Shown: positions 1-64,000 of the stretch, piece after piece
Layout: every line of letters begins with the position of its first letter
Numbering within the stretch: position 1 is the first letter of the stretch
Origin: Ulota crispa
Taxonomy: Eukaryota > Streptophyta > Bryopsida > Orthotrichales > Orthotrichaceae
NCBI GenBank assembly: GCA_963920765.1
Contig: OY987243.1
Location: 10,292,001 to 10,356,000 of the forward strand
DNA length: 64,000 nt
Direction: 5' to 3'
The notes under the pieces: generated by a model
Seen by the model: only the letters and a program-made list of their open reading frames with translations
Told to the model about the DNA's origin: nothing
Databases searched by the model: none
Position numbers and translations under genes: made by a program

Positions 1-966
1 GCAATCTCTTCACCTTGCTTTGCTGCAGTGCCTCGATCGCATTCAGGCATGCCCGCACCTGGCATTGTCACCAAACCCTAACCCTAAATCGAAACTGCTC
101 TCACCTCCTTCTATAAATTGCTAAGACAATCAGATCAGGTTGAAACTTGAGCGGTGCGGTCAATGACATGTCTACAACACTCGCAATCCTCGGAAAGAAT
201 TTGTGCATTACCTGGCGGTATAACACCTAGCATTGTCAACAAACCCTAACCCTAATTAAAACTGATCTGAGCTTCTATAAATTGCTAAGACAATCAGATC
301 AGGTTGAAACTTGAGATCAGCTCGCATTTCCGATTGAAGCACCTCACCGTCCACTCGATCGGTAACGGCGACCATCCGTCGTACATAATCCTTAGCTGCG
401 CATCCGGCAAGTCTCGCGGCATCCAACGCCTCAGAGCAGACGGCCATATCGACAGGGAACTCATCAGGTAAAGGCGCGGCGTTGCGAGAAGCCAGCAAGG
501 GTTGCAACCGGCGCTGGAGTCCCCTCTCAATCAAATCACACCGCGAGATCATCCATCCAAGAGCTAACAAGTACTGCCTGCTACTGCCATGCGCGTCGTC
601 AACATGCAATGCAAAGAATAGCGAGTGCGCCGGGTATCCCCACAACGCCATATGAAATTTAACAAACCCTAAAACGTCATCATCTGATGAATCATGCCAA
701 ACCCTTGCTGCTTTTGTTAGCTGTTGCTTCAGTGCAGGATTTGTGGAAGCAGAAGGAGTCTGAGGGATCGAGAGTGTGACGATGTCGTGCAACGCGTGCA
801 GCAGGAATTGAGGTGACTCCAGTTTGTTAAATTTGGCCAAGCGAAGAGTCTCCGGAGTCATGCCCGTCACTCCCAAGGCAGTGATCAAGTCGCAAAAGTA
901 TTTGATACTGTCTTTTACAGATATTTTGGTACTAGTAATATTGCTGCTGTGTTGCTGGCTTTCCAT
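1..966 (-). CDS. TEDC1: TEDC1-like centriole protein, partial
   Basis: Homologue of tubulin epsilon and delta complex protein 1, which works with delta- and epsilon-tubulin to stabilise triplet microtubules of centrioles and basal bodies. The first ATG (964-966) opens a 236-codon frame to 256. Family landmarks are LRLAKFNKLESPQFLLHAL (human IFRRAKFDRPEATSALWQL), then VKFHMALWGYP (human VKSALCSQGYP), then RQYLLALGWMISRCDLIE (human RELLLALSWLLAR). The frame upstream of the ATG, with a repeated APAIAP, is probably leader. The coding exon probably ends somewhere in 297-350 rather than at 256. A second exon may start after the acceptor at 59-60, reading VRACLNAIEALQQSKVKR towards position 1, and the rest lies outside the window. 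The donor and C-terminus are uncertain. The family assignment is by remembered similarity and is fairly secure. It lies head to head with the GLOX relic. Confidence 0.72.
58..315. repeat. Direct duplication of about 85 bp in TEDC1 intron
   Basis: Two direct copies lie at about 61-150 and 232-315. Both hold the same order of words: GGCATTGTCA/AGCATTGTCA, AAACCCTAACCCTAA, CTATAAATTGCTAAGACAAT and CAGATCAGGTTGAAACTTGA. On the minus strand the copies lie after the TEDC1 exon and before the putative next acceptor. The duplication therefore probably lies in the intron and may have duplicated splice or branch signals. Confidence 0.8.
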
Positions 967-2950
967 GATCGCAAGCAAAGCATGCCGGCGTGTGACCGGA
1001 GCTATGGCCGGAGCTATGGCCGGAGCTGTGAGGAATCGCGACAACGGAATGCATCACGTGATTTTTGGATGTCGCGTAACATTGGAAAGGGGGAAATTTG
1101 AATCTTGGCGAAGTGTAATGCAATTGAGAGTTTCTTGGTGGGGGTCGTCTGCCAGCTTTGCTCATAAACCTTCTACAGTCACAATCAAGAGTTCAAGTCT
1201 GCGGAGATTCTCGTGTGTGGAGGTGCTGCTAAAGCCGCTTTCACCGTTGCCAGAGGACGCAGGATTTTCCTCCCGTGCCAACAAACTTGTGGACGAATGA
1301 AAGTCACAGATACCAAACCGTCATATACTATGGAGACCATGCCCATGAAGCGATGCATGGGGGAGATGCTGCTCTTGCCTGACCAGAATGTTCTCATCAT
1401 CAACGGTGCCGAGGCCGGTGAGTCTAGCTTCGACTCAATCCTGAAATACACCATATTCATTATTAGTATAGAGGCACACGCTTTGCGTGAGTAGGACATG
1501 TATGAGTAATGTAATACTTAATTTTACAAAAAATCAATATTTTACAAATCAATTGGTTTAGAATCTAATTATCATGTATTTCATAGAAAATCAATATCTT
1601 ATAACTGGTTCAAAATCTAATCTTGATGCATTGTCCTTTTGGTCCTTTTTTGAAACCAAAAATAATGATTGTCTTTATCACAATACTATTCTAAAATACT
1701 TTGTTAGGAGGTGGTTGGGCTTTTGTTGATTTTTTGGCACATGGTTGGAGGGCGTTTGGTGTTTTATATTTGGGGCATCCTTTATGTTTCATTTTTCACC
1801 AAGAAAGTCTAGAAGGTTTTGGAGGACATGATTGGAGGGTGCTTGGTGTTTTATATCTAGGGCTTCTTTTTTACTGCAACTTACTCCAAAAAGTTCTAGA
1901 AGGTTCTAGAAAAGGGCGTGGAGTTAGTGAGGGTTAGGCTCCCACTTATATTCATTATGATGAGGGTATTTCATATTCATTATAATGAGAGTTTTTGAGT
2001 GAAATGAGAGGTAATTTAAAAGAAACTCAAAAAAAAATTGGTCATAGCGACAAAAGGTTTTAGGTCAATTTAGCTTGATTCAAGCTAAATTGACAAAAAA
2101 ATCTTTTAGATTTGACCTAAAATTGTAAAGTTTTATGTTTTTTCAGCTTGATTTGAATTGAAAACTCTCATTTTAATGAAAATTGGTGATTTTGGTCAAA
2201 GAACAACATGTTTATTTTGAGAGGTCCCCATTCTCTCATCATAATGAATATGGCATCAGATGCTCTTGCTCCACTGTAAGAAGAGTTTAAACCCACTCTG
2301 ATGTCAATCTTCGACCCGCAGCTGGCACACTTCGCAATGTTTGTCCATTTTCTTTAGGAGTGCTTCACCTAGTTGCAACCCTCATCCTTATCCAAGAACA
2401 ACTCCTGCCTGCACTGAAAATAAGGGTGAATTCTGGATATTCACGTAAGCAGCTCTTTGTGATTTCATCCCTGGGAGGCCACTTTACAAAATCTGGAAAA
2501 ACACAAGCGTACAAAATGAGCATAAATTTTGAAACTTTACAAGACTGGTGAAGTTTGTGAGATTTAGTATATGAACTAACCGTATATGAGTTTTGATCTT
2601 GTGTTGTAACATAAATAAAAAAAATAGATAATTATGCCACTAACACCTATTACGACGTAACAAAATGACATCAAGGTGTTCAAGTTTACAAAATCTATTC
2701 GTAAACGATACATTAATGACTAGTCACACAAACAATCATAAACAGGTGGCGGAAATAAATTCGATGCCTGCGTATGCACCTTTAGATCTACAGAGCAGTG
2801 GCCTCCCCCGAGAAACTCGTAGTTTCTACTTACAAAGTCCAGAAATTTAACACATGCATTTCCAATTTCTCTTCCTACTGCAGTTGCAAGCATGATCTAG
2901 CAAAAATTTGGAGATAGTCTAATTGAAGAAACACTTACAGCATTAGATGC

Positions 2951-3741
2951 TTAACCCCTGAGTGCCCCAGCTCCCCAGCGCCCCATATATCATTTCCTAC
3001 CATTTTCAATTGCTGTTTTGAGGGACTAGATTTAACTTTTTGGTCTTACTCTACACTACAATTATGAAGGCATTCAAGTTGTCCTTGCCAATGGAGTAAT
3101 GGCAAGGAAAGCCAAATGTTGTACAAGTGCTACAAGAGATTTGATTGGGTGAAAACATCATATGGGGAGTGGTGGCACCGTACGAGGCATGTTGGCAAGT
3201 AGCATTTTACAAGCTACAACCGATCAATATCCCTTGCAAGCTTCCTTGTGTAAGCTTTGTGGTAGCGGGAAAGTTGTCGGCAAGGGTTCAAGCATGTTCT
3301 AGACCCTTACTATGGCAACTGTCACCAATTGTGCAGGTCATTGTTTTCTGTGCAATAGCCATTTGAATTCCTAAAACTTGACATAAAAAGAAGTGCAATC
3401 TTCAATATTTTACAAATGTGTGTGTTCACATCTAATCTTGCTAATCACAAAATTTGAGATGAATCCGGGGCTTATAGAAATTTGTAAAAATCATCAAATA
3501 GCAACCACCTACCAAAAATGAGGATTTGTCATCACATGTAGTTTGATCAAATGTTATAATCTCCCATCTCCCGCGGTAAATTGTTCCCAAAATTTTCAAA
3601 CCATTTTCTAAGTAGGCGCTCCACTACTTTCAATGGTCACTTTTTGTGGATCATCTGATTGACTGAGATACAATGCATCAAAGTGGTCGGTCTCCAAAAA
3701 CCCTAGTTTTTGTGAAAACGGCATGAGAGCTCAGGGGTTAA
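2951..3741. mobile_element. TTAA-bounded TIR element, family D (copy 1)
   Basis: The left end reads TTAACCCCTGAGTGCCCC. The right end reads GAGCTCAGGGGTTAA, its imperfect inverse. About 790 bp with no coding capacity. The right TTAA is shared with the next element. TTAA plus a CCC terminus is the piggyBac signature. Confidence 0.5.
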
Positions 3742-4428
3742 CCCCTGAGCGCCCCACATGCCAAAATGGCCTCTCCATATTTGACGGTTTGTTATCTTTA
3801 ACCATTATAAACTTTTGATCCATGCAACAAAAACTTACCAAATTTTTCATAAATATGCAAACCCTAAACCTCGTGCAATATCAACGACTAACCATTAGAG
3901 GGAAAATGAGCTCAAGAGAAGGCCCCTACACCTTGACAAACCACTCTATTTATTAAGGTAGGAGAAGCATAGTTAAGGTACCTACACAAGGGTCTCTACC
4001 TTGTGTGAAGTACTCAAATGTACCATGGTACACAACAAAAGGACTGATGATGGAAAACAATATTATAATATGACAATGACAAATGCAAGGACCTTTAGTG
4101 GGACACAAGAATAAACTAGGACTAGAGTTCCCAATCAAACAAGGACACTCATCAAACAAAAGTATATGATATTGTAAAGAAAAATTACTCTCATGAAGTA
4201 CTTGTAAGTCAGTATCGGGTATTAGTCTCTTTTTATTTGAAAAAGGACATTACATTTAAATGCTTTTGACCCCTCCAACCACTTCCCATTTGGACCTTCT
4301 CTTGAGCTCATTTTTCCTCTAATGCTCTTCTAAATGTTGTTTTTGAACTTATGGTGCCAAATGGTGCCAAATGGTTTGCAATGAGGTTTAACACTGCACA
4401 AATTTGAGCTGGGCGCTCAGAGGTTTTA
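3738..4428. mobile_element. TTAA-bounded TIR element, family D (copy 2)
   Basis: The left end TTAACCCCTGAGCGCCCCAC matches the ends of copy 1 and of the short copy at 62038. The right end reads GGGCGCTCAGAGGTTTTA, a decayed inverse. Non-coding. It contains a nested inverted-repeat element at 3893-4326. Confidence 0.45.
3893..4326. mobile_element. Nested MITE with about 30-bp inverted ends
   Basis: The left end (from 3893) contains GAAAATGAGCTCAAGAGAAG. The right end (4295-4326) contains CTTCTCTTGAGCTCATTTTT, its inverse, and the CATTAGAG/CTCTAATG flanks also pair. About 430 bp, non-coding, family not assigned. Confidence 0.6.
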
Positions 4429-5944
4429 GACGCTTTGAAGCGCTTTCCTCACTCTGACTTTGTGCTTCATTTGACAGGATCACAAACCGAGGGCCGAGTT
4501 ACCACTCCAGTTTTAACTCCAGTACTGTACCAAAAAAATATTCCAGAGCCCAGATTTCTCACCATGGTCGCGTCAACGATTCCTCGCATGTATCACTCGA
4601 CCGCCAGTCTTTTACCGGTATGAGGCGTACCGCACCCTAACTTCCATATCCAGAATTTCATGTCTTGATGTTGCAGAATCTCCAACCATGGTTGCTTTAT
4701 GCGGCAAACGGTTACGTTCTCTGGGTTTCAGGATGGACGAGTCATGCCTGCTGGAAGCAACGACAATTTAGTGCACACGTACTCCAACGTCCTTTTCCCA
4801 ACCGAATTAGCGTTGGATGCGTTCTCTCCTCCCTACTTGGCAGCGTCCCGAAACCCTAAAAGACCGACGATCATGTTTGTGCCGCCATCAGCGCAGCTGG
4901 GGTCGACGTTCCTGCTTCGGTACTCAGTCAGGGATCCCGGAACGGTGACTGCGGATGTGAACGTCGTTGTGAACAGTTCTCCGTTCAGTACGCACTCGTA
5001 CTCGCAAGCAGTGAAAACGTTTTGTGCTATTTATCGCTGTTTTGCTACACCAAAATTGGTGTGGCTAATTTTTCTATAGTATTTTTGGAAAAAATGTAAG
5101 ATATTTAGCTAAGTATTATACACGGGTTTGGGAGTAAGAGCCTAGTTTTCAGGGTTCCACTTGATGTCGCTTCACCTTACTAGTGTAATATTCTAATTTC
5201 TCACAAAACCATCATGAGATTTAGTTTTGATGAAAGGTTGAAAGCATCCCATTTTTCATTTATAAAAAAATTGTAGTCATCCTTGCTACTCAAGCATTTT
5301 TTGATTAGAAAAACAGCTAAGGCCTTTTCATCCAAAATATTTTTACTGCTCGCAAGGCCTTCAAATGCTTAGGTTGCAGACCACAAGCCAGAAGGCCACC
5401 GTCGGGGGTTTGTTCAAGGTCAGAGTTACCGCTTTGCCGAACGCGAATGTGGCACCACATGCTTACTACATGTAAGGGGTTAAGCCCCGGAACGAGTGCG
5501 TTCCAGGGTATTAAACGCCTGAGGGCTTTTAATACCCCAAAACGCATGAATTTCAGGGCTTAAACTGGTGTTAAGCGAGAGCAATGCAAAACTAGATATA
5601 GAGCGACGCAAGTTCGATTTGCTAACGGGACTATTTAACAAAGCAATACACCGTTAAATTTTTAACAGTGCATTGCACTGTTACGATTTTTTGCTGGTCC
5701 ATTAAACCATCGATTTATAAAGGCAGCAGCCACGGGCTTCTTGTAGGATAACAAGCATGGAGATTCCTTTGGCTGGTTGCTAGGTGCCAGCATTCTTTCG
5801 TGTGTCTATTGAGATTCTTGGGCTTGGTACAGTACTACGACCAGTTGTCTTGCTTGCACTCCTTTCATTAATAGAGCATCTGATCGTATTGGAACCATTG
5901 TGACGTTGCAACGGCAGTGGGCGTTCAGAGGACATGCGAGTTTT

Positions 5945-6824
5945 AGAGCATCCGCACTGTTAACATCTACAGTGTTTAATTTCTTCGCGAATTTTCGTCT
6001 AAATTTTACCTTGAAACTGAGATGGCGACCACTATACTAAGAAATTCCAGCCACATTCCTATTTTAGTTGAAACCCAATTTGCCATATTTTGGATGAAAG
6101 TAGCTTATATTAATAGTTTTTTGGATGAACTTTTGCCAATCATTCATTTTTTCCAATTTTAGCTAAATTTTTTTACCTACCTGCATTCTAGGGTGCAGGT
6201 CGCTTAATTTGCCTTGACAAAAACAAAAATTAAACCCAACTTACATGCTCAAGAGGACCGCAAGAGAGCTTGACATGGTTGCGTATATTGACTTGCTTTA
6301 TTGCAGATGAGCCAAAGCTGAAAGCAAGAGAGGGCACACTTAGTTTCAACTCAAAAACACAAATATCAAGGGGTTTGGGTAATTGCTAGTGCGTCCAAAT
6401 TTAGAACAATCAAAACTTGTTGTGCACAACATAGGCTTGGGATTGAAGCTTGATACCTATCTCTCCATGATATGCTATTTGTTTGTGCTTGAGGACAACA
6501 GTGGGGCATCTAAAATTTGAGTGAGTTTGCAATCATGCACAGGGAGATCTTGTGCCATTAGGTCTAGGGGTTAAAGTTTGTTTGGGGGCTGACCCTCAAA
6601 GGATTAGTCCCGGCTAATGCACTTTACCATGGGCAAGGTGAATATTTTTGGGGGCTAAACTCAATGTTCAATGTTCATCCAAAATTTTATGAGTGTTGTG
6701 TAAAAGGGAGCTAAAGTGGGGACTAACCTTTGAAGGATTAGCCCCAACTGACGCCTCCAAAACTTTTTGTGATGAATGCACCCTTTCAATAGCTCCCATT
6801 TCTGTGCAAGGGTGCGGATGCTCT
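5945..6824. mobile_element. Candidate TIR element with AGAGCATCCGCAC ends
   Basis: AGAGCATCCGCACTGTTAAC at about 5945 faces GGGTGCGGATGCTCT at 6810-6824. About 880 bp, non-coding. The GAGCATC-type end recalls hAT-derived MITEs, but I found no clear 8-bp target duplication. Confidence 0.4.
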
Positions 6825-8262
6825 TACCCACACATTTTGAATCTAGTGAAGAAGAAAGGTCTTTGACATAGAGTTTTCTTACGGTTACAATTACATCCTG
6901 TGATTTTTTGACGTACTATGGCCAAGTGTTGGTGTCCTGGTATTCATTCTATTTTGTTCATACAATATTCATGCACGAGCCTAGAAAATTTCACTAAGCA
7001 TGGTGCTTGATGTGCTTACATAGAGAGTCACAACTACAATGTAGCTGTTCAATCTACCCAATGATCTAGAATAAAAAATCTTGTACCGCTTCAAACCCCT
7101 AAAGAAGAACTGGAAAGCTACTGCAAATTCTACCGATGAGCCCAGAGCGCAGGTTTTGGTCTCAACTCTCACTTGAGGTTCTTAGCCCTTAAATACCTTG
7201 CTCACCGTGACTAGCCCAATGCTTCTACAATTTTCTACAATGGTGTGGCAAGTGTACACTCATTATAATTCTATTTTTAAAAGTTGCAACACTCAATAAT
7301 GCATACTAATCTCATGAAAATTGCAAGAAAAGTAGCATGGGGCCTAACACCATGTCTTTGAATATTTTCACAATTTGGGTTACCTAAAAATATGAGTGTA
7401 TTTAATGAGGTTGTTTGTTGCCTTTCATCATAAACCATGTCTTTGTGATCACTTCTAAGAAAAATCAATTGAGAAATAGCTTTTTTTCATCTTACAAAGT
7501 GTGTTTTGTTCTCCATTGGACAAAAAACATCCACATTGACGTTTAAGGGTTAATCACTTCATGGATACATCATACATGTGACGTGCATGTTGAGCATGTT
7601 CCATTGCAAGCCACATCCACCTATTAGCAACTAGTAAAACTTAACCTTGCTAAAATGTTTGAATCATGAAATTTAAAACAAAATCATCATCCCAAGACAA
7701 GGAATAGGATTGTTATAACTATTATTGTTGGTAAAGGCCAATTTCATGGGAGAATGAGGTACCTTTAGGGCTCCAATGCAACCACGGCAATGCATAATCA
7801 AAAGATGGCCCCATCAAATCAACCTCTTCAAATGGCAAATTTGATTGTTTCCCAATGGCTCGAGAGTTGGGACCAGTGCATTTTTTTTGGTGAACTATCG
7901 CCAAACTGGCAAAAAACTAACATGTTTTTGCCAGTCTAGGACAGTCCCTTCAGATATAATCTAGTACCTAGTTGACATGTGGAATCTGGTGACTCAAAAA
8001 AAATGCCCTAGTTGGGACTTCTAGTGGGTTTGCTATTGGAATGACATGTTGCTTGCAATAGCTTGCAACTTCTTTGCAACAAATTGCATGTGACTCTCTC
8101 ATGTTCCTAGATCTAATCTATTACAAAAGTTGTGACTAGAGCGGGAGGGTTTGTTGAAGGAACAAAATTGCAAAACTAGGGGACAAAGAGCTAGAGGTAC
8201 AAGAGTAACCAGTTCCTAGTCATGAACCCCATATATGGGTTGATGATGCTCTAAGGTAATCC

Positions 8263-8393
8263 TCCCCATACTTGACCTTTTCCCAATCCCAATGGCCTTT
8301 TATAAAGCATGTTCATTTCAAAAATGAAATGAACACCCTCAGTACATTGGGTCAAAATTGGGTTAGCATTGTTAAAGGGTCAAGTATGGGGAG
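8263..8393. mobile_element. Short foldback element, 131 bp
   Basis: CCTCCCCATACTTGACC on the left is exactly inverted as GGTCAAGTATGGGGAGG on the right. The centre holds another palindrome, TTCATTTC...GAAATGAA. It abuts the family C element that starts at 8396. Confidence 0.6.
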
Positions 8394-8395
8394 GG

Positions 8396-8831
8396 TTAAG
8401 GTAGCAACACCCGTAACCATCACTACACCCATAACCATCACCTCTAATCTTGGAAAACCTGTGGAAGTGAATAGATGTAATTACAAGGATGTACAACATG
8501 TGAACATGAAACCTTAGTGTTGGTGTTAGTTGCAATTGCAATCGGCTCTTTAAAAATTCACAACTTATTCACATTGTATCCAAATAACACATTCAAAAGT
8601 GAAAACTCATCATTCTTCTCTTGCTAATAGGATCCTATAATTTAACTACAAGGAAACCACCGTCAAATTTACAAAATACTAACAAAGATTGTTATATTAT
8701 AAATTAGATCACAATCTTTGTCAACTTTTTGTAGAGTTGACCATGATTTCCTTGTAGTGTTTGGTAGGTGTTATTAATAATCATCATGTTCAAAACCCTT
8801 AATTTAACGGTTATGGGTGTTGTTACCTTAG
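8396..8831 (+). mobile_element. Family C MITE, copy 1 (with nested element)
   Basis: The ends are TTAAGGTAGCAACACCC and GGGTGTTGTTACCTTA. The interior shares GGATGTACAACATGTGAACA and CTCTTTAAAAATTCA with copies 2 and 3. A 115-bp foldback (8645-8759) has inserted into it. Confidence 0.7.
8645..8759. mobile_element. Mini foldback with CACTA-type end
   Basis: ACTACAAGGAAACCA on the left and TGATTTCCTTGTAGTG on the right are near-perfect inverses. The core CACTACAAGGAAA equals the end of the giant CACTA element at 24346-52616. It may therefore be a minimal passenger of that family. Confidence 0.55.
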
Positions 8832-8888
8832 CTTAACAAAGGTTTCTTCACTCTCCAATATCTTTGCGTACAATACAGTGTTAAATAA

Positions 8889-8911
8889 GGATGACGTATT
8901 ATACGTCATCC
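8889..8911. promoter_or_regulatory. Perfect palindrome with paired TGACGT sites
   Basis: GGATGACGTA-TTA-TACGTCATCC, a 10-bp perfect inverted repeat with a 3-bp spacer. TGACGT/ACGTCA is the core bound by TGA-type bZIP factors. No gene is close, so a regulatory role is only a possibility. Confidence 0.3.
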
Positions 8912-9539
8912 AGAGGAAGCAAAATACCTGAGCACTCCAAATTGGCTTGGTAAGTTGGTATATTGCACAAACGTAATTATGGAATAGGGTGGAAAAGCTT
9001 CGATTTTCCAGGTGGTAAAAAATGGTAGATTTTAGAAGCTTACCACTAGAGGATTGAATTTGAGAATTTTAGATTCATGCTTACATTTAGAGACCCTGAT
9101 TTAGTTTCGAGCCACAAAAGGGGTTGAAATAAGCCCTCTTAACCCAAAACGACCAAGCGTGTTGCTAAGGTCAAAATATGGTATTTTTTCCGTATTTAGA
9201 GGTGTTGTTATTTTGGATTTTGTTTGGATTTTTGAGGGTTGTGTATTGCTGTTTGTTTCCACCTTTTGCGATGTTTGGCATGTTTCTGTGATCGTTTTCC
9301 CAACTTTGCAAAGCATTTGGAGGTGGGCTACGAATACGTAATTAGAGTGTATCTGCAACTTATGGATCCCTATGGTGGATCCTTGAAATGAACACGCTGC
9401 CGGAACGCCAAGAGCAAGCGCTCTTGTCTAGCCGCTCCAATTCACAATCCATGTCAAGAAAAGAACAAAAATCAAATTTGAGTCACTATAGAATTACGAT
9501 ATAGCTAGGATTTTACGATTCCTTGTGGTTGTTTAAGGG

Positions 9540-9770
9540 TTAACCCCTAAAGGGCCTTTTGGTTTTGGAGCTACGGTACCAAATATGGTTGCAACCAATA
9601 TTTGGAAGTTTGAATTAGTTGGAAATTAAGTGTTGCAACCATACATATTGAAGGGTTGTATGATGGTGGGTGCATAAAAAATTTGGAAAGCCCTTAGAGC
9701 AGCTCAAATATGTCTGTATATACAGTCATACATATGGCCACAAAGGGCGTTCAGGCCCTTCAGGGGTTAA
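9540..9770. mobile_element. Family A TTAA-bounded MITE, copy 1
   Basis: TTAA + CCCCTAAAGGGCC on the left, GGCCCTTCAGGGG + TTAA on the right, 231 bp including both TTAA. Inner markers are GGAGCTACGGTACCAAATAT and ACCATACATATTGAAGGGTT. Its right TTAA is also the left TTAA of family B copy 1. Confidence 0.7.
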
Positions 9771-10706
9771 CCCCTAAAGGACCAAGCCCTTTTTTTTGTC
9801 AAAATCACTGTAAACTATCAAATCTAGGGAATGAGTAAGAAGTTATACATATATATATATTTTTTGGAAATCCAGTTGTAGGATCTTGCCTTGGACAAGA
9901 AGGGGTACTTGTGGGAAAGAAATCATGTCATTCTAGATGGAAAGGAGGGAGATACTTGCTTCTAAAGTGAGAAAAAAAAGTTTTTCTCCCTATAGTCCAT
10001 AAATTTCAGAAGCCTTTGACCACCTTTACATGAAAAAAATTGCTCTATCCAAAGTTGAGCTTTTAATATTTCAAATAGGAGATCAGGTTAGGTATATGTG
10101 GACCAATTTTCAAATCAATTGGACCTATACAACACATGGGAAAAAATAGTAAGTAAATAGAAGTAGAGAATAAGTCAAAACACTAAATTGTTAGGAATTT
10201 AATTACTAAAGTGAAAAATGTAAATCCTAACAGTTCTAATGTTGAAATAAACAATGCACTTCCTTTTTTTTAATTATTTTTCCAAAATATTGAAAATTGA
10301 GTAAAACAAAGGATTACAAATTTTATTTTAAAGTAGAGAATCCATAACTGCCTGCAAACAAAAACTCATAACTTTCATCTCATTAATTAGAATTGAATGA
10401 TTTGAAGCTTCCTAGGTATAAAAAAATCTAAAGATCCAATTTTGAAGTTTTTTTTTTTTTTTTTAAATGTGAATTTTAAAGAAGTTTTTGGGGGTGCCCA
10501 GACGGGCAATCCTCCCCAAGTTTTGGGAAATTCTTGCATAACTTCTTTGTCAAATGTCAGAATGAAGAAAAAATTAGATGCCCTTGTTGCTCTTTGAATT
10601 CCCCACCTTCAATGAAGTTTCAAAAAATCGCACAAAATAGTTTAGCCATAGGTACATGCCCAAATCCCACTTGTCCCTTGAAGGGGAAGTGGTCCTTTAG
10701 GGGTTG
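9767..10706 (+). mobile_element. Family B TTAA-bounded element, copy 1
   Basis: About 940 bp starting TTAACCCCTAAAGGACCAAG and ending GGTCCTTTAGGGGTTGA. It is non-coding. Its interior (10140-10450) is the inverse of 60950-61200, where a second, similarly sized copy lies in the opposite orientation. Confidence 0.65.
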
Positions 10707-11639
10707 AATTCATTTTTCATTTTTATCTTCACTTGCTAAAATCGTGGATTGTAGGTCACAAAAATTGCTACCTACCTTGTATTTTGTAGAGGGCAAGTTG
10801 CAATAGTTTGTCTTTTTGTTTAGTATTTTGCCTACAAAATTTTCCTTGGCTAGAAACTTTTAGCTACATGTCTTGCAACTTTTTAGATATGAATGGCAAC
10901 TTTAAAAAAAATTAATATATTCTCCAACTATGTGAAATGATGATGTCTGAAATCAATCTTCTAAAGTTGTTTTATTTTGTAAGTTATCATGCTAAACTTG
11001 GACATTTGCCAAGTGTAAACTAACAATGCAAATTGAAAATACATAGCTCTACAATGGTAATACAACAAAAATGGAAGCAAGAGTAAATTTGTCATGCAAA
11101 TGATTGCCTCTAACGCCAATAGTTCTCCAAGGGGTTGATTTCATCTCACATCTTCAATGTTTGTGTACACAAATGATTTGATGCCAAATCTATAATTCCT
11201 TGCTTTTGTGGAGCAAATAGGGCAAAAACTCATCAAGCAACAAGGTCCAATAAAGTTGCAATTTTGATGAAGTTGACAATTGCAATTGCTATCAAGAGTT
11301 ACCAAAATGGGTACCCACTCGTTTTACCCTTTTGATCCTACCAACTACCAAGGGTAAAGTGGCACCCAACCTCTAGCTTGAATGCGAAGTGGAGGGAAAT
11401 CAGATGTGATTCTTGGCTACTCAAGTTGTCTGGATCTGAAATCTCATTAACTACTAGGTCATGCCTCAAATTGCACCCCATCTCACAAGTAGTTTGACAT
11501 CTTGAAATTGGGGCTATTTTTGATTTTTTGATTTTTTTTCTATGATACACTTTTAGCACGATCGAAGTTGAGCTAAAATAATTTGCAAAATTTAGCCAGA
11601 AATATCACTAGTGGTTGAAATTGACCAACTCCAACAGTT

Positions 11640-11770
11640 GTGCAAACTCTCACTTTTACTTTTACTTTTACTTTTACTTTAATCTTTACTTTTACTTTAA
11701 TCTTTACTTTTACTTTTGTTTTACTTTTCACTTTTCACTTTCACTTTCACTTTTACTTCTCCTCTTCCTT
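11640..11770 (+). repeat. CTTTTA microsatellite upstream of IWS1
   Basis: Degenerate tandem CTTTTA/CTTTAAT/CTTTTCA repeats lie about 250-380 bp before the IWS1 start codon. A pyrimidine tract like this can lie in a promoter or leader. The ORF across it is low-complexity and not a gene. Confidence 0.75.
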
Positions 11771-12022
11771 TTACTTTTGCTTATTTGAATCCTTGTATGT
11801 ATATAAGTCTGAGGTGAATTCGGAGACCTTCTTTATTAACTACAGCATCGTTGGTGTCAATCACAGTGTTACAGCGCAATCTCTTTGCTTGTTTTCGTGA
11901 TTAGCATTTTATTTACCACTTCAATTCGTTCAGTGGGCAATTAGGGTTTGCTGCGTGTCGGCATTGCAGTAACTGCCGGGCACGAAGAAAGGTGCAGGAT
12001 TGGTGATAAGGTTTTTGCTAGA

Positions 12023-13471
12023 ATGGGCAAGTCCAGGGAAGGATCGCTGAATTCGGCTTATTCCGCAGGAAAGCGCATTGGCATCACGCGGGCTCTCAGA
12101 CTTGTGGACGACGAATCCGAAGAGGACGAAGACATGATTCGCTCCAAGGAGGTAGAAGCAGAACCCGAGAAGGGGGAGGATCAGAAGGCTGGGAAACGGC
12201 GGAAACGGTTGATAAAGAAGGCTGTGGTGGAGGAGTCGGACCATGAGGAACGGGGCGGACAGCATGAGGAGGTGGAGTCGGAATGGTCGGAGGAGGAGGA
12301 GGAGGAGCTCGTGTGGAAGCGGAGTTCGAAGAGGCAGCGTGTGGAGGATAGGGTTACAGATGTGTCCAGGGAGAAAGAGAAAGTTGGAAAGGTGAGCACC
12401 AGGAGTAAGAAAGGAGAGAAGGAGATGAAGGAGATGTGGGACACGGTGGCAGGCAATGGCGATGAGTCCGGGGAAGACGACGATAAGTTCATTGACGACG
12501 AAGGCGTGCCTGAGGAAGACCGTGTTGTGTACAGTGATGGGGAGGAATCGGATCAGGATCGACGTCACCCTGAGGCCGAGGAGGACGACGAGAGGTTCTT
12601 CGGGAGGTGGAAGAAGAATAAGAAAAAACCGGAGCGGACGCCGGAAGAAATCGGCATGTTTGTGGAGCAGTTCATGACAAAGGTAGATGTTGCAGCAGAA
12701 ACGGATGCGGATCTGAATCGGAAATCAAAGCCTGCGATTGAGAAGTTGAAAATGCTGTCGGAGCTTTGGACTGTGCTGCAGCAGCGGCAGTCGCAAATGG
12801 AGTTTCTAGACCGAGGCGTGCTGTGCTCTCTGAAGAACTAGCTGGAGCCTCTTCCCGACGGGTCCTTACCCAACATGAACATCCGGACCACCCTGTTGAA
12901 GCTCCTCACGGATCTCCCCATCGACGTGGAGCAGTTCGAGCGGCGGGATCAGCTGAAAAAGAGCGGGCTTGGAAAGGTGGTCATGTTTCTTTCTCGTTTA
13001 CCGGAGGAGACACCCGCCAACAAGAAGCTGGCAAGGGATCTGGTGGATAAATGGAGCCGGCCTCTTTTCCAGAAGAGCACGAGGTACGAAGATCTACGCA
13101 CTTATGATGAGGATCGACCTCTGCCACGGAGAACGCCTGTGAAAAACCCCCCCGTGAAAGCGCCCGTCAAAGCTCCCGTCAAAGCTCCCGTCAAAGCTCC
13201 CGCCAAAGCTCCCCTGAAGCGTGCAAACATCGACAGGGGAGATGACCTGGATATACTTCAAGGTCAGAAGGAAGTGAAGCGGGGCAATCCCAGGTACAGG
13301 CAACGCGCTTCCCGACCCAAAGCTCTTGCTCTGGACTTCGTCCGACGCCCCGAGTCGAAGGTCGATCCTCAGGAGTTTCAGAACAGGGCACGGCAGAAGT
13401 GTCAATCCGAGAAGCACATGAAGATGAATAAGAAACTGCAGCAAATGAAAACGACCAAGACGAGCATGTAA
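12023..13471 (+). pseudogene. IWS1: IWS1 elongation factor homologue with one amber codon
   Basis: IWS1 binds Spt6 and RNA polymerase II in the nucleus and supports elongation, mRNA processing and, in plants, brassinosteroid-responsive transcription. From ATG 12023 the frame runs 482 codons. The acidic, low-complexity N-terminal half has EEEEEE-type stretches and basic KKNKKKPERTPEEIG. The conserved IWS1/TFIIS-N-like domain follows (SELWTVLQQRQSQMEFLDRG, then LEPLPDGSLPN, SGLGKVVMFLSRLPEETP, LVDKWSRPLFQKSTRYEDL). A TAG at 12839-12841 sits where plant homologues have Trp in LKNWLEPLPDG. Nothing else breaks the frame. The C-terminus ends KLQQMKTTKTSM, shorter than the plant tail. GTAAGG overlaps the stop, so a last exon is possible. 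It may be a recent pseudogene, an intron-poor retrocopy or a base error. An ATG at 12875 could restart translation. Confidence 0.85.
13130..13215 (+). repeat. KAPV-coding 12-bp minisatellite in IWS1
   Basis: Tandem 12-bp units (AAAGCTCCCGTC) encode KAPVKAPVKAPVKAPAKAP in the C-terminal half of the IWS1 frame. The units are almost identical in DNA, so the expansion is recent. The resulting basic Pro/Ala linker lies after the folded domain. Confidence 0.85.
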
Positions 13472-14092
13472 GGCCTCAAATGCCCCTTTCTTGGGGCTTT
13501 GGGGAGCAACATTTTCGGGAGTGGGCTCCATGGAAGTGCAAAAAAGTCTCGCATGAGAACTGATACAAGCCATTTCTCTGCGCTGCTTGCCGCCATGCAG
13601 TGTTCAGATCACATCACCTCCAATGACCCTAAGTTATGGGAGAGACTGGAGCGAACTTGAATTCTAGGTCCAGATTGAAAGTTTTACAAGTCCGTGTGTG
13701 CAGGACTTGAAAAATGTCGCATATACCGTCTCCTTGAACGGTTTTTTATGGGATACAACCCAACAGACAATTGACCTTGCCATTCTACATTGGAAGTTTC
13801 TACTTTTTTTTCAGTAAAGAAGTAAATTGGTTGAATCTGTGCTCTCGAAAATTAACATCTGGTTTTTGTGCTGTATCAAAGTTTTCTATTTTGGTCGTCC
13901 CCCCTTCTTGTGTCTTTCTGTACTACAAACTTGTTTGTTTTTTATGCTGTAAAATGCTAGGAATTTGCAAATTGCTAAGAGTCTCAATGCCTAGAATCGT
14001 TCTACTTCGATCTACTTCGAGACGTAAATGCATAAAGATGCGTCCTGTCGCTTGTGTCTCGTTTACGGTGTCAGGTTTACAGACCCATTCCC

Positions 14093-14190
14093 GACCCCTT
14101 TGCAATTCCGACTCCTATATACCCGGGGTGCTAATTTCAGAACTGAAATTAGCACCCGGTGTACATACGGGTCGGAATTGCAAAGGGGTC
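14093..14190. mobile_element. Nearly complete 98-bp hairpin element
   Basis: GACCCCTTTGCAATTCCGAC at the left is inverted as GTCGGAATTGCAAAGGGGTC at the right. The centre GGTGCTAATTTCAG/CTGAAATTAGCACC pairs with a loop of almost zero. Its CAATTCCG...TACCC layout is shared with the left end of the element at 18929. Confidence 0.75.
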
Positions 14191-14270
14191 TGGAATCTAA
14201 CTTAAGTTGTTTCATATTTTTTGGAGTTTTGTAGAATTAGTTATGAAATTTTGAAGTGAAAAGGTCATAG

Positions 14271-14380
14271 GGCTCTAAAATGGTGAACTTCTTCAAATGT
14301 ACATGATTTGTACATGTTGAAGGGTTATGAAAAACATGTAAAAATGAAGTACATTTGAAGAAGTGCACCATTTTAGAGCC
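14271..14380. mobile_element. Foldback hairpin with about 32-bp arms
   Basis: GGCTCTAAAATGGTGAACTT...CAAATGTAC pairs with GTACATTTG...GCACCATTTTAGAGCC around a loop of about 45 bases. The arms have one or two mismatches. The shape resembles MITE-derived microRNA or siRNA precursors. Confidence 0.65.
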
Positions 14381-14460
14381 TGTACACTTATAGAACCTCC
14401 TACCTTACATTTGTGCAAGTCTAAGTAACCTCAATACAAGAATCTGAATTCACAAGGTTG

Positions 14461-14709
14461 GCTTAGTTTATTGCACATACATCAATGTGGGCCCAAGGAG
14501 GAAAAGCTCAAGTTTTTTTCTAAACAAGAATAATAGTAATAATAGTAATAATGCGTCTCATTTTTTCTTTGGTTCAATTGTATTCTCCTCTAAGGTCCCA
14601 GACTAAAAATCAGTAAATATTTAAACTCTCACATTTTCTTGGTAGATGGAAAAAACAATGTTTTTCCATCTTGGCCCCACATCAATGTACGTGCAGTAAA
14701 TTGAGCTAG
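14461..14709. mobile_element. MITE with about 35-bp inverted ends
   Basis: TTTATTGCACATACATCAAT at about 14468 and its diverged inverse, ending TACGTGCAGTAAA (to about 14700), frame about 250 bp of non-coding sequence. The mismatch level suggests moderate age. Confidence 0.55.
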
Positions 14710-15363
14710 TGGCATGTACTTGAATGCATGCATAGGAAATTCAATTCATGAAAAGCTCTATAGGTTGACTTCCCTTCTACTTGTCCTCCTTGCCTTTGCT
14801 AGGCAGGAGAGGCAATCCAAAGGTGAGTTCTTCAAGTTTAGTTCATACTAGTTGTCAGACAAAACACAAAAATTGGCATCTTGTCTAATGTTTCATCCTT
14901 TAGGATTACTTTGACGTCATCTTGTTGTTGGGTGTGCTATTTTAGAAGTATTTCTCTATGAGCCAAGTTTGGCACCACCCTAGGAGCAAGCCCCAAAATT
15001 TCACTATCTTGTCCACTGACATGGACATTTAGGTTGGTGACATGGCAAGTTGAAGTACAGGACAAACCTTAAGTGTGAACCCTTTGACAAATAAAACTTG
15101 ATATTTCAACCAATGAAGTTTGAGATTATTTTGTCCAATTGCTAATCTAAACCAAACCTAGTATACACAAAGCCTGGGTCCATCTTTTCTAGTATCCCTT
15201 CTTTTCCCTTAGCTCCAACTTTTTATTCTTAAGAAAAAGATGAAAATCTGTCCTTGTTGTGGAGTTGTTCATTTTTACCCAACTTAACTATGCTTGACTA
15301 GTTGAGGGTCTCTAAATCTGAACAATTGTTTAAATTTCCTAATTCAACTTACTGGGGTTTGTG

Positions 15364-15594
15364 GTTAACCCATGAACAGCCCAAAAGCCCTTTGCGGCTG
15401 TATGTACATATATATTTGAGTTACTCTAAGGGTTTTCCCAAAAAAATTATGCACCCACCATCATACAACCCTTCAATATGTATGGTTGTAACACTTAATT
15501 TCTAGCTGATTCAAACTTACAAATATTAGTTGCGACCATATTTGGTACCGTATCTCTAGAGCCCAAGGGCCCTTCAAGGATTAATGCCAAAATT
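15364..15594 (-). mobile_element. Family A MITE, copy 2 (inverted)
   Basis: It starts TTAACCCATGAACAGCCC and ends GGGCCCTTCAAGGATTAA. Inner words such as CCTTCAATATGTATGGTTGT and ACCATATTTGGTACCGTA are the inverse of copy 1 at 9540. TTAA is kept at both edges. Confidence 0.7.
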
Positions 15595-15762
15595 GTTGCA
15601 TTTCTCTGTATATAGTTTTCAAATTTTTTACCCAGGGTTCACTCCAAGGATTTGGAAAAAATTGGGAAAAATGTACCAATGGCTTTTCATTTACTAAAAA
15701 AATCCACCTTTGAATTGCCTTTGATGTGCGGCTTTGTTGTCTTGCATTTGTTCAAATATACT

Positions 15763-16086
15763 TAAGGTAGGAACACCCATAAGCATTAGTGTCCCCATAA
15801 CCGTTAGTCCGTCACCTCTAAAATTTAAGAAAATTTGTGGAAGTAAATGGATGTAATTACAAGGATATACAACATGTGAACATGAAATCTTAATGTTGGT
15901 TATGGGTGCAAAGACAATTTGCTCTTTAAAAATTCATAACTTATTCTTACACTATCCAAATAATACATTTGAAAGTGCAAACTCATTTTTTTCTGTTCCT
16001 AATAAGACCTTATAATTTGCTAGATGTTTATTAATAGTCATCTTGTTCAAAACCCTTAATTTGACGCTTATGGGTGCTTCTACCTT
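15763..16086 (+). mobile_element. Family C MITE, copy 2
   Basis: TAAGGTAGGAACACCCATAA on the left and GCTTATGGGTGCTTCTACCTTA-type end on the right. The interior matches 8396-8640 (GTAATTACAAGGATATACAA, CTCTTTAAAAATTCATAAC). About 325 bp, without the nested foldback seen in copy 1. Confidence 0.75.
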
Positions 16087-16345
16087 AGTACAGTATTGCC
16101 CATGTTCCATCTCTCCTAATTCAACTCCATCTCCTTAGCTTTGTTGCAGTGTAAACTGGGTAGGAATTTTTTTTGAAAATTTTTAAGCTAATCCTCTTAT
16201 CATGCAAGAGGTGGATTTATTCATTTGGCTAAAACCTAAAAATATCAGTTTGGAGCAGCTAAAGTCTTTAATTCATGTGTTTGTTTGATTTTCTCCTAAT
16301 TGATTGAATTTTGCTTGTCACTCTAGTTTCCATATTTTTTGTCAA

Positions 16346-16431
16346 GGTGGAGAAACCTCGGGACTGCGACGCCGAAATCCTGACCAGAATAAAGTACAAA
16401 GCAGTGCTTGAAATTGCTGCAATTCTCTGAA
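16346..16431 (+). other. Exon-like stretch of unknown origin
   Basis: After TTTTTTGTCAAG, a GC-richer run reads VEKPRDCDAEILTRIKYKAV and then LEIAAIL before a stop. It stands out in composition from its AT-rich surroundings. I do not recognise it. It could be an orphan exon or a captured gene fragment. Confidence 0.25.
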
Positions 16432-17553
16432 TTCAACCAACCTTTAAATTCTTTGATAGAGAGTACTTCGTTGTCCACTGCACATTTGGAGGATATTTTG
16501 AGGGAAGAAAAATTAGTGGCTAGAACCTATAGCAATTTTTTGTCAAAAACTCAAACTTTGAATTCAATGCTTTGGAAATTCTTGCGCGGTCATTGCTTAT
16601 GTTCTTTGGCTCTAAAATCTCCACTTATTGAAGTGTGCCCACTTTATATTAGAGCCCAGGTCCAATTTCAAGTTTGCTCAACTTACATTTTTGTTGGCCA
16701 TCCCTTGGCTCCAAGTTTTGGTTAGGTTCTAATGTAAAGACTTTAGGTTCAATTGATGATTGGATTTCAAGTTAATATGTCAAGTCCATGTTCTTAGATT
16801 GATTTGATGCTTTGTGATGACTCAAGTATTTTGATGACCTAATTTTTAACAACAAATTTTGGTGCATAAGCAATTGTGTCATCAACAAGACCAACTAGAC
16901 TAAGTTGGTTTAAACTAGTGATTGGACAAAATTATCTCAAACGTCATTGGTTATAATATTAGTTTTGTTTATTGAAGCGTTCACACTTAGGGTTTGTTTA
17001 GTACTTCAACTTGTCAAGTCACCAACCAATAGAATCACATCAATAGATAAGATTGTGAAGATTTGAGGTTGCAATTAGGGTGACTCTAAACTTGTTTGAT
17101 AGATGAACACTCCTCCTTTGTTGCAACGTTCTTCTTCAACACTCCTAAATAATGTGAAAATACTTTGAAGGATGAAAGACCGGACGAGATAACACCTTTT
17201 GTGTTTCATGCAATCGCGAGTCTGAACCAAGCCTAACCCATAGTACAAAGCCATAAGGCCCAAATGATAACCTAATTTGAGAGTTCAATCAATCCTGTTA
17301 GTTTGTTTTAATGGTTCTTAAATTGAATCAATATTTAGGCCCTAGTATGAAATGGCCCTTAGTCACCTTGTTGAAAGTGGTGTTGCTTATATCAAATGCA
17401 GAGCAAACTCAAAATTTACAAGGGAAGCAAAGCTCTCATTTATGCAAGTCAGATTCCGTGTTTTTTTTAATTCATGAGATGTTTTTGATGTGTCCCATGT
17501 TTCAAACTTTACATGATTGACCAACTTCCACTCCAAAAAAAAGGAGAAGATTT

Positions 17554-17929
17554 GGGGGCGGTTCACAGTATGTTTCATCTCCCACATCTCATTGAAATTT
17601 GCTAATTTGATTAGTGTGAAGCCAAAATTTGGGCCTTGGTGTTTCACGTTTAGTCCCAAGTTTCATGGCTTGGTTCATTGCATTCTGTTTACATGGTAAC
17701 ATTTTTTGGAAGTTTTGGCACAAATGAAGTTGGGACTTCACTCAAAGTTTTGGTCGATCATGTTGTTAAACCCAACTTTTAGCCCAATTTCCTAATGTTA
17801 TTACATGAAATTTTGATGGCTTTCTTTAGTACTCCTTTTATGTCCTGAATGATCCAATAAAGCTGGAATTTCACATAGAGGTGGGGCTTACAAAGATGGA
17901 ACATGGGACATAGTGTGAACCACCCCTTA
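17554..17929. mobile_element. Family F MITE, complete copy
   Basis: GGGGCGGTTCACAGTATG on the left faces CATAGTGTGAACCACCCC on the right. About 375 bp, non-coding. It gives the reference end (GTGTGAACCACC) used to recognise the copy interrupted by the CACTA element. Confidence 0.65.
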
Positions 17930-19011
17930 GACTCCCAAAGGCCCAAGTCTAGGATTATTTGTTCAATTTTTTCTTTGCAATATTAAGGTGGCATTAAGAA
18001 TTTTCTATTGTTTTATATACTTGTTGACCAAAACCTGCATTGTTCTACTTTGATTGTGATTATGTTAATTTTTTCACCAAATTCTTATTTTTCACAATAA
18101 AGCTTTTCAAATCATGCCCACTTATTTGTTATAGGGGTAAACTATCAGGTTGTTCAATATAAAACAAATATCAAATGGGATATAGAGATAAGGTCAAAAC
18201 TCATAAAATAATTATAAATAAGGACACATCCTCTATACTACCATTGTCCTTCATTCTTCACTCACTTGTTATTAACCACCACTTGTCACCATTGATCCCA
18301 ATTGCTTGATAGTCATTGCTAACCACTTTGTCTCTAATCACCCAACTTTTGGTATTTCAAAGAATCTGACACTATGTGTGACAGTTTCCACAATACACTT
18401 GATCCTTAAGTGCAATTTCATAGTGGTTGACCCTTTTGACGTGCAAACCTTGTAATTTGCCAAATAATAGGCCAAGGCAAGTGGCATTGAAAAATGCATT
18501 TTGTTTTTAATGCCCATGTTTGCAAAATCTTCAGTTTTCAAACATCTGGAGCAAGGTGATGGTGTAAAGTGTAGACATTTCCATCCTGAAGATGAGTGCG
18601 TGAGGCAAGGGAATATAAACACGTGGGTGATTGATTGCGCGTAGTCATTTCAGTTGCAACTGAAAATTGTTTAAAATTGTTCGGTAACCAACCTTGCAAA
18701 GGATTAAATACGGTAATCTTCTTTAGGAGTTTAGAACTTGGAGTGTTTGGGGAGCTTTTGAGCTTCACTGCAAGGAACTTTTCCTACTAGTCACAATCTT
18801 ACCTCATTTTGACATTGCATGAAGTGGTCTTCTAGCTAAATCAAGGTATAAAGAAACTAACAATGTCTGAAACCACGTGCAGCAACGTTACAGAACTTGC
18901 GAGAAGAGATGAAAAAGAAGACTATGGTATACATACCCATTCTTAAGCATTGTCCCAATTCCGTCCCTGTGTACCCACGGTGGTCATTTTTGTTCTAAAA
19001 TGACCACCTTG

Positions 19012-19610
19012 TAAGGTAAGAGCACCCATAAGCGTCATTTTAAGGGTTTTGAACATGACAAGTATTAAGATAACCTAAAAAAGAAAAACAATTTTTAGAA
19101 TTTTTTTTGTACTTATTCTAAAAGGTTTAAATAAATAATAAAAATAATATTTCCACAATTTGTAAAGGAAAAAACTCCATCTTTTGGCTTAATAATTAGA
19201 ACTTTTTAATGCAATAATATAATTATTCTCATATCTTACATAATGAAAAGATATATATAAAAATATATATATATTTATACAATCTATTTTATCAAGCAAA
19301 GTCAAATATGGTAAAGATTTAAAATAATTTAAGACTTTCCATTGATTAAAATAAACAACTGGCAAATTACAGGATCATGTTATGAACAGAAAAATATTGA
19401 GTGCACATTCGAGTGTGCTATTTGGATACTAAGAGAATAAGTTGTGAATTTTTAAAGAGCAAACTGCCATTGCACCCATAACCAACACTAAGGTTTCATG
19501 TTCACATGTTGTACATCCTTGTATTTACATCTATTCATTTCCATGGATTTTCCAAGATTGCAGAGGTGATGGTTATGGGGACACTAATGCTTATGGGTGT
19601 TCCTACCTTA
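19012..19610 (-). mobile_element. Family C MITE, copy 3 (inverted, nested)
   Basis: TAAGGTAAGAGCACCCATAA on the left and GCTTATGGGTGTTCCTACCTTA-type end on the right. The inner words TTGTACATCCTTGTATTTAC and GAATTTTTAAAGAGC are the inverse of copies 1 and 2. It holds about 250 bp of extra AT-rich sequence in the middle and interrupts the foldback at 18929. Confidence 0.75.
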
Positions 19611-19642
19611 TACACTGAAATGACCACCCTAGATACACTAAA

Positions 19643-19780
19643 ATGAGCATCATGGGTATATTGAAATGAGCATCATGGGTATATTGAAATGAGCATCATG
19701 GGTATATTGAAATGAGCATCATGGGTATATTGAAATGAGCATCATGGGTATATTGAAATGAGCATCATGGGTATATTGAA
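19643..19780 (+). repeat. Six perfect 23-bp tandem repeats
   Basis: The unit begins ATGAGCATCATGGGTATATT. Six identical copies at exact 23-bp spacing are followed by a degenerate seventh (ATGACCAACTTGGG). Identity across units indicates very recent expansion. Confidence 0.95.
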
Positions 19781-19857
19781 ATGACCAACTTGGGTACATA
19801 AGGACAAAATTGAGACAATGGTCAAGAGTGGGTATACTTATCTTAAAGAGGGTTAAC

Positions 19858-20082
19858 CCCTGAAGGGCCCTCGGGCTTTGGAGCTACAGTACCAAATATG
19901 ATTGCAATTAATGTTTAGAAGTTTGAATTAGTTGAAAATTAAGTGTTACAACCATACATATTGAAAGATTGTATGATGGTGAATGCATAAAAAAATGGAA
20001 AAGCCCTCAAAGCAACTCAAATACGTCTGTACATACGACCATACATACGGCCGCAAAGGGCTTTCGTGACGTTCAGTAGTTA
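19858..20082 (+). mobile_element. Family A MITE, copy 3
   Basis: TTAACCCCTGAAGGGCCCTC on the left. The interior has GGAGCTACAGTACCAAATAT and ACAACCATACATATTGAAAG. The right end, CAGTAGTTAA, is decayed but keeps TTAA. Confidence 0.65.
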
Positions 20083-21057
20083 AAAGACTTCAAAGATTAC
20101 CATACCATCCCAGCAAAAAGCGCTAGAGTGCAAAAGTACGTAATTTCTTGTGTTGTCGAACCATCCTAAAATCTTATTAAGCAATACGATTTACCATAAA
20201 ATCATCTCTAGGAAACGAGAAAATTCTCTTGCAAGTGTCACTGTATGTAGTCATTAAAGAAGCTGCAATTTCTCCAAACCATACCTCTCCAACACATAGA
20301 TCCATTCTCGTTGACATTTTACGACTTCAAGGTCGTTATTGCAAATAAAACGCACTTCCGAACACACCGTTTCCTCCAATAAGCTGAGAATTGCATTGAA
20401 GTCCTAAAACACCTGTCAGAAACCCCCACACAATCAATTGTAAGATCTAAAGCACATAATGAGCCCAGGCAAAATAGAAATTGTCTTCAAAATCAAACCA
20501 TCATACTACTAAAATCACAAGGCCCTCTATAATATCACATATGTACTTTTGTAATGTCACATCTTCAATCTTTGTGATATTATCATATAAATACAATTTG
20601 AAGAAGCATTGAAGTGTTTACTTGCATTCTATCTAATATAGGAAAATCTTAATAAAATTCTAATAGTGAATGCATAGTGTAACAAGCGTCAACCGCTAGT
20701 GTTTATATATATAAGCACATCCTAGGCACCCACTTATCATGAACAAGAATTTCATTGAGCGTGCTTGATTACCCTTGATGTATACAACACCAAAGAAAGA
20801 TAGACAGAAATAGTGGTGCAGGGGACTTCAACAAAACATGATCAAGACTAGTATGACCCATGTCCTATGGACACGACAACCATTGACTTGGGCTCTCAAT
20901 TTCAGGACTTGAGCTCTCAATCCATACTTAATCTTCATGACTTGAGCTCTCAATCCATGTTTAACCATCCTCATAACTTAAATCACTTAACACACACAAC
21001 TAATACAATCCTAACCTATTATATATACAGATGTGCCCATACTTACAATGGAGCGAT

Positions 21058-22802
21058 TTACTCCTCTGCAGCATTGACTGTGATTTCTCCTGCCTCTAAT
21101 CGGGCATAGAATTCCTCCGTCTTGCGGCGCTCGTTCAAATGATGCACTTTCCAGAAAGAGGCAGCTGCCATGCCATACTCGAAACCATCAGAACATACAA
21201 TTTATACTCAGACAATACAAATGTTCACAAAATCAGCATACAATACCAACACCGTAATTGATTGGTCACTCTCGTTGCACGACCAAGAGAATTGACAATT
21301 GACAAGATAAGAAACCTCACGCCTTACAAAACGAACTACCACGGTGAAAATTTCTCTATTGTAACATGCAGGGCGCTGAAATTCCTACCCTAAATATTGC
21401 GTTTAGATTGCCTTAATAATTAGGTTGCCATAGTTATCCCATATCTCATAACTCATCGCATGACCACTAGGAGGCGCATGAATCTCTTCAAACACTAAGA
21501 CATCACATGATTTAGGATTTGGACACCACTAATTTATTTTTCCGCAACTTTGCTGTTGTTTTCAAGCACTTGAAAATATATTTATTGCAATAATTATTGA
21601 TGAATAGTGTTGTAGTATTAGTAAGTATTTATAAGTATTTATAGTGTAAAATGTCAAGAAACTAGTATGGGGCAACCTCAATGCAATATTCAGTGTAGAA
21701 AAGGTACTTAATTTTGTAAAAGATTAGAGGAATAGTTTCTTTCATGTGGTTGACCTTCTTAGCTTTCTTTGCTGTTTAAGCGAATTGATATTTGAATGTT
21801 GTTATATGTGCTAGTTCGTTTGTTTAGACTAGCATTCCGTGATGAGAGTGTTAATTTATTTAATTAACTACCACGATGAACACTTGTATCTTTAAACATG
21901 CAATCGCTAGTGTGATCCTCGCCGTCTCAAGACTAAGAAATCATCGACAACGATAGCCACAAAATTCTTCTCCACTAAACGCAACCACTTGCTACCAAAT
22001 CCCACAAATCATTTCATTCTAGTCCAGACTACTTAAAAAAAACTAACTAGATGCAAACATAAAACTCTACATTAAATAATCTACTTATATAAAAGAATAC
22101 ATGTGCGTTCCAATTAGTAAGAAGAAAGTTGTAAATAAATTCACTGACTAGATCACTAACTCGGATAAACTCACTAGTTTATCAAAGGGTATCTACTTAT
22201 ATAAAAGAATACATGAGCATTTCAACATGGAAGAGAGGGGTACATGTGTAATGTGGTTTACAATAATACTTTACTTTGAATCAATTTGCTAATATTTGTG
22301 AGTTAATAAGATTGCATTTTTCTTAATTGGTCACAATTTAACCCTTAAACATATGAACAACCCTGAACAACCCGTAATAAGCAGTATAATACAATGTATT
22401 TTTCTTGTATTTGGAATGCATCCACACCTTTACTACATTTGAGATCAACAAGAAGTTAGAATATAGATCAATGTTGTTCTAGTGAGGTACTCAAAATTCC
22501 AAATTAAAACTTTTTGTTGATAACAAATGCCAGTTATACAGCATACAGCAACTTACATACTATGTGTTCTAGTTGCTTGACCATTTAAGGGTTAAAATAA
22601 GATTGCTATTGCACCCATTGGTACAACGGGTACCTAAACTAGTAACATTAGAAAAGGGAAGAGAACGTCAGGATCTACGGAGCCACTCACCGAAAATTCC
22701 AAAGCCGATGCCATAGAAAATCTCCCGCAACAAGTTCGGACTCATCTTAGACGCCTGCGCCGCGATGTGCGCGGGTAGCTTGGCTGCTGCTGCAGCAGTC
22801 AT
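21058..22802 (-). CDS. COX5C: Cytochrome c oxidase subunit 5C, two exons
   Basis: Small nuclear-encoded subunit of mitochondrial complex IV, in the inner membrane. Exon 1 is 22802-22691 (37 codons plus one base), followed by a GTGAGT donor. Exon 2 is 21164-21058 after an acceptor GGCAG. The join gives 72 residues: MTAAAAAKLPAHIAAQASKM, then SPNLLREIFYGIGFGIFAAS, FWKVHHLNERRKTEEFYARL and EAGEITVNAAEE. It aligns without gaps to the plant COX5C core (IGMALGLAAGGLWKMHHWNE, RKTRAFYDLLEKGEISV). The hydrophobic YGIGFGIFAASFW forms the single membrane helix. There is no stop, and the length is near the usual 63-64 residues with a slightly longer N-terminus. It looks intact. The 1.5-kb intron holds a MITE. 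Confidence 0.9.
21383..21699. mobile_element. Family E MITE inside COX5C intron
   Basis: CTACCCTAAATATTGCGTTT on the left and GCAATATTCAGTGTAG on the right pair imperfectly. The same end sequences occur at 23720-24014. Its position in the intron leaves both COX5C splice sites free. Confidence 0.55.
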
Positions 22803-23719
22803 GATTGCACGAAGCGGCAAAGAAACTTGATCTTGCAGCAAATTTGCAAATCGAAAAGGATCAAAGAAACGTGCGGGAGAGCGGGGCTTGAAGGCCCAAA
22901 CCCTAATGTTTGCTTCTGCGCTCGTTCTAGCTCGATCCCAGCAGAATTGACATTCCGAGGGATTTACTGTTGTTTTGTTTATTCATCAGTCGAGCGACAC
23001 GTACCCTGTAATGCGTGCAGGTTGGAAGTTTTTTAACTGATTAATCCACGTGTGCACGGCTGAAGTTAGGGCGGCTTCGCGGAAGGTCGAGAGGCAGTCG
23101 GTTTGCACCAATCAGATTGCACAAAATGGAGAGTTTGGCCGCTCAACCCTTCACACTAGAGGTTAAACTCCAAGTCGTCATCCCCTATTTGCCTATATGG
23201 CAGCACTTTGTCATTCAAGGTTGATTGCTTCTCAAAGGGAAGTTTGGGTCGAGCAAAAAAGGATACCCAAACTATAAGGCAAAAGGACGTTAGTTTCAAC
23301 ATTTATTGCTGTCCTATTCAGCACTTATTATTGTCAATTTCAGCATTTATTGTCTATTTTTAGCAGATTTTCTTGGTCTCTCAACAAAGTTTGGCCACTC
23401 ACTTTGATGGCCTCCCAACTTGGCTGGTCATAGTGTGAAGCAGCCCTTAAATGGCATGATGTTTTGTGGGGTTAGGGTAGAAAATTAGAGTTTTTTCATT
23501 GGTTAGAAAATGTAAGAGTTTAGGTACTTACCATCGGGAGGTTGAATTTGCAAATTTGGTGTTCTTATTTGGAATCAGAGACCCTGCTTTGGGCTAGAAC
23601 AATGGAGGAGAACAAAATTGATCAATTCAACATAGGGGAAAGTTATTGCTTTTATTCTTGTTTCTAAAAAGAGTTGAAACATTTTACCCTATCTCCAAAA
23701 AATGACATGTCATCTAACC

Positions 23720-24014
23720 CCAACTACACCAAATATTGCATTTAGATTGTCCCATACTAATTTCTTGACATTTCATACTATTGAATTATATATTATGACT
23801 ACAGTAATTACTATGATAAATAATGGAGGAAGCAAGGAGAGGTGGGTGCACCAACAAGCGCCAAAGCTAGGGAGCAAGGGAAGCTAGAACTTTAGACAGA
23901 ACCAAAAATTACTAAAGCATAAGAGAGTTGCATGCCCCTCTAGGTAGCTAAGGGTGAGACATGACATAACTTTGCCAAAGTAAGGCAACCTAAATGCACT
24001 ATTTGGTGTAGTAT
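23720..24014. mobile_element. Family E MITE, copy 2
   Basis: CTACACCAAATATTGCATTT on the left is inverted as AAATGCACTATTTGGTGTAG on the right. About 295 bp, non-coding. It lies between COX5C and the CACTA element. Confidence 0.65.
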
Positions 24015-24078
24015 GCATGTTCATATATCTAATCAAGTGCTATTGGTAGCTATTATCCAAATAGTGACAAATCTAAGG

Positions 24079-24345
24079 AGCAATTCACACTATGTTCCAA
24101 GTCTCATCTTTGGAAGTCCCACTTCATTTTACACAGTTATTAAGAGCAAAAAGGAATCCTATAGGAAAGTATGAATATTTAATGCAAAATATTGGTGGGA
24201 TCTAGGTTAAAAGTTAGATTTTGTAAAATAGTTGACCAAAACCTTGAGTGAAGTTGTATTTTTTTGGCCCCAAATCTTCTAAAAAGTATTGTCATATAAG
24301 GCAAACTCTAATGAATTAAGATGTGGGATTTGGATACAGTGTGAA
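24079..24345. mobile_element. Family F MITE split by the CACTA element
   Basis: It begins AATTCACACTATGTTCCAAG. Its right end breaks off at GTGTGAA (24345) and resumes after the CACTA element as GAAGCACC (52617). Rejoined, GTGTGAAGCACC matches the intact family end GTGTGAACCACC at 17915. The CACTA insertion is therefore younger than this MITE. Confidence 0.75.
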
Positions 24346-24369
24346 TACTACAAGGAAAAGGCCTTTTTA

Positions 24370-25270
24370 TGACTAGGTTTTTGACTCCAAAAAGTCAGAA
24401 AAACCAGGAGTTGACTAGACTCTGTGCAGTCATTTTGCAGTCATCCCAATCAAGTCATATGTCATAGATGACTGGCAGTCATTTGGGTGGCCAGTTTTTC
24501 CCAATGGAGTTTAGGGACCTCAATGGAGACTTGGCTTGGGATTCTCAATCTTGTGACTTTGCGTAGTCATGTTTTCTGACTGATACGACTATCTACAGTC
24601 ATAATCTACGACTACACATAGTCATATCTAGTGGTTTAGGTGATAGTTTAACTCTCTTTAGTCATCAATTTTAATGTTTTTTCACTATGGTCAATGCTTG
24701 TGGTAAGTCATTTTGGATTACATGATGATTTGTTCTAGTCAAGTTTAGGAGAGTTTAGAGGTTTCGTTAATTGTATGGTCATGGATGACTTACACTAGTC
24801 AGATTTGTATTAATTGTGACTAGTACTAGTCATGAGGGCAAAAACTATGACTACATTTAGGTAGAGTTGTGGATGAGTGACATATGACTATGGACAATCA
24901 ATATGGGGTTCTAGTTAAGACTAAACTTAATCATTTTTGGCCAATTTATGCATGGGTTGAGGGAGTTTAGTCTCAACAACTATGACTACATATAGTCATA
25001 GTTGAGTCATGTTATGACTACCAACAATCATTAAACATTTTTTGGTAGTGTTTGGAAGTGCATTTTGTTGGTTTTGGATTTAGGTTATGATTAGAGATAG
25101 TGAAGTTTAGATCCATAAATGACTATGTGCAGTCATAGGGACTCTTAAAAGGGTTTAGACAATTGCATGGGTATTACTCTAGAGAGTCACATATGAAAAA
25201 CATGGCAAGGTAGGGCTGCAGTATTGACTGCATGTAGCCATATTTTCACACTATAATGACTGCTGCCAGT
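24370..25270. repeat. Left subterminal GACTA/TAGTC repeat zone
   Basis: Dozens of short TGACTA and TAGTCAT words occur in both orientations, often as near-palindromes such as ATGACTACATATAGTCATAG. In En/Spm these arrays bind the element-encoded TnpA-type protein. The right end (52370-52600) has the same words. Confidence 0.85.
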
Positions 25271-25465
25271 CATATAACACTACTTGCATGCATTGAAGTG
25301 ACTAACACTAATCAAAAATTCATACTCAAGGGGAAATGGTGGTTAGTTCATTATAATAATGAAGTAACACAAAGTGAGAGGCCTCCACATACAAGGAGGG
25401 CCTGGTCCCTAAGCTACCTTGGGCGTGGACATAGGGAGTATGAAGCGGACGGGCCAAATTGCAAA

Positions 25466-26230
25466 CTACCCAATGGCAGCATCTATAGTCTCCACCGGGG
25501 GGTCATCTAAGGTGACAGTCTCATACAACTCAAAGCTATAGTCAAAGCTTTGAGTTATGGCCAATGCCAAGTGATCAAAGTCCACATTCTTACCGTGCAA
25601 GAGCTCGCCTTCGTCCTTGTGCACTGTCCCCATAGCAACCATCTTGCCATCCTCACCTACCTTATAACTGAAGATCTCATACATTTGTCCTACTATGGGA
25701 ACAAACATGTGGAAGACCTTAGGTTTTCCTAGAACAATTGATGAATTTGGTGGGATAAACCGAATCTCATGGCCACTGCGTGTGTACTTGGGCACTACCT
25801 TCTTAGCTACGGTTTGAACATGTAAAGGCTCCTTCCCTTTTATCTTGCTAATGGCGATGCACCGTCCACATTTCTGGCATGCACCCCTTTGGCTTCCACC
25901 CTTTGCTGCGTTGGTCTTTTGTACTATAACCTTTGGCGAGCCGTCATTGTCTTGGTGGAATTTCTTGATCTCTGTGATGCAGGACTTCTTTTGCAATGGT
26001 GCCCCACCGTCGCCTCCGACCATGTCCACTTGCTTCCCCCTTGGGAAACCACCCTTGTCTCCTTTTCCGCTAAGATGGGTCTTCTGTATGCACCTTTGCT
26101 CCTCCTCTCTTGCCTCCAAAGTGACAACCCCAGTTGGTTTGATCATAGCTTCAGCTCTTTGTTTGAAACCATTCAGTAAAGAGTTATATGAAATAATGAA
26201 CAACAGTGTATACCAAATAAGTGTGCACAT
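25466..26230 (-). CDS. CACTA accessory protein, 3' block
   Basis: Open frame of about 250 codons at the downstream end of the element's minus-strand gene. It has a Cys-rich GACQKCGRC motif near the middle, then a compact region (GHEIRFIPPNSSIVLGKPKV, then FHMFVPIVGQMYEIFSYKVG) and an acidic C-terminus ending DDPPVETIDAAIG. I do not recognise a named domain. In CACTA elements the second gene encodes a TnpA-like DNA-binding or methylation-modulating protein, and position plus the Transposase_24-like block upstream suggest that here. The hydrophobic stretch at the start of the frame is probably intron read-through, so the exon start is uncertain. Confidence 0.5.
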   Translation of the reverse strand: MCTLIWYTLLFIISYNSLLNGFKQRAEAMIKPTGVVTLEAREEEQRCIQKTHLSGKGDKGGFPRGKQVDMVGGDGGAPLQKKSCITEIKKFHQDNDGSPKVIVQKTNAAKGGSQRGACQKCGRCIAISKIKGKEPLHVQTVAKKVVPKYTRSGHEIRFIPPNSSIVLGKPKVFHMFVPIVGQMYEIFSYKVGEDGKMVAMGTVHKDEGELLHGKNVDFDHLALAITQSFDYSFELYETVTLDDPPVETIDAAIG

Positions 26231-26269
26231 GGTTAGAATTCACATTTGTCTTATTGAAACGACTTGACT

Positions 26270-26560
26270 TAGTCACACAATAACAAGATATGACTATGTC
26301 AAGTCATCATCTAGCTCCACCTAAAGACCAATAGTCATGTTACAGAAACATAAAAATGACTACATGTACTCAACCATGACTCTTGCTTTTGACTACTTTT
26401 AGTCATGTACCTAAACCTACAACTACAAATAGACATAGTAGTTACAGATGTGACTACAATTGAAATCACTACCCGTAGTCATCTTTCATGGACTATCAAC
26501 AGTCATACATATCAACCAGATGACTATTCTTAGTCATATGCACTCCAACGTGACTAAAAG
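26270..26560. repeat. Internal GACTA/TAGTC cluster 1
   Basis: ATGACTA, GACTACA and TAGTCAT words as dense as in the subterminal zones, placed between two coding blocks of the minus-strand gene (probably in an intron). Confidence 0.75.
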
Positions 26561-26642
26561 GGGACATATGCAAGTAGAACCTTATTACCATTGGCATCTA
26601 CGTGTAATGTAGTAGGTGCAAACCCCTAAACTTTAAAGCAAA

Positions 26643-27077
26643 TCATTGTTGAATGCAAACAAGAATAAAACTCGATTTTCCAAAACCCAATCTCACCTCT
26701 GAGATAGGGCCGTCACTAGAGTCAAAGTTCACGATAGAAGGTGGTTTCTTTAGCTCTTCCTCTTTGCCGCTCTTGCGTGAACTCTCCGCTGCAGACTTTG
26801 CGGATTTGGGGTCCTTCCGACGAGATGAGTTCATCATCTTCAAGATGTCCTTAATTTCATTCACGGAAGTCTCCACTCCAGTCAATTGTGCATCCATGTC
26901 TTTGTTAGGTGGGTAACTAGACATGCGGCTCGGCGGTGACATTTTGGCCTGCATGCTAGCACCATACAACACTTCAGACTGCTTCAAGCTAGCCATATGC
27001 CTTGTTTTACCCTTGCCCTTCCTCTTCCGCTGTGCCATTTGAAATTCCACTTCAAGGGGCGTGGTAGGCCTCCCCAA
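26643..27077 (-). CDS. CACTA accessory protein, middle block
   Basis: About 140 codons rich in Lys, Ser and Glu: AQRKRKGKGKTRHMASLKQS, VETSVNEIKDILKMM (short amphipathic helix) and SSRRKDPKSAKSAAESSRKS. It follows the Transposase_24-like block and precedes the Cys-rich block on the same strand. The composition suits a nuclear DNA-associated linker. The 3' end, past SSDGPISE, probably runs into an intron. Confidence 0.5.
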   Translation of the reverse strand: MGRPTTPLEVEFQMAQRKRKGKGKTRHMASLKQSEVLYGASMQAKMSPPSRMSSYPPNKDMDAQLTGVETSVNEIKDILKMMNSSRRKDPKSAKSAAESSRKSGKEEELKKPPSIVNFDSSDGPISEVRLGFGKSSFILVCIQQ

Positions 27078-27239
27078 ATCTTTGGTCTACAATGATAAAA
27101 ACCATGTAATGAGTTTAGGAACTTGGTAGAAAGAGTTCATGCACAACATTCATACAATTTTTAGACCTTTAAGCCATATTAGGCAAGCTCCACAAATACT
27201 TGCAAGACCAAGACAATGAAGTGAACAAGGAGTTTACCA

Positions 27240-27560
27240 ACGTGTCCTGCACATCCTCCTTTGTGCACCCTCTAGTTGAAGGAGTCTATACCATGAAGCG
27301 GCAAGCTTTCAGCCTGTTGGCTTCCTGAATCTTCTCCTCACTGTCAATGAGGATGCAAAGGTTGGCCCAACAGTCTGCTCACATCAATGAGGGCCTCTTG
27401 TAACCTGCGAGCATGTGCCTCTTCAACTGGTACCTCTTGGTCTTGAGCTGCTCTTTCAGCTCAAAGTTGAAAGCCTCATCTTGGATGCGGCCTAACCCAC
27501 CCACGTAGTCAAAGGTGCTATCTACGTGGTCTTTCACCGACAACAACATGCCCTTACTAA
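27240..27560 (-). pseudogene. Transposase_24-like block of CACTA accessory gene
   Basis: Read on the minus strand this gives FELKEQLKTKRYQLKRHMLA, then ADCWANLCILIDSEEKIQEA and NRLKACRFM. This resembles the K/R-rich, W...L...EE...NR pattern of plant Transposase_24 proteins encoded by En/Spm second genes. Two in-frame stops (TGA after RPSLM, TAG after RFMV) interrupt it, so no long ORF exists. A GTAAAC donor may follow DVQDTL. Assigned from pattern and context only. Confidence 0.55.
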
Positions 27561-28299
27561 GTGTGAGTGTTCAAACCTCTCCTTTGAGAAGTAAGCGCAA
27601 ACATAACTAGATTCTAATACAATTGGGAAATGAGCTATAATAGCAAGAGGGTGGGTTTGGTTGTAGATTTCCAACTAAAGATGCCTTTTAAGCAATGGAT
27701 CTTTACTAACAAGCCTACAACATACAATGTGGAACAAAGAAAAGGACAATTCTACTTAGTATTTCTCACGTGGGATCTTGTGGTTAATTGGAATGGTAAC
27801 GTAAGTAGTTATACCTCATCACGGAGGTTCTCATCTCCTATGTCTTGGTCATGAATGGCCTCCATCCTTGGATGATATGGTGGTGTTGGATGAACAAATA
27901 ATAACTCTATTCTAGGGACGAATAATCACAACACTCTAGTGGGTTGCTAGATCAACCCTTCCTATTGTACCAGTTTAGTTTATAGTAATGTGACAAATAA
28001 TCACAACATAAATCGATTTCCAAATTTCAACATTTCGGAGGGTCTCTCCTTTTTTGAAAGAGCGCAATAAGGTCTCCAATGTAAGAAAATATCTCTCAAC
28101 TCCTCCAATGGGTCAAATATGAGGGGTTATCAATTGGCGGACCTACTATGACGCAAGTCCTAATCCAAAAAAATAAGGGTCCTCCCTTATTTTGGAGTAA
28201 TTGTTAAACTATCATGTTAATCCAAAAAATGGATGGGGGCATTTAAGAGCTTCCAAAACTACCATCAAAAGTCAAGAAAAATCTTTGATATGTAAGGCC

Positions 28300-30920
28300 A
28301 AGCCTGCTGGCAGGTGGACCAAAGTTTGAGGCTACGAGGCTGGGATCCAAGGGCCGGAGGTCAGGTATCAACAGCCAGAGGATCGGCAGGCCTGAGTACC
28401 AGCGGCACTGTTGGTGACGGCCATGAGACTGGAGAGAATGGGAGTCGGAAGTCAAGAAGGTGCTGGGAGCCCAAAGGGCATTGCTGGTCACAGTAGAGAA
28501 TTCTGAAAGTGAGGGCTGAGGCTCAAGCTTGAGAGCAATGCTGGTTACATTAAGAATTCTAAGAGTGAGGGCCGGCCAAGAGTTTGATGAGCAATGTTGG
28601 TCACAATAGAGAATTCTGAGAGTAAGGGCTAAGCTAGAGCTCAATGAGCAATGCTGGTCACAATAGTGGATTCTGAGAGTGAGGGCTAGTGCTAGAGCTT
28701 GATGAGCTTGCTGGTGCTAGCAGGGAAATTTGAGAAAAAGAGGGCTAGGCTAGAGCTCGATGAGCGTGTTGGTAGCTAGTAGAGAATTTTGAGATAGTAA
28801 GGGCTGGCTAGAGCTCAATGGCATGCTGGTGACTGGATAGAGAATTTTGAGAGTAAGGGCTAAGCTGGAGCTTGATGAGCACGCTGGTGCTAGCAAGGAA
28901 TTTTGAAAAAGAGAGGGCTAGGCTAGAGCTTGGTGAACATGTTGGTGGCTAGCAAAGAATTCTGAGATAGTAAGGGCTAGCTAGAGCTTGATGGCACGCT
29001 GGTGACTGGGCAGAGAATTCTGAGAGTAAGGGCTAGCTAGAGCTCAAAAGCAATACGGGTAACTAGTAGAGAATTCTAAGGAAGTGAGAGCTGGCTAGAG
29101 CTCAAGAACAATGCAGTGACTAGCAGAGAATTCTGAGGAGTGAGGGCTCGGCCAAAGGCTTGGTGAGCACGCTGGTGACTAAGCAGAGAATTCTGAGAAA
29201 GTGAGGCTGGCTAGAGCTCAAGAGCTTGCTGGTGCTAGCAAAGAATTCTGAGAAGTAAGGGCTCAGCCAAAGCTCAAGAGCAAGGTGGAGATAGCCTTGG
29301 AATTTAAAGGGGTGAAACCTAGGTAGCGTCTTCATAGTAGAATGTGGGGAGTCTAGAGCGGCTGGTAGTGTCACGAGCCAAAGAATCTATGAGCAAGGCT
29401 AGGCCTCAAGCTGAGAGAATCTAGAGGCTCAGTGGCTTCTTAAAGAGCTACGAGAGGAATTGGGTTAGCTGGCCAAAGTTGAGCTAAGATGATTCCAAAG
29501 GAGCTGCTAGGAGGGCTTGTTCTAATACAATGGGGGAGTTCTGGTAATGCAATGGTAAGCTGGCTCTAAACACTCAATACTCCTCTCTTGACTAACAACC
29601 TTGGAAGCCAACGTAATGACTATAATGCTTGACTAGGACTTCTAAGAAGTATGGAAGAGCGGCATAGCCAAGTCTTAATCTAACTTCCTAGGGGTTAGTA
29701 GGACTCAAGGTAATGCAAAAAAGTTCTAAATATCTAATGCCTGGAGTGGACAAGGGCAAGTGACAAAAGAGACCTTGGAAAGAGTACAAGTGATCCAAGG
29801 AAAAGAGCAAGAGTTGATAACCAAAAAGAGGACAATTGTCTATTTGGGGAGGAGGTGGGCCTCCTTTTATACATTTGGGGGAGGACACCTCGGCCCTCTC
29901 TCTAGAGGGATCCATAGATCCCTTAAAATTTACCTAAAATCTAAGAAAACTAAAAAATGGATGAAATCTGGATAAATTTGCCATAACTTTTGGAGCGTAG
30001 CTCCAAACAACAAACAGATGGTGGCATTGGACTCCTTGGACCCAAAATAGCCGGCTTTGCTTGTTCACACTTCCAATTCTAAGCTACAAGGCATCGGGAA
30101 ACTTGAATCACGGGTTAGGAGTGGATGGATGAAAATCCAAAATTAAGAATTCATCCCAAAATAAGAAATTGACTTCTTGAGGTCTTCCAATGTTGTCAAG
30201 GAAGCTGGGAAACACTCTTTGCTTTTGTCAATTGGGCTCCAAATGGATGATATCTTGAAATTGGATGTCGTGCGCCTTCTCAAAACTGGATGGATGTCAT
30301 CGTTTGAGGCTTTGCTACTATTGAAACGCCTTGAAACTTGGGGGATTGTTGTAAATCCTTGGGAAACTCTTCCATGAATTTTGGTGGCATTTTACTGCCA
30401 TTTGTCAACCTCCTTTCACCGAGGTTGGCTAGTAGCATTGTAGGGTTGACCGCTGCAAATCATGCTCTCTACAGAGCAAAAGGTATTGGACACCTTGGGT
30501 ATAGACACACCAATTGATCTAATAATGGGAAATGTGAGCTCGGTGACATGGCCATTGGCCATAGTAGCAAAACCTAAACTAACCCTCTCTAATTAGGCTA
30601 GTGGGGACTTTTGGAGGAGATCCCAGGCTCCAAGTGACTAATCCTAAACTAATCCCCTCTAATTAGGCTAGTGGGGACTTTTGGAGGAGATCCCATGCTC
30701 CTAGTAGCCAAACCTAAACTAACCCTTCTCTAATTAGGTTAGTGGGACTTTTGGAGGGGATCCCAAGCCCCTAGTGAGTTTGTCACTCAGACTGACTAAA
30801 AACCACTAAATCTCACTAAATCTCTCCTAATGACTTACCAAATGGAGTAGGGTAAATGGCGTACCGCTATCCATTTGGTCTAACTAATCTAAAGTAACAT
30901 AAGTGGCTATTCCACTTATA
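28300..30920 (-). repeat. Promoter-bearing dispersed repeat, inverted copy 1
   Basis: Non-coding fossil repeat whose outer end is CAGTGGCTATTCCAC-like near 30918. It is inversely homologous to 47925-50600, most clearly over 29850-30920. A TATA-like motif (inverse of GTATAAAAGGAGG) lies near 29860. An 80-bp unit is tandemly triplicated at 30560-30775. A minisatellite fills 28450-29400. It could be a solo LTR of an unassigned LTR element. Typical TG..CA ends were not certain. Confidence 0.55.
28450..29400. repeat. Minisatellite of about 55 bp (AGAATTCTGAGAGTAAGGGC)
   Basis: Irregular tandem units contain AGAATTCTGAGAGTAAGGGC, GCTAGAGCTCGATGAGCA and GCTGGTGACTAGC. Unit length varies around 50-60 bp. 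The inverted partner repeat has a related array at 49450-50240. Confidence 0.8.
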
Positions 30921-31147
30921 TTGATGTGATTTCAAAGCTAAGTAAAATGAAAAATGAATTCATGATTTATTGTGCTGAATCTAGGACTCACACTATGACG
31001 GTCAGACTTATCCATACTAAAATCAATATCTTGGGTATGACCCCTAAGACATTGAAGCCACCTATAACAGTTGTCACCCTCAAGTATTCCATCTGCGTCA
31101 ACCTCCACTATATTGTAAAGGTCAATGGCAGTTTCTCGTTGCGCGGC

Positions 31148-31492
31148 TTAGTCCATCTGAGCCTTCAAGGCCCTACCCCTTTGCTCGCGTTGATCTCCTC
31201 CAAGAGGCCGCATGCTTCTTCTCCCAAGCGATGGAATCCTCTGCTGCACTCCATGTTGTTGTAACAATTTTTGTTTTTGCCAAATCTCCAATTGCTTCTG
31301 CAGCAACCGCATGTCAAGGTCCAGGGAATCCTGGTCTTGCAACTCCACCTCCACACGCTCCTCCTTCGGGAAGGGCTTGTCTTGAAACACCCGATTGGCA
31401 ACTGCTGGCTCCACATACCCCAGGCTCTCCATAACGTAGTCAAACTCCTCGCCTACCTCCTTGTCACCCATCTTCTTTGGCGTCTCCTGCAA
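31148..31492 (-). CDS. CACTA accessory protein, 5' block
   Basis: Open block after a candidate acceptor (GTTGCAG, 31493-31499): ETPKKMGDKEVGEEFDYVME, then ERVEVELQDQDSLDLDMRLL and QKQLEIWQKQKLLQQHG. The Gln/Leu-rich stretch predicts a coiled coil. It lies upstream of the Transposase_24-like block on the same strand, separated by the inserted repeat copy 1. No named domain recognised. Confidence 0.45.
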   Translation of the reverse strand: MQETPKKMGDKEVGEEFDYVMESLGYVEPAVANRVFQDKPFPKEERVEVELQDQDSLDLDMRLLQKQLEIWQKQKLLQQHGVQQRIPSLGRRSMRPLGGDQREQRGRALKAQMD

Positions 31493-31619
31493 CGTCCCAC
31501 TTAGAAACTTGGATGACTTCTATACACAAGCCTTTCAAATACAACTCCCTTAATGTGACAAGATATCAAATGGTTTAGAATTTAGACAAAGCAATCCAAC
31601 AAAGTCACTGCAACATGCC

Positions 31620-31820
31620 TAAATAGTGACTATAGGAGGTCAGCGAATGTTTAAGAAACCTAGAGATGTGACTAACCATAGTCCAAAAGTTGGTGGCCAA
31701 AATCAAGCAATGACTACACCAAGTCATATGATTGCCCTTAGAAGTGAACCAATGACTACACCCAGACATATCACTAGCCTAAAAGAATCAATGACTACAC
31801 CAAATCAGGAGAACACCACT
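31620..31820. repeat. Internal GACTA/TAGTC cluster 2
   Basis: GTGACTA, ATGACTACACC and AGTCATATG words upstream of the minus-strand gene's 5' block. Orientation is mostly TGACTACAC. Confidence 0.65.
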
Positions 31821-32753
31821 ATGGCACTAAGTAGTACCATTCACGGAAACCCCATTGTCAACAATGAACATGCCCCCTCCAATAGTCAATTCTCCATGAC
31901 ATCATTGCCAACTTGAAAATTATAGAATCCAGCCCACCCCTGAGCTCCTAGGATTGACCTGCAATACCTTAAACATGAAAACCATGGCGCTGCAAAGCCT
32001 TGCTGAATAGCAGCATCAAAAAAATTCAAAAAAACACCCTCCAATGGCCCCTGTGAGCATCTAGACTCGATGTGCAACATGGATGACATGAACACAAGGC
32101 CAGCAAGCAAAGCCAAAGAAACTAGCTTACATAAAAATTTTAAAAAAAAAGGCCGAATGCCCTTGTGAGCACCTAGGCTCAAGTGCAACACGATGACTTG
32201 AAAACAAGGGCAGCATAGCAAAGCCAAAAAAATTGGCATACATAAAAATAAAAATAAAAAACAACAAATGCCACTATGAGCACCTAGACTTGAGTGCAAC
32301 GTGGATGACTTGAAAACAAGGGCAGCAAGCAAAGCCAAAAATATTGGCATACATAAAAATTTAAAAAAAAAAGCCGAATGCCCTTGTGAGCACCTAGACT
32401 TGTGTGCAACGTGGATGGCTTGAGAACAAAGCCAGCAAGCAAAGCCAGAAATATTGGCATACATAAAAATAAAAATAAAAGACAACAAATGCTCCATGTG
32501 AGCCCTAGGCTTGAGTGCAACATGGATGACTTCAAAACAAGAGCAGCACAGCAAAGCCAAAAAAATTGGGCATACATAAAAATAAAATAAATAGAAATCT
32601 GAATGCTCCATGTGAGCGCAAGGCTTGAGTGCAACACAATGACTTCAAAACAAAGGCAGCATAGGGAAGCCAAAAAAATCGGCATATATAAAAGAATTTA
32701 AAAGAAAAAGATCGAATGCTCCCAGCAAGCACCTAGGCTCAAGTGCAACACCC

Positions 32754-33056
32754 TAAATCCTCAAATCCCAAACTTTTTGCTACTCTTTCTCAAGTAGCAC
32801 CCCATTTCCCTTTAAATATATATGTGACCCTAAAAGGGGTCACCACTGAAAAAGTGTCAATTAATTCCACAAAAATTCCCATGTGACCCTAACCCTACAC
32901 TTACCCTATAGTGCAAGTTTCACTCAAATCCCAAACTTTTAGCTATTCTTCTGAATTAACCCCCCACTTCCCTTGCAAATAAAATCTGATCCCAAAAGGG
33001 GTCACCCTTACAAAAGTGTCAATTAACTCCATAAAAATCCCATGTGACCCTAACCC
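32754..33056. repeat. Two-copy direct repeat inside the satellite array
   Basis: Two copies of about 150-165 bp share CTCAAATCCCAAACTTTT, AAAAGGGGTCACC, AAAGTGTCAATTAA and CCATGTGACCCTAACCCTAC. They interrupt the 111-bp units and share no obvious homology with them. Confidence 0.7.
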
Positions 33057-33913
33057 TACGAGTGCAATACGATGACTTGAGAACAAGGCCAGTACAGCAA
33101 ACCCAAAAAATTGACATACATAAAAATTTGAAAAAAAAAAAGACCGAATACCACTGTGAGCCCTAGGCTCAAGTGCAACATGGATGACTTGAAAACACGG
33201 CTTGCACAGCAAAACCAAAAATATAAGCATACATAAAAATGAAAAAAAAAGAGCCGAATGCCCTTGTGAGCACCTAGACTTGTGTGCAACGTGGATGACT
33301 TGAGAACAAGGCCTGCAAGCAAAGCCAGAGAATTGGGCATACATAAAAATAAAAAAACAAAAATTTGAATGCTCCTAGTGAGCACCTAGGCTTGACGTGC
33401 AACATGGATGACTTGAAAACAAGGCCAGCAAGCAAAGCCAAAAATATTGGCATATATAAAATTTGAAAAAAATAGAGACCGAATGCCCTTGTGAGCCCTA
33501 GGCTCTAGTGCAACATGGATGACTTAAAAACAAGGGCAGCACAGCGAAGCCAAAAATATTGGTATACATAATAATGAAAAAAAAAAAAAAAAAAAAAAAC
33601 TGAACACCCCTACGAGCACCTAGACTCGAGTGCAACATGGATGACTTGAAAACAAGGGCAGCAAGCAAAGCTAGAAAAATTGGCATACATAAAAATAAAA
33701 ATAAAAAGGCCTAATGCCCTTGTGAGCACCAAGACTTGAGTGCAACACAATGACTTGAAAACAAGGGCAACATAGCAAAGCCAGAACTATTGGCATACAT
33801 AAAAATGAAAAAAAAGAAAACAACGACTACTCCTATGAGCACCTAGGCTCTAGTGCAACGTGGATGACTTGAGAACAAGGCCAACAAGCAAAGCCAAAAT
33901 ATTGGCATACATA

Positions 33914-36241
33914 CACTACTAGAAAATTTAGCACAAAATCAACTGAATTTCAAATACAAATTGTTGATCTTTTTTGTTGATTTGGTCAAGTTGATTTGGG
34001 TACTTTTCCACAAGATTTTGTTGATTTTTTGTTAATTTTTGCTTATTTTATGTTGTTCAATTTTAGTTTTTTTTAATAATTTTCATGTTTTTTTTTATGG
34101 AATTTATTACTATTAAAAAACAATTGCAAAAACTTGCCATGCGAGAGCCAGGCGTTGGCCGGCCATGGCACAGCGAGGGCTGCCACCACTAAGGGCTACT
34201 ACCACAAAGGGGCAAAGGTGGGGTTTGAACCCCCCACTTCGTGGTTGGTACTCCACAAGCCCTTTCCACCAATGTTTACCACTTGCACATGTGCATGATG
34301 GAGTTGTGATTCTATTTGTACATTTCATGTGCATGTTTTCAGTAATTTACAAAGTCAGTAGACTTTGGAGGCTATTTTGGCCTATTAAAGGACTTTTCTT
34401 CAAAAAACTTCAAAATTACAAAAAGTTGGTAAATGTATTTTACTTTCACCTCCAACAAATTTTTTTCAGATTTCAATCTTTTAACCAAAAGTCATGAGCA
34501 AAAATCAGAGAAGGTGTTCAAAAATTTTAAAAAAACTATTTATTTCCATCCTTTTTATTTTGTTTATAACTTTTGATTGGAATTCACAAATCTCAAAAGG
34601 ATTGTTGCATGTAAAGGTTGGCTTCATTTTTAAATGTTTTTTAATGCTAATTTTTTTGTAAAAAAAAAACCTTATTTTGTTAAAATAGCCTCCTTAGTTT
34701 GTTAGCGTTAAACAATGTGAAATTGTGAAAAGTTACGGAAATAAAACCTTGCACTTATAAAATCAAAATTCTATAAACTTTTGAATATTTTTGGATATTT
34801 TCCTAAGATTCTAAAAATATTTCATAAGATTTTTACTTTTTAAATTTATTTGGTCAATAAAAGAAGGAAAAATACTAAAAATGCCCTTCAATTCTTTCAA
34901 AATATCAAATTTACTCCTAAAATATTTAAAACATAAAAAGTACTCTTTATATTTTGTAGGAGTATCAATTATACTCCTATTATTTTGGAAAAATATTAAA
35001 AATGCTCTTCTATTTTGAAATGTTTAATATATCCTTGTGTTATTTGAAATGTAAAAATCACCTGTGGTTTTTTTTGTAAGAATGCAAATTATTCTATACA
35101 TTTGGTTATCATATAATACAAAGATATTAATAATCTAAAATAGTGGAGGAGCATTTTTAATAGTTTCCCAATGTATATGATGCTTTTAATCTTTGAGGGA
35201 TATATATGATTTTTTCAAAGAATTGGGGGCATCTTTTATATTTTTTTGTAAAGAAATTGTGGTATTTAAAACCAGAAAATGTAGTACTTTTTATATAAAA
35301 TTTTGTTGAATTAATGAAGTTGTGTCCAAAAGTGTCTAGATCAACACAAAACTGTTGATTTTTTTTTGTTTTGTTGTGTCCAAAAGTGTTCAGATCAACA
35401 AAAAACTATTGATTTTTTGTTGTTTTGGTCATGTTTTTAGTAGCCTTTAAAGGCTACTACTGTTAGACCATACCAAATTGTGAAAAATGAAGAAAAAAGC
35501 CACACTAAAATTCTAAAAGATTCTAATTTTCTTGAAAACTTTTTTTATTTTTCAAGACCTCAAAACATTTTCAAGTAGTCCAAAAAGATTCTAGAAAGAT
35601 TTCAAAAACAACCCAAACTATTATAATAGTTTTTTGTGAAAAAACATTTCAAAATATTTTAATGAATTACCAAAGATTTTAAAACAACTCTAATTGAGTC
35701 TAAGAGATTCTATTTTTATAAAGATTTTGTATTCTTTTAACAAATTTCATAGTTAAAATTTTCAAAATGACTATCAAGGATTCCAAAAAAGGTTCCCAAA
35801 GATTCCAAAAAGATTCCAAAAATATTCTAAAATATTCTAAAAGATTTTGAAAGATTCCAAGAAGATTCTAAAATATTCTCAAAGATTCCAAAAAGATTCT
35901 TAAAGATTCTCAAAGATTTTCAAAGATGATCAAAAATTCTCAAAGATTCTCAAAGATTCCAAAAAGATTCTTAAAGATTCTTAAAGATTCTCAAAGATTC
36001 TCAAAGATTATCAAAAATTCTCAAAGATTCTCAAAGATTTTTACAGATTCTCAAAAGATTTCCAAAAGAATTCACAAAGATTCTAAGTTTTTTGTTGATT
36101 TAGATAATGGTATCCAAATCAATAGAATGTATTTAGTTTTTTACAAAATTATGTTAAATTAGTCAATTAGCGTGGGCAAGTGCCCAAAACAACAAGAGAC
36201 TGTTGATTTTCTGTTGTTTTGGATAGAGTTGTCTACTAGTG
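33914..36241. mobile_element. 2.3-kb non-autonomous CACTA-like element
   Basis: The left end CACTACTAGAAAATT and the inverted right end CACTAGTAGACAAC pair imperfectly. ATA flanks both sides (33911-33913 and 36242-36244) and joins the interrupted satellite unit. Subterminal words such as GTTGATTTTTTGTTGTTTTG recur near both ends. No transposase. The end sequence differs from that of the host CACTA element, so another family moved it. Confidence 0.8.
35760..36090 (+). repeat. AAAGATTCTC-type tandem repeat
   Basis: A run of 8-12 bp units (CAAAGATTCTC, CAAAAAGATTC, TAAAGATTCT) inside the 2.3-kb element. Strand bias is strong. The 78-codon frame across it is low complexity. Confidence 0.85.
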
Positions 36242-37422
36242 ATAAAAGATAAAAATAAAAAAACAACAACTGTTCATGTGAGCCCCAGGCTCGAGTGAAG
36301 CATGATGACTTGAAAACAAGGGCAGCTTAACAAAGCCAGAAATATTGGCATACATAAAAAAATTTAAAAAAAAAGACCGAATGCCCCTACGAGCACCTAG
36401 ACTCGAGTGCAACATGGATGACTTGAAAACAAGGGCAGCAAGCAAAGCTAGAAATATTGGCATACATAAAAATAAAAATAAAAGACAATGATTGCCCTTG
36501 TGAGCCCTAGGCTTGACATACAACACGATGACTTGAGAACAAAGCTAGCAAGTGAAGCCAAAAATATTGGCACACATAAAAATGAAAAAAAGAAGACAAC
36601 AAATGCCCCCATGAGCCCTAGGCTCAACGTGCAACATGGATGACTTGAAAACAAGGCCAGCAACCAAAGCCAGAAATATTGGCATACATAAAAATGAAAA
36701 AAAGAAGACAATGAATGCCCCTGTGAGCACCTAGGCTCGAGTGCAACACGATGACTTGAAAACAAAGGCAGCAGAGCGAACCCAGAAAATTGGGCATACA
36801 TAAAAATAAAAAATAAAAAATCCAAATGCTCCATGTGAGCCCAAGGCTCAAGTGCAACATGATGACTTGAAAACAAGGGCAGCATAGTGAAGCCAGAAAT
36901 ATTGGCATACATAAAAATGAAAAAAAAAAAGACTGAATGCCCCTACAAGCACCTAGACTTGAGTGCAACATGGATGACTTGAAAATAAGGACAACAAGTA
37001 AAGCCGGAAATATTGGAATACATAAAAATTTAAATAAAAAGACAATAGTTGCCCCTGTGAGCCCTAGGCTTGACGTGCAACATAATGACTTGAGAACAAA
37101 GCCAAGAAGTGAAGCTAGAGAATTGGCATACATAAAAAATTTAAAAAAATAAGACAACAAATGCCCTTGTGGGCCCTAGGCTTGACGTGCAACATGGATG
37201 ACTTGAAAACAAGGCCAGCAACCAAAGCCAGAAATATTGGCATACATAAAAATGAAAAAAAAAGATAAACAAATGCCCCTGTGAGCCCTAGGCTCGAGTG
37301 CAGCACGGTGACTTGAAAACAAGGGCAGCACAGCAAAGCCAGAGAATTGGCATACATAAAAATTTAAAAAAAAAAAAAAAAAAAACTCCAGACTCTCCTC
37401 CCCAAGCTTCTCACCAAGACTT

Positions 37423-37990
37423 TTAGGAATGAGGACTACATTTCAAGGCTTCACAAAGATATCCCTTGGAATCAAGTGATAGATGTAGGCATACCTCTCT
37501 TCTTGGTGCACGAGGGTTTTTGTGGACGTTTTGTTGTACTTGGAGCTGGATCCTAGAACTCCTTCGTAGTGGTGGTCCTCCTTCCATCCTGGACGCTTCA
37601 ACTATGTAGTTAGCTAAAGTCACTCTAGTCTTCTGCAAAATGATTGCGGTGATAGTTGGAAGGAAAGCAATTCTTTGGAAGATTTGCACTATGTCACTGT
37701 CATCTAGGTTTGCTACAGCTGTAAATAAAGATTCTAACAAGGAATTCATGGATTGAGAGAGACTAAACCTACACTGTGCAATTGAGAGGACCAGGCCGCT
37801 TTGGCCATTGAGAGCTTCTTCCCAGATGCTCCCCTAATCCGGGCAACCCTAATTCCCTCAACTTCTCTTGGTTACATTGAATGCTGGCGTTGCGAAGTTG
37901 TTTACAGATGAAGGTCTCCCCGAGCTCAGCACGATTAGCCAACTTAAAGACTGTGCACTGCTCCACTAATCTGTCTGAGATAGATTCCAA
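37423..37990 (-). other. Two unrecognised minus-strand open blocks
   Basis: Blocks 37990-37769 (KLANRAELGETFICKQL, NQEKLRELGLPGLGEHLG) and 37749-37423 (LDDSDIVQIFQRIAFLPTIT, PPLRRSSRIQ) have unbiased, protein-like composition but no recognised domain. They sit just past the satellite array within the CACTA element. They may be exons of the minus-strand gene or captured sequence. Confidence 0.3.
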
Positions 37991-38449
37991 CCGGATCTTG
38001 TACTAGTATCGGCTACGAGACCCCTGCTTCACGTGATCGAGCTTCTCTGCTCCATGGCTCAGAGGCTTCGCGGCCTAGAAGTCCAGGTGCTTGCACTAGT
38101 TCCCTGCCCCGTCCAATCATCATGTACCTTGCACACAAATACAAAATTCCAGCACAAAGCCCAATTCAAAATGTTGTCTAAATCAGCAAAGAAATAAAGG
38201 CCAATCCCAATGGGTAGTGAAAATCAGGGTGAAATCCTACCTAAACCTATAAATCTCTGCAATGACTCTCAATTCCCTCACCTCTTTCATAAGCCTCCCC
38301 GTGCTTGGTGACTTCTTTGCAAAAGTCCGGCTTCTCTTGAGGGCACAACTCTGTGTAGCGTGCAACGGCGCAACACGGTTGGGATCGAGAGCTCGGCTCT
38401 CGAGGGTGGCGTTCGAGGAACTCACAGTGGGGTTCATAGTGGCTCAGTG

Positions 38450-40830
38450 CCTGCGTGGCCCACCCCTAGGTGCCTACTCTTTCCCTATTGGTTGCATTCC
38501 ATCTCATTCCATGCCTTCATCTAGTATGAATGCGTCTTGTGCACACTTGAAAAGCCAACCCTGAAGTCTTTGAATTATGGGGCTTATTAACCCCCAAATG
38601 CCTAAAGGTACCAAAAGAGCATGTGTACAAAATTTGGGAGTTAAATTAAACATTGTCAAATCATAATGTTAATTAATTCTTAGATTTTAATACATTTTTG
38701 CAATGAAGGTTTATTTGAGATCCACTAATTTGAGTTGAAAATGAATATGGATTATTGTTTATTCAACATTTTGTAGAATAGTCTCCATTTAAACCTTGAC
38801 TTTACTTGATGCTGGATGATATTGAAAATTGAGCCCTAAATGCACTATAGCTTTGATGGAAATCTACATTGGAAATTACCCGAAGAAATATATTGTAAAA
38901 GTTCTTATAAGAAAAACAAAATGGGCATTTTATGACTTTTGGTTATGACTATCATGAGTCATTTTCAAGTATAAATGACTCTCAATAGTCATAACTTAGA
39001 GTCATGAAACGTCCATTTTGTTGTAGCAAAATAGAAGCCCTAAATTCATTAAAGTTAGACATGTTAGGACTCCAATCATATATTATTGCTAATGACAAAC
39101 TTCTAAGATTTGACAGGAGCAAGTGGCATCAAACACGCTTGGGAGCCCAGTTGGTGCGGGTGGCATTCTAGGGACTTAGTTGCTCCTTACCTGCGTGGCC
39201 CACCCTCCTAGGTGCCCCCTCTTTTCTAGTTTGTTGCGTTCCATGTCATTCAATGCATTAGAAGAAATATGAGCTCTCTAGAAGGCGGCTCTAAACCCCT
39301 CTCAATGGATCTCCTTAATTGTTTTAATTTGTACTTTGGAGTAATAAAAATTCTTTACACCTTATTATGCCTTTGACTACAATCATGGCTTACATTGGCA
39401 TGTCCAATTTTCATTGGGTGTCACAATTACATGTACATATAACCATGGTCCATTTTCTCTATATTAAAATCTTTAACCTAGTACTTGTCACAATAACATT
39501 AGTTATGATTGTGTACAATAGTAGGAGAATAATTAAGAAATTGTGACATAGTACTAGATTACCATTTTCTATTCATAGTTTTTGTGATGTACAATAGGAT
39601 AGTCATAGAAGGTAGAGACACTTCACACACGCTTATAATGTACCCGGCCTAGGCTTAGTAAATGTTAAGAGTGTCAACTCTTAAGGGCCTTCTGGAGAGT
39701 TCATATTTTCTCTAATGGCCTTCATCTAGTTTGAGTGAGTCTTGTCCACACAAGAAAAGCTAACCCCAAAGTCTCCAAATTACAGGCTTTATTAACCCCC
39801 AAATGCCCAAAGGTACCAAAGGTGCATGTATACAAAATTTTGAAGTTGAATTAAACCTAATCAAATCATAATGTATAGCTCTTATTTTCTAATAAAAGTT
39901 AGCATTGAAGGTTATTTTGAGAATCCAAAATTTCAAGTTAAAAGCAAATATGGATTGTAATTGCCTATTCAAATTTTTGTAGAATAGTCTCCACTAGAAG
40001 TTTCAGTTTCTTGATGTTGGAAGATTTTGAAATTGAGCCTTAAATGCTATAGACCTTGGATAGAAACCAACATTGTAACATATTTAAAATATATATAACA
40101 TTGGCTTCTAGAAGCCCTAAAATCATTAAAGTGAGGTTTGCCATGACTGCAAACTCATATTGTCGATAGTGATAGACTTTTGAGATTTGGCTCCTACAAG
40201 TTGTATGGAGGCACGTTGGGGAGCTTAGTTGATGCAAGTGATGTTCCTTGCCTCTGTCTTCTTGTGCATTTGTGCCCCCCTAGGTACAACCTAAATTCAG
40301 ATTGATTGTCTTGTATGCCATATATTCTATGCCTACAATTCTAAGTGCTTCATGTACACCTGTGAAGATGTGACCCTAAACCCTTTGAATTACAAGTTTG
40401 AACACATAATTGCTGAAAGTCATCCAAAGTGGGTGTTTCCCAAAAACTGAAGTTTTGTGAACCTCATGAAAGCATAATTTTCAATCTCAATTTTCAAATA
40501 GAATTTTGCACTGAAGGGTATCTTGAAAGCCTAGAATCTGAGTTTGAAAATGAACCTTAAATATTCTTTTATTGAAAATTTTAGACCATGGTCTGTATGG
40601 CAACCTTAAGTTTTCTAATACTAATTGAAATTGAAATTGAGATTGAAATGCACTATAACTTGGAGAGAAATCCATGTTAGAAATTGGGAATAAAAATTAT
40701 AAAAGTACCTCTTGAAAACCATGAATTGATTAAAGTTAGACATGTCATGAGCTGGAACCTATGTTTTTGCCAATGAAAGACTTCCTAGATTTGACATGTG
40801 AAATGAGGATTAGAATAGGCAAAGTCACCT
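38450..40830. repeat. Three diverged tandem copies of a 0.6-0.8 kb unit
   Basis: CCTGCGTGGCCCACC...TAGGTGCC, ATTAACCCCCAAATGCC and AAAGGTACCAAA recur at about 38460-38620, 39190/39785 and, more decayed, 40260-40500. The units include AAGTTAGACATGT and a poly-purine tract. Non-coding. The middle copy has extra sequence. Confidence 0.65.
38915..39035. mobile_element. Mini element with GACTA words
   Basis: ACAAAATGGGCATTTTATGA on the left is inverted, imperfectly, as TCATGAAACGTCCATTTTGT on the right, followed by TGTAG. The middle carries TTATGACTATCATGAGTCA and AATAGTCATAA. About 120 bp. It looks like a tiny CACTA derivative nested in the big element. Confidence 0.5.
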
Positions 40831-41309
40831 TAGCAATTCTAAGAACTTCTTGTAAAGGGAGTATCATGTTTGAAACAACAAGTCATATTGGTGTGCTTTT
40901 CTTTTCCATGGAATGTGTAACATGCTAAACTACAAAATTTGAAAAAACATGATATTTTTTATGAAACACTTGGTTGTATGATTAGTTTCATGAAAATGCC
41001 TAAAACTGCTGAAGAAGGCTTTGGGCATTTAAGGGTTTAACCAAAGTTGTAGGAGAGGGGTCCAACCTAATGAACCTTGTTAGCATGGAGTGATTGTTCT
41101 CCTAAAACAACGCAATGAATTGAAACCATCTCACAAAGGGGGGTGTCAAACCAATATTTATGTATTATTTGTAAGAGTTCAGGATAAATTTTAAGGAAAC
41201 ACTAGAGCTTTCAATACAAATAACAAATAAAAGAGCCCAACAGTATGCCTTAAATATGTAATGAGACCCATGTTTGTGATATCCTCAAAGAGTGTGAAGA
41301 TATTGCAAT

Positions 41310-41440
41310 ATGACTTTAGCTAGTCATGCGAAATTGTAAATAGTTCATATGTGACTATGTATAGTCAAATGGGTGAAAATAGAATAATAGAGGATTGCAC
41401 ATGGTCAAGATTGACTGCGTGTAGTCACAAACTATTATTG
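41310..41440. repeat. Internal GACTA/TAGTC cluster 3
   Basis: TGACTTTAGCTAGTCATG, GTGACTATGTATAGTC and TTGACTGCGTGTAGTCA lie just upstream of the first transposase exon, in promoter position. Confidence 0.75.
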
Positions 41441-41577
41441 CCACTATCCAGTGTGTCTTGTTGGACACTCTACAAAGTAACATACAACCCCTTCATATTA
41501 GAATTTATTTGCTATAGGTTGTGCCTTACTAACAGTTCCTTTTTTTATAATTGTATGAGAAGGTTTGGGCATCATCA

Positions 41578-41775
41578 ATGGATCATCCCTCCAATGTACT
41601 AGAGGAGGACTTGGAGTTATGGAGAACTGAAGAGGAACAAGCAGATCGCAAAAACCTCCCAAGATACCCTTGTCTTTGCAAGGGGTGCATAGGAGGGATA
41701 ATCCAAGGGCAAAATACTATACGCAAGCACCTTCATGACTATCAACGTGACCCAGTGCTTCAAAAATCCGTTTTG
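41578..41775 (+). CDS. CACTA transposase N-terminal exon (Cys/His motif)
   Basis: ATG 41578 opens MDHPSNVLEEDLELWRTEEE, followed by RYPCLCKGCIGG and QNTIRKHLHDYQRDP. C-x-C-x2-C followed by H-L-x-x-Y resembles the transposase-associated zinc-binding domain at the start of TNP2 proteins (C-P-C-x2-C...R..v..HL). A GTACGT donor follows at 41776. Only about 66 codons. The next open exon on the strand is the SET-like block. Confidence 0.55.
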
Positions 41776-42013
41776 GTACGTGCCACTTCCATGCGTTGCA
41801 TTCATTACTTCTCCATCAGCATTTGTTACCTATGTCTTTATGTCAACTTTGAGTATTGTAGTCTAGATTTGTACATTCTCAAAGACATTTGTATATAGGT
41901 AGCAACTGAGGCAACATTGGATGATTTGCTTAAAGATTGTATTGTTGGACAATGTTCTATCAACCGAGCAACTTAACAAGTCAAGAGTTATAATTGGTGA
42001 ATTGAAAACCTAG

Positions 42014-42470
42014 CTATCTTGACGGGGAATGGGGCCCCTCTTGTATTCCAAGACTAACACCTTTCACGTATTGGAACCGAGAGTGGATAGTGAAAGTATC
42101 TACGTTTCCATTCATGGGGTGGGGTCTCTATATTGTGGGTGCTGCAAAGGCAGAAGAGAAGTTGTTACCATTTGTGGAACGATTGTTGACCCAGTCCGAG
42201 TTTAGGATCATGAAAGCCTTGGATTCACAATTTGTATGCTATGCCATGCAACCTACAGCTAGTGTGTACCAAGACGGGGATGTAGAACATGGCAATGTAG
42301 CTAGATTCAACAATAGTTCCATGGGACATGAAGACATTAGCAATGTCATTTGGAAGTACGCAAAATTTCCAAGGCCTTGGAACACGTCTGAATGGGAATA
42401 CACAATGACCGTAGCATTGCGGGACATTACTAGCGGGGAGGAGCTATTTACACACTACCCTATAAACTGA
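42014..42470 (+). CDS. SET-domain-like exon inside the CACTA element
   Basis: A 151-codon block, open from 42006, with a candidate acceptor CCTAG at 42009-42013. It reads like a whole SET methyltransferase fold: an entry strand (EWIVKVSTFPFMGWGLYIVG) matching the S.IP..G.GLY start, a middle DSQFVCYA, then DGDVEHGNVARFNNSSM at the position of the NxxRFINHSC cofactor-binding motif, and TMTVALRDITSGEELFTHY at the terminal I..GEEL..DYG motif. NHSC is replaced by NSSM and the terminal DY by HY, so activity is doubtful or the variant is divergent. It lies between the transposase's first exon and body and is flanked by GACTA clusters, so it moved with the element. It could be a transposase exon or a separate captured gene. 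Confidence 0.7.
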
Positions 42471-42544
42471 TTAGATGTAGAGGGTTTAGGAAATTATTTG
42501 TGTTTGGAGTTCTTCCCTCTTTGCCTGATAATTTGCAAAAGCCC

Positions 42545-42720
42545 TTGTAGAACATGATTGCAAACAGTCATTGCTTCAACTAAAGAATTGACACATTGTA
42601 GTCACATTTTGAAAAGTATGTGACTACACTCAGTCATATTAAGTGGATAATAAACTCATGTACTAGCCATATTTGCCAAATGACATGATTGACTCTAGTC
42701 ATAACTATGAGTATATTTTC
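42545..42720. repeat. Internal GACTA/TAGTC cluster 4
   Basis: TTGTAGTCACAT, GTGACTACACTCAGTCATAT and ATTGACTCTAGTCATAACTA lie between the SET-like exon and the transposase body. Confidence 0.7.
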
Positions 42721-43027
42721 ACAGAGTTCTTTAAAATGGAAACATTGTGGAGGAGTTGAGGAGAAAGAATGATTTTTTTTTTGTTCTCTATATAGTTTAT
42801 TAAACTTGCATTGACTATTGGATTAAGCAATGATAGATCCAAAATTTCTCAATGATTGTGGTTTCATTGCAAACTTGCACAGTCCTATGGATTATGAAAA
42901 TGCCTATGACTTATGGGTAGTACATAAATGTGTATGTACTATACAAATATGCAAGTGCACCATATTGTCAATGTTCACAATTTTGATATGTGGAACAATC
43001 CTCACCAATGTAATTTTGGATGAATAG

Positions 43028-44261
43028 GTCAGTCTAGAAGCTAGGGATGACGTTGTCAATGGTGTCACCACAGAGGGAATTGAGCTGCATGGCAATTCGG
43101 ATGCAAATGGCGTAGATGAGGTGGACGCAGTATACATGATTGTAGAGTGTTTTCAACAATTTGATAATCTTCCACATTGCGAGGATGATATCAATTGCAA
43201 TGATTCAGAATATGCAATGGAGCTAGAAGATGAGGTAGTGCAAGAGAGCATGGATACAAGTGAGGAGGCCAAAGACGCGGAGGATCTATTCAAACAATCT
43301 AGGATTCCCTTATATGCAGGTTCAAAGTCAAATCGTCTAGTGACCACCCTCTTGCTCTTGAATTGTTTCTCAGTCTTTGGAGTTTCCAATGCATGTGCAA
43401 ACAAATTGCTGAAACTATTGAAAGAGCTACTTCCTAATAACAACACCTTACCTAAATCATATTATGAAGCAATGCGGTATTTGTCCAAACTAGGACTCTC
43501 CTATGTCTCCATCCATTCTTGCAAAAGTGATTGTTGTTTGTTTCGACTGGGGTTGAAGGATGCCGTGGAGTGGCCGGCGTATGGAGAATCTAGATACATC
43601 CTAGACAAGCCTGGACGTCCTAGGAAGGTTCTTCATCATTTCCTACTCATCCCTTGATTGCAACGCATGTATTGGTGCAAGAAATTAGCAGAGTTATGTA
43701 CATGGCATGCGACTCGTACAAAAGAGTGGAGCAACGTGGAGTGCGTGCCAGATTCAATAACTTGGAGGCACATAGATACCATGTACCCATAGTTTGCAGC
43801 AAAGCCAAGAAACATTAGGCTTGGATTGGCATTGGACGGTGTGAATCTATTCTCAAACAAGTCGTTTAGTCACTTGACCTGGCCGTTCATATTATTGAAC
43901 TATAACTTGCCCTCCATGGTTAGTGATAAAGAGGTTCTTTTTGATGTTGTCGCTCATAATCCTAGGGAAGGAAAGCATCACATCTAGCAAAATTGATGTC
44001 TATTTGGCGCCGCTGCTAGAAGAACTAGCAAATCTATGGAAGGGTGTTGAGGCAAAAGACTCGTCCATTGTTGGTTCAAACAAGGACTTCTTAGTTCGAG
44101 TTGTACTCATGTGGTGCATCCACAATTTCCTAGCTTATGGACTAGCATTAGAGCAAGTCACAAAGGGGTACAAAAGTTGCCCAAAGTGCGGGCCTAGCGT
44201 GAAGAGTCAAAGATCTACCGCCCTTGCAAAAAATGTCTATCTAGGACATTGCAGGTACTAG
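43028..44261 (+). pseudogene. CACTA TNP2 transposase, N-terminal half
   Basis: Starts after a TAG acceptor with an acidic leader, then RIPLYAGSKSNRLVTTLLLL and KLLKELLPNNNTLPKSYYEA, LSKLGLSYVSIHSCKSDCCL, PRKVLHHFLLIP, and later EPRN-like KPRNIRLGLALDGVNLFSNK and SKIDVYLAPLLEELANLWKG. This is the canonical order of plant TNP2 (P.Y.GS, LLPEGN.LPKSYYEAK, IHACPNDC, RNVRLGL..DG.NPF, DIDVYLAPL). A TGA replaces the Arg codon after LIP, a TAG lies in MYP*FAAKPRN, and a frameshift precedes 43923. The enzyme cuts element ends in En/Spm, and this copy cannot encode it whole. Confidence 0.88.
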
Positions 44262-44911
44262 TAGAGAGATTACTAGCCCATGTTTTATGGAATACAGTGT
44301 TTAGGAAATAAAGCCCATTGAAGTGAAAGATGAAACTGTTTATGCAATATGTATAGTTACCATAAGATTCATAGAATAACATATATTATAGTATATTCAA
44401 CTCAGAGCATCTAAAAGCATTGGTTAGTATGAGTTAATTTACCCTAATTAAACAGCTTAGAGAAATAAGAGTTGTGGAGATTCAAAGTCTTGCTTGTTGC
44501 TCTTTTATTTAAATTGATTTAAATACATGACCTATAATGGGGAGGTATTTGAAATTGGTCCATAACAATTGCTACTAGGACAATGGTCAAGTATTTTGTA
44601 TGCTTATTAATGAGTGTCATGGATCTTAGCATGTACATTCATAAACCATAGAATGAGGATTTGTTTTTGAAGAATGAGCTGAATAAGAATACATTGGCAA
44701 AATGTATCTCATCTATAATGTAACTCTGCTTAGAAACAAAAGGAGTGAAGTTACAAAAAAGCATATGGTAATGAAAATATGCTTTGCATAGCTGCTTGTA
44801 TTAGAATACAGTGACATCAAATGTAGTATGTCAAATCTGCAGCCACTGATGAAATTCCTTATTCACTAAGTTGTACACTTTGAACTTAGAATGATTGATC
44901 TCCCTGAGCAG

Positions 44912-45110
44912 GTACCTTAGAAGAGCGCGTCCGTACTGGGGTATGAGATTGGATTTTGATGGAACCATGGAAGCAGAGTTACCTCCGAAGGCCATGACAG
45001 GCGCTAACATCAAGAAGTATGCACTACAGAGGAGCAATTGGTTTAGGGCATCAGTCCTAAACAAACCAAATGCACCAAGTGACCCAATTCATACCATCGG
45101 TGTGAAATGA
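44912..45110 (+). pseudogene. CACTA TNP2 transposase, linker exon
   Basis: After an acceptor (GAGCAG) it reads YLRRARPYWGMRLDFDGTME and PPKAMTGANIKKYAL, matching the TNP2 segment after the zinc-binding block (RFLP..H.YRR....FNG..E.R..P..LTG.EI). It ends at TGA 45108. A CCTTCTACCG mini-repeat follows at 45118-45162. Confidence 0.7.
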
Positions 45111-45439
45111 TTGACAGCCTTCTACCGCCTTCTATCGCCTTCTACCGCCTTCCATATTGAGAGGTAATTTTTGACCATATTGCTGAAGATAACAATGTAT
45201 AATAAGTGCACAATACACCTTTCGCTTGTACATGTCATCATCAATAAATAGTTCATTTGTGGCACATGGAGAGGTACAGTAACTGTTATGCATCCACAAA
45301 AGTGTCACCATCAATGAGGAAGTAGAGAACTTGGCTGACTAGTGAAAATCATAAAATTATAGATTACTACTGCCACAAGTGTCAACAATATATGCAAGTG
45401 GCTAGAACCAGTAGCATTGTTGGTGGGAATGACTGGAGG

Positions 45440-45560
45440 ATCACTCAGTGACTTGCCGTAGTCATATCCCTAAAGATAATGACTACCAAGAGTTGTAGTT
45501 TTGGATACCATGACTGCAAGGAGTATGGATGATATGACTACCTAAATAACTGTACATCAT
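45440..45560. repeat. Internal GACTA/TAGTC cluster 5
   Basis: AATGACTGG, CTTGCCGTAGTCATA, AATGACTACC and ATATGACTACC sit between the linker exon and the DUF4218 block. Confidence 0.55.
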
Positions 45561-45784
45561 CCACAATGACCCTCAACCCTAAACCCATAAGCAATGATAG
45601 TGCTCATTGTAAAGGATAATTTACTTTAGAATTGTAAGTTACATGGATGACTGAACAATGTTTATGCATAGGACAATTGTCTAAGGTTTGAATTTAAAAA
45701 TAGCGTCTTCTTGGATACGTTGCATGAACCTTACTGCATAATGTCTTTGAGATTGTACCACGCGGTGGTACTAATGAGACATAG

Positions 45785-46700
45785 TTGCCTCAACAGGGTC
45801 TTTTGATTAGACATGTGCTGGACTCCATGCATTGCAAGAAGAACTTGTGTGAGAATATATTGAAGACCATTTGGAGATCCAAGGACACTTTGAAGGTTCA
45901 TTTGGATATGCAAGAGGCTAGAATTAGGCCTCATCTTCACCCAGTGCCGGGGAGGGCACCTGGATTGATGGTGTTACCTACTGCACCATACGTACTTACT
46001 AAGGCCGAGAAGAATACTTTCCTTGGTATCTTGCAAACCTTGAAGACGCCAACAAACTACATTGGACAATTGACAAAGAGAGTCACCATGGATGGGGAGT
46101 TAAGGGGCCTGAAGTCTCATGACCATCACATTCTACTGCAGCAAATATTGCCACTATGCATGAGGACGTTGCTGAATGGAGATGTGAGATTGGTGATTAT
46201 GAAAGTGAGCCTCATATTTGTGCAACTATGCGCAAAATCTGTAGACCCTTCATTGATGCCAGCGCTGTTGGAGGAGACCGGTGAAGCGGTGTGTATGTTG
46301 GAGAAAGTATTTCCACTAGCGCTCTTTGACATCATGACGCACTTTTCAATCCACTTGGTACAGCAATTGGATATATGTGGACCGGTTCACACGAGGTGGA
46401 TGTACCCTATGGAACAATATTTGAAAGTGCTGAAAGGCTATGTGAAACAACAAGCCTAACCCAAAGGTTCCATGGCGTGTGGATATACTACAGATGAGGC
46501 ATTGGGGTTTTGCACGGAGTACATGCAAAACTGCAGCGCTAAAGAATGGAGAATTTAGGATGACAAAGAAGAGCTTGCAATGAGTAGCAAGAGGCCAGAA
46601 GGAAACGGGCGGCGTGTAATCCTAAACCCATCAGTGCGAGATTGGATCCACAAGTTTGTGCTGGAGAACGCAGAGCCTCTCCAACCGTTTAGGGAGTGAG
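45785..46700 (+). pseudogene. CACTA TNP2 transposase, DUF4218 block
   Basis: An open stretch of 224 codons holds RHVLDSMHCKKNLCENILKT (RH.LDvMHieKNvcdnl), then LTKAEKNTFLGILQTLKTPT, GLKSHDHHILLQQILPLCMR, FPLALFDIMTHFSIHLVQQL and CGPVHTRWMYPMEQYLKVLK GYVKQ. This is the classic DUF4218 signature. A TAA follows KQQA, but homologous residues go on (SMACGYTTDEALGFCTEYMQ). Downstream, at about 46625, RDWIHKFVLENAEPLQPFRE marks the region that precedes DUF4216. Confidence 0.92.
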
Positions 46701-46859
46701 TGATTTCATGCCTGCATGTGTTTACAAACACTTACAATTATATCCAAGTCTATATTGCACCTTCAAAGTACCCTAGAATGATGAAGCCCTTATATACCTA
46801 AATCCTAAATTTTTGTATTTGAGAACTTCTAGTAGGGCATTCACTACATGCAGTAAAGG

Positions 46860-46985
46860 ATAAACCCAGACTATGACTAGTGGTAGTCATACTACTGCCT
46901 GTAGTCATCACCCTAGTCAGAGGGTCCAATTTTTCTATTCATGACTATCCCTTTATGACTGCACGTAGTCATATGCCGAGTAATC
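46860..46985. repeat. Internal GACTA/TAGTC cluster 6
   Basis: ACTATGACTAGTGGTAGTCATA, split by a C-rich spacer from ATGACTATCC and ATGACTGCACGTAGTCATAT. It separates the DUF4218 and DUF4216 blocks. Confidence 0.7.
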
Positions 46986-47447
46986 CCCCCTTCATTTGTT
47001 TTCCACTTCAATGGAAATAGCTCCTTTGAAGTCAAGTTTGAATGGAATTGTCACTGTTAGTAATAGGAGTAAACCTTTTCAGAATGTCAATGCAAAACAG
47101 ACATACTAACAAAAGTTAGTGAATGGAATGTTAGTGAGTACGTGCAAGACATGGCAACACAAGGAATAGCAAGAACGCAACATCGGCGAGAGAACCAGCG
47201 GAGGGCCAAACCACATCCTATAGTTATGGAGGAAGTCACGTTTAGATCATGGCTGGCTCAAGTAGTGAAGTTGAAGATATAAGCACATAAAAAAGTGCAC
47301 GTGGATGTCCAGGCACTAATGAAGCCAGCGTCCATGTATGTGAAGTCATATTGCGCCATGTACGCATATGAAAACCACATCCAAATGTGATCTGCAGAGG
47401 CGGACCTGAGTACGTGTGATAGCGGCATAGCAGCCACTTTTTCTCAG

Positions 47448-47771
47448 TTGTGCCGATCAAGCGGCAGGGACCAGAATATGAGAACTACAGATTTGGAGTA
47501 CATTGAGTGGGTAGACCAGATTTTGGGTGTTCACTATGGCCATTTTCAAATCAACGTGTTAGACTGCTTGTGGGTGAAATTGAACACTCAAGGCCCTAAT
47601 GCAACAATGAAGAAGGACGCGTATGGGTTTACCAAAGTGAGGTTTGAGCGTCTCATTTCCCACTCTGCAGATTCATTTGCATTTTCCTTGCATGCATGTC
47701 AGGTTTATTTTTGGACGGCTTGGGCAATGCGGGGTGGAAGGTGGATTTGCATACAAAGCCTAGAGGCGTGA
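47448..47771 (+). pseudogene. CACTA TNP2 transposase, DUF4216 block
   Basis: IEWVDQILGVHYGHFQINVL, DCLWVKLNTQGPNATMKKDA, YGFTKVRFERLI and FAFSLHACQVYF follow the DUF4216 pattern (Y.G.i.dIlel.Y......v.LF.c.WvD......G.t.vn......d.FilA.QA.QVFY). After QVYF the frame shifts: the continuation LDGLGNAGWKVDLHTKPRG is in another frame. The acidic ORF at 51279 might be the distal C-terminus, displaced by the repeat at 47925. Confidence 0.85.
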
Positions 47772-47924
47772 GAATAGGGGTGGCAAAGAATGATAGCCAA
47801 GAAGTTTGAGACTTGAGCATTGGTGATGGCAGTGCCCTTGGAAGGTGTGAGTTCCAAAATCAGCACCAGAAATCCTGAAATTCTTTTTTGTTTTACTTAG
47901 CTGTGAAATTGCAATAATATGAGT

Positions 47925-50600
47925 GGAATAGCCACTTATGTTACTTTAGATTAGTTAGACCAAATGGTTAGCGCTATGCCATTTACCCTACTCCATTTGG
48001 TAAATCATTAGGAAAGATTTAGTGAGATTTAGTGGTTTTTAGTCAATCTGAGTGACAAACTCACTAGGGGCTTGGGATCCCCTCCAAAAGTCCCCACTAG
48101 CCTAATTAGAGAGGGTTAGTTTAGGTTTTGCTACTATGGCCAATGGCCACGTCACCTAGCTCACATTTCCCATTATTAGATCAATTGGTGTGTCTATACC
48201 CAAGGTGTCCAATACCTTTTGCTCTATAGAGAGCGTGATTCTAAGCGGTCAACCCTACAATGCTACTAGCCAACCCCGGTGAAAGGAGGTTGACAAATGG
48301 CAGTAAAATGCCACCAAAATTCATGGAAGAGTTTCCCAAGGATTTACAACAATCTCCCAAGTTTCAAGGCGTTTCGATAGCAGCAAAGCCTCGAACAACG
48401 ACATCCATTCAGTTTTGAGAAGGCGCACAACATCCAATTTCAAGATATCATCTATTTGGAGCCCAATTGACAAAAGCAAAGAGTGTTTCCCAGCTTCCTT
48501 GACAACATTGGAAGACCTCAAGAAGTCAATTTCTTATTTTGGGATGAATTCTTAATTTTGGATTTTTCATCCATCCACCCATAATCCTTGATTCAAGTTT
48601 CCCAATGCCTTGTAGCTTGGAATTGGAAGTGTGAACAAGCAAAACTGGCTATTTTGGGTCCAAGGAGTCCAATGCCACCATCTATTTGTTGTTTGGAGCT
48701 ACGCTCCAAAAGTTATGGTGAATTTATCCAGATTTCATTCATTTTGGATTTTTCTTAGATTTTAGGTAGATTTTAAGGGATCTATGGATCTCTCTAGAGA
48801 GAGGGCCGAGGTGTCCTCCCCCAAATGTATAAAAGGAGGCCCACCTCCTCCCAAACCATCATTCTTATCACTTCCTTTTTGTCCCTTGACCCTCTTGTCA
48901 CTTGTCATGACATTTTTTCTCATGCTAGCTCATTTGTTCTAGGTCTTGGGTTCCCTAGCACTTGTAACCATTTTTCGTAAGTCTTAGAGCACTTTCCCTT
49001 GTTTAGATCTCTCTCTCTCTCTTGGCCATCACTTGTGTCTTGCCAAGTTCCTAGCCCCCTTATCCCTTGCTTTTGCTGGAGCCCTTTCCCATGCACTTAG
49101 TAGAACATAGCCCTTGTGTTGGTCATACTTAACCCCTAGGAAGTTGGATTACAATTGGCAATGTTGCTCTTCCACACTTCTTAGAAGTTCCATTTGTGTT
49201 CAAGTCAATTAGTAGTTAGAATAGGAACCCTTACCAGAAACTCAGCTTACCAATCACTATCAAAACTCCAGCACTAGCACAAGCCCTTGCAGTAGCTATT
49301 TGAGAATCCTTTCAGCTCAGCCTTGGTTGGCTAGCTCTCTCAATTCCCTTAGTAACTCCCCGCTAAGCCACCTTGCTCAATGATTCTTGCAGCTGCAAGC
49401 CTAGCCTCGCTCCTCAATTCTTTCAGCTTGTGGCATCATCGACTACCACCTCCGGCCATCAAGCTTCCAGCCGTAAGGTCTCTTGCATTCCTTGACCCTA
49501 GCCTTGAATTCCATCAATCTAGCCGTGAGCTCCTATGGGTTCCTTGGCCCTAGCATCAATTTCTCTCAGTCCAAGCTGTGATCCCCTAGCCCTCTAGCCT
49601 CAGATTCTCTCACTCCACCAAGAGCTCCTAGCTTTAGCTCAAATTCTCTCAGTCCAATTGTGAGCTCTCAGCTTCTAAGCCTCAATTCTCTCGGTCCAAG
49701 CTGTGACCTCCAACTCCTGGCCTCGAATTCTCTCATTCCAAGCTGTAATCCCCCAGCTTCTAGCCTCAGATTCTCTTAGTCCACCGAGAGCTCCCAGCTC
49801 TAGCTCAAATTCTCTCAATCCAAGTTGTAATCCCCCAGCTCCTAGCCCCAAATTCTCTCAGCCAGCCGTGAGCTCCCCCTTTAGCCTCAAACTCTCTCAA
49901 TCCACGTAAGCTCCCAGCTCTCTAGCTCAAAGTCTCTCAATTCAACCGTGAGCTCTCAATCTTTAGCCTCAGATTCTCTCAGTCCACTGAGAGCTCCCAG
50001 CTCTCTAGCTCAAATTCTCTCAGTCTAGCCGTGAGCTACCAGCCTCTAAGCCTCAATTCTCTTAGTCTACCAAGAGCTCCCAGCTCTTGAGCTCAAATTC
50101 TCTCAATCTAGCCGTGAGCCATCAGCCTCTAAGCCTCAATTCTCTTAGTCTAGCCATGAGCTCCTAGCTTCTAAGCCTCGATTCTCTAAGTCAACCTTGA
50201 GCTTCCCCTCTCTAGCTTCACATTCTCTCAGTCAACTGTGATCTCCCAGCCTCTAGCCTTGAAGTCCCATCAGTCAACCTTGAACTATCCACATTCCCCC
50301 GCCGTGAGTTCCCCACACTTAGACCGCAGCGCTCCGCTCGGCGAAGACGGCCGTAGGGCGTCCCTTGCCCCGACACCCAGACCTCGGCCCGCAGTACCCG
50401 GACCTTGGTCTCAGGGCGTTGCTCATTGCCTTTAGAGCTTTGCTTATGCCTCAGGACTTTGCTTGTTGCCTCAGAGCATCGCTTGTTGCCTTAGAGCTTC
50501 GCTCGTGACCTCCAGGGCTTCCTCGTGGCCCCTAGGCCCTTACCCTTGACCCCCTTTTTGGCAATTGGGTCCAAGCCCATAAGCCTAGCCTCAACTAAAA
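47925..50600 (+). repeat. Promoter-bearing dispersed repeat, inverted copy 2
   Basis: It starts AGTGGAATAGCCACTTATGT, shared (inverted) with the outer end of copy 1 at 30918. It has a good TATA box (GTATAAAAGGAGG, about 48828). The downstream half is a CT-rich minisatellite. Both copies encode no protein: the matching 66-codon frames at 30177 and 48321 only reflect shared sequence. A fossil, possibly a solo LTR of an unassigned family. The right boundary is approximate. Confidence 0.55.
49450..50240. repeat. CT-rich minisatellite (CTCAAATTCTCTCAGTCCA)
   Basis: Units of about 45-60 bp contain TCAAATTCTCTCAGTCCA, GTGAGCTCCCAGCTCTAGC and CTTCTAAGCCTC. Unit order and length vary. It is the inverse counterpart of the array at 28450-29400. 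Confidence 0.8.
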
Positions 50601-51278
50601 TTAGCTAAAAGACAAGGAGGTAAGAAGTGTTAATTTTTCCACCTAACATTTTTTGCTCTCTTGGGAATTATTTAAGAATGTTTGGCACTCCCTAGGCTAT
50701 CTTGAACCACAATTAATTAGCCTTTAAATTTAGTTGCTTGCACATAGTGGCCACCTTGGAATTGCAAACTTGTCATACTTTGGTTGGTGGTAAGCTAATG
50801 AGTCAATCAGTGTTGTCAAGCACTATTACGGCCATTGAGAGGAAGTGGAATTCATTCCTAACACTCAGTTCCATTCATGCACCTAACATTGTGATTATTC
50901 GTTACAAACTTGGTGTGTGAGCCGAGCCACTAGCGGATATATCTCCCACAACCCATTAGTACGTTCCAATTGTTTTTCAATATTGAGAAGCAGCCACCTC
51001 CACCCTAAGCACCCAGAAGATGGAGGCTATCAACAATGAGGCTGTAGGGTACGTGCGTCCCCACAACAAAGTAGGATTACTTTTGCTCCTCATTCCTATA
51101 GGCCATATAGAACCAATACTTGACCCATTTAGGAAGTTACTTTGTTTGCTCATCATTGTATGTTGGATAACCATTAGTAAAGATCCATTGCTTGGAAGGC
51201 ATCGTTAGTTGGAAATCTGCAACCAAGCGCACCCTCTTGCTGTTATAGCTCATTTCCCATTTTTGTTAGAACCCAGTT

Positions 51279-51551
51279 GTGCTTGCGCTTACTTCTCGAG
51301 GGGGAGGTTTGAGCACTCACAAAAAGACAACGCAAGAGGAAGAGATGCATCAACCATGCACTAGTGCAGACCCTTTGGCAGAAGGCAGGGTCTTGACAAG
51401 CGAGGAAGTGAGAGCAAAGATGGCAACTGCAGTAGATACTGAAGAAGAGGATGAAGAAATGGGAGCCAAAGAAGGAGGGGGGGACGCAAGCAATTTTGAC
51501 GAAGGAGACAACAAAGCGCAAGAAGAGGATGTTGACAACAACTATGAATAA
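51279..51551 (+). other. Acidic open frame near CACTA right end
   Basis: Ninety codons starting at a GTG, with DTEEEDEEMGAKEGGGD and DEGDNKAQEEDVDNN. Only the ATG at 51345 would be a normal start. Possible C-terminal exon of the transposase gene, left beyond the inserted repeat. Function unknown. Confidence 0.35.
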
Positions 51552-52369
51552 GCCATTCACCAATGACATGGCACATCGAGATGATTTACATGGGCTTGCA
51601 ACCATATTGCCATAGCAAGAACATGGTTACAACCCCATGTAACACTTCACATCAAATTAGGAACATACACATACTTAGTTCTATTAGGTACATCCGGTTT
51701 TCTTCCCCCATTGGGTTTCTAGATTTTTTTCCCAGAAAGGGGTTTTTTCACACATGTGTACGTTGATCCATTCCCCATTACTAAACCCAACAACTTGGGC
51801 CGCACCTAGTTTGCTAAACCTCAAACTCTCTTTTGTAGAAAGAACATAGTGTTGAGATGAGCTCCACAAGATGTATGTAATGGACCTTGGAACTTACAGA
51901 TATTACATAGCATACCAGCATTATGAGTAGTAAGAATTAATTTATGACAAGTAGAGAGAAGAAAGTAAAATGTTGTAAATGGAAATCAATTAAATGTCAA
52001 TATTCCATAAGGTGCAACCCATAGATGACAAGCAAGCCTTAAATATAAACTCATGTGAATAACCATATAAAAAACTCCATATACCCTAAGTCCCTAAATC
52101 CTGAGAAGATAAGACCCCTGAACCCTGAACTTGATGAAATTTAAAAACACCAAACCTCTAACCCTTGAACACCCCTAAACCTCACATATTTTCAATGTGT
52201 ACAATACCCAAACCCCTAAATCAAACATGCACATAATGTTGTCCCTAAACCAAACGACCCCTAAACCCCCACCCTCACCCCCTAAAACCGCCCACTCCAA
52301 ACCCAATAAATAAATGAAAGCCCCTGAATTACAAGGTCCCTAAACCTAATGTGGCTTGGACCCTTGTTA

Positions 52370-52600
52370 TATGACTAGAGGCAGTCATGTAGTCAAGAAA
52401 CCTAGTCATAACCACTCACTAAATCCTGAGAACTTGTTCCCAAGGACGTTCCCCTTGAGGTCCACAAAAAATCTTAGTCACATTAACAATGTTATGAGTA
52501 GAGCATGACTATGACTAGGAGGCCTCAACCACATGACTGATGGGTTGCCCATTTTAGTGAAATGTGACTATATAGTCATAGTGCCCTAGTCATAAAAAGC
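52370..52600. repeat. Right subterminal GACTA/TAGTC repeat zone
   Basis: ATGACTAGAGGCAGTCATGT, TAGTCATAACCACTC, GCATGACTATGACTAGGAGG and GTGACTATATAGTCATAG lead to the right terminus at 52616. They match the left zone in word content. Confidence 0.85.
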
Positions 52601-52619
52601 CCTTTTCCTTGTAGTGGAA

Positions 52620-52717
52620 GCACCAAGTCCCAATTGTTGGCTTTATACCAATCACATTTTTAGTTTTAGTGGGACTTGGAACATGTGACATAGTGTGAAC
52701 CACCTCTAATACATATA
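52620..52717. repeat. MITE end fragment (family F type)
   Basis: GTGGGACTTGGAACATGTGA and CATAGTGTGAACCACCTCT match the right ends at 17929 and 24079 in inverse or direct form. It lies just outside the CACTA element and may be a second family F copy or the continuation of the interrupted one. Confidence 0.5.
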
Positions 52718-52969
52718 TTTTGTTTGATATGTTTGATAGATGATTTGGTAATTCCATTCATCCTTAAAGAAAGCCCTATGCTTGAAATTCTAATTTTTAA
52801 GCAATTGGCTATTTAAGGTTTTTTTGTGCAATATCCGTGTGAAATTGAGATGGGATGTGTATTTCACTACTATCTTCATGCCCAAATTATTTTATAATAA
52901 CCCAAGTTGTTGTCTAAAAGTTGTGTTCCAAATTATTAATTAATGTCAATTATTTTGAATTAGGGACAA

Positions 52970-53130
52970 TTTGCGCAATTATAGCAAGGAGGTCCAATTG
53001 GTCTGAAAAACACTCATACTCTAAATGCAATTATATAATACAATTTTAGAAGCTACAAGCAGGGCAAATGCATGAGATGAACTTACAAACCTTTGACATT
53101 TGTTTTCCTTTTTCAAAAAAAATCTAATAA
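52970..53130 (+). repeat. Probable 3' fragment of a second LINE copy
   Basis: AGGTCCAATTGGTC...CACTCATACTCT and following sequence (TTACAAACCTTTGACATTT) resemble 60260-60400, at and beyond the LINE's 3' end, with moderate divergence over about 150 bp. Too long and diverged for a target duplication. Confidence 0.45.
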
Positions 53131-53279
53131 ACAAACCCTCAATTTCAAGGACTTTTAATTTCCTAGGTATTGATTCTTTTATATGTTATTTTACCTTTCT
53201 AATGAAAAGATAGGTGAGCAAACAATGCGCTATTTTTTATCTCCTCCAAAAAAATCACTATTTTTGCATCCTTCAAAAT

Positions 53280-53621
53280 CTATCTTCTTGAAATATGACA
53301 TGAAAAGACTAGCTCATCCAAGTGATTCATTATCACTATGATACCCAAATTGCCATTCATAATTTTCCTCTCCTCGAAATGCCGGAGCCGGAGCTGGAGT
53401 ACTGTTAGGGTTTTGCTTGCATAGAGCAAATTCTGATCACTGCTTGCGTAATTTGGCTGTAGCTTTTTTGTGTAATCTAGTATAGTATTTGCGTAGAGAA
53501 CAAAGTCATCGACCACGACAAAGTGCTTAGCAAATACAAGGAGTGAAATGAGAGAGAGATAGGTTTTCTTCAACTCAAAGGAAGGCATACCGTGACGTTG
53601 GCTGACGTCCAGCGCTCTCAT
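53280..53621 (-). other. Unrecognised open frame, 113 codons
   Basis: It starts at an ATG (53619-53621): MRALDVSQRHGMPSFELKKT, then LLVFAKHFVVVDDFVLYANT, KLQPNYASSDQNLLYASKTL and LQLRLRHFEERK. Composition is protein-like and helical. The tail past EERK probably runs into non-coding sequence. I do not recognise the family. Perhaps an exon of a larger host gene, cut off by the LINE just upstream. Confidence 0.35.
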
Positions 53622-53979
53622 AAGAGATCAGTGGAAATGAGGGACACCAATCAGGAACGCCGATGTTGTTAACAATAGGCAAATGTTAAGGCCCAAGGAG
53701 TAGATGTTGGACAACCCGGACTCTGCGCTGCCGCCAACTCGAGCGACACAACTGAATGGGAGACCTCGCCCAAAATGTGAACAGTCACACTAGAATGGAG
53801 GAAGAACTTCCAAAGCCAACGGTAGCAGAAGAAATGCACCTCCTGATAGAGCAAGAGATTGGGTGGGGAGCAGAAACATAGAGACCATTACACAAAGCTA
53901 CAGGTAGTCGGAAAGGAGAAATTCAAGGCGGAGATGAGCTACAAGGAAACTTCAATCCTGACGGACAAACACCGGCAAA

Positions 53980-55300
53980 CACTACATTGGAGCCATTCAT
54001 TGACCCCAATTGGAAGCCTCTTTTAGAGATCTCACTGGAGCAACTAGAAGAGCTCCAATCAGAACAAATGAAGAAGGCAACACGCCTTGAATTGGGCAGA
54101 TTACCAAGTACTTCACCAAGATACCCTAATCTCTTGAATTACCTAAGAGCTCATATCAAGGACCCCTTTGCTTTGCAATTGCTAGCAAGAGGAAACTTTT
54201 GATTAGAATTCACGCAAGAAGAGGGGGCATCACAATGCATTGCATTGGCTACGCTCAACTAGGGAGGCAAAACCATATCCTTCTCACATTGGCAAGACAG
54301 CTTCTAAATCAAATCACAGAGAGCCAACCACATCCCACCGGAACCTACTATCCGAATACAATTCCCGGACCTAGATACAATGATGCTCACAGCCAAATCG
54401 TTCATAGAACTAGGTAGCATGATAGGAAAGGTCAGCTCAATCAAAAAGACTCCATATGGCCAGCTAAAGGCTGGCAAGTCCAATTGTGAACATAGCAATT
54501 GCGGACACCTCCAAGCTAACCGGGGTTCTTTGATTTACACTATTGAGAGAAGGGGCAATAGAGGTAGAGATTTATGAACAAAAAGTGTGGTACTTAGGCC
54601 TCTCAAACCAATGTAACCGGTGCCGAAAATACAACCACGACGTAAGGGATTACCTGCTAGGGCACCAACGCCAAATCAAAGACCTAGTAGCAGACTTCCC
54701 TCCGGATAATGAGGGATTCAGGCTAGTGGGGAGAGGGGAGAAAAGGCAAATATATAGAAGAGACAAAATGATGGAAAAGGGATCCAGACAAAGCCATCAA
54801 CACGTAGCGGCTCCCCCATTCCGATTGACAAGACAAGAACAGCAATGGTAGCAAATCCTAAGGGAATAGCAATCAACAAACCAATAGCCATTTCTAGTCA
54901 AGATACTCATGGTCTAGCATAAATGGACGAGATAGAGAAAGTAGACAAATTTCCAGCTCTCAGCAGAGCATTCACATCAGGAAAGTTCATTCCTCCTTTA
55001 CAGAAAGGATCAAGATCCTCCAAACCACCAACCACACACAAGAGCAGGGAAGCAAGGTTCGCGGAAAATGAGATAACCTCCACCCCAATACTCACGTCTA
55101 GTAAATCCGGGGACAACAAAAGGAGCAAAAACAGAAGACCAACCACACACCGAGGGGAGGACTTCTGGACAGCATTCTTGATACATGACGTTAGGGAAAC
55201 ATTCAACACAGTGAATGAACCAGAAACCCTAGATGGCCCCAAATTCCTCACAATTTGGCTAGTTATATACCAAAAAACATCGGAATAGGGAAAAGAACTA
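53980..55300 (+). pseudogene. LINE ORF1 (nucleic-acid-binding protein)
   Basis: Open blocks in different frames: LNYLRAHIKDPFALQLLARG (54130-54200), CNRCRKYNHDVRDYLLG (about 54613), a CCHC-type knuckle whose last Cys is Tyr, and KFPALSRAFTSGKFIPPLQK from 54947. In plant L1 elements ORF1 coats the RNA. Several frameshifts and stops separate the pieces. Confidence 0.65.
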
Positions 55301-55881
55301 GTGCTAGAAATAAAAGGAGCTTGCCCAGGTCTATAAGAACCGATCCCAATCCCTTTCACGCCACAAGATAAAGGTATGGATCAGATCAAGGAGACTATCC
55401 TAGAAAGCATCAAAAGATACCTCCGCAAGAACCTAAGGAAGCCAACTAAGCTTGAAAACTGAAACTTGGTCCATTGGACATCCCAATGGGACGGGGACAG
55501 CGTCGCTCAAAACTCATAGTACTGGCGACTGTCAACGTAGCACCCAAAGCAAAGGCCAAACAAGAATTGATTGCCAAATGGCAAGTCAATCACGCAATCA
55601 AAAAGCTGGCCAACTGGAAATGAAGAGCAAAAGCAAATGCCTTACTCAAGGTTTGGGCAGAGCTAAACAAAGAGGTGGAACTCAAGTCGGACTGGCAAGC
55701 CGGTATGAACACAACACCCACACAGTCGCAAGAAAAACCACGCATAAGTGGCAATGCTCCTCCAACTTTGAATACAGCAATATTGGCAGTGGGGGCGGAG
55801 ATAACGACACGGACTCCAGCCAGAGGACACCGGCAGTATGCTGATCCCCCAGCTACACATTGAATCAAGCCATCAATAGAT

Positions 55882-56700
55882 GCAAGAAGGCCTCACATTA
55901 GCAACACTAAATATCAAAGGTTCCTAATCAAGACCCAAAGGTGCTAGTAAGCATAATCACATCATGAGACATTTTGAGAGATTAGAAATACCTCCAAAAA
56001 TCATATTGTTACAAGAACACTAGATGCATGAGCAAAGATGCAAGCATCAAACTCAAAGTTTTCCATCCTGGAGAGGACACAATGCTTGGAACCCCGCCAC
56101 CATGGAGGACAATCATGTGAGATGGAGGGCTAGAACGGCCATATTAGTGGCTCCCAACCTAGCACATTATATCACAGAGGACGTCATCTAAGTACTTGGA
56201 AGAGCCCAGTATATTAGGCTGAATGACACCAAAAACTCTTCATTGATTATTATCAACATCTATGCCCCATATTCGTCAAACAAGCAAAAGACGTTATGGG
56301 ACAAAATCACAAAAATTGATATATCAAGAGACGCCTTCATCATAGTTGGCAACTTCAATATGGTGGAGGAGCCAAGAGACAGGCTAGGAGCCACCCAAAT
56401 CTGTTCCACCCAAAACTAACGTGAAGCAGCGGCCTAATCATGACTCCTCAATCACTATGGTGTAGGAGATGTATTTACATCGGACCTAATACACAACACA
56501 TCCGACAAAATTTACACATGGGAAAACAGTACCAGTGGACCAAACAAACAAGCCATATGTATAGATAGAATCTACGCAATAAAAAACTTGTGCAAATAAG
56601 GGGGTGCATACACGGTTGACCCCCATGCGCTCCGTACTAACCACACCTCGGTCCACCAAATGATCCTCCCAGTGAGGAAGATGATCACCCAACGCAAGAT
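55882..56700 (+). pseudogene. LINE endonuclease domain (APE-type)
   Basis: LTLATLNIKGS at 55890 (LNVNGL-like first strand), KIILLQEH (L.LQET), SLIIINIYAPYSSNKQ (NVYAP), DAFIIVGNFNMVEEPRDR (GDFN with D to N) and CIDRIYAIKN, then TNHTSVHQ at the SDH position. All blocks are in the right order. Active-site Asp and SDH residues are lost and in-frame stops are present. Confidence 0.8.
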
Positions 56701-57149
56701 GAAGGCGGGATCCTTACAAGGACCCAAATCTCACAAGAACCAAAAAGCATGGCTAAACACTCTAAGGCCATGCAACAAGGAATCATGGATAGAGTAGGTG
56801 GGGACCGCACAAGACCAAGCAATTTGCACAGCAGACCGGGTCAACAAGGAGTTCACAAGAGGAAAATACCGAAAGGAAAGGAAAGGATTGCAACAGATAT
56901 AGAATGTGGAAACATACATTGCCAACAACTCGAAGGACCAAATAGCCATCACAATCCTCAATGAGGCAAAATCTAAGGTCTATGAGCTAACAAAAGCTAC
57001 TCTAGATCACCAATACCATGCATCGGCAACACGCTGGTCAATGAAGGGCGATTGCTGTTCTTGGGAATTCTTTAGAGTTCACCATAATCACCAAAAGCAA
57101 ATCAACATCACATAGCTGCAAGTATAGGGCCAATTAATCTCATCTCAGA

Positions 57150-58700
57150 GGGAGAAATTGAAGGCCATATTAGACTTCTACAAACACATGTACACATCAA
57201 AGGGCATATCAGAGGAGGCACAAATAGCACAGGACAAAGTGTTCAATTGTATACCACAAGTAGTTTTGGACGAACAAAATAAGCTCTTCATGCAGCCCAT
57301 AACAGCGGCAGAAGTCCATGCAGCAATCCAGCAATTACCAAGAGAAAAGGCTTCAGGTCTTGATGGCATACTCACCAACTTTTATAAGTCGAATGTAGAG
57401 GAAGCAGAAATGGAAAGAATACTAGCTGCGGCAGTACAAGAAGTGCTGGACACCGGTACAATGAGCCAAGAATACAATTGTGGCATTATCACGCTCATTC
57501 ATAAAGGTGGAGAGGCCACAACAATCTCCAACTACATGCCAATCACCTTATTGGGAGCATTTTACAAAATCACGGCAAAAATTCTAGCAAGGCGATTGCA
57601 AACTATCCTACCTGTAATTATATGACCAAATCAAACAGGGTTTGCACAAGGCAGGTACATTGTTGATAATATTTTCCTGGCACAAGAAGCACTCCATCAG
57701 ACGGAAACTTCCAACTAGGACCTAAAATTACTCCTACTTGACCTGGAAAAGGCTTACGACTGGATTGAATAGCACTTCATGGAGGATGTCCTCAGGGTAC
57801 AAGGCTTTAGAGAAGAGTTCATCATGGCCGTGATGTCACTATACAAGAAGGCCACCTCTTGCGTTATAGTAAACAGCGAAGCTAGAGACACATTTGAAAT
57901 ATCCTGCTCAGTGAGACAAGGATGCCCACTTGCCCCATTCCTCTTCATCGTGGTCCTGGATTCACTGGGGCACATGCTCAACCATCCACAATACCAAATA
58001 GAAGGATTCACACTACCAAATGGCCACAAGCTCATTGACGCCTCTTATGTCAACGACACAGCGCTATACCTGCATGGCACAAGAGACAACCTAATCAGAG
58101 CTTACAAAGTCCTCAACACATTCTGCCTGGCTTCATGATCAATAGTGAACTGGCATAAAACCTATTCAATCTGGGCATCTTTGAGACCTAGAGGATTCTC
58201 ATGGGATGAAGACCTAGGATTAAACTAGGCAGCTGAGGGACAAGGGATACGATACCTTGGCCCATTAGTGGGCTTCCGCCTCCACAAAGACACCAACATA
58301 CTGCCCTTGATGTAGTTGCTTAGAGCCAAACTTTGGACTCACACAGCCAAGACCATGCCTCTAACAAGACACATCCTTATATGTAACCAAGTACTGCTTG
58401 CAACGTGTTGGTTCACAGCAATGATACACGGCATAAATCCAAAAATTTGCGACCAAATCAAATCACTAGTAAGAACATATGTTTGGTCAAGGCGAGGAGA
58501 GGGCAAGAGCACCATCAAAGTACTGTGGAACTCCTGCATACTTCCACTCACAAATGGAGGAATAAAGCTCATAGATCCACACCTGCAAACACAAGCATTA
58601 TTAGCCAAACTAGTGGTGCAAGGTCTTAGCCTGGGCAGAGAACCTTGGAAGGCAATCATCCAACAACTCCTCTAGAATTGCAAACCAGTAGGGGACAGCG
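57150..58700 (+). pseudogene. LINE reverse transcriptase domain
   Basis: EVHAAIQQLPREKASGLDGI (kaPGpDGi), SNYMPITLLGAFYKITAKIL (NyRPIsLln..YKi..kil), NQTGFAQGRYIVDNI (Q.gFi.gR.i.dni), LLDLEKAYDWIE (lDlekAyD.v), VRQGCPLAPFLFIVVLD (RQGcPLSP.LF), and YVNDTALY where active enzymes have YADD. The first catalytic Asp of that box is Asn, and stops occur after LPVII, ETSN and CLAS. Confidence 0.9.
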
Positions 58701-59539
58701 GATGGCAACTTTTGGTGAATTGGCTCTTTTTACACCATGGTGTCAAGAAAGAAAACAACCCCTTACTGATGAAAGCATGCTTAAGGACATTCTCACAAAT
58801 CAAGCAACAACTTGATCCAGACAGAACTAACAACCAATACACGAATCCTTAGGCAATCATTATTTGGGAACTTTAGAATTCAAGAAGACGATAATACACC
58901 CTTGGGACTCGGACCAAACATTGGATTGCACCTGTGGGCCAAGTCGGGCATAACAAGAGTGGTAGATCTGTGGTCCAAAGATAAAGATGGCTGGCTCATA
59001 GTCAAAGAAATCAAAGAGAGATTCTGGCCTCAAAACACGACAATGAGGAGAGGACCTGAGCGACACCTTAAAGCAATAAGCCACATACCCTAGGACCCGC
59101 GGAGGAAGGAGCTGACATGGAATAAGGGTGAATGGACATATTACGAGCTCAGAGACAACTTTTACTACTTTGATGACTCGGACTCTACAGACGAGGCACT
59201 CACAAAATTTTGTAGAGTGAACGGCACAGATATCCTGATCGTAGAAGGGCCAAGTCAGCCATTGCCTCAATTTATGCTAAAACCAGCACAAGTGGTCTTA
59301 TGGGAAGCACAACACCGAACCTTCAATACGTGCAATCCAAAAAAAAAGCCTTTGGGGAAAGACAAGTTGTAGGCCTTCCCAGGAAATACACAAAAAAATC
59401 TAATTTGGGATCCTAGTGAATGGGAATGGAGCAAACTAGGCACGCTCAAGAAGGCTCCATTCTTCCAATACACCTCCAAATGAGGGTACAAACCAGGCTA
59501 AGGACAAAAGGAAAAGTGCCAAGCAACATTCACCAATTA

Positions 59540-59845
59540 TGCAGGGAAAACTTCTCATAGCAGCAAAACAAGAATTTCCACTGGTTCCTCTGGCTAGCAT
59601 TAGACCTAGGAAGGAAGCAACATTCCTTTGGCTTGTGGCCAACAAGAGCGTAGGAACAAGAGAGAAGCTCAGATGGGCAAACAGCAACCATGACACAAGC
59701 TGCTGCATGTGCCCCGCTCAAATCGAAACCCTACAACACCTCTTATGGAATGCCCATTCTCATAAGAAATATGGCGGAGATTCAACCAGCTCACAGCGAG
59801 GAGCAACTTCTCCCAAATTCATAGCTTTGCCCTCACAACTTTAGG
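59540..59845 (+). pseudogene. LINE C-terminal zf-RVT domain
   Basis: TFLWLVANKSVGTREKLRWA then CCMCPAQIETLQHLLWNAH, the zinc-binding domain found after the reverse transcriptase of plant L1-type LINEs (W.....l.T...L.........C..C....Et..HlL..C..). The final Cys/His is His. Remaining sequence to 60300 is decayed C-terminus and 3' UTR. Confidence 0.75.
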
Positions 59846-60623
59846 TCAGTTTGACACCAACTGCTCAGAAAAACAAACAAAATACTTCTACCTACATCAA
59901 CCATGGGATTTACTCTGGACATTCATCAATTGGAAAATATACGCCACAAGGTGCGCAAAACAATTCCAACAGCAATCTGTAAATGGAAAACAGACTCTAT
60001 CTTGAGCTTGGGTCTCAACCTTGCATGTAGGGGCGGCGGTTTGGAAGACAATGCACAAGTCAGTTACAAATCACGAGGCTCTAGAAGAATTAGAGATAGC
60101 ATTCTATGGGGAGTGGTCACCCCACTTTTGTATAGCAGGAATTGGAGTATACCATTACACAGCCCCTGCTCAATTCACAAATTTCCATTATTAAATACAA
60201 GCCGTAAAGCACAGTGTCCAAGGACGTGGCCCCACAAGGCCCAAAAAGGCTTTTCAACATTATCACTATGATAGATAGGTCCAATTGGTCCGTCAATTCT
60301 TTCACTCATACTCTTGACATACTTTTGTAACGCAATCTCAAGTATTACAAGGCACACCTGCATATGATTGGGAATTACAAGCCCTTTGAAATTGAATATT
60401 TTTTATTTGGCAACAAGTCTTCTAAACCCATTTATCAAGGTAAATGAATAGTGGTGAGAATTTAAGTGGGGACTCAACGCATATATCTTTTCATGTCAAT
60501 ACATACCTCTTCTAGTTTTAAATTTCAGATTTAAATTTTAAAAATATTCAAAGGAGTTCATTTTAGTTGTCTTTTTGTCTCCCTACGCACTCTTTTTTAT
60601 CCAATTTAAAATACAAAATAAGA

Positions 60624-61548
60624 GTTAACCCTTAAAGGACCAGACTCCTTTTTTTTTAGAAACATAGCAATTTTTGGCAGGTATTTGTGATTGGAGCTTT
60701 TCACATTTTAGGCTAAAAGTTTAACAAAATGTGGGGATAAGGTTTATCTTTCATGTACACTAAATTTCATGATATTTGGAACTACAAGTAAAAAGTTATG
60801 GCCTAATATGTTGTTTTTTATGTTTGTTAGGCAGCCTAGGCAGATTTTTAAAAATCAATTTTTTCAAAAACAAAAGTTTCAAATTGGTTTAGGAGATTTG
60901 TGTGAATGTAGGAAGCTTCAAATCATTCCGTTTGGATCAACAAGATGAAAGTTATAAGGATTTTTTGTTTATGAGCAGTTATGGATTTTCTATTCCATAA
61001 TAAACTTTGAAGTCCTTTATTTTACTCAATTTTCAACATTTTGGAAAAAAAACAAAACTATAGGATGAAGATTGTTTAAGAAAACATTATGACCATTGGG
61101 ATTGGCATTTTTCATTTCCATAATTAAATTCTTAACAATTTAGTGTTTTCAATCATTCTCTACTTCTTTTTACTTACTATTCTTTTTCCATATGTTATAC
61201 AACTCCAAATGATTTGAAACTTTTTTGACATGTACTTTACTTAGGTGGAATAAGGAATATAGAGAAGCACCATCCATATGACCTTTTTCCTCAGGAATTT
61301 CACCTTCTAAAGGGTAGCTACCCAATTTTTCACAAGCCGTTTTTGAATATTCAAACCATTCTAACTTCCAATCCACGTGGTGGAAAACTTTGAATTTTTT
61401 CCACATCTTCCATAACCATTCTTCTACAAGATCCTACGGTCACATATGCATAAAAATGTTTTTGTTTTCAAATTTGGTTGATGCTCTAAAAATGGCAATT
61501 TTGAAGAGGTTTTGGCAAAAACTTTGCTTGGTCCTTTAGGGGTTAATT
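60624..61548 (-). mobile_element. Family B TTAA-bounded element, copy 2 (inverted)
   Basis: TTAACCCTTAAAGGACCAG on the left and GCTTGGTCCTTTAGGGGTTAA on the right around about 925 bp. The interior is the inverse of 9767-10706, for example TCTCTACTTCTTTTTACTTA against TAAGTAAATAGAAGTAGAGA. No coding capacity. Confidence 0.75.
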
Positions 61549-62037
61549 AATAAGGTTCATTGAAAATGTCCTTTCACCTTCCAAATATCAAGTAAAATAT
61601 TGGTCACAATATACCAAATGTTTTTTGTTTTTTGATTATGTTGCAAGTTGACCGGTCGTAATTACCCAACGGACAGGTAAGTGAGGGCATTTTTTTATAA
61701 ATGTTAGATATTTTTTAAAAATCTGCCTTTGAATACTATTATCATGTCCATGATACGGGTTTTGAAGAAATCAATGTTGTAGAGTACCAAATTTCTTTAA
61801 CTATACATAGTAAGATGTACAAAAAACCATCCCAAAAATTCAATACTTGATGGTTATTTAGAAAGACAATAATTTTTGGCAATGTTGGTCTCAAAATTGA
61901 TCAAAACTCTAGGGGTTAAATTTTTCATCCAATTTTACTTGTGTTAACTTAGCTTGTGTAAAAACAAGGTAAGATATTTGCAACAAAAATTTGATTCAAA
62001 AATAAATACCTTAAAGAGCATGTCAACAATATCATAA

Positions 62038-62287
62038 TTAACCCTTGAGCGCCCCACAGCCCCAAATGTTGCCTCTCACAATTGAAAAAGTTCCATGTTT
62101 GACTGTTATAATCTTTTCATCAATACAAACAAATCATGTGTCCATTTTTCTTGTACTTCTGGACTTATGTCCTCTACCAATCAATACGGCTGGATTTTAT
62201 GGATCTCATTGTCATTGCAGATTAGTTGGATTGAGTGTGACTAGGTTTGCATTTTGGTGAATATGGCCTAGGCGCTCACGGGTTAAC
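62038..62287. mobile_element. Family D short MITE (TTAA-bounded)
   Basis: TTAACCCTTGAGCGCCCCAC on the left and GGCGCTCACGGGTTAA on the right, about 250 bp. The first 90 bp resemble 3738-3830 in the GLOX intron. Confidence 0.65.
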
Positions 62288-62695
62288 TTCAATGGAGCTT
62301 GTTTCAAAACAAATAATAGATGAGATGAAACAAATCTGGCAAACGTAAAGATCTTGCTTTTTGACTTTTCTTAGGCCATAGTTGATTTTGCCTCAGAATT
62401 TCCAAAATTATAAGTTACCCACTCCCTTGCACTTTTAGAGGTCATGAAAAGTGACTTGGCATCAAGTGCATTGCTTCTTTAGATGGATGTAGTTTGCTAA
62501 ACTAAGTTCGTTTATCATTATTTTATATAATCTTGTTAAGAACTTTAAGCTATTAGAGACTTCACCTTAAATGACACTTGATTTTTGAACTACTTAGAGT
62601 TTGAAGTAATAGCTAAGAGGGTTCCCTTGACCTAACATTCTTTGCCAAGTTGCTTTTTACAAATGTTTCAAAGGGAGAGTTTGATATTAGGGTTT

Positions 62696-62895
62696 NNNNN
62701 NNNNNNNNNNNNNNNNNNNNNNNNNNNNNNNNNNNNNNNNNNNNNNNNNNNNNNNNNNNNNNNNNNNNNNNNNNNNNNNNNNNNNNNNNNNNNNNNNNNN
62801 NNNNNNNNNNNNNNNNNNNNNNNNNNNNNNNNNNNNNNNNNNNNNNNNNNNNNNNNNNNNNNNNNNNNNNNNNNNNNNNNNNNNNNNNNNNNNNN
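62696..62895. other. Assembly gap of 200 N
   Basis: Exactly 200 unresolved bases, a scaffold placeholder. ORFs drawn across it are artefacts. Confidence 0.99.
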
Positions 62896-63102
62896 GGACA
62901 AAATATAATAGAATCATCGTATGGATGTTCATCTATCAACTGTATTAATATTACTAAACTTCATCCAAAATTTGGCAAATTTCATATTCGCGAGGGAGGG
63001 ATTTGGTCCACATTTCCACCAAGTTTTTTCAGTGTTACGGTCAGTAGCAACAATTTGGGGTAAGGATTTAGGAGAAATTTTGCCAAAGAAAAGAACCCTA
63101 GT

Positions 63103-63360
63103 TCAGTGCCCTCCAACAAACTTTTGAGTTATTTGAAACTCAACTAGCCATTTGTTCAAATTTGTCAAGCAATAACAAATCCTATAGACTTAGGGATTTT
63201 TTTTCCCATTTAAAAAGGTTTATAGGTATGTGGATTGAGATTGTTAGCATACGCCCTTGTGGAATTTTATTGATTTTGAAATGTTCAATTGCTATTCTTC
63301 AAGAGTGGTTGCTATTTAACTGAGTTTCAAATAACTTGAGAACTTGTTGGAGGGCACCAC
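63103..63360. mobile_element. MITE with about 40-bp inverted ends
   Basis: GTGCCCTCCAACAAACTTTT then GAGTTATTTGAAACTCA on the left. TGAGTTTCAAATAACTTGAG then AACTTGTTGGAGGGCAC on the right. About 258 bp with well-kept ends, non-coding. Confidence 0.8.
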
Positions 63361-64000
63361 AGTATAGCACATTGACTGGTAAAGTGGTCATTGATGATTA
63401 ACCCCTAAAATTCTTTTGTGTTTAGAGGCCCAAAATTGCTTCAAAATACTAGTCTCCACAACAAGGTCAAAATCTTCATTGAAACTTAACATTTCAACAA
63501 ATCCAATCGTAGGATCCTTTAGTTGACTTGCACAACTACATTGTCCCAAAATTTTAGAATGAATATCCCCACCAATTGCAAGATCAATGTGCCCAAACTT
63601 CAAAATGTAAGCTTTTCTAATCCTTCCAAAAGGTGAAATTTTGTTTTTCAAACTTTTTAGAGAAAAACATGTATGTTGCATTTCTTGTGCAATTTTTGCA
63701 ATATGTTGGAAAAGGGGTTGAAAGCATATATACAAAAATTAGACCAAAAAAAATTTGGGATTCATTTTTACAAAATTGTAAAGTGAAAGGTACTGATGAA
63801 TGAAAGATGTAACTTATATGCTAATAAGTTTTGGAAGGATTTGAAAATTGTTAATCCCAATGGTGAGAATGCTCTAACAGACAATTAGTAACTTTTGTTT
63901 TCATTTTCATTTGAAATTTTCAAAATTGAGAGTAAAAGATAATTTTATATGTTTTTTCTACCCTCTTCGTACCTTCATTGCCCGCAAAAGAAAACTTCTT

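Follow-up and report, generated by a model that had tools for sequence, protein, structure and literature searches.

The window, a stretch of 64,000 nucleotides from the genome of Ulota crispa, contains a decayed CACTA element that carries an exon for a SET domain between a first exon with a zinc-binding motif and the body of the transposase gene (Table 1). The element has CACTACAAGGAAAAGG ends; the inverted ends read TACTACAAGGAAAAGGCC... on the left and CACTACAAGGAAAAGGGC... on the right and GAA flanks both sides. These ends were located by aligning the window element with another copy, found on contig C6, that is collinear with it in five blocks of 85–92% DNA identity. Two nested insertions, 27560–30992 and 47840–51320, are clear as they are missing from the C6 copy. 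A third, 33914–36241, which splits a minisatellite, is only probable. The minisatellite (32013–33913 and 36242–37390, unit ∼110 bp) is also found in the C6 copy and is broken in the window, where the interrupting stretch opens with CACTACTAG at 33914 and is perhaps another CACTA element. The divergent ORFs of the left half (25466–31519, reverse strand) are ∼85% conserved in the C6 copy and perhaps constitute a TnpA-like gene.

The first-pass annotation had called the element a CACTA, and its ends, its target-site duplication and its transposase domains confirm that it is a true one. Seven pieces of the window were scanned with Pfam; the transposase found was Transposase_21, and no Harbinger family appeared. 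The element resembles the CACTA (En/Spm) elements of plants in being long and in having the same ends, a 3-bp duplication and Transposase_21, DUF4218 and DUF4216-like parts, but it differs from them in having an extra SET exon with its own stop. Elsewhere in the window there are a TEDC1-like centriole protein (256–1053, reverse strand, E 1.6e-5 but under the cut-off), a Med26/TFIIS-type domain (12842–13471, forward strand) and a reverse transcriptase fragment (57773–58138, forward strand, under the cut-off). Contig C1 has TTTAGGG arrays of the plant type near both ends, and the centriole-protein match would suit a plant whose sperm swim.

Table 1. Features of the CACTA element and its flanks, in window coordinates.
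Feature	Position	Strand	Basis or remark
Left target-site duplication GAA	24343..24345		Flank of element
CACTA element, decayed copy, 28,271 bp	24346..52616	+ (strand of transposase gene)	Inverted ends, GAA duplication, C6 alignment
Left terminal inverted repeat, first base T for C	24346..24377	+	End alignment
ORF of second, divergent gene	25466..26239	-	No Pfam family
ORF of divergent gene	26643..27086	-	No family at credible score
ORF of divergent gene	31148..31519	-	No family at credible score
Palindrome cluster before exon 1	41310..41428		ATGACTACNNNTAGTCAT matches
Exon 1, 66 codons, CxCxxC...H motif, Transpos_assoc-like; GT donor 41776, phase 0	41578..41775	+	Motif, position
SET exon (inferred), acceptor AG at 41898 to conserved stop	41899..42470	+	5' part frame-shifted in window copy
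Pfam SET domain	42117..42458	+	Profile match
Palindrome cluster between SET stop and transposase exon	42554..42702		ATGACTACNNNTAGTCAT matches
Transposase exon (inferred), phase-0 acceptor at 43027	43028..43657	+	ORF and junction projection
Transposase_21 (PF02992)	43899..44261	+	Pfam E 5e-28
DUF4218 (PF13960)	45785..46459	+	Pfam E 4.7e-21
DUF4216-like (PF13952)	47391..47771	+	E 1.1e-5, 26.3 bits, under cut-off 30.6
Right terminal inverted repeat CACTACAAGGAAAAGGGC...	52585..52616	-	End alignment
Right target-site duplication GAA	52617..52619		Flank of element

The ORF at 42006–42470 on the forward strand has 154 open codons, in line with the 150 or so first reported, and the SET-like domain that had been proposed there was recovered in a check against the Pfam profile PF00856 (E 1.6e-6, 28.9 bits, curated cut-off 22.4), residues 38–151 of the ORF covering profile positions 1–104 of 105. 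All seven related copies scanned, chosen for the absence of a stop, also matched PF00856. A chance or false match is ruled out by the significant score together with the related genomic copies. The 5' part of the SET exon is out of frame in the window relative to the other copies. The placement of SET between the zinc-binding exon and the transposase body agrees with the same-strand order given by the Pfam scan. Clusters of a GACTA motif had also been reported on both sides of SET. The palindrome ATGACTACNNNTAGTCAT, counted with up to 3 mismatches, gave 70 strand-matches in the window where 1.7 would be expected, which bears this out. On one strand, 35 palindromes fall in the 28.3-kb element as against 2 in the other 35.7 kb, and none of these 35 overlaps the eleven coding blocks listed for the element (5.1 of 28.3 kb, one boundary guessed).

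SET copies in the genome and beyond

When the same genome was searched with the SET protein, 68 matches resulted and were merged into 56 places; several pairs look like later duplicates and the places are not 56 independent insertions. By identity to the window SET, they form group A, with subgroups A1 and A2 (∼54–83%), and group B (∼36–49%). Stops are present in most copies. The ends of the elements were sought with an end pattern of 31 bases, allowing 3 mismatches at most; the genome contained 72 matches, and none to the reversed control. When these ends were paired, 12 SET places fell between them; ten with ends 16.7–28.3 kb apart were counted and two with ends 38 and 63 kb apart were left out of the count. 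Two outcomes had been set beforehand as refuting the first-pass proposal, the lack of a significant SET match and the absence of SET from other copies, and neither was observed. With 56 SET places, ten of them between matching inverted ends, confinement of SET to the window copy is ruled out. Target-site duplications were sampled in the ten end-bracketed copies and in the C6 copy, for which the ends came from the alignment. The 3-bp flanks are identical in seven of the 11 (GAA, TCT, AAA, TGA, TAC, GCA, AGT), the chance expectation being 1 in 64; they are one base off in two (TAA/TGA, GCG/GTG) and do not match in two (CCA/TAA and, for C6, ATT/TAG). No ends of group B elements were found with the 31-base pattern.

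The SET exon keeps its position relative to the transposase. For the best 39 of 150 transposase rows, SET lies 0.9–3.6 kb upstream on the same strand in 35, with SET 20–25 kb away in two more and no SET in the remaining two; for the best 55 of the 150 rows it lies upstream on the same strand in 39. The count of neighbours took 57 of the 150 rows, these being the first 55 and two hand-picked lower ones, one of which is near a SET place. The spacing between SET and transposase is tight, mostly 1432–1450 bp in A1 and ∼1702–1761 bp in many others. Among the matches listed, 23 of 150 PF02992 hits have a SET of the family within 8 kb, indicating that most CACTA elements of this genome are without SET.

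Four end pairs 13.0–13.2 kb apart enclose no SET (C4:473097-486102, C8:13650694-13663739, C10:1954040-1967078 and C11:4260954-4274153). Target-site duplications were exact in both of the two that were checked. Palindromes are dense in one of the four, the C8 element, with 20 in ∼13.2 kb and the duplication TCT/TCT. The C8 element has only 0.3–0.4 kb at each end in common with the window element, contains no ORF of more than 129 codons and represents a non-autonomous family. The palindrome is nearly absent from group B (1 in 8.0 kb and 3 in 7.4 kb), and gapped palindromes were not enriched there either, with 41 found versus 40–58 in shuffles.

Across the genome, Pfam SET gave 78 hits, of which 51 are outside the CACTA-SET family, and these show no link to CACTA, as only two of the 51 lie within 20 kb of listed PF02992 hits (at 10 and 15 kb). 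Many of these other hits, for instance L004, L007 and L008, are partial, and the ones inspected look like host SUVR-type sequences, some of which break off at RFINHR. The small contig C11 (6.3 Mb) has many SET and transposase hits and is possibly a sex chromosome or an otherwise repeat-rich one.

No protein relatives were found by searching with the window SET sequence alone. With an alignment of seven copies as query, 76 metagenomic proteins were recovered at E values of 1e-3 or lower. Their identity to the 31 genomic copies is at most 66% over 60 or more residues, so they probably come from other species. Metagenomic protein P0077 has an N-terminal piece like exon 1 (14 of 29 residues identical) followed by the SET part. 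Ten short metagenomic SET proteins, P0075 and P0078–P0086, 51–61% identical to P0075, form a more distant sister group, and P0075 also has GNVAGFINSS. No relative was found in a viral contig collection.

Gene structure, selection and shared inheritance

Against the Transpos_assoc profile PF13963, exon 1 of the window gave E 0.017 and 15.7 bits, and all four copies scanned (15.7–22.2 bits) were under the cut-off of 27.7. The name Transpos_assoc-like therefore rests on position, on the motif and on a resemblance to exon 1 of those CACTA elements in this genome that lack SET. The C, C, C and H of the zinc motif are retained in 29, 30, 28 and 28 of 30 copies. Exon 1 is found upstream of SET, on the same strand and within 6 kb, at 53 of the 56 places with a median gap of 235 bp; in the comparison with SET-less elements, which used a hand-picked mix of transposase places, 15 gaps measured 0.7–1.7 kb.

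In 22 of 31 copies the projected junction has a GT donor for exon 1; the donor is one base off in six and reads AT in three. In 14 of 21 group A copies a phase-0 AG precedes the aligned SET start by 108 bases, and in seven of nine group B copies it does so by 129. At the other end, SET is directly followed by a stop in 26 of 30 copies, be it TGA, TAA or TAG, and this conserved stop marks SET as the end of a protein. The phase-0 acceptor of the transposase exon is at the projected junction in only nine of 22 rows; it is changed in others and many rows are unalignable there. As these three exons all join in phase 0, exon 1 could skip SET and the gene could give two products. In maize En/Spm, one transcript yields alternative products.

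Substitution rates were calculated for 28 of the 31 SET copies (L011, L030 and L032 were excluded), and the pairs are not independent. For SET, the median dN/dS between A1 and A2 is 0.14 (84 pairs; mean dS 1.5, near saturation; pN/pS 0.30), and for a piece of the transposase it is 0.13 (24 pairs, 14 of them without a defined dS). These values indicate that SET is under purifying selection between the subfamilies. Within subgroups the dN/dS of SET is higher (A1 0.50, A2 0.36), which is expected because the copies decay.

In a set of 17 copies, distances in SET parallel those in the transposase (Mantel r 0.897, p 1e-4), as they also do within A1 (r 0.83). The agreement is absent within A2 (r -0.89, 6 pairs) and B (r 0.13), indicating common inheritance of the groups but not of every copy. 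In a transposase tree of 24 sequences, a single branch (support 99/94) splits 20 SET-bearing rows from four SET-less rows, the latter being an outgroup selected by the authors. At the level of sequence, then, SET is shown to be a fixed, selected part of one CACTA lineage, inherited together with the transposase.

The SET core and the proposed role of the protein

In a profile search of solved structures using the SET domain, ASH1L was best at only E 3e-4 and was followed by H3K4 and other histone methyltransferases. The domain is thus a SET domain without close ties to any known class. Core SET motifs are common to it and to the SET domains of the ASH1L, SET2, MLL and EZH2 type, the profile matches being weak. 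Unlike these, the CACTA SET protein is short, has NSS for NHS and has neither a pre-SET nor a post-SET domain.

The core residues were compared in an alignment of 35 rows, seven from the Ulota crispa genome and 28 of the 76 metagenomic proteins. The first-pass annotation gave the NHSC motif of the window copy as NSSM. This reading is correct but is not peculiar to the window copy, since S occupies the H position in all 34 ungapped rows. The N and S of the motif are kept and the C is replaced; the missing cysteine would fit the missing post-SET domain. The R preceding F of the SET core is G in 31 of 35 rows. Three host SET domains compared retain the H of NHSC. The GxG motif is present, with G in 33 and 34 of the 35 rows, the final tyrosine is Y in all 33 ungapped rows, and the N of NHS and the E of the core are near-invariant. 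Because the whole family lacks the NHSC histidine and cysteine, catalysis by its SET domain is uncertain.

Transposon-borne SET genes are already known. The HarbingerS and MuDR families of the oomycete Phytophthora carry SET histone methyltransferase genes (Kojima and Jurka 2014, cited in PMC12730594). Like the CACTA lineage these are DNA transposons with a SET gene, but they belong to other transposase superfamilies and hosts; in the CACTA lineage the transposase is Transposase_21 and SET is joined to a transposase-type exon. The passages of PMC12730594 on these families name no CACTA case of a transposon SET. No SET in a CACTA was found in open-access full text, and the words SET, histone and methyltransferase are absent from the main text of a 2026 review of plant gene capture (PMC13317346). 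What is new here is the CACTA superfamily and the design of the gene. Fungal DNA transposons including EnSpm/CACTA relatives are described as carrying TET/JBP dioxygenases (PMC12730594, in part), which is likewise a case of a chromatin- or DNA-modifying enzyme in several DNA transposon lineages, with DNA oxidation there and a SET domain here.

The link between a conserved SET and a first exon of transposase type suggests that this transposon encodes a protein controlling the chromatin around it. Our main reading, to which we give a probability of roughly 60%, is that the element makes a protein with the zinc motif and SET, perhaps via alternative splicing, that acts on the element's own chromatin; the chromatin role is a best guess. 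Splicing of exon 1 to the SET exon would give a protein of ∼255 residues with the zinc module, SET and its own stop. Joining exon 1 past SET would give a transposase product from the same gene. The zinc module would bring SET to the element's own DNA, perhaps to the dense palindromes outside the coding blocks, and SET would there methylate histones or occupy chromatin, opposing silencing in the manner of VANC for VANDAL elements. VANC proteins bind short motifs in noncoding tandem repeats of Arabidopsis VANDAL elements (PMC10398659). The likeness is one of arrangement only: both kinds of element encode a protein of their own and have short motifs clustered outside coding sequence. VANDALs are Mu-like with no SET mentioned in the passages on VANC, and binding and loss of silencing have been demonstrated for VANC whereas the CACTA SET is known from sequence. 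In its most specific form the proposal is a self-targeting chromatin writer, where exon 1 is shared by splicing to transposase or to SET, the palindromes are marked against silencing and non-autonomous elements profit in trans. This form is speculative and, taken whole, rather unlikely.

The strongest alternative is that SET has lost its methylating activity and is retained for binding, for example to decoy or partner the host's silencing enzymes or to assist the transposase as a cofactor. The replacement of the NHSC histidine and of the preceding R, with the histidine kept in the three host domains, agrees with this, but the near-complete conservation of GxG, of the N of NHS, of E and of the last Y exceeds the needs of a pure scaffold. 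Furthermore, PRDM-type SET domains lack NHSC and yet some are active. Some SET proteins without activity are described as still regulating chromatin (PMC12886896). We consider a dead enzyme a tenable minority view. It is improbable that SET is active on a non-histone substrate such as the element's transposase or another protein. In its favour, the transposase is encoded next to SET and the overall distance structure is common to both genes (Mantel r 0.90, p 1e-4, 17 copies), but the weak best profile matches are histone methyltransferases, as they would be for any SET.

Gene capture by CACTA elements is well known (PMC13317346, in part), and SET could be a fragment of a host gene captured by one CACTA in Pack-CACTA style and useless to the element, as the stops in most copies might imply. 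Against this, SET is common to two groups whose SET proteins are only ∼40–49% identical and occupies a constant place at constant spacing, its stop is conserved, it is under purifying selection, and the elements carry transposase. Nor do they have the make-up of Pack-CACTAs, for the transposase lies beside SET and no close host SET was present among the eight best SET hits inspected. A useless passenger is very improbable. Lastly, SET lies between exon 1 and the transposase exon with matching phases and could in principle be an internal transposase domain read through from exon 1 into the transposase body, but the stop of varying codon in 26 of 30 copies makes this scarcely credible.

Returning to the main reading, transposons are usually viewed as targets of histone methylation; here a SET gene is an integral, selected part of a CACTA lineage, and a large plant-type DNA transposon family retains a SET gene of its own. 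The metagenomic relatives suggest that the SET module reaches beyond one species. If the self-targeting writer were true, it would have converged on the strategy of VANC, using an enzyme where VANC uses a binding protein. If inactive, SET would be a natural decoy against host silencing. If active, it would provide a small SET protein that comes with its own natural module for DNA targeting, and would offer a direct way to ask how a mobile element rewrites its own chromatin.
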